Shown here in pieces: positions 1 to 64,000 of a stretch of 64,000 bases of DNA. The translations under genes and the position numbers were made by a program. The DNA is taken from assembly GCF_026151205.1 (NCBI RefSeq), contig NC_087077.1, forward strand, positions 992,001 through 1,056,000, written 5' to 3'. Every line of letters starts with the position of its first letter. Position 1 is the stretch's first letter. The notes under the pieces were generated by a model. That model had not been told where the DNA came from and did no database searches. It worked only from the letters and a program-made list of their open reading frames with translations. The stretch is from Bolinopsis microptera (lineage: Eukaryota; Ctenophora; Tentaculata; Lobata; Bolinopsidae).

Positions 1-2240
1 TACTTTCTTATCAGTTCCTGTACTTTCTTATCAGTTCCTGTACTTTCTTATCAGTTCCTGTACTTTCTTATCAGTTCCTGTACTTTCTTATCAGTTCCTG
101 TACTTTCTTATCAGTTCCTGTACTTTCTTATCAGTTCCTGTACTTTCTTATCAGTTCCTGTACTTTCTTATCAGTTCCTGTACTTTCTTATCAGTTCCTG
201 TACTTTCTTATCAGTTCCTGTACTTTCTTATCAGTTCCTGTACTTTCTTATCAGTTCCTGTACTTTCTTATCAGTTCCTGTACTTTCTTATCAGTTCCTG
301 TACTTTCTTATCAGTTCCTGTACTTTCTTATCAGTTCCTGTACTTTCTTATCAGTTCCTGTACTTTCTTATCAGTTCCTGTACTTTCTTATCAGTTCCTG
401 TACTTTCTTATCAGTTCCTGTACTTTCTTATCAGTTCCTGTACTTTCTTATCAGTTCCTGTACTTTCTTATCAGTTCCTGTACTTTCTTATCAGTTCCTG
501 TACTTTCTTATCAGTTCCTGTACTTTCTTATCAGTTCCTGTACTTTCTTATCAGTTCCTGTACTTTCTTATCAGTTCCTGTACTTTCTTATCAGTTCCTG
601 TACTTTCTTATCAGTTCCTGTACTTTCTTATCAGTTCCTGTACTTTCTTATCAGTTCCTGTACTTTCTTATCAGTTCCTGTACTTTCTTATCAGTTCCTG
701 TACTTTCTTATCAGTTCCTGTACTTTCTTATCAGTTCCTGTACTTTCTTATCAGTTCCTGTACTTTCTTATCAGTTCCTGTACTTTCTTATCAGTTCCTG
801 TACTTTCTTATCAGTTCCTGTACTTTCTTATCAGTTCCTGTACTTTCTTATCAGTTCCTGTACTTTCTTATCAGTTCCTGTACTTTCTTATCAGTTCCTG
901 TACTTTCTTATCAGTTCCTGTACTTTCTTATCAGTTCCTGTACTTTCTTATCAGTTCCTGTACTTTCTTATCAGTTCCTGTACTTTCTTATCAGTTCCTG
1001 TACTTTCTTATCAGTTCCTGTACTTTCTTATCAGTTCCTGTACTTTCTTATCAGTTCCTGTACTTTCTTATCAGTTCCTGTACTTTCTTATCAGTTCCTG
1101 TACTTTCTTATCAGTTCCTGTACTTTCTTATCAGTTCCTGTACTTTCTTATCAGTTCCTGTACTTTCTTATCAGTTCCTGTACTTTCTTATCAGTTCCTG
1201 TACTTTCTTATCAGTTCCTGTACTTTCTTATCAGTTCCTGTACTTTCTTATCAGTTCCTGTACTTTCTTATCAGTTCCTGTACTTTCTTATCAGTTCCTG
1301 TACTTTCTCATCAGTTCCTGTACTTTCTTATCAGTTCCTGAACTTTCTTATCAGTTCCTGTACTTTCTTATCAGTTCCTGTACTTTCTCATCAGTTCCTG
1401 TACTTTCTTATCAGTTCCTGTACTTTCTTATCAGTTCCTGTACTTTCTTATCAGTTCCTGTACTTTCTTATCAGTTCCTGTACTTTCTTATCAGTTCCTG
1501 TACTTTCTTATCAGTTCCTGTACTTTCTTATCAGTTCCTGTACTTTCTTATCAGTTCCTGTACTTTCTTATCAGTTCCGGTACTTTCTTATCAGTTCCTG
1601 TACTTTCTTATCAGTTCCTGTACTTTCTTATCAGTTCCTTTACTTTCTTATCAGTTCCTGTACTTTCTTATCAGTTCCTGTACTTTCTTATCAGTTCCTG
1701 TACTTTCTTATCAGTTCCTGTACTTTCTTATCAGTTCCTGTACTTTCTTATCAGTTCCTGTACTTTCTTATCAGTTCCTGTACTTTCTTATCAGTTCCTG
1801 TACTTTCTTATCAGTTCCTGTACTTTCTTATCAGTTCCTGTACTTTCTCATCAGTTCCTGTACTTTCTTATCAGTTCCTGTACTTTCTCATCAGTTCCTG
1901 TACTTTCTTATCAGTTCCTGTACTTTCTCATCAGTTCCTGTACTTTCTCATCAGTTCCTGTACTTTCTCATCAGTTCCTGTACTTTCTTATCAGTTCCTG
2001 TACTTTCTTATCAGTTCCTGTACTTTCTCATCAGTTCCTGTACTTTCTCATCAGTTCCTGTACTTTCTTATCAGTTCCTGTACTTTCTTATCAGTTCCTG
2101 TACTTTCTTATCAGTTCCTGTACTTTCTTATCAGTTCCTGTACTTTCTTATCAGTTCCTGTACTTTCTTATCAGTTCCTGTACTTTCTTATCAGTTCCTG
2201 TACTATCTTATCAGTTCCTGTACTTTCTTATCAGTTCCTG
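1..2240. repeat. 20-bp satellite, 112 copies, open at left edge
   Basis: The unit TACTTTCTTATCAGTTCCTG is repeated head to tail 112 times and stops cleanly at 2240. The first 65 units (1-1300) are identical. Variants, chiefly TTA to TCA in the middle of the unit, occur only from 1301 onward and cluster at 1840-2060. The array starts before the window, so its true length is unknown. No coding potential is credible. Confidence 0.98.
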
Positions 2241-2605
2241 ACTGCAGTTATGCGTTGTTATCAATTCTTATATGGTTCAGTTGCTGCAATATAAATAAAC
2301 ATCATATAATAATAATATAGTTAAGATATTATAAGATCAATGAATATTTAAAAATAAATTTGTCTGTATGAGCCCGCCACGGGCGAATAGGGGATAATTT
2401 AAGGCGTGAAGTATGGTGTATAACACATGTTAATATGGAGCTAGCTACGTGAAGTATGGTGTATATGGAGCTAGCTATGAAGCTAGCTACTAATGTTGTT
2501 AATATTTCCTGCTTCAAGTGTGGGCTCTAACTCCAATTTGTCACACTACTGGTCCAGGCTGATGCTTATAGCTACAAGTTCTAAATTTACCATGTAATAT
2601 CTCTT

Positions 2606-2760
2606 GGGGATCGTTCACATGTTCACTATGGGGAGGGGATTTGAAAACGCTAACCTTAGTGTAATTCTGGTCATACATCCGGATCCCGATGGCCGCGACA
2701 GTGCCATCGGGATCCGGATGTATGACCGTAATTCTATACAATAGTTGTCATATGTAAAGC
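2606..2760. mobile_element. Relic of a MITE related to the one at 54778
   Basis: The stretch GGATCGTTCACATG, followed by a G-rich tract (GGGGAGGGG) and then AGTGTAATTCTG, resembles the left part of the element at 54778 (GGGTCGTTCACATATTACG, GGGGGAGGGGG, AGTGTAATTTTG). The order and spacing agree apart from small gaps, so both are probably copies of one small DNA element family. A palindrome (2669-2727) interrupts this copy. The right boundary is not clear. Confidence 0.45.
2661..2735. mobile_element. 59-bp perfect foldback with 8-bp flanking direct repeats
   Basis: Positions 2669-2693 and 2703-2727 are exact reverse complements (25 bp each) around a 9-nt loop. Immediately outside both arms lies GTAATTCT (2661-2668 and 2728-2735). 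A perfect inverted repeat bounded by an 8-bp duplication has the layout of a tiny foldback or MITE insertion; 8-bp target duplications are usual for hAT-type transposition. Alternatives are a template-switch event or a hairpin artefact of assembly. Confidence 0.6.
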
Positions 2761-2978
2761 TTTATCCTTACCGGATCAGCACTAACGCCTTAAAATTATG
2801 TATGAGTATATCACTAATAAATAATTATAAGAAACAATTGTCAAAAATCCCAAATATTGACAATAATCACGCCAGTCAAAACTTGAATGCACCATGCCAT
2901 GCCATCATCACCCATTACAAGGCGAGCTTTTCTCAGTATGATTGCTATTTTCGTATCTAACAAATAAATATATTTCAG

Positions 2979-3026
2979 GACCTTCAAAAGTACACGTTAG
3001 GCACAAGATATGCAGCCTGCATAGAG
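2979..3026 (+). CDS. Candidate 16-codon internal exon, gene unknown
   Basis: A 48-nt open segment sits between a good acceptor (TATTTCAG) and a good donor (AGAG|GTATGTT), phase 0 at both ends. It would encode DLQKYTLGTRYAACIE. I do not recognise the protein, and no partner exon is placed with certainty. The donor at its 3' end is the first member of the repeat array that follows, which supports it being the ancestral copy. It could belong to the gene at 7680, to the RhoGEF at 12403, or to nothing. Confidence 0.3.
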
Positions 3027-4052
3027 GTATGTTATATTTTACATAGAGGTATGTTATATTTGTTATTTAGAGGTATGTTATATTTTACATAGAGGTATGT
3101 TATATTTGTTATTTAGAGGTATGTTATATTTGTTATTTAGAGGTATGTTATATTTTACATAGAGGTATGTTATATTTTACATAGAGGTATGTTATATTTG
3201 TTATTTAGAGGTATGTTATATTTGTTATTTAGAGGTATGTTATATTTTACATAGAGGTATGTTATATTTTACATAGAGGTATGTTATATTTTACATAGAG
3301 GTATGTTATATTTGTTATTTAGAGGTATGTTATATTTGTTATTTAGAGGTATGTTATATTTGTTATTTAGAGGTATGTTATATTTGTTATTTAGAGGTAT
3401 GTTATATTTGTTATTTAGAGGTATGTTATATTTGTTATTTAGAGGTATGTTGTATTTTACATAGAGGTATGTTATATTTTACATAGAGGTATGTTATATT
3501 TTACATAGAGGTATGTTATATTTGTTATTTAGAGGTATGTTATATTTTACATAGATGATAGAGGTATGTTATATTTTACATAGAGGTATGTTATATTTGT
3601 TATTTAGAGGTATGTTATATTTGTTATTTAGAGGTATGTTATATTTGTTATTTAGAGGTATGTTATATTTTACATAGAGGTATGTTATATTTGTTATTTA
3701 GAGGTATGTTATATTTGTTATTTAGAGGTATGTTATATTTGTTATTTAGAGGTATGTTGTATTTGTTATTTAGAGGTATGTTATATTTTACATAGAGGTA
3801 TGTTGTATTTTACATAGATGTATGTTATATTTGTTATTTAGAGGTATGTTATATTTGTTATTTAGAGGTATGTTATATTTGTTATTTAGAGGTATGTTAT
3901 ATTTGTTATTTAGAGGTATGTTATATTTGTTATTTAGAGGTATGTTATATTTGTTATTTAGAGGTATGTTATATTTTACATAGAGGTATGTTATATTCGT
4001 TATTTAGAGGTACGTTATATTTGTTATTTAGAGGTATGTTATATTTGTTATT
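3021..4052. repeat. 22/24-bp minisatellite multiplying a splice donor
   Basis: Around 45 units share the core AGAGGTATGTTATATTT and end in either TACAT (22 bp) or GTTATTT (24 bp). The two versions are intermixed without a strict order, with occasional variants (GTATGTTGT, a GATGATAGAGG insertion near 3555, GTACGTT near 4011). The first unit coincides with the end of the candidate exon at 2979-3026, so each unit carries the donor-like string AG|GTATGTT. Confidence 0.95.
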
Positions 4053-7000
4053 TTGGTAAGCTAGAAAAAGAAAGGCTTGATTCACTTAGGAGTATCTGTG
4101 ATAATAATGATATCTGACACGTAAAATTGAGTTAAAATCCTCGTCTCTGATAATGGTTTTTGTAGTCGAAGTTCCTGGTTCCCAGTTATTATCATGAACA
4201 AAAAATGGAAAGTTAAGAACTTGAACGACTTATCCAGATAGAATTTGACGGTTAAAGAAGCACATTCTTAATGTTTTAACTGTTAAAACGATTTTTGTGA
4301 GGGAATGGGTTGTACGGGTTGTACGAGAGGAATTTTAAAATAACTGACGGTGAGATGCTGAAGTGCGCTTCTACTTTGAGTTTGACAAATCAGACACGCT
4401 ATATTTTCCGGGATTTATCTTAACAAATATTCAGACTTTTCCTTATAACAAAGTTATAAGTTAACATAACCGCAAAAACTTTAATATTTAAGTGACCTCT
4501 TTTTACCGGAAAAACGTTAATATTTTGTTAACAATTCAACACAGTCCTACTGTAACTATCCAGTGCTGACTCTCAGTGGAAGTATGGAGGTCACGGAGGT
4601 GCTAAGCTCCCCCCAATTATCAGTAATATCACATGTTCTGCTAGTAAACCTGTATATTGGGTATATTATAATATGCAAGACAGGAAACGTTTAGTACTGA
4701 GTGCTCAACTGTGTACTTTTTCTTTGTGTAAAAGTGTGTTTAACCAGATTATCATGTACCTACAACTACAGTGCTTGTTTTTAAACGTATTAAAACAACC
4801 TTCTCTGGTGCAAAGGTCAGGGAAAATAGTCTCATATTCTGACTAAATTAGGAACGCGTGAAAGTGGGTTTAGTGAAATATATAAAATGTAAGATGTATT
4901 TTATAGTTGTTAAATGAAACCAGTGACCCGTATAATCAATGTGGTGAATTCTGAGAGGAAGAATTGGTAGTGCCATTCGCTGATTTTGGAAATGTGTCGA
5001 TGTCGACAATGTCGTAGCCACGCCCGCGCCCCTAGGACCCCACAAATGAATAATCACAAGATCGCTGGCTAATATTGCCAATATATTTGACGCATTACCA
5101 ATACTTAGGGCCACATCGTATCTCAAAGTCAGATAGATACTAAGTCGTGGTATGTGATCTATTTATATTTTCTAACTCATGAAATTCTAAGTAATGTGAC
5201 GCAATAAATCGTTCTACGGAAGAATCGATTAAAATGAAGGGGGCTCTGTGAGCTATGATCTGTTCATCATGAAATGTTTGAAAAAGCTATGTTAAAATAA
5301 TGACTTACGCTAAGATCTACACTCTACAGACCTAAGGAAAGTACATGATATTACATGATAATAACATATTCTATTGTATTTATATATTATATAAATATAC
5401 AAAGTTAAGCACTGTATTGGTTCTATTATAAGCTATATAAGAAGCTGTAAAGGATGGAGGAACTCAGACCATCATGGGACTGCAAGTAGTACACCCTACT
5501 ATGTATTAATGTATAGTGTCATTACGATTTAATATGATAAAGAGATTAACTATATATTATCTGTAAAAATCAAATATACATTATTTATTATCTACATGCA
5601 AATAATTTTAGAGATGTTTATCATACATGAACATGTCTTTTAAGTCTTACCCTGAACATCTTCAATTCATCTTTACGATGTTTATACCTGTTTTCATTGT
5701 TGAACATACATGATACAGCTATTTCAAACCCGACATTTTCAATTAATAGATCTAATGTGTGCTATTTGAAATGGACTCTATCGCAGCGTTCGGACAGTTT
5801 GAAAAGTCGACATAATAAATGAATTCCACCCTGTATTAATCATATTCACTCAAATCCCTTCCATATTGGGATTCAAAAATCATTCTTGCGAATTTTAATC
5901 ACACTTAATTCCTGTTAATTCTGATGTCCAACTGCCAATATGCTTCTAGTCATTTCCTTCCATCAATTAAGTGCTAAATCTGATGTTTTGCTAATTGCAA
6001 CAGCTAATCGGACTTATTACATCTTTTGATGTTATAAACTTATTTATAACAGATAAAAGTTGAAATGCCACTGTTTCCATGACAGCTATGCAATTTGTTG
6101 GAAGGATGTATGCCAAAAATATCTCACATTTACAGTTACACGTCATCATCTACTTCATCAGATTAAATTTAGTAACTTAACCATCATGGTTTGTGGAACA
6201 AATGACAGATGAATTTGATATAAAGCCTAAGTTCAGAATCCTATATTCGTGTTCAACATTAAGAAGGTAGTCCACCAAAATTACTGCTGTCGTGAGGCTA
6301 AAATAATTACGTTAATCTTATTTAATACCTACCGTTATAGAGGTATACCTGCCAAGAAAATGTGGTTAAATACTAATTTCCAACATCATTTATAGGTTGT
6401 GTAACTGAACAGTAAGATGAAATCTAAATGAAACTCTGAAAACGTAACCCCGGGTTCACCATTATCACAGTTTAGGACTGTAAGTGTACATCTCTTTAGT
6501 AAGAAGTTATCTCCTTTATCTGATAAGGTTGATATCTTCAAATAATGTTGAACTTAACGAATCTAACACTTGTATAAATATTACGTTGATGACACTATCT
6601 GCTGGGAACTGCTTAGAACCACGCAGCTCAGTAACAAGCCACTTGACGGCTTCATAGCCACTCCGGTAAATCCAAACCAGAACTTAGATGGATCGTCTTA
6701 TTAACCTCACAAAAATGCAATTATAAGTGCAATACCGCTGCGGTCGGTGCAGTAATTTATTTTCTCAGCTTGGTAGACCAATCTGCATATATTACGATGC
6801 ATTGGCAATTAGCTATGCTTCCGTTTTCTGGCCGACATCGGATAAACCATGAGCTATTTATATTATTTTACACATGTTCGTGACGCAGCACACACACACA
6901 CACGCGCGTGTATATTGTGCTGTAATAATGAGTTACACTGTATGTTATAACACTGCCACTTCTGCTAAATACATCAGCTATAAGGCCACCTAGTTAATTC

Positions 7001-7679
7001 AGTGAGTGAAAAATACAAAGATGGCTAAAAAATCCTTTTGAATTTGTTGTTAATTTTGTACTTATTCCCTTATTATCAACACACTGTTGAGTGTTGACTC
7101 ACGTGACACGTTAATAACTAAAAATCAGCCATTAAAATCTTCTAGTGTTGTGATCTACAATTAATACAGACCAAGCTATCACCCCCCTTTATGTACACAC
7201 AGTCCCGCATTATACGTCATAATATATTGTAGATAGATTAAAGATCGGTGTAGTACACGTTACATACTCTTTAACACAGTATTTAAGCTGTGGGACTAAA
7301 GACACACCCAGAGAGTCTGATTTCTGTGCGACACTACATTCTAGATACTCAGATACACGTGCGCGCGGCGCGGCGGCATATCCACAGCTCTGGAATACAT
7401 TACACCTTTCAGGGGAACCCTGGGACCCACCTCACTACAATACAGTTCACATCGAACAACTCTCCCTACACTCCCCGCATTGTTTCATCAATATACGCGT
7501 ACTGTAAATCAGCCCAGTGGCTAAACGTACACTGTTCTATGCTGTTCAATCAGCCGCTTACCGGCTCCCCGCTCCGAATCTACACACGAGATTCTTTTTA
7601 GTCTGTAAGCTTCTTTAACGTTATTCTACACTTTACATAGCTTGTACACGCTCGTTCCTTGCTGTTTTAACCCCCGGAC
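4053..7679. other. No convincing gene
   Basis: AT-rich sequence with short ORFs only. A small CA/CG dinucleotide tract lies near 6889-6910. No RNA gene, transposon end or protein domain was recognised. Unrecognised 5' exons or a promoter for the gene at 7680 could be here. Confidence 0.5.
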
Positions 7680-8828
7680 ATGTTGGAGCTGGTTCTGCTC
7701 CTTGCGGTATGTTTCACGCCAACTACCAGTATTCACTGTGAGGATGACATCACTCTTGATGACGTCCAGGAGTATTCCCTGAATATTTTCGAGGCTGGGA
7801 ATATAGAGTATTGGAGGACAGCACAGAATAATTTCCAAACTTATGGAAAGTTCGTTGGGAATCCAAAAATTCTGTCATCAAGGGTACATAATATTATGTT
7901 TATTTTGTTGAGAAGAATTTAATTTTAATTTTAAGTAATAGTCAGTTGGTCGAAACTTCTTTTGAATGCAGTAAAATTTAAATTTGTTCTACTATCAAAT
8001 TTAGGCTATATTACTGACCATTGATCACTGTCTTGCAGCTGGATACTACACCGAAAAGGGCCAGCTTATATCTGGATTAGCGATCGACTGCGCTAAAGGA
8101 AAATTCCATGTCCAAGTCACAGATGATACGAATCAGGACGAAGACGTTGTAAAAAACGTGTTCACAGGAGATCTAGCTAGCGATGGACAGTGTGTGGACG
8201 GTGCCGAGTTTGATCTTTGGTTAAAGGTACACCAACCTTCATGATGAGCTGGATCTACAACGGACAAGCTCTCCAGGAGGGCACACGTATGACACCATTC
8301 CGACACGGAACGGCCATTGTCGAGAGGGAAAGGCCAATGAAAGTTGCTACCAAATACGGAGCAGACAAAGCCAAGACGTTCAAGATAACCTCTACAAAAG
8401 CAGCCAAGTTTACCAGAGTAACTTGGGGCCAGTGTGTATCATGGCCTGTCTCCCTGAGAAAGGACTGTCAGGGTGCCCGCAAGTGGGTCCAAGTACACAG
8501 CAAGATGGCTGAAGCGGTCGGAGGTCTGGGTAAGTTCGGCTCCGACATGACCGTCTTCGCTCCCACCTGTTTCCTAGGGAGCAAATACTACGATTGGCTC
8601 CAGGAGTCAGTCCATCCTGACAGACTCTCCCAGGGAACTTCCTACTGTTGCTGCGTGGACATGGTGACCGGGATTACTATTGATAATGACGACGTGAATC
8701 AATGTAGTATGTCTCTGGATGGTGGGAGTGGAGGCTGTGGTAAGTCTTGTATGCAGTATGCTGTCCCTAGCATTATCGAGAAGGTCATGGCGGAGCAGGA
8801 TGAGATGGATGACAGCTTACTCCTCTAA
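7680..8828 (+). CDS. Secreted Cys-containing protein of unknown family
   Basis: Not recognised. Exon 1 (7680-7883) starts at an ATG and encodes a clear signal peptide (MLELVLLLAVCFTPTTS). The reading frame continues in phase if an intron 7884-8004 (GTACAT...TTTAG) is removed, giving AILLTIDHCLAAGYYTEKG onward. Around 8214-8241 the frame changes. One explanation is a missing A in the AAA run at 8224 (reading ...DLWLK then GTPTFMMSW); the other is a 50-nt intron 8227-8276, which also keeps phase. The 3' part (to the stop at 8826) is rich in Trp and Cys, including SYCCCVDM and GGCGKSC, suggesting disulfide-bonded extracellular structure. Total about 325-342 aa. I infer export because of the leader; no catalytic motif is evident. 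Confidence 0.65.
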
Positions 8829-9675
8829 ATGAACTGGACTAGAGATCACCGGAAAAACTTGTTGATCATTTTAAATGTTTTATTGTTCCATAATATGAGC
8901 TTTGGTGCCCGTTTTTTCATAGCTTTGCTTGCTTTAGATTGATCTTTCATTTAAGAAAATAATCATGACTGGGTCAATTTTCAAGATGAGATTTGATGAT
9001 AAAATAAGATTTAGAACAGTTTTAAAGAGATTTTTAAAGTTTAGTTGACTAACATTATTGTATCATGTTTATCTGTTTGCTGAGCTCTTCTTCAAATCAA
9101 GTGCGATACAAAAATTAAAATAATTTTCGAAGTGGTACAACACCTTATTTTATATTGGAAAATTCTTTGACACTTAGACTTAGCACATACACATTACACC
9201 TATCAAACAATATTAGGGTTGTAGCACACCACTTTTATCAGTTTTTAAGGTTAGATAAAAAGATTCATTTGATTGTGGCTTTACAGTCTACTCCATCACA
9301 ATTAGATCTCTTTGTAAATGTAATTTCGGCTGTTTGATAATAGGTAAAACGTGTTAAATTTTCTCCAATGTTTCATGAAAATGATTGAGTGACCAGTTTT
9401 GTTACTGAACTTGAACCGCAAATGAAACCTCACTCGTTCTTGCCACGTGATGGCTGTGGAGTGTGGATAGGGATGGTGGGTATCTTTTTCCGATGGTTAT
9501 TATCAGTTAAACTTGAGTAACCCCCTCCTGGAATAAAGTACAAATTTTAAATCATACGACGAATGTGATTATGCGGTTTCAGTTACTTCTAACATTGAAG
9601 TTCCGGAAAGTTTTAAAACTGTATAAAATATTAGTTGAAATTATAGTTCTATGAGGTGCTCAAGATTCCAATGGG
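8829..9675. other. 3' flank of the secreted-protein gene
   Basis: AT-rich, without a supported ORF. An AATAAA-type hexamer near 9532 could be a polyadenylation signal but lies about 700 bp beyond the stop. Confidence 0.4.
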
Positions 9676-9679
9676 GTGC

Positions 9680-10622
9680 CTGTACTTTATACACCAGACA
9701 CTGTAACACCAGACACTGTAACACCAGACACTGTTACACCAGACACTGTAACACCAGACACTGTTACGTACACCGGACACTGTAACACCAGACACTGTTA
9801 CAACAGACACTGTTACGTACACCAGACACTGTTACGTACACCAGACACTATTACGTACACCAGACACTATTACGTACACCAGACACTGTAACACCAGACA
9901 CTGTAACACCAGACACTGTAACACCAGACACTGTAACACCAGACACTGTTACGTACACCAGACACTATTACGTACACCAGACACTATTACGTACACCAGA
10001 CACTGTAACACCAGACACTGTAACACCAGACACTGTAACACCAGACACTGTAACACCAGACACTGTAACAACAGACACTGTTACAACAGACACTGTTACG
10101 TACACCAGACACTATTACGTACACCAGACACTGTAACACCAGACACTGTAACAACAGACACTGTTACAACAGACACTGTTACGTACACCAGACACTATTA
10201 CGTACACCAGACACTATTACGTACACCAGACACTGTAACACCAGACACTGTAACACCAGACACTGTAACACCAGACACTGTAACACCAGACACTGTAACA
10301 CCAGACACTGTTACGTACACCAGCCACTGTTACGTACACCAGACACTGTAACACCAGACACTGTAACACCAGACACTGTTACGTACACCAGACACTGTAA
10401 CACCAGACACTGTAACACCAGACACTGTTACGTACACCAGACACTGTAACACCAGACACTGTAACACCAGACACTGTTACACCAGACACTGTAACACCAG
10501 ACACTGTTACGTACACCAGACACTGTAACACCAGACACTGTAACACCAGACACTGTTACGTACACCAGACACTGTAACACCAGACACTGTAACACCAGAC
10601 ACTGTAACGTTCACCAGACACA
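9680..10622. repeat. 15/19-bp minisatellite (ACACCAGACACTGTA family)
   Basis: Units alternate between ACACCAGACACTGTA (15 bp) and a 19-bp form with a CGT insert (CGTACACCAGACACTGTTA). Variants include ACAACAGACAC and GACACTATTA. Blocks of the two forms recur as larger modules (for example two 19-bp ACTATTA units followed by 15-bp runs), indicating multi-unit duplications. Confidence 0.95.
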
Positions 10623-11590
10623 GTCGTATTGAACTTTAAAGCTACTGATTTGGTATGGGTCTAAGTTAGCGATCTGGGGCACGAAACACCGGAAATTTGA
10701 CGACGCGAAGCCTCAGTGGATAAATAAAAGGCAACGAATGAAGATAAATATTGTGCAAAATTGAAGTGGACAAGTCTTGCAGCCCTCTATTCAGTTTTCC
10801 TATCAGTGTCTAGTTTTATTCCTCGCACCAAACTCTATTTTTAGATGAAGCTGTATGATTTGCGCTTCATTATCATTGATTATGATATTTTAAGATAATA
10901 TTCTGGATTAGTAACTGCGATGTTATATGAATAAGGGCGTCATTTGGACACACGCTTATCAGCCTCAATGGGGATAGTAACTAGATAAATATGTAGATAA
11001 AGTCTATACAGTATACCGCACTATAATATTGATGCATAATGCATATTTATAATATCCATGCCATTATATAATACAGTTTTATTGTGTAACAAGATCTTAC
11101 ACGCAAAAATATTAATAAAATAACTTTAATTCCTTAATGTAATCTGTACCTGTGTCCTTTACAGAACGTATCCACATTTATTACTTGAATATTTCAAATA
11201 AAATAGGAAGAAACTATAAAATGTGCTCCCATGGTTGTAACAAATACACCCTAAATCGTAGTGCGCTAAATAGTTGTATTGGGAGTAGTATTAATATTAT
11301 ACCTTATCGGCCTCGGCGCGACACGATTAATCTATTAATAGACAAATTAATTAATTCAAATTTTATTCAGTGCTCGATATAATATATTCATTAAATCTAC
11401 GCTATTGTAGATTATTTGATGTTAGAAAGTAGTAAAGTCATATTTTTGTGTATTAAAAAGTGCTTCAACCAAAATAGGAGTTTCTTTAAACAAGCTCCTA
11501 TTAGAATATAGGCTCACATTGGGACCACGTGTACAAGACTGAAAGTTGGTAATGAGTAGTGTGTACCCTTGTGTAGTGTGTATTTGCAGT
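10623..11590. other. No gene seen
   Basis: AT-rich sequence, no supported exon. A 76-codon ORF at 11152 opens near a CAG acceptor-like site but is low-complexity and unsupported. Confidence 0.4.
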
Positions 11591-11593
11591 TTA

Positions 11594-11726
11594 CACACAA
11601 CTCAATGTATAGTGATCTGTACACAATGTATAGTGATCTGTGCACAATGTATAGTGATCTGTACACAATGTATAGTGATCTGTACACAATGTATAGTGAT
11701 CTGTACACAATGTATAGTGATCTGTT
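11594..11726. repeat. 21-bp minisatellite, about 6 copies
   Basis: The core CAATGTATAGTGATCTGT is separated by ACA or GCA. The short array gives open frames on both strands because 21 is divisible by 3; these are not genes. Confidence 0.9.
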
Positions 11727-12402
11727 AGTTGTGTGTAAAGTAGCAGGATGTAATAACACGATCAGCTTCATAGTTGCTTTCTAGTACTCTCTAGTTGCTA
11801 CTACAGGAAGCACAATCATAGCTACTGACTACGCAGCTGGCCACACATTTGAGTGTATCATCGTAGGTCGACAGTATAATATGAAAATCGATACGCTTTC
11901 CTCGAATTATCTGATTTTGGTCACCTGGATATTTTCTGAAGCGTGACTAGAGTTATCATAGTTTAAAGTTTGGTAACCGAATCATTGAGTTTTATAATTA
12001 TGTCCTCACGTTGAATTTTGATTCCCTGAAATAAATGTATTACTAAGAAAATCAAGAAGTTGTAGGCGAACACACATTCCCTAATATTAATGTTGTTGTC
12101 ACAGTTCAGTACTTATCGTGTAAAATGTAGGGTTTAATAATTGGTTTGATCAGAGTGGACGTGTTGTACAGTTAATAGTACAAATGTTGCTGGGAAGCAC
12201 AAACTCACTTCTAGAAACACAAAACGAGCGTTAAGATAAGAAAAGCTTTACATTGAACAAATTCAACAGGGTGCATAGCAACAACACTTTCAAATAACAT
12301 TATTTGGGCTGGGTAAAAATAAGGGATCTAGTTTAAGATTGGGTGGGCATAATAATCGACTGGCCATTAAAATAATCCTATATCTTAACTGAATTGTTGC
12401 AG

Positions 12403-12495
12403 GCGGCTCTGGATAAGATAACGGGTGTAGCTATCCACATCAACAAAGTAAAACGAGTACAGGAGCTTGAATCTCACGAAATACTTGGGTGGACG
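12403..12495 (+). CDS. RhoGEF exon: C-terminal helix of the DH domain
   Basis: 31 codons in phase 0, from acceptor TTGCAG to donor ACG|GTAAGT. It encodes the last DH helix and linker (KITGVAIHINKVKRVQELE, then ILGWT). The partner exon 14432-14470 continues with GEPLLEFGVLKLE, the first PH strand region of this family. Upstream DH exons, including the conserved L-L-K-P-x-Q-R region, were not found in the window. Confidence 0.8.
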
Positions 12496-15400
12496 GTAAG
12501 TTCTTGGATTATTGGAATTTGTAATTTAAATTTCTGTTATTTGTAATTTAAATGTTTATTTAGTTTCATAAATTGGAAGATAAGTTCCATGACAATATGA
12601 GATAAGCTCATTCTAGCAAGCACAATATGTTGCCGCGTATGGGGCAGGGAGGGTAAGCCTCAAAATTGTTATTAAAATCCTGTAACCAGCATCGTGAATT
12701 GAACAAGGCCACGGATCGCCAGTACTTTCAGATAATTCGTCTCAGATTCATAACATTGTCATTGTGAATGAGGGCTTTAATTTGCGATCATGTTACTCCT
12801 GGCACTTGACAGTGATAGAGCACGGTGACTTTACAGTCTCACCGCCCTTCCCTCCAGGGACGTAGCCAGGATTTTTCTTTGAGGGGGGCTGTCGGCGAGC
12901 GAAGCGAGCCGACGCATCCAATCAAGCTGCGCAGCGAGCGAAGCGAGCAAGCTGTGGCAGGGGTCTGGGGGCGCAGCCCCCAGCGGGGTCCAGGGGCGGA
13001 GCCCCTTGGCGGAGCCCCTTGGCGGGGGCTAGGGGGGCGCAGCCCCCCGGAATTTTTTGCGAAACAGGGTGTTTTAGACGACATTTGGCATTAAAGAAAT
13101 TTGTAGGACAGCAATAAACTGGGATTGAAAAGAATCAAGTACTCACGTAAATTTGGTAACTTCACAACAGCAATCTGCATTCTCCAATCAGAATTTACGA
13201 CTTACTCAGGCCTCATCGTCTTAAGATTTTTACATTTCCTACGGTCTAGGGGACACTATTGACTATAATTATAGAAGTCTTCTAGAATGTTTGCTTGGAT
13301 TTAATGACATATATTTACTAATCCACAGTTCAAATCTTTGACTGACTGCAGTCATAAACACAGCCCAGTTACCAGGCGACCATGGGGACTAGGGGGCTTA
13401 TCTTTTTTCTGGGGTTCGATTTTTTCCGGGGGGGGCTGCCGCCCCCCTAGCCCCCCCCCCTGGCTACGTGCCTGCTTCCCTCTCCTTCTCTGTGACGTCA
13501 CATTATCCCGTCATGTGGTTCTCTGTGACGTCACATTATCTCATCATATGGTTCTCTGTGACGTCACATTATCCCGTCATATGGTTCTCTGTGACGTCAC
13601 ATTATTTCGTCATATGGTTCTCTGTGACGTCACATTATCCCGTCATGTGGTTCTCTGTGACGTCACATTATCTCATCATATGGTTCTCTGTGACGTCACA
13701 TTATCTCATCATGTGGTTCTCTGTGACGTCACATTATCCCGTCATATGGTTCTCTGTGACGTCACATTATTTCGTCATATGGTTCTCTGTGACGTCACAT
13801 TATCCCGTCATGTGGTTCTCTGTGACGTCACATTATTTCGTCATATGGTTCTCTGTGACGTCACATTATCTCATCATATGGTTCTCTGTGACGTCACATT
13901 ATCTCATCATATGGTTCTCTGTGACGTCACATTATCTCGTCATGTGGTTCTCTGTGACGTCACATTATTGCATCATGTGGTTCTCTGTGACGTCACATTA
14001 TTTCGTCATGTGGTTTGGTCATGTGATGATATCGTGGTTGTGAATATTAACATCAGCCATGCTATGTTGGGCTATGCAGCTTCAGAACATTACAGTGATC
14101 TTAATCACTAGAGTTGTTCGGACCACTGAAATTGTTTGGACCAATTGAGCATATAATTTCAACTTTAATCTGAAACTGGATTTGTTCGTGGATTTAGGAG
14201 ACACTTTGGGTATGATATACTGAAGGCGGGTTTGGAACAGTCCTTAAAGTTAGAGCGAAGATTTAAAGTACTGCAGTTATTGTATATAATGAACTCTAAT
14301 TTTAACAATTCAGCTCCCAATTAAACTAAGTGACTCTAATTTTAACAAAGTGGCTCCCAATTAAGCGATATAGCACTAATTTTAACAATTTTAACTCTCA
14401 TTATGATGAACTCTAATTCAAATAATTTCAGGGTGAACCACTCTTAGAATTTGGAGTACTAAAACTAGAGGTTAGTTTCTGTGTTAGTTTCAGTGATGAA
14501 TCTGCTTTGTTTAGTTTTATTTGAAATTCGTTCTTATTTGTTCTATAATGGTCTTAGATGATAACATTAAATAGTTCTACGGAGAAGAAACTTTCTAGAA
14601 AATTATGCGGAACCGATACGAAATTTTATAGACTTGTATCGTTGTAATATATACTTGTGGCCCCACTAATGATTGTAGAGTCTTTGTTTACTCAATACTC
14701 AATACTCATGATTAGCGCTTTAATCGGTCGCTTTCTAGTGTCTTAACCCAAATCGATCATCGATGATATTGTGAAACTTTTAAAACTCAAACTCAACCCC
14801 CATCGGTTAGTGTCGTGTAAGCGGACACTTCGTGTAGACTGCTCGTTATGCCATATATAGTAAGATTGGGATGACATAATTGAACAACCTTTAATTCAGC
14901 CAGCGGGGCATTGTATTTTGAAAAGCTTGTTTACAATGGCGATGGTGTAAGTATCAATAGGACGTGGTTAGCCTTCTTCTAGTCGGAATTAGTGTGGATA
15001 ATAATGCAGGATACTCTGTGTAGTGAATGATAAAGGAATTACTGTTTTAATTAAGGTGCAGGCCGGAGGAATGTTCAATGTTGTTTGCGCTTGAATATGC
15101 GGGACTATTCAACATCTTTTAAGCAACCGCTGACATGTACGTTGCGCGCCGATGAGAAATTACATTAAATTGGCCCAAGTATGCAACAGTGTACGAATTG
15201 TTGCGCGCGCAGCAGCCATGTGCGCTGCCGTCCGTCCATGGTTAAGTTATTGATTGCTTATGTTTTTTAAAACGGTCCTGTTTACAGCAAGGGTTCAAAG
15301 TTAACGGAACTGATGGAAGATACCTATTTCTGTTCGAGAAGTTACTACTTTTTACCAAACAGAAAGACGGAAAATACCAATACAAAGCCCATCTTTTGGT

Positions 15401-18400
15401 AAGTCTCCAAGACCAAGTTTAGCAGTCTCAATATATTTACATCCTATATATTTTACATCCTACTTTTTACGGACGAAATGTTATATTTGATGATGGCACT
15501 CCTTACAAATACTGTTTCACAGCCATCAGAAATAGGGATGACGGAGGGTGATAAGAATGAAGTTAAATTTGAGATCGAGAAGTTTGAAGCAAAGAAGAGA
15601 ACGAAATATGTAGTTCAGGTAGATTGAATTTTATGAAAATTATTCTGTAATTTTTACACTCCTAGATTTGTAGTCAGTGTAAATAGACCTTTGTTGATCT
15701 TTACTTCTTAACAAAAAAAATTTCATTTCTTAACAAAACAAATTTCACTTTATACATAATATCATCATCATCCTCAGGCGCCATCATTAGATACTAAGGC
15801 AACGTGGGTATACGAGATAAAAAGATCAGTCTTAGAAAACCAAGACAATATCACTCCTCAAATGCGAGAGGTTCTGCTGAAGGGATACCTAGCATGGACA
15901 AAACTAACCAATTCAATGATATCTTACACAACTCCAAGTACACTAGTAAGTCTAGGGAAGCGTCTGCTCTTCGGTTTTAACGTGTCATAATGAAATCGAT
16001 CACTGGTCACGAAATTTCAACTATTCGTACTTTTTACTACAACAGACATTTTTTAGCTTAACATGCCCATTTATTCCAGGTTTCGTATATCTGCCTGGAT
16101 TTGAGCAGAATGAGGATGATGAAAGTGGTCCTCCAACGCCCGACCTTGATAACTCCAATCAAATCACAGTGAGAGTCTTTAGACTTAATTTTTAGAGTTA
16201 GAAACTAATTTGTCTTATTTTCTCTGAACATACTCAATCGAGGACAGTATCACGGTAATATTTGTAAGTGAATAAAGTTTTCTGTAAGTTTCATTTATTT
16301 TAACGACCCCTGCAATCAGGTAATATCCCCGACCCTCAAGTCCCCGCCTCCCGAGTCTACATTTACCTACTCGTCCCCCTCACCAGACCGTCAGATCCAC
16401 GACGACAGTGGAATTGAGGATCCTGCACCTGTCACCAAGAACACTGTGGATTATAGTTCACTAGATGTCAAGGCTATCAAGGACAGGTATAGTTTCAACG
16501 AGAGATATCATCATGGTTACAATCTATATAATTAATGAATGCATCTCGCTGTATGAAAGTAAGCACTTATGTTTCGAGATTTTGATGATAATGAATCATT
16601 GTGGTTGTTTATCTGAATGAAATGTAATAATATTTTTCATTCACTGGCTCTAAAAAGTAACCATCCAGGTGGAAGCAGCAAGAAAAACTAGCAAATTCCA
16701 ACACTGCTCCAGTCCGCAACTTCCACCGTCGTATGTCACCAGCCATTGCCGCTAAACTGGAGACCTGGCCCGTGCCAGACACCGATATGAACCCCTCTGA
16801 TATTATTAAAAGGAACAGCAAAATCCTCCCTGACGGCAATATAAGCAAATCTGGGGGCGGAGAGGAATCGCCCAAACCTTGTCTTGCACGAATTTCCCAT
16901 CTACAGGTAGGAATTATGTATTTTTTGGGAGATCAGTAAAATAACCATTTTGTCCCCTGAAATTTATTATAACTAGATTCAGATTATTCATCGGGGGAAC
17001 AGGAAGGCATTGAATAACTAGTTTCTTTAGTTTCTCGCTCCTATCACCTCCCTTCTTTTTGTATCACGTCGTGACCCCCACGGTCGTTTCACTATGGTAG
17101 AGTTTCTACGATACAGGGGGAGCCGCGGGTCATACAACGTATGACAACCTTCTTTGAGGCTAAGCAGAGTATTTTCTCGCTCTTTCCACGATGTAGCTCG
17201 TGATTGGCTGATCCAATCGGACTCGAATAATGTCATTAGAGATGATGACTCATTTCTTTTTATACACATTTTTTCAATTTGGATCGAAATATTATGACTT
17301 TCTCCGATACCATAACATCACGCTGTTTATCTATACGTTTGTTACCTTTTCTGAATTCTCAGGAGACGAAAGACAAGGCTGGACCGGTAAAGCGAGACAT
17401 CAAATCCCTAATCGCTCAGGACTTAGCTAAATCGCAAGCCCGTTACGACATGTTATCCCCAGACTCCAACAACCATCCGGACTGCGAGGGAGCGAACCTG
17501 TTCAGCGCTCTGGATAGCTCCAGACACCAGGTCGTCTCTCCGAAACAGAGTAACGGAAGCAATGAGGTGTTCTCGCCCACAGATAACAAGAAGAATGAGG
17601 TGTTCACGCCCACAGATAACAAGAAGAGTGGTAATACTATGAAAACTAACCTCAATGATAAAAAATATAACAAAAAGTGCAAGGATCAAGAAGCTTTAGA
17701 TTTGTCAGATAACGATGAGATGATAGTTAGATTCACGAAAGGATGCAATATCTCTGGAACTAATACAACCAAGCGCAACAGTTACATGATAGAAAAGGAT
17801 CTCAAAAAACCATCCCAAATTTTTCTCCTCACTCTTCTGATTCAGAGGCAGCCTCTGACTCCGAAGCAACTGCTGCCAGAGTCGACAAGATCAAACGAAT
17901 GGCGGACAAGCACAAGAAGACGATCAAGGCAGAAACTGAGCAGGTATCCCCGATTGAGATGGACGCTTCTTTAACAGATCATCTCATGGGTCTTTACGAC
18001 GCACAATCCAGTAGATGCAGGACACCAAATCCTGAAGAGGACGAAGTCGTGCAGAAGATGTCGAGTCTCTCCACTAAAGACAAAGCGTCTTCTCCCAAAT
18101 ATTCTGGTAGATCTGTCAAGACCACCTCTAGCAAGGAACTGGACGATAAGACCTTAACTAAGGACAAGGACACCACGTTAACTAAGGACACTACATTGAC
18201 TCGGGACAACACTGTGTACAAAGGATCGTCCCTTATTCGAGAGGACCTCCGGATGATGACAAAGAGATAGTGATGAAGCCGGTGACGGGGACAGACTCTC
18301 CTCGAACCCTAACTAGGAACAGAATGCACAGACGAGCTGCTCGGAGGGGTGGTAAAAGTGACAGTGACAGTGAGAGTGAGAGTACAACTAGCAGTGGAAG

Positions 18401-21400
18401 CAAGTCTTCTGGTAACAAGACCAAATCCTCCGGTCTCCAGAAACCCTCAGCTAATAGAACTACGTCCGGATCTCCGGTTGTCAAGAAATCTGATTCTGCA
18501 AGCTCCGTTCAGTCGCACAGAAGTAGATCAGGGTCGAACAAGGCAGAACCCAAGTCAAGCAACACCACAAAACCAGTACCTGGCAATGTAGCCCAATCTG
18601 CGACCGTTAAGAAAGCAACTCTCCGGACTAGAACTGCTTCGTTTAACCAGGAAGAGAACCCCTTCTTCAAGGGTATACCGTTAAGTTTAACAGCAGTAGA
18701 ATCCGCAACACCTCCAAGGAAGTCTGTGGGAACACCCACCAAGTCTGTGGCTACTGACTCTCCCATCAACAGAAGCAAAGGTATTATGATGATAACTTTT
18801 AAATTGGTGCTACCACATATTTAACTTACATAGAAAATGTAACGTTTATATTTTTAGGCATTTGTTTTAGCTTATTTGGTTTAAACTTGGAACATGGAAC
18901 CCAGGATATTTCATTTAAGGTCAGGCACTGTGTTATTCATTAAAATCTCCTCCTAAAAAAAGCTTAATAATGATTCTTCTTAAGCAGGACCAAAACCCAT
19001 CGAGGGGCTCGCTGCTGATAGAAGATCTGCTTATCTCAGTGCTGCTCAATCTAGTTCTGGTAGTAGAAATGATGTAAGTAACCATTTAATTATCTCGTTA
19101 TTTAATAGGGATCATGTTCGCCATCTGCCTGTTTTGAATTTATCCCCGAGTTTTATATTTGACAGAGATCCCGTTTCAGAGAACCTCTAAACGTAAATTA
19201 GGGAAAATAGAGGTAGGTGTGAATGAGCTGTGAAGTGCAATGTGCTTGTGATGTTCATGCTTCCTTCACAATATTAACTGATATTTCTTGGATGTTCATG
19301 ATATTTCATGAACGTTCCACATATCTTCATGAATGTTTCACTTCATGCATCATGCATGGCCAATAATTATTGATAGTAGCTGCATGGTAACTGAAAAAAC
19401 TCACCAAAAATGTAATGTCAAAGAAAGCAATGGCTTTACCCAATGCTCAATATAAAATTATAGAAGCGTTTGAGCTTGCAAGCTTTGATTGTTATGTTTA
19501 GGGAAAAAGTTTGCGGAATGCTAATTCTCAAATTCTGCTAAACAGGAATGTGCCATGCTGCTTTAAATTTTCTTACAGCGGATAACAACGCTCATTTAAA
19601 AATTTGCTCGGCGAGTAGACTACTCTTCAATATTCATCAATCATGGTTTCATAACTACTTGTAAAGTATCTTTATCTCTTTCAATATGTTTAACTTTGTT
19701 CCCCCTTCAGTCGGATTCTGAGATACAGGAACTGAACTCGATCAGATCATCCCAGCTTGTGGCCCGAATGAAGTCACAGTTCCAAGCAAACAGTAAAGTA
19801 AGTACAGCACGTCCTTGATTCAGAGCTTTGATTTTAGAGGTTTTGCAATGTGCATCGCCTGCAGCATGTCAGAAGACTTTACAGTTGATGTCTGACTGAA
19901 AAATGTGTATCGATAATAAGGCATGATCTAGAGTTAGAGCTTAAAAATTGAACTAGGCCTATTTTGCAGGCGAATGTTCCTTTTCACCTGCTGTCGTGTC
20001 CGTAGAACTTAATCGTTGGTTTTCTTGGAAATCGACCTTAGGTGTCGGTTTTCTTGGTTTTTCTTGGAATTAACACATTTTTATCGCCAAGTTGAGAGCC
20101 CCAACCCGTTCGGCTACCCTGTAAGTATCAGCCTAGCTGTTATCCAATGTGCTGTGTTTACTGTGCAGTGTATGTAGAGCAAATATGTGGATTCTTTGAA
20201 ACTCTCTCAAGTTTCAAAACTTCCAAAACTTCCAGTATCCGTATACTTTAGATAAGATTTTTTTCATAAAATATGATGGATTAAGAGAAAACGAACTGTC
20301 TTACGCCACACTTGATGTTTAAACACACACTGCTTATAAACACAATGTTAATAAACACAACTGTTTATTAACACACTGCTATGTCCTCCTGCCTGAAATC
20401 CTGAATGCTTGAACCAAAAATCTATTATTGTAAATTATCTTCAGCGGGGTTTTTTGTGAGATTATATTATTGTACTGAGCTTTCATTGTCATGCCTGTAC
20501 ACCTTACTCCAGCAGTTACTAACACATCTTTATTCTCATATTCTTAACGACAGTTTATAAATCCCAACATAGATCAGCAACATTAGATTCTGCATCCCAA
20601 AATTCATGAAAACATCGGAAGCCTGTGGGGTTTATACTGACAGTTATTCAGTCCCCTAAAAGACCCCTTATATTTTCAGTAAACGGAGAACGGAGAGGGC
20701 CCACACGACTCAAATACTCCCCAGATCACAGAGCTCCCCGGCCACGTCCAGGAGATCCAGTTTAGTTTTGCACACTTCAACTGCTAGCAGTAGCAGTGGT
20801 AGGAAACAGAGTACAGTTACCAAGAAAACTAGCACAGTTCAGAGAGATAATGGCCGGAGTAGTACAGTGCAGCGTAAACAAAACGCTGCACCTCCTCCTC
20901 CTCCTACAGTGCAGCGTAAACAAAACGCTGCACCACCACCTCCTCCTCCAAGACCTCCTGTTCGGGAGTCAAACGGAGCCAACACTTCGCTTTCTACGGC
21001 TAATAATTCAAACAACGCTGCTAAAAGGACTAACGCCATTAAAAAACGACCGAATTCAGCTCAAAAGGCCGCAAATTCGGCCAAATCATCACCATCCACA
21101 AGACCATCCACGGCACCTGGTCTCAAATCGTCCAAACCTGAGATCCGACCAGCTAGTCTCAAATTACAATCTGAGAAACAAGGTTCTAAACCTGGTTCCA
21201 AACCTACTGAGGAGAAGAAGCGAAGGTCCACCCGGATTCCGAGCCCGGTTAAATCGCCACCTTGTTCAGGGATAAGAACCAGTAAGAGTACTTCAAGGGT
21301 CCCACAGAAGGACAATGGTAACATGGCTCCAAAAACTCGTCCTAAAATCAATTCTGCTTCGTCGCGTCTTCAGCAGGGTAATGGCAGTGCTAACCGCCTC

Positions 21401-21916
21401 AAAAACAGTGCCAGTTCTAATCACCTCAAAAATAGTGCCAGCTCTAATCGACTCAAAAACAGTGCCAGTTCTTCAAAACTTAAGAACCCCTCCAAGTTGA
21501 AGAACAGCACAAGCTCTTCGAGAATCCAAGATTCTGATGTATCAGATTGCAGCCGATCAAGTTCGCCTGTTAAACACAGTGGGAGGGCTGTAAAGACACC
21601 CCGTCAACAATCAGCTGGTTTTTGTGGGAGATCAACATCTCTGGCAGACCTGAACAACGCCACTGGAGGAGGTGGTATGATTCCCAAACCGAACCTCAAC
21701 AAACTTCAGTCTCTGAGCAAGAGTACCTCGTCTGTGAATGAGAAGTCAGTGAGACAAGCAAGACGTGAAGCAGCACAGCGTAGAGCAGCAGAGGTCGCCC
21801 GATCACGTGATCCGGACGGATTGGAGGGTGTTCAGGAGATGTCTCCTAGAACTCCGGGCGCGGACGGACGGACCAAGTTTGTGTACGGTGGACACAGGTC
21901 GGATTCCAGGGCTTGA
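12403..21916 (+). CDS. PLEKHG-like DH-PH Rho guanine nucleotide exchange factor (5' part missing)
   Basis: Multi-exon gene; the 5' exons with most of the DH domain are not found. Exons: 12403-12495, 14432-14470, 15288-15398, 15523-15618, 15778-15937, 16080-16168, 16320-16486, 16669-16906, 17363-18780, 18988-19073, 19711-19797, 20680-21916 (stop TGA at 21914). Family members activate Rho-class GTPases: DH catalyses GDP release and PH assists membrane targeting. The DH end (KITGVAIHINKVKRVQELE), the LFLFEKLLLFTK strand of PH, the VQAPS..K..W strand-helix and the post-PH motif FVYLPG match the PLEKHG1-3 layout, as does the long Ser-rich tail. About 1,270 residues are visible. Two one-base deletions interrupt exon 17363-18780, and the last exon does not join in phase to the previous one. 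The gene is convergent with the DNase gene at 22772. Confidence 0.8.
12855..13474. mobile_element. hAT-type non-autonomous DNA transposon, 620 bp
   Basis: Terminal inverted repeats are CAGGGACGTAGCCAGG on the left and the complement of CAGGCACGTAGCCAGG on the right (15 of 16 match). They are flanked by the exact 8-bp duplication CTTCCCTC at 12847-12854 and 13475-13482. CAGG-type ends plus 8-bp duplication fit the hAT superfamily. Both ends are GC-rich with nested direct motifs (GCGAGCGAAGCGAGC; GGGGGCGCAGCCCCC palindromes); the interior is AT-rich without a transposase. It sits in an intron of the RhoGEF. Confidence 0.85.
13486..14013. repeat. 33-bp minisatellite, 16 copies, each with a CRE
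   Basis: Sixteen units, each containing CTCTGTGACGTCACATTAT, i.e. the full palindromic cAMP-response element TGACGTCA, followed by a variable segment (CCCGTC, CTCATC, TTCGTC) and CATATGG or CATGTGG. The array starts 3 bp after the right target duplication of the hAT element. Because 33 is divisible by 3, long open frames result (13338-14111, 13468-14043); they are not genes. Confidence 0.95.
14288..14431. repeat. Degenerate ~41-bp repeat ending in a splice acceptor
   Basis: Four loose copies share ACTCTAATTTTAACAA and CTCCCAATTAA. The last one (CTCTAATTCAAATAATTTCAG) supplies the acceptor of RhoGEF exon 14432-14470, and the first contains the similar AACAATTCAG. The similarity is obvious by eye but the copies have diverged. 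Confidence 0.55.
15288..15937 (+). CDS. RhoGEF exons: PH domain
   Basis: Three exons (15288-15398, 15523-15618, 15778-15937) encode QGFKVNG..RYLFLFEKLLLF, SEIGMTEGDKNEVKFEIEKF and YVVQAPSLDTKATWVYEIKR, i.e. PH strands 1-7 and the C-terminal helix with its conserved Trp. A consensus donor GTAAGT follows at 15946. Only the weaker donor at 15938 (CCAA|GTACAC) keeps phase with exon 16080, giving TTPSFVYLPGFEQNEDD. Use of 15946 would give a different open frame without the family motif. Confidence 0.75.
16080..16906 (+). CDS. RhoGEF exons: acidic and Pro-rich linker
   Basis: Exons 16080-16168, 16320-16486 and 16669-16906 join in phase (2/0, 0/2, 1/0). They encode an acidic stretch (NEDDESGPPTPDLD), a Ser/Pro segment (PPPESTFTYSSPSPDR) and a conserved-looking block (NFHRRMSPAIAAKLETW). 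No known domain was recognised. This looks like a disordered regulatory linker with many potential Ser-Pro/Thr-Pro phosphorylation sites. Confidence 0.7.
17363..18780 (+). CDS. RhoGEF large exon, two frameshifts
   Basis: Starts at acceptor TTCTCAG and ends at donor AAAG|GTATTA. It encodes a Lys/Ser-rich tail with an in-frame duplication (EVFSPTDNKK / EVFTPTDNKK), a Ser/Asp patch (SDSEAASDSE), the Thr-Lys-Asp repeat DTTLTKDTTLT and an SDSDSESES patch. The coding frame shifts near 17820 (T5 run) and near 18230 (CCC run). Each shift is repaired by a single extra base, and adding both gives an exon length that matches the phase of the next exon. I infer assembly errors more than decay. Confidence 0.7.
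18988..19797 (+). CDS. RhoGEF exons: GPKPIEGLAADRR and coiled-coil-like segment
   Basis: Exon 18988-19073 completes the split codon left by 18780 and ends in phase 0. Exon 19711-19797 (29 codons) encodes SDSEIQELNSIRSSQLVARM, with a heptad-like pattern. Between this and the last exon lies an 880-bp intron. A 32-nt candidate microexon at 19970-20001 (CAG|GCGAATG ... GTCC|GTAGAA) would supply the two extra bases needed for phase, but it is speculative. Confidence 0.6.
20680..21916 (+). CDS. RhoGEF terminal exon: basic Ser/Pro-rich tail
   Basis: A 382-codon open stretch from 20768 extends upstream in frame to the acceptor TTTTCAG at 20679. It contains a duplicated TVQRKQNAAPPPPP segment, four LKNSASSN-type repeats (about 21395-21480), RRSTRIPSPVKSPP, and a basic helix (VRQARREAAQRRAAEVARS) near the end. 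The start codon nearest 20768 is TTG, so this is an internal exon, not a free-standing gene. The poly-Pro runs could bind SH3 or profilin-type partners (inference). Confidence 0.75.
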
Positions 21917-22771
21917 AATTATTATGTGATACGTTTCATGAACGAGGTTGAAATATTTTAGTACAAGCGCTCTGAGATAGAGTTCATCATGAACTGGTCT
22001 TCAAAGTTGCTTAGCGTTCCTTAAAATGCTCATTTCTTGGAGTAGGTGCTATTTCGGAAGTTATGTTTTTACAATCACTCTCAACTCGATCGATGGTACA
22101 AGTTTCAACTGTTGGTTACTTTGTGAATGCCATGTTTTATGTTATGTTTTTGGCGGGTGCTGCGGACTTTCAAGTTGGTGGTTATCAGTGAAACACTGCT
22201 CTGGTGGTATTCTTGTTTTGTTCATTTAACTCAACTTCTATTGGTGTTTTGTACGACTTATTGGTTTCCACCGGAAATTACATTTTATACGAGACGATTT
22301 TATTTTTGATTGACCCCTATGATTTAAAAGCGGTGGAAAGTTTTTTTGTTCAAATATTAATGAAAAGGAAGGACCGCTCTGCGTTTAAGAAACTTGATTT
22401 GACTTAAGTTGCACTTATCATGATACAGCATACGACTTATTTTATTTTGATCAAAGATTACCGATGTATATAAATAATTTTAGTTTTTTTATGACTTTAC
22501 CTTTTTATAGCCTCGCCCATCACGAACTATGATACAACGTTCGATGAAGAGGAAATAAGTTATTGTAGTGTAAACCACGATAAACGAGTGACGGTGTGAT
22601 GCTCCAATTGTAATTTGTTTGCGCTTGGTTATTTTGTATTTTAATTCTAATTAAAATGATTTGACTATTTTGAATAGTTTGTTGTATCATTCGTCATTTA
22701 ATTGTTACGTCAAGTGAGACAAATAATGGCAATTAAAATTGATAGTACAGATAATAATGACAAATTCAATT
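21917..22771. other. Convergent intergenic region with two 3' UTRs
   Basis: Follows the RhoGEF stop and precedes (in reverse) the DNase stop. AT-rich. An ATTAAA-like hexamer near 22650 (TCTAATTAAAATG) could be a poly(A) signal for the plus-strand gene. Short ORFs at 22026-22407 look like chance. Confidence 0.5.
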
Positions 22772-23674
22772 CTATACAATCCAAAGAGTTTGAATTGGAT
22801 AATGGTCGGATACCCTCCTAGCTTCAGCCGCTGTAAAGTTAAAGGTCGTATCAAACCTATCCACAGTGGTGTTAGTAAACCGAGCTGCCCCAGCTGCCAC
22901 AAACCTATCATACGCACAGTCCGTGTTGTCCGACACGGTGGTGTCAGCAGAGCTATCAATCAACCAAGTGAAGCTGGTGCTAGTCGCCAGTGAGATAGAA
23001 GCGTACTCTGAAGCCTTCAAGTAGCTGCAGTCAGCGTTGAAGTCCCCCATTATGAGGGCGTCAGTTGGGTAACCTTGTGAAGTAGCCCAGTTGTAAGCGT
23101 TTTCCATCTCCCCTAATTCCTCAGGAACATCGTCCGGGTCAGTATGGACACCCATCAATGTCAACTCCTGCCCACTGGATTTGTCACTGAGGTGCACTAC
23201 CAGTGGTTCCCTGTGGAATATGTCCTGAGGGTCCGGGTACTCAGCCTGCTTCTTGACTGCAAGTTTGTCCTGATCGTAGAACAGAGCATATTGTTCCCTG
23301 TACCGAGACCTCCCCAACCTCTTGCTCAGCGCCATGCTGTAGTTCCTGTGAAGTTGACAGTCTGCCAAGAAGTCATGTATCATGACCTGGGATTTATCCT
23401 TTATCTCCTGGATCATGACAGCGTCGTACTTGGTAACTATCTGGATCAGGTAGTCTCTGACGTCTTTCCTGCTGTACTTAGTTTTTCCAAAAGACTGGAT
23501 ATTGAAGGCTCCAATCTTGACGTAGTTATCTGCTGGAGCAGCAGTAGGTTGGTTAGGTGTAGTAACGTTAGGAGTAGGAGTGGTTGGGGTGGTGATGGTG
23601 GGAGGGAGGGTGGGAGAGAGACTTGCTGTTTGTGCTACACACAGGATCACTAGTAGGGCCCCTTCCAGGATCAT
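22772..23674 (-). CDS. Secreted DNase I family endonuclease, intronless
   Basis: 300-aa protein that hydrolyses double-stranded DNA with divalent metals, predicted extracellular. Residues 1-19 form a signal peptide; 20-48 are a Thr/Pro-rich linker not found in vertebrate DNase I. The catalytic core follows: GAFNIQSFG (55-63), metal-binding Glu in VMIQEIKD (E90), catalytic His in MGVHTDP (H177), GDFNADCSY (D211, N213), CAYDRFV, and the C-terminal SDHYPIQ (D290, H291). Cys216 and Cys253 correspond to the conserved DNase I disulfide. N-glycosylation sequons occur at NYS, NTT and NFT. The ATG context (AAAATGA on the coding strand) is good and the core length is normal. The gene has no introns, unlike its neighbours, so a retrocopy origin is possible. 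Confidence 0.92.
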   Translation of the reverse strand: MILEGALLVILCVAQTASLSPTLPPTITTPTTPTPNVTTPNQPTAAPADNYVKIGAFNIQSFGKTKYSRKDVRDYLIQIVTKYDAVMIQEIKDKSQVMIHDFLADCQLHRNYSMALSKRLGRSRYREQYALFYDQDKLAVKKQAEYPDPQDIFHREPLVVHLSDKSSGQELTLMGVHTDPDDVPEELGEMENAYNWATSQGYPTDALIMGDFNADCSYLKASEYASISLATSTSFTWLIDSSADTTVSDNTDCAYDRFVAAGAARFTNTTVDRFDTTFNFTAAEARRVSDHYPIQTLWIV

Positions 23675-25523
23675 TTTATCTTAGATGTTTAGTTGATACG
23701 AAGTGTCTAACAATGGACGTGGATAACAAACGAATTGTAGAATTGAAGATATAAAGTTGTGGACTCGTGAGACGCTCTATAAATAATCTTAGATCAAAGT
23801 GTTAATCGATAAGCTAACGCACAGAATTAAGGGCTGCACGATTGTAATCTCATTGTTTAAATTAACAAGACTAAACGGTATTAGTAATTAAGTGGCTGCT
23901 AAATTCAATAATTGCCAGTAAAGAAGATAAAAAGAGCACCGGTCGTCGGGCTTGATTGTAAAAAGAAAATTGGTTTCCCACATGGTGTACAAACCTGCAG
24001 TACTGCCAGGGTGGTCTGTAATAACGTCAGCCAGCCGGTAGAATTGTATATTATACACTTTAAGTTTGGGGAGTTGGTAAGATTGGATTTAATTTCTGAG
24101 GTGGAGCCGTGGCGGTCTTCTTCACGGGGGCAGGTGGCGGGTGGGTATCAGTTAACACCTTGTACCGTGAAACTACCCAAGTAAGCTGAATTAGACGGCT
24201 GAAGATAACACAAGTTAATTGTTGATTAAAAGCTTCTGAAGTGAATAACCTGTCAAGTGTCACTATACATCATTTTGTCTCAAGAACCCCCCCCCCACAC
24301 AACTGTAGTAATGCATACATGTTTGTGACTTAAATAACAGGCGACTGGTTTTAATCATGTGGAGTGATTGTGGACCAAATAAGTACAAAACCGCATGTAA
24401 TGTGAGCTGATGACGTTATTAGTATTTAGCTAAAGCTGGTTAGTGATTTTTTGCATAAAATGCCTATTATCAAGGCTAATTACAACGAAAAGTGCCAATG
24501 ATAATAATAAATGATGCTTTTAAAACAATACTATAAAGTGAAACTTATAGTTATACTCAGTAGAAGTAGCTCCATCTGTATATAAGGTGTAATTGGTGCC
24601 TTTTGAGAAGCTCCAAAGAATAGAACGTTACAATATTCTAAACATGAGACAATCAGACTGTTAAACCTATTATATGACCTAGTAATCTAGTATATGACCT
24701 TGGTTTGTTGCTCTGTTGTTACTTGTTAAGTTGTTAGGATAGAGTATAATATTGAGTACTGAGTAGGATAATATTCGTGGTTGTAAAATACCCACTAACT
24801 GCAATGTTGTCAGCATGACTCTAGTTTCAGGCACCATGAGCGCTGACTGCAGCTAAACTATTCCTTTTTTACTGCACTGCTGGGTGTCATGTTATCGTGC
24901 TCTTAGTCTCTTATTTGGTACATTGTTTAGCCTTTTTAGTCTACTTCCGGCTCGAAAACAACAGACCCAATAGCATGAACAGTATGATGTTTTACCATTG
25001 GGTCGAACAGTTGTCGTTTTATGGACACATGTTTAGTAAGTTGTGAAGCGAGGCAGTTTGTTCTTCTAAGTGACAAATAGCGTATCGTGTTGCTGAGCAT
25101 TCCATTTTATTTGAATTTCTTCAGGCTTTAAAAACATTTTATCCTTTTCTGATGCCACAGCCGTTAATCAGTATGACAGTAATCATATTGATATTGAATA
25201 TTCATTACAAGCACGAAATATGGTTAATGAGGATTCGAAATTATCGTAAAGTTTTGTTAAACTAACTGCCAATCACTGGTAGTCTCCAAGCATTTCCTGG
25301 TTATACTTTTAGGTCGTCTAGGTTACACATTTCACTATATCTGCCATGGTAACACTTTGTGTGTACTACAGTGCGGTCATATATTTTACTGCCACTTAAG
25401 TACACTTCTAATCTAAGATTTTAAACTTTTAATCCTCGTTGTTATCGGTTTAGTTTTACTTCCCTTTTCGTACTATACCTTACGCGTGACGAATATAAAC
25501 GCGTTACCTTTAACGCAGTCGTC
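23675..25523. other. Intergenic, no gene seen
   Basis: Divergent spacer between the DNase gene (-) and the claudin-like gene (+); promoters for both should be here. A C10 run sits near 24286. No RNA gene or transposon end was recognised. Confidence 0.45.
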
Positions 25524-28212
25524 ATGGTAACAGCAGCGGGTACCCTTGACAACCCCTCATTTGTGCGGAGCATTTATGCTCAGTGTTTGGCATGTCTCCT
25601 TCATTTGGTTTCCTCTACTCTCTGGGTGGTTTCTCTCAGCTCCGCTTATTGGAGCAGGGGTAGTTACAGGTGATTGGTTTTATACTTATAGGTTATTTAC
25701 CAGTTGATATGAGTATAATTGTGCACGGTAATTAAACGTGACAGTCACTGGACGCTTACAAATTCACCTTGCATACTTGCAGCCGAGAGAGTCTTCCCGT
25801 GTAAAGAAAGTAAAGCTTTTCACGATGTCTTGAAATGTTTCTCAAATAACAAAAAGCAGCTTCAATAATAATAACAATATTTTCTCCTGAAATAGCTTTT
25901 ATTTCCAATTTAAATTTCCACGTCCTCAGTTTCCTGGTGTCCCGGAGTGCGGTCCACACGGTAGGTATTTGGAAGACCTGTGTCACCTACATCGAGTACG
26001 AGCCCTACTCTAAAACCTGGCTTAGAAGGGACGGTACATGTTGGGCTACTAGCCGTGAGTTATTTTGTAATAACACATACTTCAAGCTTAACTTTTTAAA
26101 AGTTTAAACTATTTGCTAGAACTGAATTTTGATTGTGTAGTGATTTCTGAATCTAGAATAACGCTATATTGTTATTATTATATGGTCAGTGTCACATTGA
26201 TATACATTGATATACATATACAGGATATCTATTTGATAGAAGAATAGAGATCAGCAGTATACTTTCCTTTGTGAGCTGCATGTGGATCGCGGTCATTCTA
26301 GCTCTCAATGGCTTACTTTACACGGCTAAATCCTGGCGTCCGTTTATAAGACAAGTTGCTTTACCTGGAGCCAAACTGTGTCAAAGTGAGTACATATTCT
26401 TTAGTTTCGAGTGGAAGAACCTTTAAATTGGTATGATCTGGGTAGTAATTTAGTCAGCTGATAGATAATAAGTATAAAATGGTGTGCAATGCAGGGTTTG
26501 TGGGAGGATCTCACTATTCACTTGCCTAACTGTCCATAGTGATTATTAGGGTATCAGATGTCATTCCAGGATCTAATTATTAAAGATGGGAACCACCCCT
26601 GTTCACATCACGAACAGTATTACGTCTCAAAAGAGATCGCGTGTCAGATCTGCGGTGTTGCTATAGAAACGCGATCTCTTTTGAGACGTCATCTTGTTTG
26701 TGACGACGCATCTAGGTCGCCACCTGATGAGCCGGATCCGATTATGATTATTGCAGGACTAAACGCGAGATGACGTATACAAAATTAGAATATAGATGGA
26801 ACTTTCATCTCAGAATGGTATCCCATTTCATTATTGATCTTCTCTCAACTTTTACGGTCTGCTTCAACTGCTACAACGTCATGGATACCTCTACTCAGGA
26901 TAAAAGTACCCAAACTTTCCAATCAACAGAACGACCCATTTCAAGTGTGTTTCCCTCTCATCACTTAACTGTTAGCAGCATAGTTACACCGCCCCCTTTC
27001 ATTTTCCTTGACTGTACCTTTCCTTCTGATCTGGCCGAGAAGAGGACCAGATGTTTTGCTGGTAACCTCACCCTCAAGACGAAACTGAGATACCGACTGG
27101 TAGCTTTACAGCAGCTCATGATGGCGTGTCTACCCTTTTGACCTGACCCTACATCTCCTGACCTAATAATATGACCTAATAAACCGCCTGACCAAAGCTG
27201 AAACTACTTGACCTGAAACCTTTCGTCCTGGAACCTAACCTGTCACCCCAGCTTGTGTCATTTAAGTCTGCACGACCTTCGACAAATAATGGAACCCCTG
27301 GAGACTGGACCTAGCAGCTCTGAAACTATCATAACTTCATAATACTATCCGACCTTCTAAGTCCTGCTGATCTACCTCGACTTTCTGGAACATTATCTCT
27401 CTCGGGACTACTATAACATGCTGTGATTTAAGCTAATGTTATTTTGATATTAATCTTATTATTATGATGATTTATTTTAAACGTTGACCCAAATACTGTT
27501 TCCTATCTTGCTCAAAATCTTAAAGTTCATAATTTGGAGAGAAATATTCTTTTCAGTGTTGGTGGGACTATGCATGATTTTGGTGTTTAGTGAAGCAACA
27601 GATGTTTCCTACAACGTGAGGTTGTGGGCGCGACATCTTGCCATGGCAGCCATAGTCCTTCAGGCATCTGAGGTCAGCAAAAACCGTGACGACGCCATTT
27701 TGTTAGATTTCTTTGAAAATTGTTTAATTGGCTTATAACGTTGTTGTGATCACTGATTATTCCATGTACTTTCTCAATTCTCATGAGTTATTATCAGGTA
27801 CTGTTCTTGTTGTGTGTTGGACTATCCTACAAGACATGGCACAGAGGTGTGCGGGACCTGTGTGCTGACATCAGTATCTATGTTTCTGGTTAGTTGAGAT
27901 CTCTAGGTCCTTTCAGACTCAAATAATGGAACTTCTTTAACGATAAACTTTAATCTGTATATCAAGCTCGAAATAAAAGTATTTATTTTTACTATCTTTT
28001 TAATGATATTTTGGACAGATCTTGCACGTTATTTCTCAGATCTTGCACGTTATTTCTCAGGACCTGCGCACCAGCCCCACCCTCGCCGGTCCACAGTCAT
28101 CATGAACACAACCTGTGGAGGAGATGAAGCCCCACATTTGCCACCTTTACCCACTTCTGGGGCCCGGGCAAATTCTTCCTCCTCACGAAATGAGGGAATT
28201 TTTCAAACCTGA
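25524..28212 (+). CDS. Claudin/PMP22-like four-span membrane protein, six exons
   Basis: Exons 25524-25659, 25896-26054, 26224-26385, 27557-27672, 27798-27888 and 28061-28212 join in phase throughout to a 271-aa protein. TM1 is about residues 20-41; the first extracellular loop carries GIWKTC (69-74) with a second Cys at 94, resembling the W-GLW-C-C signature of the claudin/PMP22/TARP superfamily. TM2 is about 109-131 (SILSFVSCMWIAVILALNGL), TM3 about 149-164, TM4 about 179-201 (AAIVLQASEVLFLLC). A 70-residue Pro/Ser-rich cytoplasmic tail follows. The start is the ATG of MVTAAGTL. Exon 2 could instead begin at the nearer acceptor at 25929, but that breaks phase. Whether it is a junction protein or a channel-associated subunit cannot be said. 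Confidence 0.7.
26558..26773 (+). CDS. Small Cys/His ORF inside an intron (doubtful)
   Basis: 71 codons from ATG, lying in the 1.17-kb third intron of the claudin-like gene. It contains CQICGVAIETRSLLRRHLVC, a C-x2-C-x12-H-x3-C spacing reminiscent of a C2H2/C2HC finger. The same segment forms a perfect hairpin (26622-26642 with 26669-26689). A second ORF follows at once (26770-27141) without recognisable features. It may be an alternative exon, a transposon fragment or chance. Confidence 0.25.
   Translation: MSFQDLIIKDGNHPCSHHEQYYVSKEIACQICGVAIETRSLLRRHLVCDDASRSPPDEPDPIMIIAGLNAR
26622..26689. repeat. Perfect 21-bp inverted repeat, 26-nt loop
   Basis: The left arm begins ACGTCTCAAAAGAGATCG and the right arm ends CGATCTCTTTTGAGACGT, an exact reverse complement over 21 bp. 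No flanking direct repeat is evident. In transcripts of the host intron it would form a strong stem-loop. Confidence 0.9.
28019..28060. repeat. 21-bp tandem duplication of a splice acceptor
   Basis: Two exact copies (28019-28039, 28040-28060), each ending CACGTTATTTCTCAG. The second AG is the acceptor of claudin-like exon 6. Using the first would add 21 nt, keep the frame and insert seven residues (reading through GPDLARYFS-type sequence). Confidence 0.9.
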
Positions 28213-28396
28213 GGTTTGTTGTGGTGATGTGGTGTTTAATTAATTAATCAATTAATTAACATCATATTGTGTCGTTATGATTTCTTAATGTATATTGACT
28301 GGCAGTAATCAATTGAAACGTCTATTTTCTAAACACCTTTTCTTACTTTCGTTTTTGAGAATCAGAGATTCACTCACTACAATGTCATGACAACAG

Positions 28397-29582
28397 GTAG
28401 AAATTAGAGCCCTAAAGTGGGATATAGCGACCAGTGAGCAGGAACAGAGTCGAGATCACGTGACCAGTGAGCAGGAACAGAGTCGAGATCACGTGGTGCT
28501 GAACATGGAGGGAAGCTTGTCTGAAGATGAGGTTCCTGTTGCTCTACATTCCACATCAGGTATTATAACAGATCGTGCTCCTACTCCTGATCTGATATCT
28601 GGATATCAGGATTCATCCTCAAGCGGTCAGAATATCTCCTCTCATGACTGTCTCAATTCAGATTTCCCGTCTTGTATAATCTAGTTGAGCGGAAAACTTT
28701 ACGCTACAGATTTTTCAGATTTGTTAGTATTTGAAAGTTGTTATTTCATGATTTCGTTTAGGCATTGAATACAATGAAAGAAATTGAAAATTTACCTATT
28801 TCAATAGATCATAAACATTCAAGAAGTAGTTTAGAAAAAATATCAAATCAGATCCAAACAATCACCACCAATTTAAGTTCCGATGGGTCTATTGGTAACA
28901 CGATAACGGATTATCTCAATTCTGCAATGTTGTCATTGGAGTCAATTGATAGTTCTAATCAGCTTCGGTTTGAATTAAAATTAAAGACAATTTTGTAATA
29001 TAAATTTTAATTTGGCATAGTACAGCGATTGCTTGTTTTCTGTAATAATATACCCATACTTATACAGGTTGCCGGTTGGTGGAAAAGTACCCACAAGCAT
29101 TCAGAAGCTTGTTTGGTAGAACTCAAGCAACAAAACGGCGACTTGAACTTTCATCTTCAAACTCTTCCCCCAAAACGAAGCCACATATTTCTATTAGAGA
29201 AGCACCACCCACTTTTACCGATCAAGATGAGTCAGTAGCAGATATTGATCAACTAATGGATGCTTTTCCCGATCCACCATCTCAGAATTTCTACAACCCC
29301 CGAGCGGAAGAACTTTCTTGTAGAGACGAAAGCATGGCAGAATCACTTGACAGTACGATCCACAATGAACCTGACACTTGCAGTGCAAGTTGCACTGTTA
29401 GCTCTGTTTCCATGAAAGGTCGAAAGCTGCCCCCTATTCCAGGGGCGAACTTTCAGCCGGTACCTAAAAAGGTGTCAAATCAGGTTTCAAAAAAGGATCC
29501 TAAGAGAACACAAAAACCGCGGGAAGTTAGAATAGTCGAGAAAGATCTTAGAGGACTTTTCAAAGGAACCAGTCGCGTTTGA
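28397..29582 (+). CDS. 3' end of an unrecognised gene, disordered Ser-rich protein
   Basis: Exon 28397-28559 (acceptor CAACAG, donor ATCAG|GTATTA) is followed in phase by exon 29068-29582, reading HSTSG CRLVEKYPQAFRSLF and ending at TGA 29580. The first exon has an in-frame 33-bp duplication (TSEQEQSRDHV twice). The second has a basic block (FGRTQATKRRLE), an acidic DQDESVADIDQLMDAFPD segment, GRKLPPIPG and a Lys-rich end. The family is not recognised and 5' exons are missing. It cannot splice in phase from exon 5 of the claudin-like gene, so I treat it as a separate gene. Without splicing, exon one stays open to 28684. Confidence 0.5.
28762..28998 (+). CDS. Possible alternative exon (weak)
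   Basis: An open segment after acceptor GTTTAG reads ALNTMKEIENLPISIDHKHS and on to a stop at 28998, with a helical, amphipathic look. It is out of phase with exon 28397-28559, which instead matches 29068. It could be an alternative terminal exon from another upstream exon or non-coding. Confidence 0.2.
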   Translation, partial: ALNTMKEIENLPISIDHKHSRSSLEKISNQIQTITTNLSSDGSIGNTITDYLNSAMLSLESIDSSNQLRFELKLKTIL

Positions 29583-32500
29583 AAAGTATCGATATGATAT
29601 TTATGATCTAGCAGAAAGCCTTCGTTCTGTTTTCGAGTGCTATGGATCATCATTAGTTTTTATCGTTCGACTGTACACCTACAAAAAACATCGGTCGGTG
29701 TGATTGGACTCGGGAGATACTGGACTTGCAACTTGGATTCGGCACTGAAACAGTTTACTAATCGGCGATAATTTCGACAGTTCAAATATAGAAAGTGGCT
29801 ATACTATTAAAAACGACCGTTTAAAATATAAACGCTATTGGTTTACCTAGTAAGCTAGTACATCACACTATTTTTTCACAAGATACCGCAAACGCTAAAA
29901 TTTACGTGGTATTTTAGCATTTGATTTAGATATCGGCAATTTCAATTTAGTTTTCCGAGTTGTATAACTTGAAAGAAAATTATAAATGTTGTCATGCTTT
30001 CCACTTTCCAGCGACTGATCAGTAATTAGTAGTTATATAAGGTATTGTAGTTGCTAATACCTTTTATGGTGCGTATCTCAACAAATATATCCACATTAAA
30101 CTGGCAGGTGACTGTCAGGAAAGTTGCCTGCTTATAGTTCCATTGCTCAGAAGTACCAAAATGGGACCAAATAAGGATGCAAGTTCGGGCAATTTGTTTG
30201 AGGTTCTTAATTCACTTATCTTTAGAATCGGTATATTATCGTAATTATGGTTTAATTCTTTTTATTGCAACCTTGAACTAGAAGACCTACATTTTAAATT
30301 TACAGGGCTTCAGATCTAGGGTAAGAATATCCGATTGCTAGAAGCAGAATCAAGAGGGCATGTAATATCTTTCTGAATCAGCTAAGTTTTCACATTTTTC
30401 CTTGAACAAAAAAGCCGACGCCTTATATGTTCCATTTTGAATACTTTGTTACTGTAATTTGCCATAACGTTTAATATGATATGGTTGATTTGTCATGATT
30501 AAAAATAGCACAGAGCTACCGTTTCATTAATCTAAATTGATCTAGGTTGAGTCTTTGTAGCCCATATTGTGCTACATTCAAAATTGAATTTTTACATTAT
30601 GTTAGACTTAAAGCACATTTTTTTGGGATTCAGAAAACTTGCGATAATTTAATTTTTATTCTACCCCTGCAGTCACGATGCGTTTGCAAATTATGATTGA
30701 TTATGCATTAAGATAACTTGATTAAGATAACTTGACAACTGTCCAAACCAGGAATTCCGTTCGTTGTGACTTGCATTGGCTTAACATTTGAAACCATATT
30801 CGATTTGCACAGTTCTGTACATATAACTGAGAACTCTTTACCTAAAATTATAATGAAGCACACATAATCTGCACTTTGTTGGTCGGGTTTCCCACAGTCA
30901 ATGACAGTTGACACAAGATATAATGAACACCAATTATCAGCTGTCGTACGCAAGACTTCATGCATCTCTCTGACAGCGCCCACAGTACATGAGTACATCG
31001 TTATCATATTACCAACTGATAACAAGTTACCATGTCACTGGGCACGTGTGTTGTTATGGTGATTCTCATTGGCTGCTAAGAATCACGTGACGTTGCTATA
31101 GTGACTTGGACTGGATACTGAGGGTCACGTGTTGTAGGTGCTTTGTTTAGATTGGCTGGCCGTACAATTTCCACGGCAGCTCACAGCTGCACACACATAT
31201 AGTAGACTCTCACTTACTGTCCAGTGCCAAAGTTTATAGGTGAAGAGCTACAATATTCTAGGTTTTCCTGGCCCTTTGTTCGCTAGCCTGGAGAGTAGCT
31301 GGTGTTGCAGAGTCCCTTTTCCTTTGCAGAAGTGAGAGAGACACACGGGTGTTCATTGTCCTAAGTTGACGGCTGCAGGTGCAGGTTGATGCTGATAATA
31401 CACACATCATTGTTTAGTACCTATTTTGTGCCCAGATCCTTTGTTTTGAACGAAGGTCATTGTTATCCTGAACCATCGCTTCGGATCATGGGCTCTCGTT
31501 TACAGCTTCTCATTTTCGTTGCCATTTGCCACGAAATTTGTCTAAAAAGGCTTCAAGTAGTTGAATTTCTTATTATTCGACGTATTTGTGAACGCTGCAT
31601 ATCAGAATAAATGAAAATCTTGACTCCGTTGTCTGTCAATCTTCATTTTTTGCCGATATAATCTTTGCTTCCAACCATTTGACAAATTAGTTCTGAATTA
31701 AAAGGTTTAGTGTTCTCTAAAAATGGTCTAAGAATACCTGCAAATGTATTAGTCGTATTATATATAATATGTTTAACAGATAGCAGCGGTACTTATTTGT
31801 TATTTGATTCTATTTCCTCGATCTTTGTACTTGTAGAGAGTAAATCTTCCCACTAATTAGAGGTAACTAGATAATCTGCCCCAAGTTTCGTCCACTGTCT
31901 AGAGCTTAGACACTGATTATCAGGTACTGTGTACCTAAGACCCAACTTAGCAAATCCGGAAATTTCTGGTCCAGCGGAGAGAATTCGAGTCACCGTTGCT
32001 TATAAAGTTATAATAACCACCATATTTACCGATCAGAAGCTCATTTGTTGGATAAAGGTAATTGGCATAACTATTAGTCAATTCTGCGGATTTTGTTGGT
32101 TGATCAAAAGTTTCCATTTGACGTCCACTGGAGATCATAGGTAGCTTTGCTGCAGTTGCCGTAATAATCTAAGATGTAATTTATAGTAGATATGACGACT
32201 TGCTCTATAGAGTCGCGACGTGCCCTAACTCGCAGTGAGATAATTATCTTTAACCATTATTATATACAAAGTATTATTATAGACAAAGTATGTACTCGTA
32301 CGATTCTAAATTTGCGTTTGAGATCCCGACTATAACACCATCTAAAGTTTCAAATGTATATTTTAATTCTGTGATCTGGCATGGTGCTCCTCAAATCTCG
32401 ATGATCTCAACCTCCAAGTTCGAATTATTCCGTTGCTCCGGGAAATTCGAGATTTAACAATGTACTAATGTACTACTTTCAACTTTACAAGAAGGAAAAT

Positions 32501-32868
32501 AAATGTACTTCAGTCTCATTGCGTATCATATGTGGTTCCAAACGGTTCTCGTTTGTTAGATTTGCATTTGCATTGTTGAGAACACGGACCGGACGATTTG
32601 CCTTATCTGCCTTATTTAATCTAATGTAGAATGACTATTCATAAAACTGAAACTTAGGTCATTGTTTTGCGTGCCTTGATTTTGAATATTCATACTTCAT
32701 AGCCACCACAATCCACATGCAGTGTCCCTCACTCGACAGTGAGTTAGTTTGTTGTTTCGCTGTGGAGCGTTATACTGCATCACTGGTAGTCATATCCACT
32801 AGCAATCAATATCTGTAGCTGTCACCGGGAGTCTGCATCACAAGCATCACAAGCAGTCAACATCACCC
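29583..32868. other. No gene seen
   Basis: AT-rich. Short ORFs only, including a 105-codon minus-strand ORF at 30708-31025 with no recognisable domain. The sequence at 31040-31140 contains several CACGTG/TCACGTG E-box-like motifs and might be promoter-like, but no gene start could be linked. Confidence 0.4.
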
Positions 32869-35258
32869 TCATTCAGCATCACCAGCAGTCAACATCCCCA
32901 GCAGTCAACATCCCCAGCAGTCAACATCCCCAGCAGCCAACATCCCCAGCAGTCAACACTCAACATCACCCTCATTCAGCATCCCCAGCAGTCAACATCC
33001 CCAGCAGTCAGCACCCCCAGCAGTCAACATCACCCTCATTAAACATCCCCAGCAGTCAACATCACCCTCATTCAGCATCCCCAGCAGTCAACATCCCCAG
33101 CAGTCAACATCCCCAGCAGTCAACACTCAACATCACCCTCATTCAGCATCCCCAGCAGTCAACATCCCCAGCAGTCAGCACCCCCAGCAGTCAACATCAC
33201 CCTCATTAAACATCCCCAGCAGTCAACATCACCCTCATTCAGCATCCCCAGCAGTCAACATCCCCAGCAGTCAACATCCCCAGCAGTCAACACTCAACAT
33301 CACCCTCATTCAGCATCCCCAGCAGTCAACATCCCCAGCAGTCAACATCACCCTCATTCAACATCACCAGCAGTCAACATCAACATTATTCAGCATTCCC
33401 AGCAGTCAACATCACCCTCATTAAACATCCCCAGCAGTCAACATCACCCTCATTAAACATCCCCAGCAGTCAACATCACCCTCATTCAGCATCCCCAGCA
33501 GTCAACATCACCATTATTCAGCATTCCCAGCAGTCAACATCCCCAGCAGTCAACATCCCCAGCAGTCAACATCACCCTCATTAAACATCCCCAGCAGTCA
33601 ACATCACCTTCAATAAACATCACCAGCAGTCAACATCACCCTCATTAAACATCCCCAGCAGTCAACATCACCCTCATTAAACATCCCCAGCAGTCAACAT
33701 CACCCTCATTCAGCATTCCCAGCAGTCAACATCCCCAGCAGTCAACATCCCCAGCAGTCAACATCACCCTCATTAAACATCCCCAGCAGTCAACATCACC
33801 CTCATTAAACATCACCAGCAGTCAACATCACCCTCATTAAACATCCCCAGCAGTCAACATCACCCTCATTAAACATCCCCAGCAGTCAACATCACCCTCA
33901 TTCAGCATCTTCAGCAGTCAACATCACCATTATTCAGCATTCCCAGCAGTCAACATCACCACTACCAGCAGTCAACATCCCCAGCAGTCAGCATCCCCAG
34001 CAGTCAGCACCCCCACTACCAGCAGTCAACATCCCTAGCAGTCAACATCCCCAGCAGTCAACATTCCCAGCAGTCAACATCCCCAGCAGTCAACATCCCC
34101 AGCAATCAACATCACCCTCATTCAGCATCCCCAGCAGTCAACATCACCCTCATTCAGCATCCCCAGCAGCCAACATCACCCTCATTCAACATCACCAGCA
34201 GTCAACATCACCCTCATTCAGCATCCCCAGCAGTCAACATCACCCTCATTCAGCATCCCCAGCAGTCAACATCACCCTCATTCAACATCCCCAGCAGTCA
34301 ACATCACCCTCATTCAGCATCACAAACAGTCAACATCACCCTCATTCAGCATCCCCAGCAGTCAACATCACCCTCATTCAGCATCCCCAGCAGACAACAT
34401 CACCCTCATTCAGCATCCCCAGCAGTCAACATCAGCATTATCCAACATCCCCATCAGTCAGCATCACCCTCATTCAGCATCACCAGCAGTCAACATCACC
34501 CTCATTCAGCATCACCAGCAGTCAACATCACCCTCATTCAGCATCCCCAGCAGTCAACATCACCCTCATTCAACATCACCAGCAGTCAACATCAACATTA
34601 TTCAGCATCCCCAGCAGTCAGCACCCCCAGCAGTCAACATCACCCTCATTCAACATCACCAGCAGTCAACATCAGCATTATCCAACATCCCCAGCAGTCA
34701 ACATCAGCATTATCCAACATCCCCATCAGTCAGCATCACCCTCATTCAGCATCACCAGCAGTCAACATCACCCTCATTCAGCATCACCAGCAGTCAACAT
34801 CACCCTCATTCAGCATCCCCAGCAGTCAACATCACCCTCATTCAACATCACCAGCAGTCAACATCAACATTATTCAGCATCCCCAGCAGTCAACATCCCC
34901 AGCAGTCAACATCACCCTCATTCAACATCACCAGCAGTCAACATCAGCATTATCCAACATCCCCATCAGTCAGCATCACCCTCATTCAGCATCACCAGCA
35001 GTCAACATCACCCTCATTCAGCATCACCAGCAGTCAACATCACCCTCATTCAGCATCCCCAGCAGTCAACATCACCCTCATTCAACATCACCAGCAGTCA
35101 ACATCAACATTATTCAGCATCCCCAGCAGTCAGCACCCCCAGCAGTCAACATCCCCAGCAGTCAACATCACCACTACCAGCAGTCAACATTCCCAGCAGT
35201 CAACATCCCCAGCAGTCAACATCCCCAGCAATCAACATCACCCTCATTCAGCATCCAT
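32869..35258. repeat. 2.4-kb compound minisatellite (CCAGCAGTCAACATC family)
   Basis: Two modules are mixed: a 15-bp CCCAGCAGTCAACAT unit in runs, and a longer unit adding CACCCTCATTCAGCAT or CACCCTCATTAAACAT. Higher-order blocks recur, for example a roughly 200-bp block containing CATTATCCAACATCCCCATC appears three times between 34430 and 34980. No splice site in a known gene is adjacent. Confidence 0.95.
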
Positions 35259-35447
35259 AGTAACAACTCTATAAATCGCCCCACTCTTTATGTTCGTGAT
35301 GATCACTAGTACGCATATTTATAAATCTCAAATTGAGACTTTCAGTTTCAGCTATAAGTATAACTATAAAGCATTCCGACTAAACGGTTTGCACGATTTT
35401 GTCAGTAAGCACCATTCTATAAATATTCTAGATCGCTGAGTATAATA

Positions 35448-35519
35448 ATGCTCAAAATTGCCAGGTTCCTTACGTTGGAATTCTTCGTATTTGCTCTCTT
35501 GCAACTTACTCAGTCTACG
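35448..35519 (+). CDS. Candidate signal-peptide first exon
   Basis: ATG followed by 24 codons (MLKIARFLTLEFFVFALLQL then TQST) and a donor ACG|GTAATT. The hydrophobic core fits a secretory leader. It lies upstream of the calmodulin-like exon 39370, but that exon needs one leftover base whereas this ends in phase 0, so a further exon would be required. It may belong to another gene or be chance. Confidence 0.3.
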
Positions 35520-37389
35520 GTAATTCCTTTTTTATAGCCTCAATTCTCAACCCCATCACCATGGTAACACCTCATCTAGTCACGTGCTTGATTTTAAGGG
35601 GATTATTCCCCACCGTAAATCTTGATAATCGTATTGTGATCCCCTTCTCAACCGCTGACCAGCCCAGATAACTAATTGCACTTCCCACCATTCACCAAAC
35701 ATTCCCCTCTCTCTGACAGCGCGTGTTTATTAATACTATTTTCTTCATTAAGTAGCGGTGGAATGTGGCTCTGTTGTTCCTTCTGACGATTAAATCAAAT
35801 GTTCATGGCATTTATAAAGACACTTTCATGACACCATGGTTCCTTACTTTTTGCGTTTTACTGTAAAAACTCTCAGTATACGCATCATATTAGACTATGT
35901 TAAACACAAAGCATTCCTTTATTTTACGTGTTTTACAGCCTTGATTACAGACTTCAGGGAATTAAGACGTCAATACCTGTCTAACTGCTCCCGAGCATTA
36001 TTTCCTCTCACAAAATACCTGCCACCCACACTTGTACAATGTGCTTGTGTTATGTGTTGTGTTTGCTATAATACAGCTGCTCTGACGCACCCGCCACACT
36101 TTCTTTTTGCGCATGAAAAGTGCGACTAGGTACAGTGTCTAGCTGCACTGCAGCAGGCTAGTAGTAATACTAGTAGTTCCATTAGTCTAATGCTAGTAAT
36201 CATGCTTGCAGTGCTCTGTGCTAGCTAGTAATCAAGTAATCAGGCGGTTCCTGGTGCCTAGCTCACACAACCTCTCTGTTATGCAGCTCAGTTAGGAAGT
36301 CTGAATATTTTCTGACCAAAACTCAAATCCATTGCCAGTAATTAATTTGTTGTAACCGGTACTAGGGTAAACACTTTGGGTAACCTACACAATACACAGT
36401 ACACAGTTCACAATGTTTAGTGTTATGGAGGTGTTATCATGAGTTATCGTTATGTTATACTCCCAGCAAAACCTTATGAAATTAAACATTTTTATCGTAA
36501 TCACGTATGCGGATGAACTAGAATAGAATCCCACAAACCCCTGCTGAAATTCGATATATTTACAAATTGGTAGCTCCTCCCTCATTCCCACGTAAAATGT
36601 TCCTCGTTATTAAGTTTTAGGTATCATAACATTATGAGGCTATTATGGGCCGGTGCCTAGTCCTTACACCTAATTCTTACCCGCTTTTCTTCTCGTTTTC
36701 TACTTCCTGTAAGTAGCTTAATGCTTTGTAATAAAACCTCGATTAGTATTTTCGTGAGGCTGCGAACAATTTTCTAAAGCTTCTTCAGTTTGAATACGAC
36801 CGGTGTTTTGCGGGTTTGCAGTTTGCGTATTTTCGTGTTGATCAAAGATGACTTGCAATACATTGGTGTACTTCTGTTTAGACCTATTTTGGTACCAGCA
36901 GGGTTTCCTATAGTTCGTGAATGTCTATAGCTATAACAAAGATAACCCACAAATATCGTCTCATATAAATGTGATAATCACTAGATCCATCCTTTCGCCT
37001 GATAACTTGATAATTTAAACTATGCTGCAGGCCTGCCGCGCTTTGTGCAGCATCTCAGCAAATTAGGAATATTTGCTTTAATTAGCCGCGATATGATAAA
37101 TGTTCACTTTTTACTGAGAATCGTGATAATTCGATAAAATCATTAGTGAAACAGTAGACCGTAAAATATTCCAACAGCAGTTGTAAAAGATCATGATGCA
37201 CAGAAGCAAGTCCACTTCGGAGTCACCACGCCCTCTTTCTCTCAATTCAGGTAGAAGATCTGCACTATAACATGCTTTGTCATTTCTTTTTTTCTGGAAT
37301 AAGCCCCCTGATATTTTCTTGTCCCTGGATATTAACCTATTACAACACCCAGTAGAACGTATATTCATGCAACAAGGTGAATTAACAGT
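35520..37389. other. No gene seen
   Basis: AT-rich. ORFs at 35836-36129 (+) and 37111-37368 (-) lack recognisable features. Confidence 0.4.
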
Positions 37390-39369
37390 TACAGTTTGAT
37401 CCCCAGATTACACCCCAACATTAAAACCCCAGATAACACCCCTAATATCACCCCAAATCACCCCAAATCACCAGATAACACCCCTAATATCACCCCAAAC
37501 CCCCAGATAACCCCCCTAACATCAGCCCAAATCCCCAGATAACACCCCCCCCCCCAATATCACCCCAAATCCCCAGATAACACCCCTAATATCACCCCAA
37601 ATCCCCAGATAACACCCCCAACATCAGCCCAAACCCCTAGATAACACCCCTAATATCACCCCAGATCCCCAGATAACACCCCCAATATCACCCCAGATCA
37701 CCAGATAACACCCCCAATATCACCCCAAACCCCAGATAACACCCCCAATATCACCCCAAACCCCCAGATAACACCCCCAATATCACCCCAGATCCCCAGA
37801 TAACACCCCCAATATCACCCCAGATCCCCAGATAACACCCCTAATATCACCCCAGATTCCCAAATAACACCCTCAATATCACCCCAGATCACCAGATAAC
37901 ACCCCCAATATCACCCCAAACCCCAGATAACACCCCCAATATCACCCCAAACCCCCAGATAACACCCCTAATATCTCCCCAAATCCCCAGATAACACCCC
38001 CAATATCACCCCAAATCCCCAGATTACACCCCCAACATTATCACCCCAGATGCCCAGATAACACCCCTAATATCACCCCAAATCCCCAGATAACACCCCC
38101 AATATCACCCCAGATCCCCAGATAACACCCCCAATATCACCCAAAATCCCCAGATAACACCCCCAATATCACCCCAAATCCCCAGATAACCCCCTAACAT
38201 CAGCCCAAATCCCCAGATAACACCCCCCCAATATCACCCCAAATCCCCAGATAACACCCCTGATATCACCCAAACCCCCAGATAACCCCCCTAACATCAG
38301 CCCAAATCCCCAGATAACACTCCCCCCCCCCGCCCCCAATATCACCCCAAATCACCAGATAACACCCCCAATATCACCCCAAATCCCCAGATGACACCCC
38401 TAATATCACCCCAAATCACCAGATAACCCCCCCCCCAATATCACCCCAAACCCCCAGATAACCCCCCTAACATCAGCCCAAATCCCCAGATAACACCCCC
38501 CCCCAATATCACCCCAAATCCCCAGATAACACCCCTAATATCACCCCAAATCCCCAGATAACACCCTCAATATCACCCCAAACCCCAGATAACACCCCAA
38601 TATCACCCCAAACCCCCAGATAACACCCCCAATATCATCCCAAATCCCCAGATAACTTCCTCAATATCACCCCAAACCCCAGATAACACCCCAATATCAC
38701 CCCAAACCCCAGATAACACCCCAATATCACCCCAAACCCCCAGATAACACCCCCAATATCACCCCAAACCCCCAGATAACACCCCAATATCACCCCAAAC
38801 CCCCAGATAACACCCCCAATATCTCCCCAGATAACACCCCTAATATCACCCCAGATCCTGACGACTCTGTGTTTGCTGCTGTGATCCCCAGATAACACCC
38901 CTAATATCTCCCCAGATCCTGACGACTCTGTGTTTGCTGCTGTGATCCCCAGATAACACCCCCAATATCTCCCCAGATCCTGACGACTCTGTGTTTGCTG
39001 CTGTGATCCCCAGATAACACCCCTAATATCACCCCAGATCCTGACGACTCTGTGTTTGCTGCTGTGATCCCCAGATAACACCCCCAATATCTCCCCAGAT
39101 AACACCCCTAATATCACCTCAGATCCTGACGACTCTGTGTTTGCTGCTGTGATCCCCAGATAACACCCCCAATATCACCCCAGATCCTGACGACTCTGTG
39201 TTTGCTGCTGTGATCCCCAGATAACACCCCCAATATCACCTCAGATCCTGACGACTCTGTGTTTGCTGCTGTGATCCCCAGATAACACCCCCAATATCAC
39301 CCCAGATCCTGACGACTCTGTGTTTGCTGCTGTGATCCCCAGATAACACCCCTAACATTATCACCCCAG
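37390..39369. repeat. ~31-bp C-rich minisatellite running into a splice acceptor
   Basis: Units follow CCCCAGATAACACCCCCAAT then ATCACCCCAAAT, with C-run length variation and a minor CTAACATCAGCCC variant. From about 38850 the array also contains eight copies of ATCCTGACGACTCTGTGTTT plus GCTGCTGTGA, identical to the first 30 nt of the calmodulin-like exon that begins at 39370. The array therefore ends exactly at that acceptor (CACCCCAG|AT). Confidence 0.95.
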
Positions 39370-42300
39370 ATCCTGACGACTCTGTGTTTGCTGCTGTGAC
39401 AGATGTTCAAATTGAGGAGTACCGTGAAGTGTTCAGGATATTTGACGCGGATCAGGACGGCAACATCTCCAGTACGGAGCTCATCAAGATTCTTAAGTAG
39501 GTGCTGATTGATCGCTTTGTCGTTAGCTCCAATTTGCCGGTATTATCTCAAAAGGTCCTAATTTGTTGGTATACGATCAAAACTACGATTGTAAGCTATA
39601 ACGAGCTTAGTAACGAGCTTAGTAATTCTCTGGCTTGCTTATCTCGGTGAACGCCTTTTACCGATAAGACATGGACAAAGCATATTTTTGGTGTTGACAG
39701 ACCCTCTGTAATAATAATATTCCATGTGTGTATTGGAGCTTCGGAATTGGAGCTTCGGAATTCCTTTTAAATTCCCCTCACCGTCTCTCCATCCTCCAGT
39801 AACTATAGTAACTATAGTAACTATAGTAACTATAGTAACTATAGTAACTATAGTAACTATAGTAACTATAGTAACTCTCACCGTCTCTCCATCCTCCAGA
39901 TCCTGTGGATTGGAACCTACTGATGAGCAGGTTCAGATACTAATTGAAAATGTAGATACAAATGGTAACGGAGTGGTAAGTTGTTTTTGGCTTGTTTTAC
40001 TGGTATCTTTAATGTACGTTTTAATTAAAAAGTTGTTGTCATGTGCCATTATAAAGTTAGGTGCGTAGAATCAGTGTTATGTTAACAAGTGATCTCGCCA
40101 CCTGCAGAGGTGACATATGTTATAGTTATCGGTGAATAGGTAATTGATTCTATCAACACTCAAACTTGTCTTCTCGTGATTTAAAGTACATCCTAAGCTA
40201 GTCCATTACAATTATGCTAGCTGTTATACAGTGGGACACAGGCTTTATACAGTGGGACACAAGCTTTATACAGTGGGACACAGGCTTTATACAGTGGGAC
40301 ACAGGCTTTATACAGTGGGACACAGGCTTCATACAGTGGGACACAGGCTTCATACAGTGGGACACAGGCTTTATACAGTGGGACACAGGCTTTATACAGT
40401 GGGACACAGGCTTTATACAGTGGGACACAGGCTTTATAAAGTGGGACACAGGCTTTATACAGTGGGACACAGGCTTTATACAGTGGGACACAGGCTTTAT
40501 ACAGTGGGACACAGGCTTTATACAGTGGGACACAAGCTTTATACAGTGGGACACAGGCTTCATACAGTGGGACACAGGCTTCATACAGTGGGACACAGGC
40601 TTTATACAGTGGGACACAGGCTTTATACAGTGGGACACAGGCTTTATACAGTGGGACACAGGCTTTATACAGTGGGACACAGGCTTTATACAGTGGGACA
40701 CAGGCTTTATACAGTGGGACACAGGCTTTATACAGTGGGACACAGGCTTTATACAGTGGGACACAGGCTTTATACAGTGGGACACAGGCTTTATACAGTG
40801 GGACACAGGCTTTATACAGTGGGACACAAGCTTTATACAGTGGGACACAGGCTTTATACAGTGGGACACAGGTTTCATACAGTGGGACACAGGCTTTATA
40901 CAGTGGGACACAGGCTTTATACAGTGGGACACAGGCTTTATACAGTGGGACACAGGCTTTATACAGTGGGACACAGGCTTTATACAGTGGGACACAGGCT
41001 TTATACAGTGGGACACAGGCTTTATACAGTGGGACACAGGCTTTTTATGTTGGAATCGTCAAGAAACTATTTAATCCTCTTTTCAAGATTAGCAATCGCG
41101 TTCCATCAACTCTAAAATGCTGCATTAACTACAGGGTGGGCCAAAAGTCAGTACCCATACGTTGGCCTTAATAGCTCCGCCGTGTTTTATATTTGAGAGC
41201 TGTTGCTTTGCAGATGGCATACTGTATTTACTAGTTCGAGGATTCTGTCGTCAAAATTTGAAAATTCGAATATTTTAGACCACGCCCATTCAATATTAAA
41301 ACACCTATATTGTTTTCTCTGAACATGCTGGACGCCTAATTTTTTCAGAGACGGTAGATTATCAAATGTTGCATATGATCTGAAAACATGAGGTAAAACG
41401 GATTAGAAATGACGAAGTTATCAAGCATTTTCTGTATCTCGTTAACAAAATTGACTGGGTGATTATGTGACACCGTGACACGACACCTTAATTGGGCACC
41501 CTTAACAATTCCCATAACGTTTAACGGGGTAGTTAACGGGGTCACCTTATCACGTGATTAGGTAAACCAATCACCTGATCACACGTAATGAATAAACTCG
41601 TTATGCTTCATATCTCGGTCATCCGAGAAGCTACAGTTATAATTCTTTCAGGACAAACGTAATTCGAATGGCCAAACACAATTCAATAACATTTAGCTTG
41701 ATCCGACTATCCAAACTATCAAATAAATGTGAAAATGAACCTCCATTTGAAAAAAATGAACACGAATATTTTTCGAGTTGACAAATTCCTCGAACCAGTG
41801 GTGGTACTAAGTCATACCAGAAAGAAGTATTTAAATTGGGCACTCAGTGACTGAGCTATAAAGGCCAACGTATGGGTACTGACTTTTGGCCCACCCTGTA
41901 TATTGAATAGCTGTTTTTTCTCTCCAGATAGCAATTAGTTCTATATTGAATAGCTGTTTTTCACTCCAGATAGAGTTTACAGAGTTCTGTCAGTTAATGA
42001 TAAAGTACTTCTCTCCAGATAGAGTTTACAGAGTTCTGCCAGTTAATGATAAAGTACTCTCTCCAGATAGAGTTTACAGAGTTCTGCCAGTTAATGATAA
42101 AGTACTTCCCTCCAGATAGAGTTTACAGAGTTCTGTCAGTTAATGATAAAGTACTTCTCTCCAGATAGAGTTTACAGAGTTCTGCCAGTTAATGATAAAG
42201 TACTTCTCTCCAGATAGAGTTTACAGAGTTCTGCCAGTTAATGATAAAGTACTTCTCTCCAGATAGAGTTTACAGAGTTCTGCCAGTTAATGATAAAGTA

Positions 42301-45300
42301 CTTCTCTCCAGATAGAGTTTACAGAGTTCTGCCAGTTAATGATAAAGTACTCTCTCCAGATAGAGTTTACAGAGTTCTGCCAGTTAATGATAAAGTACTT
42401 CTCTCCAGATAGAGTTTACAGAGTTCTGCCAGTTAATGATAAAGTACTTCTCTCCAGATAGAGTTTACAGAGTTCTGCCAGTTAATGATAAAGTACTTCT
42501 CTCCAGATAGAGTTTACAGAGTTCTGCCAGTTAATGATAAAGTACTCTCTCCAGATAGAGTTTACAGAGTTCTGCCAGTTAATGATAAAGTACTTCTCTC
42601 CAGATAGAGTTTACAGAGTTCTGTCAGTTAATGATAAAGTACTTCTCTCCAGATAGAGTTTACAGAGTTCTGCCAGTTAATGATAAAGTACTCTCTCCAG
42701 ATAGAGTTTACAGAGTTCTGCCAGTTAATGATAAAGTACTTCTCTCCAGATAGAGTTTACAGAGTTCTGCCAGTTAATGATAAAGTACTTCTCTCCAGAT
42801 AGAGTTTACAGAGTTCTGCCAGTTAATGATAAAGTACTCTCTCCAGATAGAGTTTACAGAGTTCTGCCAGTTAATGATAAAGTACTTCTCTCCAGATAGA
42901 GTTTACAGAGTTCTGCCAGTTAATGATAAAGTACTTCACTCCAGATAGAGTTTACAGAGTTCTGCCAGTTAATGATAAAGTACTCTCCAGATAGAGTTTA
43001 CAGAGTTCTGTCAGTTAATGATAAAGTACTTCTCTCCAGATAGAGTTTACAGAGTTCTGCCAGTTAATGATAAAGTACTTCTCTCCAGATAGAGTTTACA
43101 GAGTTCTGCCAGTTAATGATAAAGTACTCTCCAGATAGAGTTTACAGAGTTCTGCCAGTTAATGATAAAGTACTTCACTCCAGATAGAGTTTACAGAGTT
43201 CTGCCAGTTAATGATAAAGTACTTCTCTCCAGATAGAGTTTACAGAGTTCTGCCAGTTAATGATAAAGTACTTCTCTCCAGATAGAGTTTACAGAGTTCT
43301 GCCAGTTAATGATAAAGTACTTCTCTCCAGATAGAGTTTACAGAGTTCTGCCAGTTAATGATAAAGTACTTCTCTCCAGATAGAGTTTACAGAGTTCTGC
43401 CAGTTAATGATAAAGTACTTCTCTCCAGATAGAGTTTACAGAGTTCTGCCAGTTAATGATAAAGTACTTCTCTCCAGATAGAGTTTACAGAGTTCTGCCA
43501 GTTAATGATAAAGTACTTCTCTCCAGATAGAGTTTACAGAGTTCTGCCAGTTAATGATAAAGTACTTCTCTCCAGATAGAGTTTACAGAGTTCTGTCAGT
43601 TAATGATAAAGTACTCTCCAGATAGAGTTTACAGAGTTCTGCCAGTTAATGATAAAGTACTCTCCAGATAGAGTTTACAGAGTTCTGTCAGTTAATGATA
43701 AAGTACTTCTCTCCAGATAGAGTTTACAGAGTTCTGCCAGTTAATGATAAAGTACTTCTCTCCAGATAGAGTTTACAGAGTTCTGCCAGTTAATGATAAA
43801 GTACTCTCCAGATAGAGTTTACAGAGTTCTGCCAGTTAATGATAAAGTACTCTCCAGATAGAGTTTACAGAGTTCTGCCAGTTAATGATAAAGTACTTCT
43901 CTCCAGATAGAGTTTACAGAGTTCTGCCAGTTAATGATAAAGTACTTCTCTCCAGATAGAGTTTACAGAGTTCTGTCAGTTAATGATAAAGTACTCTCCA
44001 GATAGAGTTTACAGAGTTCTGCCAGTTAATGATAAAGTACTTCTCTCCAGATAGAGTTTACAGAGTTCTGCCAGTTAATGATAAAGTACTTCTCTCCAGA
44101 TAGAGTTTACAGAGTTCTGCCAGTTAATGATAAAGTACTTCTCTCCAGATAGAGTTTACAGAGTTCTGCCAGTTAATGATAAAGTACTTCTCTCCAGATA
44201 GAGTTTACAGAGTTCTGCCAGTTAATGATAAAGTACTTCTCTCCAGATAGAGTTTACAGAGTTCTGCCAGTTAATGATAAAGTACTTCTCTCCAGATAGA
44301 GTTTACAGAGTTCTGCCAGTTAATGATAAAGTACTTCTCTCCAGATAGAGTTTACAGAGTTCTGCCAGTTAATGATAAAGTACTTCTCTCCAGATAGAGT
44401 TTACAGAGTTCTGCCAGTTAATGATAAAGTACTTCTCTCCAGATAGAGTTTACAGAGTTCTGCCAGTTAATGATAAAGTACTCTCCAGATAGAGTTTACA
44501 GAGTTCTGCCAGTTAATGATAAAGTACTTCTCTCCAGATAGAGTTTACAGAGTTCTGCCAGTTAATGATAAAGTACTTCTCTCCAGATAGAGTTTACAGA
44601 GTTCTGCCAGTTAATGATAAAGTACTTCTCTCCAGATAGAGTTTACAGAGTTCTGCCAGTTAATGATAAAGTACTTCTCTCCAGATAGAGTTTACAGAGT
44701 TCTGCCAGTTAATGATAAAGTACTTCTCTCCAGATAGAGTTTACAGAGTTCTGCCAGTTAATGATAAAGTACTTCTCTCCAGATAGAGTTTACAGAGTTC
44801 TGCCAGTTAATGATAAAGTACTTCTCTCCAGATAGAGTTTACAGAGTTCTGCCAGTTAATGATAAAGTACTTCTCTCCAGATAGAGTTTACAGAGTTCTG
44901 CCAGTTAATGATAAAGTACTTCTCTCCAGATAGAGTTTACAGAGTTCTGCCAGTTAATGATAAAGTACTTCTCTCCAGATAGAGTTTACAGAGTTCTGCC
45001 AGTTAATGATAAAGTACTTCTCTCCAGATAGAGTTTACAGAGTTCTGCCAGTTAATGATAAAGTACTTCTCTCCAGATAGAGTTTACAGAGTTCTGCCAG
45101 TTAATGATAAAGTACTTCTCTCCAGATAGAGTTTACAGAGTTCTGCCAGTTAATGATAAAGTACTTCTCTCCAGATAGAGTTTACAGAGTTCTGCCAGTT
45201 AATGATAAAGTACTTCTCTCCAGATAGAGTTTACAGAGTTCTGTCAGTTAATGATAAAGTACTTCTCTCCAGATAGAGTTTACAGAGTTCTGCCAGTTAA

Positions 45301-48300
45301 TGATAAAGTACTTCTCTCCAGATAGAGTTTACAGAGTTCTGCCAGTTAATGATAAAGTACTTCTCTCCAGATAGAGTTTACAGAGTTCTGCCAGTTAATG
45401 ATAAAGTACTTCTCTCCAGATAGAGTTTACAGAGTTCTGCCAGTTAATGATAAAGTACTTCTCTCCAGATAGAGTTTACAGAGTTCTGCCAGTTAATGAT
45501 AAAGTACTTCTCTCCAGATAGAGTTTACAGAGTTCTGCCAGTTAATGATAAAGTACTTCTCTCCAGATAGAGTTTACAGAGTTCTGCCAGTTAATGATAA
45601 AGTACTTCTCTCCAGATAGAGTTACAGAGTTCTGCCAGTTAATGATAAAGTACTTCTCTCCAGATAGAGTTTACAGAGTTCTGCTCAGTTAATGATAAAG
45701 TACTCTCCAGATAGAGTTTACAGAGTTCTGCCTTCATGATATCTCAATAGAGTTACAGATTTGTTATATAAGTACTCCTCCAGTTAGAGTTTTAAGAGTT
45801 TTGCCCGGTTTTTATAAATATTCTCTCCGATAGAGTTTTAAAAGTTCTATTAAAAATAAAGTATTCTTCGTAGAGTTTAAGATTCTTTCAGTTAAAAGAA
45901 AAGTCTTCACTCCCCGATAGGTTTACAAAGTTCTGTATTTTTTGAAAAAAGTTTTCTCTCCAGGGGAAAATTTAAGTTTTTTGCCCGTTAATTTAAAGTC
46001 TTCCAGATAGGTTTACAGGTTCTGCCAAATTAATGTAAAGTATTCTCTCCCGATAGAGTTTACGGTTTGCCCGTAATAAAAAAAGTACTTTTATCCAATA
46101 GAGTTTTTCAAGTTTCTGCCTTTTTTAATGATTTTAAAGTACTTTTCCCCAGATAAGTTTTTAAAAGAGTTTTTTTTGCCAGGTTTAATATAAAATACCT
46201 CCGATAGGTTTAAAAAGGGTTTTGCCGTTAAGATAAAGTACTTCACTCCAATAAGGGGTTTACAGAGTTCTGCCAGTTTAAAGAAAAGTACTTCACTCCA
46301 GATAGAGTTTACAGAGTTCTGCCAGTTAATGATAAAGTACTCTCCAGATAGAGTTTACAGAGTTCTGCCAGTTAATATTTTAAAATCTTACTCCCGATAA
46401 GTTTACAGAGTTTGCCCGTAATGAAAAGTACTTCATCCAGAAGAGTTTACAAGTTCTGGCATTTTTTGAAAAAAAGTACTTCTCCAGATAGGTTTACAGG
46501 TTTGAGTTAAAGATAAAATACTTCTCTTCCCCGATAGAGTTTTTTTTTTTCAAGTTCGCCCGTTAAGATAAAGTACTTCACCCGATAGAGTTTCAGAGTT
46601 CTGCCAGTTAATGTAAAGTATTCTTCCCAAAGAGTTTACAGAGTTCGCAGTTTAAAGATAAAAATATTTTCCAGATAGAGTTTACAGATTTGTCATTTTT
46701 AATGATTAAAAAATATTCACCCAGATAGAGTTTACAGAGTTTTGTCGTTAAATTTTTTTAAAGTATTCTTTTCCGATAGAGTTTACAGGTTTGCCCTTAA
46801 TATAAAATATTTCTCCCGTAGGTTTACGAGTTCTGCCATTAATGATAAAATACTCCGTAGAGTTTTTCAGATTCTGCCAGTTAATGATAAAATAAATTCT
46901 TTCCCAAAAAGTTTTTCGAGTTCTGTCAGTTAAGATAAAATCTTTTTCCCAATAGAGTTTTCAGAGTTCTTCAGTTAATGATAAAAATCTCCCAGATAGA
47001 GTTTTTTAAAAAGCCCCCCGAAATTTTAATATAAATACTTTCCAAAAGAGTTTTTGGTTCTGCCGTTAATGATAAAGTACTTCTCTCCCGAAAGTTTTCG
47101 AGTTCTGCCAGTTTTTAATAAAAAAAGTATTCTCTCCAATAGAGTTTACAGGTTCTGCCCGTTTTTAAAGAAAAAGATTTCTCCAGATAGGTTTCAGAGT
47201 TTTTGTAGTTAATGATAAAAAATCTTTTCTCCGTAGATTTACAGAGTTTTTGCCAGTTAATGATAAAAATACTTTTCCCCGATAGAGGTTTAAGAGTTTG
47301 CCAGAATGATAAAGTACTTCATCCCAAAAGAGTTTCGAGTTTTTTCCATTTTAAAGTAAAGTCTTTTCTCCAAAGATAGAGTTTACAAATTCTGAAATTT
47401 TAAAGATAAAGTACTCTCTCCGATGAGTTTACAGAGTTCTGCCCGTTAAAGATAAAGTATTCACTCGATAGAGTTTAAAAGGGGTTTTGCCAGTTAATGA
47501 TTTTAAAATTATTTCTCTCCAGTAGGTTTTTCAGAGTTCTGCCCGTTTAAAGATAAATATTCTCTCCCAAAAGAGTTTAAGATTTTCCCTTAATGTAAAG
47601 TACTTCTCTCAATAGAGTTTTTTTCAGAGTTCTGCAGTTAAAGATAAAAGTACTCTCCCGATAGAGTTTTAAGAGTTCGCAGTTAAAGTTTTAAAATACT
47701 TTTCCCCCCATAGGTTTTTCAGATTCTGTAGTTAATAAAAATTTTCTCCAGATAGAGTTTTTCCCCGATTTTTTGCCCGTAATGATAAAGTTTCTTCCCC
47801 TTTGGTTTTTCGAGTTCTGGCATTAAAAAAAAGTACTCTCCAAAGTTTACAAGTTTTCCAGTTAATGATTAAAATATTTCTCCAGTGAGTTTTCAGAGTT
47901 TGCCCGTTAATGATAAAGTACTTCATCCAGTTTTGAGTTTACAGATTCGCCAGAAGAAAAAAAAATCTCTCCAATAGGGTTTTTTTTAGAGTTTTCTTTT
48001 ATTTTGAAAAAGTACTTCCCAATAGAGTTTTTTCGAGTTTTTGCCGTTAATATAAAGTAAATCTCCAGATGAGTTTTAAAGAGTTTGCCAGTTTAATATT
48101 CTCCCGATAGAGTTTACAAGTTCTGCCAAAATTAAGATAAATATTTTTTTCCGATAGAGTTTAAGGTTCTGCCCGTTTAAGATAAAAGTACTTCTTCAAA
48201 AGAGTTGAGTTTTTTGGGTTTTTGATTAAAAAAAAGTATTCAAGATAGGGAAAAATTTTCAGGTCTGAGTTAAAAGAAAAAGTATCTAGATAAGTTTTTT

Positions 48301-51300
48301 AGAGTTCTGAGTTAATGAAAAAAAAAGTACTTTTCCCGATGAGTTTACGAGTTTGCCCGTTAAGATTTTAAAATACTCTTGTAGATTTACAGGTCTGTCA
48401 TTTTAAAGATAAAAATATTTTCTAAAGATTAAGAGTTTTGCAAAGGTTAAAGATAAAGTACTTCTTCCCAAGAGTTTAAGAGGTTTTTAAAATTATGAAA
48501 AAAAGTCTACTCCAATAGGGTTTCGGTTCTGCCAGTTTAAAATAAAGTATTAGTAGAGTTTTAAAAGTTCTGCCCGAATGATATTTTGATAGAGTTTTCA
48601 AGGGTTTTGATTAATGAAAAGTCCTTTCTCAATAGAGTTTACGAGTTCGCCGAATGATAAAGTACCCCCTTAATTTGATTTACAAGTTCGAAATGTAAAA
48701 AATTTTCCAAATAGGGTTTAAGGCGTGCATTTAAGATAAAGTAAAATTTCCCCCAATAGATTTTCAGAGTTTTGGCCAGTTTTAATGATAAAGTATTTTC
48801 TAGATAAGTTTACAAAAATTTTGTCAGTTTTTAAAAAATATCCAATAGAGTTACAGATTTTTTTTCAGTTAAATATAAAAGATTTCTAATTTGATTCAGG
48901 TTTTGGAAATTTTAAAAATAAAAAAATTTCTTCTTCCAGTAAAAATTTTTCAGGGGTTTCTTTTAAAATTTTAAAAAACCCCCAGATAGAGTTTAAGATT
49001 GGGTTAATGAAAAGTATTCTCTCCAGATAGAGGACATTTCGCCAGAAAGAAAAAAAGTACCCCTTCTCTCCAGATAGATTTAAAAGGTTTTTTTAATGAA
49101 AAAAAATTTTTTTAGATTTTAATTTTAAAGCGGTCAGAAAAAATAAAATTTTCTTTTCCTGTAGGTTTTTTTTTTCCCAGATTCGCCAGTTTTGAATTAA
49201 TAAAAATACTTTCCGATAGAGTTTTTGATTTGCCCGTTAATGATAAAACTTCCTCGATAGAGTTTCAGAGTTCGCCGTTAAATTAATCTTCCAATAGAGT
49301 TTACGATTCGAGTTTAAAGATAAAATACTTCTCCCGATAGAGTTTACAGATTTGCCGTTAAAAATAATCTCTCCAATGAGTTTTTAAGGTTTCCAGTTTT
49401 GAAAAGATTTCCCTCCGATAGAGTTTTCGATTTGCCAGTTAATGATAAATTCTCTCCCGATAAGTTTTACAGGTTCTGCCAGTTAATGAAAAGTACTTCT
49501 CAGATAGAGTTTTAAAAGTTTTTGCCTTTATGTAAAACTTACCCCGATAGAGTTTTAAAATTTTTTTCCTTAATGATAATACTTCCAGAAGATTTTTCGG
49601 TTTGCCCGTTAATGATAAAAATAAAATTTTTCTCCAGAAATTTAGAGTTTTTAAGGAGTTTTTTTGATTTTAATTTTTAAAAAAAGTATTCACTCCCGAA
49701 GAAAGGTTTAAGAGTTTCTGGCAGGTTTTAAAAAGATAAAGTTTTTCTCCAGAAGATTTACAGAGTCTGCCATTATTTTTAAAGTCTTCTCCAGATAGAG
49801 TTTACAGAGTTCGCTTAATGATAAAGTACTTTTCCCCCGAAGATTTACGGTTCTGAGTTAAAGATAAAGTATCTAGATAGGTTTTTCAGATTTGCATTAA
49901 TGATAAAATATTCTCTCCAATAGGTTTTCAGAGTTCTGCCAGTTAATGATAAAGTACTTCTTTTAATGATTTTTAGAGTTCTGCCGTTAAAGATAAAATA
50001 TTTCTCCAAAAGAATTTTAAAATTTTTCTGCCAGTTTAAAGATAAAGTACTTTCTCCAGATGAGTTTTTCAGAGTTCTGCAGTTAATGATAAAAATATCT
50101 CCAGATAGATTTTCAGAGTTCTGCGTTAATGATAAAGTCCTCTCCAATAAAAAAGAGTTTAGATTTTTTGATTATAAAGTACTTTTTTCTCCGATAGATT
50201 TACAGGTTTGCAGTTAAGTAAAGTATTCTCTCCCGATAGAGTTTACGATTTTTTCCGTTAAAGAAAAGTCTTCTTCCCGTAGAGACGGGGTTCCTTTTTT
50301 TTATAAAAGTATTCTTCAGTAAGTTTAAGATTTGCCCATTAATGATAAAATATTTCTCAAAATTTTGAGTTTTCAGAGTTCTGCATTAATGATAAATATT
50401 CTCCCGATGAGTTTACGATTTCGCAGTAAAGATTAAAATTTTCTTCCAAAGAGTTTACAGAGTTCTGCAGTTAAAGAAAAGACTTCCTCCCGATAGATTT
50501 ACAGGTTTTTGCCAAATTAAAGAAAAGTAAATTTTCCCGAAAAGGGGTTTAAAGTTCCCAAATAAAAGACCTCGAAATTTTTGATTTTCAGAGTTTGCCA
50601 GTTAATGATAAAGTATTTTAGATAAGGTTTTAAGAGTTCGCCAGTTAATGTAAAATACTCTTCCCAATAAGTTTCAGAGTTTGATTTAAAGATTTAAGTT
50701 CTTCTTCCTGTAGAGTTTCAGAGTTTGCCCGTTAAGATAAATATTTTCCCAAAAAGAGTTTACAGAGTTTTGCCGTTAAAAATAAAATACTTCTCCCAAA
50801 AGAGTTTACAGAGTTTTTTTGCCAGTTTAAAGAAAAGTACTTCTCCCAATAGAGTTTTCAGGTTCTGCCAGTTAAGATAAAGTATTCTAGTTAGATAAGG
50901 GTTTAAAAAGGGTTTCCATTAATGATAAAGTACTTCCCTCCAGATAGGTTTTTCAGAGTTTGCCAGTTAATAAAAGTTTTTCTCCAATTGGTTTCAAGGT
51001 TTTGCCCTTAATGAAAAAAAGACTTCTCCCAGAAGAGTTTACAGATTGATAATTAAATTTCCTCAGATAGAGTTTACAGATTTGCCCGTTTTTGATAAAG
51101 TACTTCTTCCAGATAATTTACGAGTTTGCATTAAAGTTAAAAATATTCTCAAGAAAGAGTTTTCAGATTTTTCCCTAAGAAAAAATACTCTCTCCCATTT
51201 TAGTTTCAGGTTTGCCGTTTAAATTTTATAAAAACTTTTCCCGATAGATTACAGGTTTCCATTAATGATAAAGTATTCTCTAGATAGAGTTTTTCAGGTT

Positions 51301-53530
51301 CGAGTTAAAGATAAATATTTTTCCAAAAGAGTTACAGAGTTTTTTTGAAATTTAATGAAAAAAAAATTCTAATTAAAATTTGGTTTACAGAGTTTGAGTT
51401 AATGAAAAATATTCTTCCGTAGATTTCGGGGGTTTGAAATAATTTTTAAAGACTTCTTCAGATAGAGTTTACAGAGTTCTGCCATTAAAATTAAAAATAC
51501 TTTCTCCCAAAAGATTTTAAAAGGGTTTTGCCCTTTTTGTAATACTTTTCCTTCCAAAAATTTTTTCGGGTTTCTGCCGTTAATGAAAAATACTTTTCCA
51601 AAAAGTTTTTCAGGTTCTGCCAGTTAAGATAAAGTATTTTCCAGTAGAGTTTTTCAGGTTTTTCCTTAAGATAAAATTTTTCCGATAGTTTTCAGGTTTT
51701 GCCAGTTTTAAAGATAAAGTCCCTCCAATAGATTTAAGGTTTGCCAGAAAAAATAAGTATTCCCCTTTTTAATAGAGTTTAAGATTCTGGCCATTAAGAT
51801 TTAAAAAAAATCTAGATAGGTTTCGATTCGATTAATATTTTAAATATTCCTCCCGATAGGTTTTCAGGTTTTTTAAAAGAAAAAGTACTTTTCCCAAAAG
51901 GTTTTACAGAGTTCGCCCGTTTGAAAAATTTCTTGATAATATTTTAAAGGGGTTCTCAATAATAAAAAAAGTACTTTTTTCAATAATTTTCAGATTTGCC
52001 CGTTAATGTAAATATTTCTCCCGAGAGTTTACAGAGTTCTCCTTTAAAGATAAAGAATTCTTCCCCGATAGAGTTAAGGTTTTGATTAATGATAAGTACT
52101 TTTAATAGGTTTTTTGAGTTTGCCAGTTAATTATAAATACTCTCCAATAGAGTTACAGGGGTTTGCATTTAAAATAAAATTTTCTCAGAAGGGTTCGATT
52201 TCAATTTAAGATTTTAATTCCCGATAGAGTTTACGAGTTTTGCCCGTTTTAAAGAAAAAGACCCCTTTCCCGATAGAGTTTTTAAGGTTCTGCCCGTTAA
52301 AGATAAAGACTTTTAATAAGTTTTAAAAGTTTGCCGTTAATGAAAATCTCTCAATAGAGTTTACGAGTTCTGTTCAATTATATATAATTTTCGATGAGTT
52401 TCAGAGTTTGAGTTAAGAAAATACTTTTTCCAGATAGGTTTTCAGGGGTTTTTTGCCTTTAAAGAATAATACTTCTCTCAGATAGAGTTTTCAGATTCTG
52501 CAGTTTTAAGATAAATACTTTTCCGATAATTTTTCAGAGTTTGGGGTTTTTTGTAAATTTTTTTCCTTAGAGTTCGAGTTTGCCAAAATTTTTAAAGTTT
52601 TAAAGTATTTTGAAAGTTTTACAGAGTTTTTTGGGAGTTAAGATAAATATTTTTCAGATAGAGTTAAAAAGGTTTTTTGCCCCGTTAAATTTTAAAAATT
52701 TCTCCGATAAGTTTAGAGTTCTGATTAAAGTAAATATTCTTAGAAGAGTTTAAAATTTTGCCATTAAAGAAAAGTTTTCTAAAAAGTTTAAAAAGTTTGC
52801 CCTTTTAATGAAAAAGTATTCAGTAGATTTTCAAATTTGAGTTAAGAAAGTACTCTAGGAAAAAAGTTACAGAGGTTTGAGTTTTAAAAATAAAAATAAC
52901 TTCTTCCAAAAAGTTTTCGAGTTCCAGTTAATGATAAAGTACGGTACCCAAAAAGAAGACGACCTCAAGGATGCGTTCAAGGTGTTTGACCAGGACAACA
53001 ACGGTTATATTGATGCGGTGGAACTCCAGACCATTCTTTCTAACATGGGGGAGAACTTACCAATGGATCAGGTGATTAGAGATTTGTAGCTGAACCTTTG
53101 TAAACCCGTTCATTGACTAGTATCCTTTAAAATGCCACGTCCTGTATAATTATCTAGTTATATATGCATATTATGGAACCAGCAGGTTTCAACGATCACA
53201 ATGACCCCATCACTGAACAAATAAACAAGAACAGAAAATGAATAATCCAGATAATTATCAGTATGTTTTTACAATGACCCCATCACTGAACAAATAAACA
53301 AGAACAGGAAATTAATAATCCAGATAATTATCAGTATGTTTTTACAATGACCCCATCACTGAACAAATAAACAAGAACAGAAAATGAATAATCCAGATAA
53401 TAATCAGTATGTTTGGCAGGTAGAGGACATGATCCGTGAAGCTGATCTGAACGGTGATGGTCTGATAGACTACGAAGAGTTCATCAAGATGATGACCTGT
53501 AACCCTATCAGTGAGACCGGTGTTTTGTGA
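39370..53530 (+). CDS. Calmodulin-like protein with four EF-hands
   Basis: Exons: 39370-39496, 39900-39975, array-linked exon 3 ending at 53071 (unique part 52943-53071), and 53420-53530 with stop TGA. Phases match at every join (2/1, 0/0, 0/0). About 159 residues are visible plus an unseen N-terminus. The four 12-residue calcium loops are complete: [36 protein letters not shown] and [12 protein letters not shown], so all sites look functional. The family binds calcium and relays it to target proteins; [11 protein letters not shown] precedes EF1 where calmodulin has its short N-terminus, and the end is [13 protein letters not shown] rather than MMTAK, so it is a calmodulin relative, not calmodulin. 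Intron 3 ends in an 11-kb array made of copies of exon 3's first 39 nt. Confidence 0.85.
39777..39899. repeat. 9-bp microsatellite between two copies of a splice acceptor
   Basis: The 23-bp segment ending CGTCTCTCCATCCTCCAG occurs at 39777-39799 and again at 39877-39899. Between them are 8.5 copies of TAACTATAG. The second copy is the acceptor of calmodulin-like exon 2; the first has an equally good polypyrimidine tract and AG. Confidence 0.95.
40222..41042. repeat. 21-bp minisatellite, about 39 copies
   Basis: Units are TTTATACAGTGGGACACAGG plus C, with a few CTTCATACAG, AAGCTTT and TTATAAAG variants. It lies in intron 2 of the calmodulin-like gene. Three frames are open for 279-294 codons because the unit length is a multiple of three and lacks stops; none is a gene. 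Confidence 0.97.
41130..41900. mobile_element. Mariner-like non-autonomous element (767 bp, TA duplication)
   Basis: The left end CAGGGTGGGCCAAAAGTCAG (41132 on) is matched by its reverse complement ending at 41898. The inverted repeats are identical for about 37 bp and extend to about 46 bp with one mismatch. TA flanks both sides (41130-41131, 41899-41900). Ends and duplication fit the Tc1/mariner superfamily. Two short minus-strand ORFs inside (41345-41545, 41637-41843) do not look like transposase. It is inserted in intron 2 of the calmodulin-like gene. Confidence 0.85.
41901..41973. repeat. 43-bp step duplication ahead of the exon-3 array
   Basis: TATTGAATAGCTGTTTTT followed by a CTCCAGATAG acceptor occurs at 41901-41930 and again at 41944-41973. 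The second copy leads into the first array unit, so the acceptor was duplicated here too. Confidence 0.8.
41960..52942. repeat. 11-kb array of splice acceptor + exon-3 head, ~220 units
   Basis: Each unit is a pyrimidine-AG acceptor (TTCTCTCCAG, or shortened TCTCTCCAG and TCTCCAG) followed by the 39 nt that encode [13 protein letters not shown]. Unit length is 46-49 bp. A minor variant has TGTCAG for TGCCAG. From 41960 to about 45735 the roughly 78 units are almost identical; from there to 52942 they are full of indels. The final unit runs directly into the unique remainder of calmodulin-like exon 3 at 52943. Confidence 0.97.
45735..52942. repeat. Indel-ridden continuation of the exon-3 array
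   Basis: The same 49-bp unit remains recognisable but nearly every copy has one or more small deletions and stretched T, A or C runs. The transition from near-perfect to heavily damaged is abrupt, within two units around 45735, with a few clean units re-appearing near 46280-46370. This looks like unpolished long-read consensus. Confidence 0.8.
53198..53416. repeat. 73-bp triplication abutting the exon-4 acceptor
   Basis: Three tandem copies start at 53198, 53271 and 53344, each beginning ACAATGACCCCATCACTG and ending ATCAGTATGTTT. The third copy runs into GGCAG, the acceptor of calmodulin-like exon 4 at 53420. Copies differ at only a few positions. Confidence 0.95.
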
Positions 53531-54777
53531 CGTGTGTGTGACCCTAGCTTTACTGACACTTGAAGCAGTTGCTTTCTTAAGTCCGATCAACAGCAATCTG
53601 AATTATTGTACTAGCAGTTACGATCTCGCTGTTGAAGAATTCAGAATCTAAAGGTTATCGGAGGAACCATTTTGAAAAATGAAGCATTATGAAGCTGTCA
53701 AATATACATGATGTGGCCAAGTTTACGAACTAAGAAGCAATGAGAACGACTACGAGAAGCAATGAGAATGAAATTGCGGGAATCTGCGTTTACCACCGAA
53801 TTTGCTAATTTGCTGCTAACTAATTGTAAATGTGACAATATTATTAAGCGGCGCTCAGCCTGTATTCGGAACATTATAGCCTGGGGTCCCCAGGTATTGG
53901 TAAGTGACAACACCGTGGTTGCGGCAATGAGAAGCTATGATTAGAGCTTAACGATTAGAAAATTTGTAACGCAGTATTATTGTATTTGAATTGAAGTAAC
54001 ATTATAATTATAATAAATAATTATCATTACATTTAAAAAAGTGGTATTTTTTATAATTCACGTGAATTCGCTAAATCATCATATTCATAATACATGTATG
54101 ACAATATTGCTCGTAGAATTGCATCATTCTAGAAGCTTTTCTTGCCCCCATTTCAGTTGATCCTTATGTGAAGAAAAATCGGTTATATTTATAAGCAGCC
54201 ATTATTTTAACAAGAATTGCGCCCGTTGTTTCGTTTTGGCGGACGCTAGATTTCCATTTCACTATAACTATTATTATTAATATAAGCTATAATCAGCTCA
54301 CCTTATAATAATAATAATATTGAAACGTCAGTACACTACGCGTGCCACGTACAAGTTGGGCTTATCACAAAATACTATACATTACATAATATACATTAAA
54401 ATACGATCGTGCCGCGCATTCATTGACCACAGACTAGCTATACACCACATCTCCGCAAGCAATCCTCGCGCGCGTGCGCGCGGCAAATTGACATGGTAAC
54501 GAACGGAAGCAAGCAAGCAAGGAACACGACATATATTTGACCCGCCTACCGCTATTTCCAAAATCCACGTTTTTCTGCAAAAACGTCCATTCGTAATAAC
54601 CTTGTAGCGCGATGCGTTACTGGCTAGATCGGCGAGATGCGCTACTGTGCCGCGCCGAGCTGCCATGAATTGACATCGTCAATTAATTCGTAACCTTTCA
54701 CTATTGCCTTTTTACAAAAGGGTGAAAAGGAAAAAATTAATGGCGTACTCTGTTTTCATATTATTTGCAGTTTGGGG
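53531..54777. other. 3' flank of the calmodulin-like gene; no further gene
   Basis: AT-rich. A candidate poly(A) hexamer AATAAA lies at 54012-54017. An alternating purine-pyrimidine tract (CGCGCGCGTGCGCGCGG) is near 54466. A 94-codon minus-strand ORF at 54382-54666 has no recognisable feature. Confidence 0.4.
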
Positions 54778-54915
54778 TCGTTCACATATTACGTAATCAG
54801 CCTCGAGGGGGAGGGGGTTTCCAAATGATAACATTTACACTATGATAGTGTAATTTTGACACAATAGCTATGTATAAAACTGATTACGGAGGGGTGAGGG
54901 TGATTACGTATAGGA
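54778..54915. mobile_element. Small MITE with imperfect terminal repeats
   Basis: The left end GGTCGTTCACATATTACG and following TAATC resemble, in reverse complement, the right side GATTACGTATAGGAACCGACC, with mismatches. Inside is a G-rich tract mirrored by GGAGGGGTGAGGG. A related partial copy is at 2606. Family not assigned. Confidence 0.45.
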
Positions 54916-55012
54916 ACCGACCGGATATCCGGCTGAATCCGGATCCGGCCGGATATCCGGCTTTAATATTCGGTTTCGGCTCCGGTTCGGTTTCAAAAAA
55001 TTTTGCCGGATT
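54912..55012. repeat. CCGGATATCCGG-rich repeat, copy 1
   Basis: Contains GGAACCGACCGGATATCCGG and several GGATCCGG/GATATCCGG palindromic modules, then TTCGGTTTCGGCTCCGG. A related inverted copy is at 63260-63432. Confidence 0.7.
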
Positions 55013-55157
55013 TTTGCCGGATATTTCTAAAAAATTTATTTCTAAAATCTTGAAATGCATATTTTCGTTACATTTTAAACTCGAAAAAAAATGTTTTGAC
55101 TAGGTCAACGCAGTTTACCTTTGCGTGTGTACTTGTACATTACTATACAAGTACACT

Positions 55158-56054
55158 ATGGGGGATGACCCAACTTTGACCCGATCCCAGGAGTTGATTA
55201 AAGAGTTCAACTATGATCAACAGGAAGATGTGGAAGGCTGTGTTGCACGCTGGTCCGATCAGTTAGAAAAAGACCTGCATATGGACTACCGTGAAATTGA
55301 CTACGAAAGTCGTGAAAAGATCAAGACTAAGGATAAACAGACTCTGTCTAGATGGATTGTGGTTGCAGTGGACCTTGTTCGTCGGCAGAGTAGTCAGATG
55401 TATCTCTTGAAGGAGATCATCGAGTGCTTCAAGACGGAAGCACTAGCAGACAAAGAAAAGGTGATCAGACTGCAGGGCCAGCTGCTGATGCAGAAGGACG
55501 AACAACTACAGTTGCTTAAGACGTCTGTTGAGGAGACAGTCCAAACAACGGTGGAGTCAGGGATTCAGAACTATAGTGCAGCTGTTCAACAGAACAGTGC
55601 AAGTGGTACGGTCTGCAACAGTAAAATCCTGAAGAAGGTGATGAAGAGTGTGGCTGCAGAGGATGACAGGAGCAAGAACCTGATCGTGTTTGGGCTGAAA
55701 GAAGAGGAGGAAGAACAGCTTCCAGCGCTAGTTACCGCAGTTTTGGAGGAGATCGGGGAGAAACCTCACTTCGAAGCGACTAGAGTCGGTTGGAAGAGGC
55801 CAGGTAGTACGGCTATCCGACCAGTCAAGATCACCGTCCCAAGCTCAACAGCGGTTCATCAGATTCTGATGAAAACAGGGAGACTGAGGGAGACGCACAA
55901 AGATGTATGGATATGTCCAGACAGATCCAGCGAAGAACGAGCAACAAGGAAGCATCTGGTCACTGACCTGAAGAAGAAGAGGGCGGAACAGACTCATCTC
56001 GACCACTACATCCGGTACGGGAAGGTATGTAGCCGTGATAAGAAGTCATCATGA
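55158..56054 (+). CDS. LINE ORF1-type protein (coiled coil + RRM-like), orphan
   Basis: 298 codons from ATG (MGDDPTLTRS). The middle (EALADKEKVIRLQGQLLMQK) is a coiled coil; the C-terminal part begins DDRSKNLIVFGLKEEEEE, followed by VKITVPSSTAVHQILMKT and an RSSEERATRKHLVTDLKKK tail, which is the layout of RNA-binding ORF1 proteins of non-LTR retrotransposons. In the family, ORF1p coats element RNA. The open frame reaches further upstream without an ATG. No matching ORF2 follows: the nearby LINE at 58332 sits in a different element. Downstream to 56600 is probably LINE-derived non-coding sequence. Confidence 0.65.
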   Translation: MGDDPTLTRSQELIKEFNYDQQEDVEGCVARWSDQLEKDLHMDYREIDYESREKIKTKDKQTLSRWIVVAVDLVRRQSSQMYLLKEIIECFKTEALADKEKVIRLQGQLLMQKDEQLQLLKTSVEETVQTTVESGIQNYSAAVQQNSASGTVCNSKILKKVMKSVAAEDDRSKNLIVFGLKEEEEEQLPALVTAVLEEIGEKPHFEATRVGWKRPGSTAIRPVKITVPSSTAVHQILMKTGRLRETHKDVWICPDRSSEERATRKHLVTDLKKKRAEQTHLDHYIRYGKVCSRDKKSS

Positions 56055-56619
56055 GTTACACTCTCGGACACTGATCAGTATATGAAGGAGTGATGATTAT
56101 TTTAAGAATTTTCAGACGTTATCTGTATTTAAGAGACAACTATATATTTTGAATATTTTATTATTTGATTGTTTCACACTTTTCATATTTCATAATTTTA
56201 TTACTAGGTGGAGGTGATGTTATTGAGACTTTGGGCGGCCATAAAACTCCTGTTTTGAAAGTTGTCCTCTGTACTTGTTTCACTGACCCACGCTTTATAG
56301 CATTTATACATTTCGGCCCATTTTATATGTTTGTTCGACTTGCTGTACATTTGTATATTTGCTATTTTGTAAAAGTTTCAAATCAAATCGAATGCAAAAA
56401 GCCGAAAAAATGTTTTCGGATAATAATGAACAGGGTAGCATGAAACGTGGAGAAAAGTGGTTTTGACTTAGAAAATTTTCGGTCCCAGTCATTCTCGAAT
56501 ACGTACCTCTCGTATCGAGAGCTTCCGAGCTCGTGTTGCAAATGGGACGTCTGCCTTCCGAGATCGCATTACCATGGGGAAGCCTCGAGTCCAAAACATA
56601 TGTAGTATAGAGGAAAACC

Positions 56620-57851
56620 GGTTCACGTACTGTAGTGCGACACGTACTCTAGTGCGACACGTACCCTAGTGCGAAACCTCCAAGATCGACACTGTCGCAG
56701 TAGAGTACGCTACCTGGATCGTAGTGCGACACGTACCCTAGTGCGACAGAGAATTTTCAAGGCCGACACTGTCGCACTACAGTGCGCTACCTGGACTGTA
56801 GTGCGACACGAACTAAAGTGCGACAAAACACTTTGCACATTCAATAAAAATTTTACTTTCCATTTTTAATGACAAGAGTGTTTGAGTAATGGGGTTAAAT
56901 ATAAAATCAAAGATTGCAATCACAATATTCAATTCAAAATCATTGTTCCAACACACTTCAACTAATCCATTCTGTCATAATCATCGTAGCTATCACTCAC
57001 AGCGTTCAAGCGACGGTCGTAATCAGTCCACTTCTTCAGTCGGCGAGGAGGTAGTTGTCTGAGCATCTTCATTCTTCTGGTTGATCTTCCATTGGGTTAG
57101 ATCCTGCTCCTTCTTCAGGACGTCGATAAATCGCCAGATAGTAGGGTTGGTGCAGCCCATCTTCGAGGGAAGGGTTGCTTTCAGCTGCGTCCAGGTCACA
57201 GTAGTGTTGTTCGTCAGACTGAGACGTCCGGAGCAGGTCTTCTCAGTGCATAGCCAGTAGGACTTGTCGTCGCGATTCTTATCCAGGCAGTAGCGGTATC
57301 CGTCGTGGATAACGTTTCTTGAACCAGTAGTGTGTCCAGGAATGAAGGTGATTGAAGAAGACACGTTGATGTTGTTCGATGTTTTTGTAGAATCATCGTG
57401 ACCTTATTTATGGCCCAAGCATATGAACTTGTTATCCCAATCGGAGATATACCTTCATACGATGCGTGAGATAGGAATGTCGGAATGAGGATCATATGCT
57501 GCTTAAGAGTAACCCAGTGGATCACACACTGCATACGTGGCTTGAACTGACCCGAAGGAATTATGATCAGTGGATAACTTCGAAACACGTGATGTGAACT
57601 GACGAATCGTATTCGCAAGATCACTTCGAAATAAGTGACGTGAACCGACCCGACGAATCACTTATTGGTCCATAAGAAGGATAGGATGTGACCTGAACTT
57701 GAAAATAAGTCAGGATATTTTGTCGCACTAGAGTACGCTACCTGGATCGTAGTGCGACACGTACTGTAGTGCGACAGAGGGTGTTTTTTTCGGACTTCGC
57801 ACTAGAGTACGTGTCGCACTAGAGTACGTGTCGCACTACAGTACGATTACC
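56620..57851. mobile_element. MULE-like element, 1,232 bp, 9-bp target duplication
   Basis: The exact duplication AGGAAAACC is at 56611-56619 and 57852-57860. The terminal inverted repeats contain tandem copies of TAGTGCGACACGTAC (left) and its complement (right), extending well over 100 bp inward with sub-repeats. Nine-bp duplications, long sub-repetitive TIRs and a FLYWCH ORF inside fit the Mutator-like superfamily. No transposase is present, so it is non-autonomous. Confidence 0.8.
57023..57364 (-). CDS. FLYWCH-type zinc-finger protein of a MULE-like element
   Basis: 113 codons from ATG. The N-terminal half carries a FLYWCH-like module: HDGYRYCLDKN, YWLCTEKTCSGRLSL, with the aromatic, Trp-x-Cys and second Cys in the usual order; a matching C-terminal His is less clear. 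The rest is a charged, Thr-rich tail. FLYWCH domains bind DNA and commonly accompany Mutator-like transposases. It lies wholly inside the TIR-bounded element at 56620. A shadow ORF overlaps in another frame. Confidence 0.65.
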   Translation of the reverse strand: MSSSITFIPGHTTGSRNVIHDGYRYCLDKNRDDKSYWLCTEKTCSGRLSLTNNTTVTWTQLKATLPSKMGCTNPTIWRFIDVLKKEQDLTQWKINQKNEDAQTTTSSPTEEVD

Positions 57852-58594
57852 AGGAAAACCGAACCTTAGACCGAACAGTAGCTCTAGTAGTAGTAGTAGT
57901 AATGCTTGTAGGTTTACAACCTACCAGGACGCGCGCCGAGTTGGACTCGTCGACGGTCCTGTATATGGAACAAATATTTTACGAGTATCACCCGTTAATA
58001 GTAATGCTCTTTATCACATTTTATTATTATGTCTATGATCCAGTTTTGGCTCCGAGTCAATTATTGTACAGACAGCAGACTGCTGTCTAGTAATTTAAAC
58101 GATCCAGTGATAAAATATGCCAGCATACTAAAAAGGTACAATTATGCCCTGAATCGGGAACTATTGTGCTTTGATATTCAGACCTGCAGCATGACAAAAA
58201 GGGAACAACTGTGTCTCAGACGTGCAATCGCGGGGAGGCCGACATAGGGGACCCCCGATTATCAGGGGTCAGATCATGTCACCAATTAGTGACGTATAAT
58301 TTGTGATATGATTCATCAGTAGAATTTAATTGACCTAGAAATGGTGGATAAGGGGTTTTCCAAACTCCAGGGGCTCGTGAAGTGTCTTACACAACCTCTC
58401 CGATCCCATGATCTGTAGTGCGTGGTGAAGAGCCACACCCTTCTCGAGGTGCCACTGTTAAGCTTAGTAGCCTGTTCTGGGTGATTCCAGTTAAAACAGG
58501 TGAACGGTAACAGAACACTGCGGCTCTAGACCAGTACAGGTCGAAAATTATAACCGGGACATCTGTCTCGTTAGGACTGCATGCGGTTCATCGG

Positions 58595-61500
58595 GTGCGA
58601 AGGGCCAGCATCCCTTCCACCTCAAATAACAACGCTACTGAAACAACACACACATCAAATGGACGGAGTGCTACTTCCAATTCAAGGACGGATGGTTCCA
58701 GCATGACGGAGGCTGGGCAAAGCCTACGGGACCCCAGTCGCCTGATGAGAAGAGGGGGTACTCGTCATCCGACCAGATTTATTAGTCAACAGATCATCCA
58801 TGTCGACCCTGCTTCCAACAAATCCAATCCAGTCAATTATTGCAAACAGTTTTTACGTTTTGGAACATGGAACGTTCTATCTCTTGTCAGCTCATCTACA
58901 CAGCTCTACCAACTTAGTCAAAACATTAATCAGTACAGATTGGATCTTTTGGGGATCACCGAGACTCACATGCCTGGATCTGGCACCACTCTACTGGACA
59001 ATGGCAGTCTACTCATCCATTCCGGTAGAGTCGACGGGATCAAGAGACAGGGAGTCGGTCTCAGTCTTTCAAAACGAATCAGAAACTCCCTGATATCGTT
59101 CACTCCCACATCGGAGTGGGTTTTAACTGCTAGGCTGCATAGTAAGCAAATCAGCATCTCTGTTGTTGTGGCCTATGCTCCAACTGAGGGTGCAGAGGAG
59201 AGTGAGAAAGATAAGTTTTATAGGACACTCACAGATACATTTGATGGGCTACCTCGTCACGATATCAAGTTACTGCTCGGCGATTTTAATGCAAAAGTAA
59301 CATCAGGCAAATATGGAAGTGAAGCGGTCATCGGTGGGGAATCACTCCATAGCTCATCAAATGACAACGGGACAAGACTTGTGGATTTCTGTGCGACGAA
59401 CCAGCTTGTCATCGGGGGAACTCTCTTCGAGCACAAGAACATTCACAAAGGAACATGGCGGTCCCCCAACGGGCTCACCGTCAATCAGATAGATCATATC
59501 TGCATTGGAAAGCGGTTTCGTCAGTCACTTTTTGATGTTAGGGTATGTCGCGGGGCAGACATCGGCTCCGATCATTATCTGGTTCTAGGACTGCTGAAAA
59601 TCAAACTTCAGTCAGTGACTAAGATCAACGCCAACAGGCCCAATGTGCCTGCCATTGAGCGCCTGAGGGATAGTAATACGGTTACAGAGTACAATGTGGC
59701 TCTTCAAAACCGATTTGCAAGTCTGGATAGTGAGGTCGACCTCGAGGATATGTGGCGTAATCTCAGTCAGACCGTCACTGATGTCTCACTGGAGGTACTA
59801 GGCAAAAGACCCCGGAAGGCAAAGGAGCAACACCTGTCACGGAAGACCAAGGATTTATTGATTCAGCGGGCACAGTTTAAGCGCAAAGACCCAAACTCGG
59901 ACGCTAACAGGTCAGAGTATTCTAAACTTAATAAGTTAGTCAAGAAAAGCAGCAAGCTAGACGACAATAACTGGGCAGTTAGAGTAGCTACTGATCTTGA
60001 GGAAGCAGCGAGCAAAGGTCAGCAGCGTGAAGTATGGGCAAAGATCAAGAAGATCTCTGGTAAGAACAAGAAGCCTCAAGCATCTTGTGTCCGGGACAAG
60101 AACGGTAGGAAGATCGCGGATCCCCAACAGCAGAGGGATAGGTGGAAGGAGCACTTTACTGAACTTCTGAACCCTCCATTATCAAGTGTTGACCTTGCCG
60201 ACCTTGATACAGTACCACCCCAACCCCACTTTAACTCTCTCTCTTGTTCGGATGGACCACCCACCAGAGACGAGATTAGTTATTCCCTGACAAAGCTTAA
60301 GAACAACAAAAGCCCAGGAGTGGACGGGATAACTAACGAGCAACTGAAGGTGCGAGTGCTCTAGTTGATCAACTAGAGTGTCTATTCAAGAAAGTGTGGG
60401 AAGAAGAGACTGTTCCTGAAGATTGGTTAAAGGGTGTGATCATTGTTATTGGGAAGAAAGGAGACACTTCAGTCTGCGGGAACAACAGAGGGATCACCTT
60501 AAGGTCTACAGCATCCAAGCTTTTTCAGATGATTCTTCTTAAGCGGTTACATGCTGGTATGGAGTGTCTTCTCAGGGAGAATCAGTGCGGATTTAGACAG
60601 AACCGCTCATGTATTGATCAGATTTATTCTCTCCGAACTATTATTCATAACTGTCTTGAGTTTAACATTCATCCTTACATTAATTTTGTCGATTTCAAGG
60701 CAGCGTTCGATTCTATCAGAAGGGACTTTATTTGGTGCAGTATGAGACACTATGGGCTGCCTGAAAAATATGTCAGAATATTTCAGTCATTTTTTGGGGG
60801 TACCATGAGTGCCGTGAGGGTTAATGGGGAGCTGACAGACTGGTTTGATGTTAACTCAGGCACAGGTCAGGGTGACATTCAAGCACCTCCTGTCTTTAAT
60901 TTCTGCCTAAATTTTTCTGCATTTCTGGCTGAGACCAACAAGATCATCAGTCAAGGCGCAGTGCTGCAGAAAGAGATGAAGACGGTCGAGGAAAAGGTCA
61001 TTCTGGACACCGATTATGCTGATGACATGGCTATTATGGACAACTCAGGGGAAGGCCTACAGGAATCAACTGATCTATTAGTTCATTACAGCTCCTACGC
61101 TGGGCTCAGAATAAATGCAAAGAAGACCCAATGCATGGCTGTAAGCAAGTGCGCCTCCCAGCGACCGTTCATCAAGGATGATTGTATTGAGCTGTCGGTT
61201 GAGGGTGAACCCGTCGAGCAGGTTAGCAACTTTGTCTACCTGGGTGCAACTATCAGTGGGGATGGGACAATCAACAGAGACCTGGATGTCCGTATCTAGA
61301 AGGCTAATGGAACCTTTCATCAGCTCTGGAACATTTGGAATAGCAGAACTATAAAGACTCCAACCAAGATCAGGATCTATAGGGCTACTGTCCTCACCAT
61401 CTTGTTGTATGGAGCTGAAGTCTGGAACACCACCAAAAAGCAGATGAAACGCTTCGAGGTTTCCCATCAAACCTCCTTGAGAAGGATCCTTAGGATTAAA

Positions 61501-61848
61501 TGGTTCTTTCATGTGACCAACGACGAAGTTCTTAGGAGGGCTGGCATCAAGTCTGTTGAGACTTTCATCAGTGCTGCCAGGCTACGTTGGTATGGACATG
61601 TAGTTAGAATGCCAGACTCTAGACTACCGAGGTTTCTGTTGAACTGGAAGCCAAATTATGGAAAGAGGTCAAGGGGCAGACCCCGTAAGAACTGGAAGTC
61701 CTGCGTACTCGAAGATGCTGCTAAGTTTACAGGTGTTGAAAACATCGACAACAACACAACAGAAGCTTTGGCTTCCAACCGAGTACAGTGGAGACATATG
61801 TTACGCCGCCAACGCGATGTGTGTGATGCAGGCCACTCCAACGACTAG
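58595..61848 (+). pseudogene. LINE ORF2: endonuclease-reverse transcriptase, one frameshift and one stop
   Basis: Endonuclease: FGTWNVLSL, DLLGITETHMPGSG (catalytic Glu), VVVAYAPTEG, LLLGDFNAKV, and GSDHYLV at the end. Reverse transcriptase: LKNNKSPGVDGI, NNRGITLRSTASK, ENQCGFRQNRSCIDQI, YINFVDFKAAFDS (first catalytic Asp), GTGQGDIQAPPVFNFCL, and DYADDMAIM with the YADD box. The C-terminal part contains RLRWYGHVVRMPDSRLPR and GRPRKNW. The frame shifts near 60345 (…NEQLK then GASALVDQLE) and a TAG interrupts at 61297. Otherwise intact, so either recently inactivated or affected by sequencing error. It copies element RNA into DNA at a nicked target. Confidence 0.85.
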
Positions 61849-61880
61849 GAGGAGACCTTACCATGAAGGTCTCCTCCTAG
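61845..61880. repeat. 15-bp perfect hairpin over the LINE stop codon
   Basis: CTAGGAGGAGACCTT (61845-61859) and AAGGTCTCCTCCTAG (61866-61880) with loop ACCATG. The first TAG is the ORF2 stop. In the RNA this would be a stable 3' stem-loop; 3' structures are used by several LINE reverse transcriptases to recognise their template (family knowledge, not shown here). Confidence 0.85.
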
Positions 61881-62038
61881 AAGAAATGTGCTAGATATAG
61901 GGTAGAGTTCACATGTCAATTCTGTACATCATAGCTGTACATTAAGAAGTAAACATGATCTTTAAGATTTGTCTGCTCGACTCGTAGATCACATAAGGGG
62001 CGGGAACTCTTGCTGATGGGGGTGGTTCTCCCATAAAC

Positions 62039-62302
62039 ATGCCTACCTTCTCCAAATTCAACTCTGGTCGGACAGGATCTCAAAAGCTACTTGACTCTGA
62101 TGGATACATCTACTTTCGGAAGAAGGACAAGGATTCAGCCCGCCTCACAGATGCCTGGCAGTGCTGCAAACACAAACTTCCTACGAAGTGTCCCTGTCTG
62201 TGCTATCTCTCCCTCTCAGACAATTCTCTCAATTCTCTCTGCTGTAGCGACCGATTTCATTCTCGGTATCATTTTGCTTTTGAGAACCGTTATTTCAACT
62301 GA
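62039..62302 (+). CDS. FLYWCH-like ORF of the interrupted element
   Basis: 87 codons from ATG. The segment LLDSDGYIYFRKKD, DAWQCCKHKLPTKCPCLCYL follows the FLYWCH plan (Gly-Tyr-x-Tyr, Trp-x-Cys, later Cys). The C-terminus drifts into low-complexity Ser/Leu/Cys residues and lacks an obvious His, so it may be truncated or frame-shifted; another frame is open from 62091 to 62444. It begins immediately downstream of the LINE 3' end. Confidence 0.5.
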   Translation: MPTFSKFNSGRTGSQKLLDSDGYIYFRKKDKDSARLTDAWQCCKHKLPTKCPCLCYLSLSDNSLNSLCCSDRFHSRYHFAFENRYFN

Positions 62303-62832
62303 TATCATTTCCTTTTGTTTGCTAAAGGGAGACACTGGCAATGGTCCACTCGACCACTCTACGGCTACCCAATTATGGGGTTTGGTAAAATATATAATAA
62401 TAATTAATAAGCTACAACATGCAAGCTTAATTACTCATAATTAATGCACGTGCGACGAGCGGGCTACGGACAAGACTTTAAATTGCTTATTACTTTATTA
62501 TTATAGTCATAGAGAGATAAAAACAATGCATGTGCAAAGCGAGCATGTGTTGCAGACCTCTACGATCTGGAAGGGTCAATCAACAGTTATCACTGTAATC
62601 ACTGCCTAGTGCCTAGCTCAAGCTGTGGTGCGTGGCCAGCTGTTCTTAACTCTTTAAGATCTTAAACCCTTGGTAAATTCATTCGCCAAATATAAATTAT
62701 TTGTAGGCCGTGAATTATTGGGAAAAGCGAGCGAGCGATGTTAGTCCGTTAATTAACAAAATCAGTGATTATACTTATAAATATCTTAAGCAATAATCTC
62801 AATAAATCTGTGTGTGTGTGTGGGAAATTTAA
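62303..62832. other. Interior of the TIR-bounded element, no gene
   Basis: AT-rich, with a (TG)7-type microsatellite at about 62808-62821 directly before the right TIR. No transposase similarity seen. Confidence 0.4.
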
Positions 62833-63259
62833 AATTAAATTCTACTGATGGATCACATAACTAATTATACGTCACTAATTGGTGACATGATCTGATCACC
62901 GAGGGACCCCTAATAATTGGGGGTCCCCTAAGTCGTGCAGCCCAATTGCGCTCATGAGGTAGGATATGCCAGTTGCATATCATTTCTGATAATAACTTGT
63001 TTAGTCTGATCTTGTTACTTTTTGTTTACTCTGGTAGTGGTTACAACGTACTGCTTGCAGCTTGTTGATTTGATATTTTACCTATGTGAATGTCTACTGC
63101 TAGGCCTAAACAGGAAACATCATCATTCATCGGTGTGGTTGTATTAATTTGCCCTTAGGAATGCGGAACTTATCGTGTTATTTAAATTACAAACTATGGC
63201 TTAGTAGGATTAATATCATAGTTGATTATAATGACAAAAGCCCAATAATAAGGATAAAT

Positions 63260-63432
63260 TAAAATTTTCCGGCAAGATCCGGCACATTGCGGCAAGTTTC
63301 GGCAACCTTATATTTGCCCTTCCTAACAACCGGTTCCGGTCCGGCAAAATCCGGCTAACCGGATAATAGATTGATATCCGGCAAAATCTGGTCCGGCAGC
63401 CAAAAGTCCATTCCGGTCGGTTCCTAACCGGG
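63260..63432. repeat. CCGG-rich repeat, copy 2 (inverted)
   Basis: Modules such as CCGGCAAAATCCGGC, AACCGGATAATAG, GATATCCGGCAAAATC and CATTCCGGTCGGTTCC match the complement of the repeat at 54912. Both copies contain the GGTTCC/GGAACC-CGACCGG end. Confidence 0.65.
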
Positions 63433-63510
63433 TACATTAGGAAAATCTTCTAGTTGACCTCGTAAACGATTTAGAATTAGTGTCCTGGAAAACGATTGGC
63501 TGGCTGGCTA

Positions 63511-63987
63511 ACACTTTGTTTCAGTCACGTGATAACTTTGAGAACTATTACCAACGACGCAGCGAGCAGGATGATGCCATTAGACAAACTGGTCGCTCTG
63601 TTTTGTGATAGAATTAGAAAGTTCTAGAAGCTTTACCGATCATTGAGTATGGTTTTTATGAGCTTTCAGCCTTCGACTCTTCAGCAAGCCCAGTCAAAAC
63701 ATTCGTAATAAAATGTGTTTTCTCCTGTGTTTTCTCCTTTTCCCCACCACCTCGCTGCAAAATGCAAAAAATAAAATACATCAAATTAAGTATTATTCCG
63801 TCAAGAGCCACGTTGCAAAATCACGGACTGAACAGTCTTAAAGATTTTACAACTTCGTAATATTTATCTACCGACGTGCGGTCCATGCACGGTCGCATAA
63901 ATTAACACTTTGCTTTAACACTCTTGTTTCACGTGATCTCTTCGAGAACTGATACCTAAGACGCAGCGAGCAGGACGGTCATTAGGT
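63511..63987. repeat. Dispersed ~75-bp direct repeat at the right edge
   Basis: 63511-63585 and 63902-63987 share AACACTTTG, TCACGTGAT, GAGAACT, ACGCAGCGAGCAGGA and CATTAG in the same order, with indels. Each copy includes a CACGTG E-box. Otherwise nothing was recognised between 62931 and 64000. Confidence 0.6.
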
Positions 63988-64000
63988 TGAACTTGATGGT

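Follow-up and report, generated by a model that had tools for sequence, protein, structure and literature searches.

The calmodulin-like gene in this stretch of the ctenophore Bolinopsis microptera genome carries tandem arrays that run across exon-intron boundaries, and at two of its four splice acceptors the repeated unit contains both the acceptor and part of the exon. We consider that these arrays are probably "mirages", the name given to similar repeats in lancelets, and that they probably came from random short tandem duplications in the short introns of a repeat-rich genome, being kept where the outermost, native splice site still works. The window, that is the whole 64-kb stretch analyzed, comes from a 264.65-Mb assembly, from which we also drew an intron sample for comparison. 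The gene product matches the EF-hand profile PF00036 in four stretches, and its best PDB matches are calmodulins (1.4e-42). The gene and its repeats are arranged as follows.

37193..37250, + strand: probable exon 0 (19 codons plus 1 nt), placed only by an open frame whose phase fits exon A and by a donor motif
37451..38829, + strand: C-rich array with a 32-bp unit, in the intron 5' of exon A (TRF)
38824..39399, + strand: array across acceptor A, unit of about 61 bp (31 intron and 30 exon nt)
39370..39496, + strand: exon A
39777..39899, + strand: pair of 23-nt intron-end copies (at 39777 and 39877) in the A-B intron, with a microsatellite between them
39798-39876, + strand: 9-bp microsatellite in the A-B intron
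39900..39975, + strand: exon B
40224..41044, + strand: 21-bp array in the B-C intron, about 250 bp from the donor (TRF)
41130..41900, + strand: element with terminal inverted repeats in the B-C intron
41959..45735, + strand: clean part of the 49-bp array across acceptor C, 77.7 copies (10 intron and 39 exon nt per unit)
45736..52944, + strand: noisy part of the 49-bp array, about 161 copies, with error-like differences
about 52904-53071, + strand: exon C, whose body past its repeated first 39 nt is 52943..53071
53198..53414, + strand: 73-bp triplication, with acceptor D outside its unit
53420..53530, + strand: exon D, including the stop codon

According to the initial annotation, each acceptor of the gene was copied or touched by a tandem duplication. 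The arrays are real, but only A and C are spanned together with exon sequence; B has an intronic copy alone, and D is adjoined. Acceptor A (39369) and 30 nt of its exon occur nine times including the native copy, in agreement with the eight extra copies first counted. The AG ends run from 38854 to 39369, mostly 61 bp apart, and the array is continuous out of the C-rich array upstream. At acceptor C, where about 220 repeats with 39 exon nt had been estimated, we counted approximately 239 copies of the 49-bp unit, a total to which the noisy part contributes about two thirds. The reported duplication of acceptor B (39899) 100 bp upstream holds for the final 23 intronic nt, which recur at 39777 across the 9-bp microsatellite, but no exon nucleotide is copied. 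The triplication beside acceptor D (53419) stops 5 nt upstream of the junction and not 3, and its unit does not include the acceptor. TRF places no array start within 100 bp of any of the donors at 37250, 39496, 39975 and 53071. The contrast of four of four acceptors with none of four donors corresponds to 1/70, a post hoc figure that depends on a loose meaning of "touches"; the spanned acceptors are two. Other large arrays lie upstream of the gene (1-2240, 3022-4053, 9691-10621, 13486-14015 and 32845-35242, with units of 20, 24, 15, 33 and 32 bp), and between the 21-bp and 49-bp arrays there is a 771-bp element with 48-bp terminal inverted repeats, 98% complementary, which we take to be mariner-like.

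When an upstream copy was taken as the acceptor, with one to three extra units at A or one to four at C, every number tried led to an early stop, located at A in the opening unit and at C inside the first three units. Since the stops fall that early, larger numbers of extra units should also terminate translation prematurely.

The giant array at acceptor C is of uneven quality. Its clean part has 0.3% substitutions, and the noisy part (7.2 kb) has 11.1% substitutions, 12.0% deletions and 3.1% insertions, or about 26% off the unit; quality steps down near 45.7 kb, with a short clean island near 46.3 kb. In the noisy part, adjacent copies have differences in common at a rate of 0.151, against 0.156 (sd 0.010) for distant copies (lags 20-99). 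Because neighbouring copies share differences no more than distant ones, we read this segment as gap fill or an unpolished read and not as ancient divergence. Substitutions equal to a neighbouring unit base (704/878) and insertions beside an identical base (220/249, a count without a control) abound there, but deletions affect homopolymer positions less often (0.073) than other positions (0.147), which argues against simple homopolymer error. The copy joined to exon C lies in the noisy part, and no acceptor is legible in it. The noisy segment and its unshared differences raise the question of whether arrays were misplaced or invented by the assembly, the more so as the published B. microptera assembly, if it is the same one, was built with wtdbg2, TGS-Gapcloser and pilon, according to the part of its description available. 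We regard such an artefact as very improbable: the 78 clean copies continue directly from intron sequence, of the candidates scored in a search with the 49-bp unit, this place was the only match, and seven other stretches of the genome have junction-spanning arrays with other units.

Those stretches belong to the intron sample, which was built from six families (myosins, CCT chaperonins, kinesins, adaptins, tyrosine phosphatases and Sec1 proteins) with exons located by homology. We used 286 of 331 family matches, in 69 stretches totalling 267,866 bases; the 45 excluded matches, set aside before the repeat scan, were one-exon genes, near-duplicate copies, isolated exons and one compact myosin. 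Profile coordinates were continuous in 162 of the 217 adjacent pairs, and 156 of these 162 could be resolved into GT-AG introns that preserve the frame (median length 228 bp). Tandem repeats make up 12.8% of the sampled bases; in the available text on the Hormiphora genome, 13% was called tandem repeats. Arrays spanned 8 of the 312 junctions, in several gene families: 2 of the 156 acceptors and 6 of the 156 donors. Further arrays were identified at exon edges seen from one side, as listed below (unit in bp x copies).

Acceptor-spanning, solved introns: 21 bp x 24; 49 bp x 29
Donor-spanning, solved introns: 38 x 2; 35 x 25; 53 x 2; 33 x 52; 53 x 8; 36 x 25
Acceptor, one-sided exon edge, L001: 49 x 6.7, exon match of 21 nt
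Acceptor, one-sided exon edge, probable, L013:491-727: 41 x 5.8
Donor, one-sided exon edge, L040: 40 x 22
Donor, one-sided exon edge, L043: 36 x 4.5
Donor, one-sided exon edge, L009: 21 bp, degenerate
Acceptor, abutting array, L018 2305-5215 (gene orientation): 26 x 112, 3 exon nt only

The 26-bp unit of L018 ends in an acceptor-like TTGTAG, and the array runs 3 nt into a kinesin exon. A further candidate on the acceptor side, L046, was dropped, as the likely acceptor lies beyond the array.

The initial annotation had proposed that duplications may start at the acceptor, an idea to be judged by the enrichment of array ends at 3' splice sites. We counted an array as touching a junction when it came within 10 nt of it or spanned it, using three null models and two array definitions (46 or 21 arrays). 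There was no acceptor excess in the 156-intron sample: 5 of 46 arrays touched or spanned an acceptor, against 3.4-6.6 expected, and 3 of 21 did so under the stricter definition (p 0.26-0.81 throughout); the loosest arrays gave 5/59 (p 0.45). Donors were touched more often, by 10 of the 46 arrays (3.4-6.6 expected, p 0.002-0.11), by 7 of the 21 stricter ones (p 0.002-0.047) and by 13 of the 59 loosest (4.4 expected, p < 0.001, printed as 0.000). Measured by the annotation's own yardstick, an enrichment of array ends at acceptors, its proposal is not supported in this sample. Arrays spanning a junction on either side numbered 7-8 over six settings, against 2.2-4.9 expected in present introns (p 0.001-0.10); the strict arrays gave 8 against 2.5 (p = 0.001) and the loose ones p 0.08-0.10. 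If every intron had been 200 bp, 4.3-9.0 would be expected. These outcomes vary with the thresholds and with the assumed former shortness of introns, and the cases are clustered (L008 appears twice, and L012 and L013 are neighbouring parts of a single region); for these reasons the donor excess is suggestive.

Nor do the duplications seem to start at splice sites, because the junction falls at any depth in the unit and not at its edge. The exon share of the unit ranged from 0.12 to 0.86 over 14 arrays, a set that includes the two of the calmodulin-like gene and excludes L009 and the 41-bp array of L013, and was compatible with a uniform spread (KS p = 0.48, with little power). A hot spot, in which R-loops, polymerase pausing or RNA-templated repair trigger duplications at splice junctions and at donors more than at acceptors, is in our opinion unlikely. 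It would account for the donor touches in present introns (10/46 against 3.4 and 7/21 against 1.9, both p 0.002), for those of the loosest arrays, and for L006, where at that setting three donors have an array starting at most 11 nt away. It fits poorly with the absence of an acceptor excess and with the spread of junction positions across units; the donor excess also weakens if ancestral introns were short (p 0.11 and 0.047), the loosest-setting excess comes partly from short-period arrays starting just inside the intron, and the concentration of cases in few genes makes the p values optimistic.

Under the reading that we prefer, short tandem duplications would arise at positions unrelated to the splice signal, some of them including a junction, and these would then expand and homogenise as other minisatellites do. 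Those arrays would survive in which a normal mRNA still comes from the outermost copy beside the exon body, namely the first one of a donor array or the last one of an acceptor array. We infer the mechanism of duplication, the survival filter and the use of the outer copy alike. That duplications persist only when the exon edge keeps an intact site had been the second alternative of the initial annotation, and it fits the data, short of proof. The four-acceptor picture, presented there as hardly due to chance, is clustered and post hoc and not an acceptor rule, the calmodulin-like gene being one of several array-rich genes. Some observations go against random placement, namely too many spanning arrays at strict settings, the excess of donor touches, and the four acceptors to no donors of the gene itself. 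A mutational bias to donors is possible, since donor touches exceed expectation.

We also considered whether the arrays created the introns, through tandem duplication of an AGGT-bearing exon piece, the array itself becoming the intron. The units of L001, L013, L018 (acceptor array), L040 and L044 have AG and GT meeting at the junction, and intron gain from mirages was proposed by the authors of the lancelet globin paper in the text available (PMC3087553). In all eight solved cases, however, the array covers one intron end only and the other end lies outside it, and we give this origin very little credence.

Decoy signals persist in the arrays without visible removal. GT or AG was intact at 797 of 798 base positions in the 14 arrays, native copies included; this single edit compares with 96 in 8820 exon positions and 138 in 4997 other intron positions (a tally that took the exon part of L001 as 35 nt, where the exon-share test used 21). 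We do not claim selective upkeep of the decoys, as a per-array null of random dinucleotides gave p = 0.07 when edits were counted and p = 0.14 when edit-free arrays were. Frame-neutral periods were likewise discarded as a rule: only 4 of the 14 periods are multiples of 3, and 10 are not. It is conceivable, though in our view less likely than not, that splicing skips dozens to about 240 identical decoys lying nearer the partner site across the intron and takes the outermost one. This would be tolerated only through exon definition, and donors would be commoner in arrays, acceptors also needing branch-point and pyrimidine spacing. Skipping at both ends would follow if the site nearest across the exon were preferred. 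If true, the outermost site would be chosen just as exon definition leads one to expect at both donor and acceptor arrays, in contrast to pairing with the nearest site across the intron, and the arrays would be a genome-wide natural experiment on splice-site choice. The arrays in effect set between 2 and about 240 identical splice sites in competition, a natural test of choice among equals, and may also be length-variable loci within coding genes.

The initial annotation knew of no described mechanism for the pattern; the pattern itself is already reported, in lancelet mirages (PMC3087553, PMC3902484). In the available portions of these papers, the repeats of Adh3, the globins BflGb6 and BflGb9, and troponin C, with similar ones in PGBD5, are likewise minisatellite-like and span exon-intron boundaries, both 5' and 3', with AG/GT in many copies; our sample likewise has six donors and two acceptors. 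The units here are of minisatellite size, 61 and 49 bp in the gene and 21-53 bp elsewhere, and this 21-61 bp range is within the 10-72 bp given there for the Adh3 mirages. The unit joins an exon part to the adjoining intron end at acceptors A and C and not at B and D; both boundary types occur in the genome sample and acceptors only in this gene; and AG/GT is retained in the copies, with the one edit in 798 positions. The differences are of host and scale: the animal is a ctenophore, arrays span 8 of 312 sampled junctions in several gene families, and one junction alone has about 239 copies, where the two BflGb6 haplotypes have 3 and 6 units. The kind of repeat is already known, and what is new is the phylum, how many genes are affected and how high the copy number is. 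Should the rate of 8/312 hold, minisatellites across exon-intron boundaries would be frequent in a genome distant from that of lancelets, for which the same texts give a handful of genes. The accessible text of the globin paper (PMC3087553) calls the lancelet mechanism unclear.

Among the matches listed from the open-licence literature, we found no ctenophore report of boundary-spanning repeats. Human polyubiquitin UBC, with tandem dual-specific splice sites, similarly has a splice signal in each repeat; its repeats are coding and spliced in variable number, judging from the available part of PMC10809524, whereas decoys at A or C here give early stops. Ordinary intronic minisatellites have the same array structure and presumably the same turnover, but their unit has neither exon sequence nor a splice site. 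Earthworm metallothionein repeats were set aside as a precedent, the part of the source available describing intronic repeats and no boundary-spanning ones.

The search of the genome gave some additional observations. A spliced-leader pattern from another ctenophore, Hormiphora, had no match in the genome with up to 3 mismatches, an uninformative outcome. Kinases were rejected as a source of introns and none was used, since many of their 136 matches span the whole profile in one exon, which suggests many intronless kinase genes. In L029 (2813-3286), two consecutive matches, to myosin positions 105-167 and 102-167, stand 51 bp apart, an apparent exon duplication. Finally, parts of two glutamate receptors had the ML032222a iGluR chains, which we take to be from the ctenophore Mnemiopsis, as their best solved-structure match; for the longer L070 frame, kainate receptor 2 ranked first, the ML032222a chains being 256-residue fragments.
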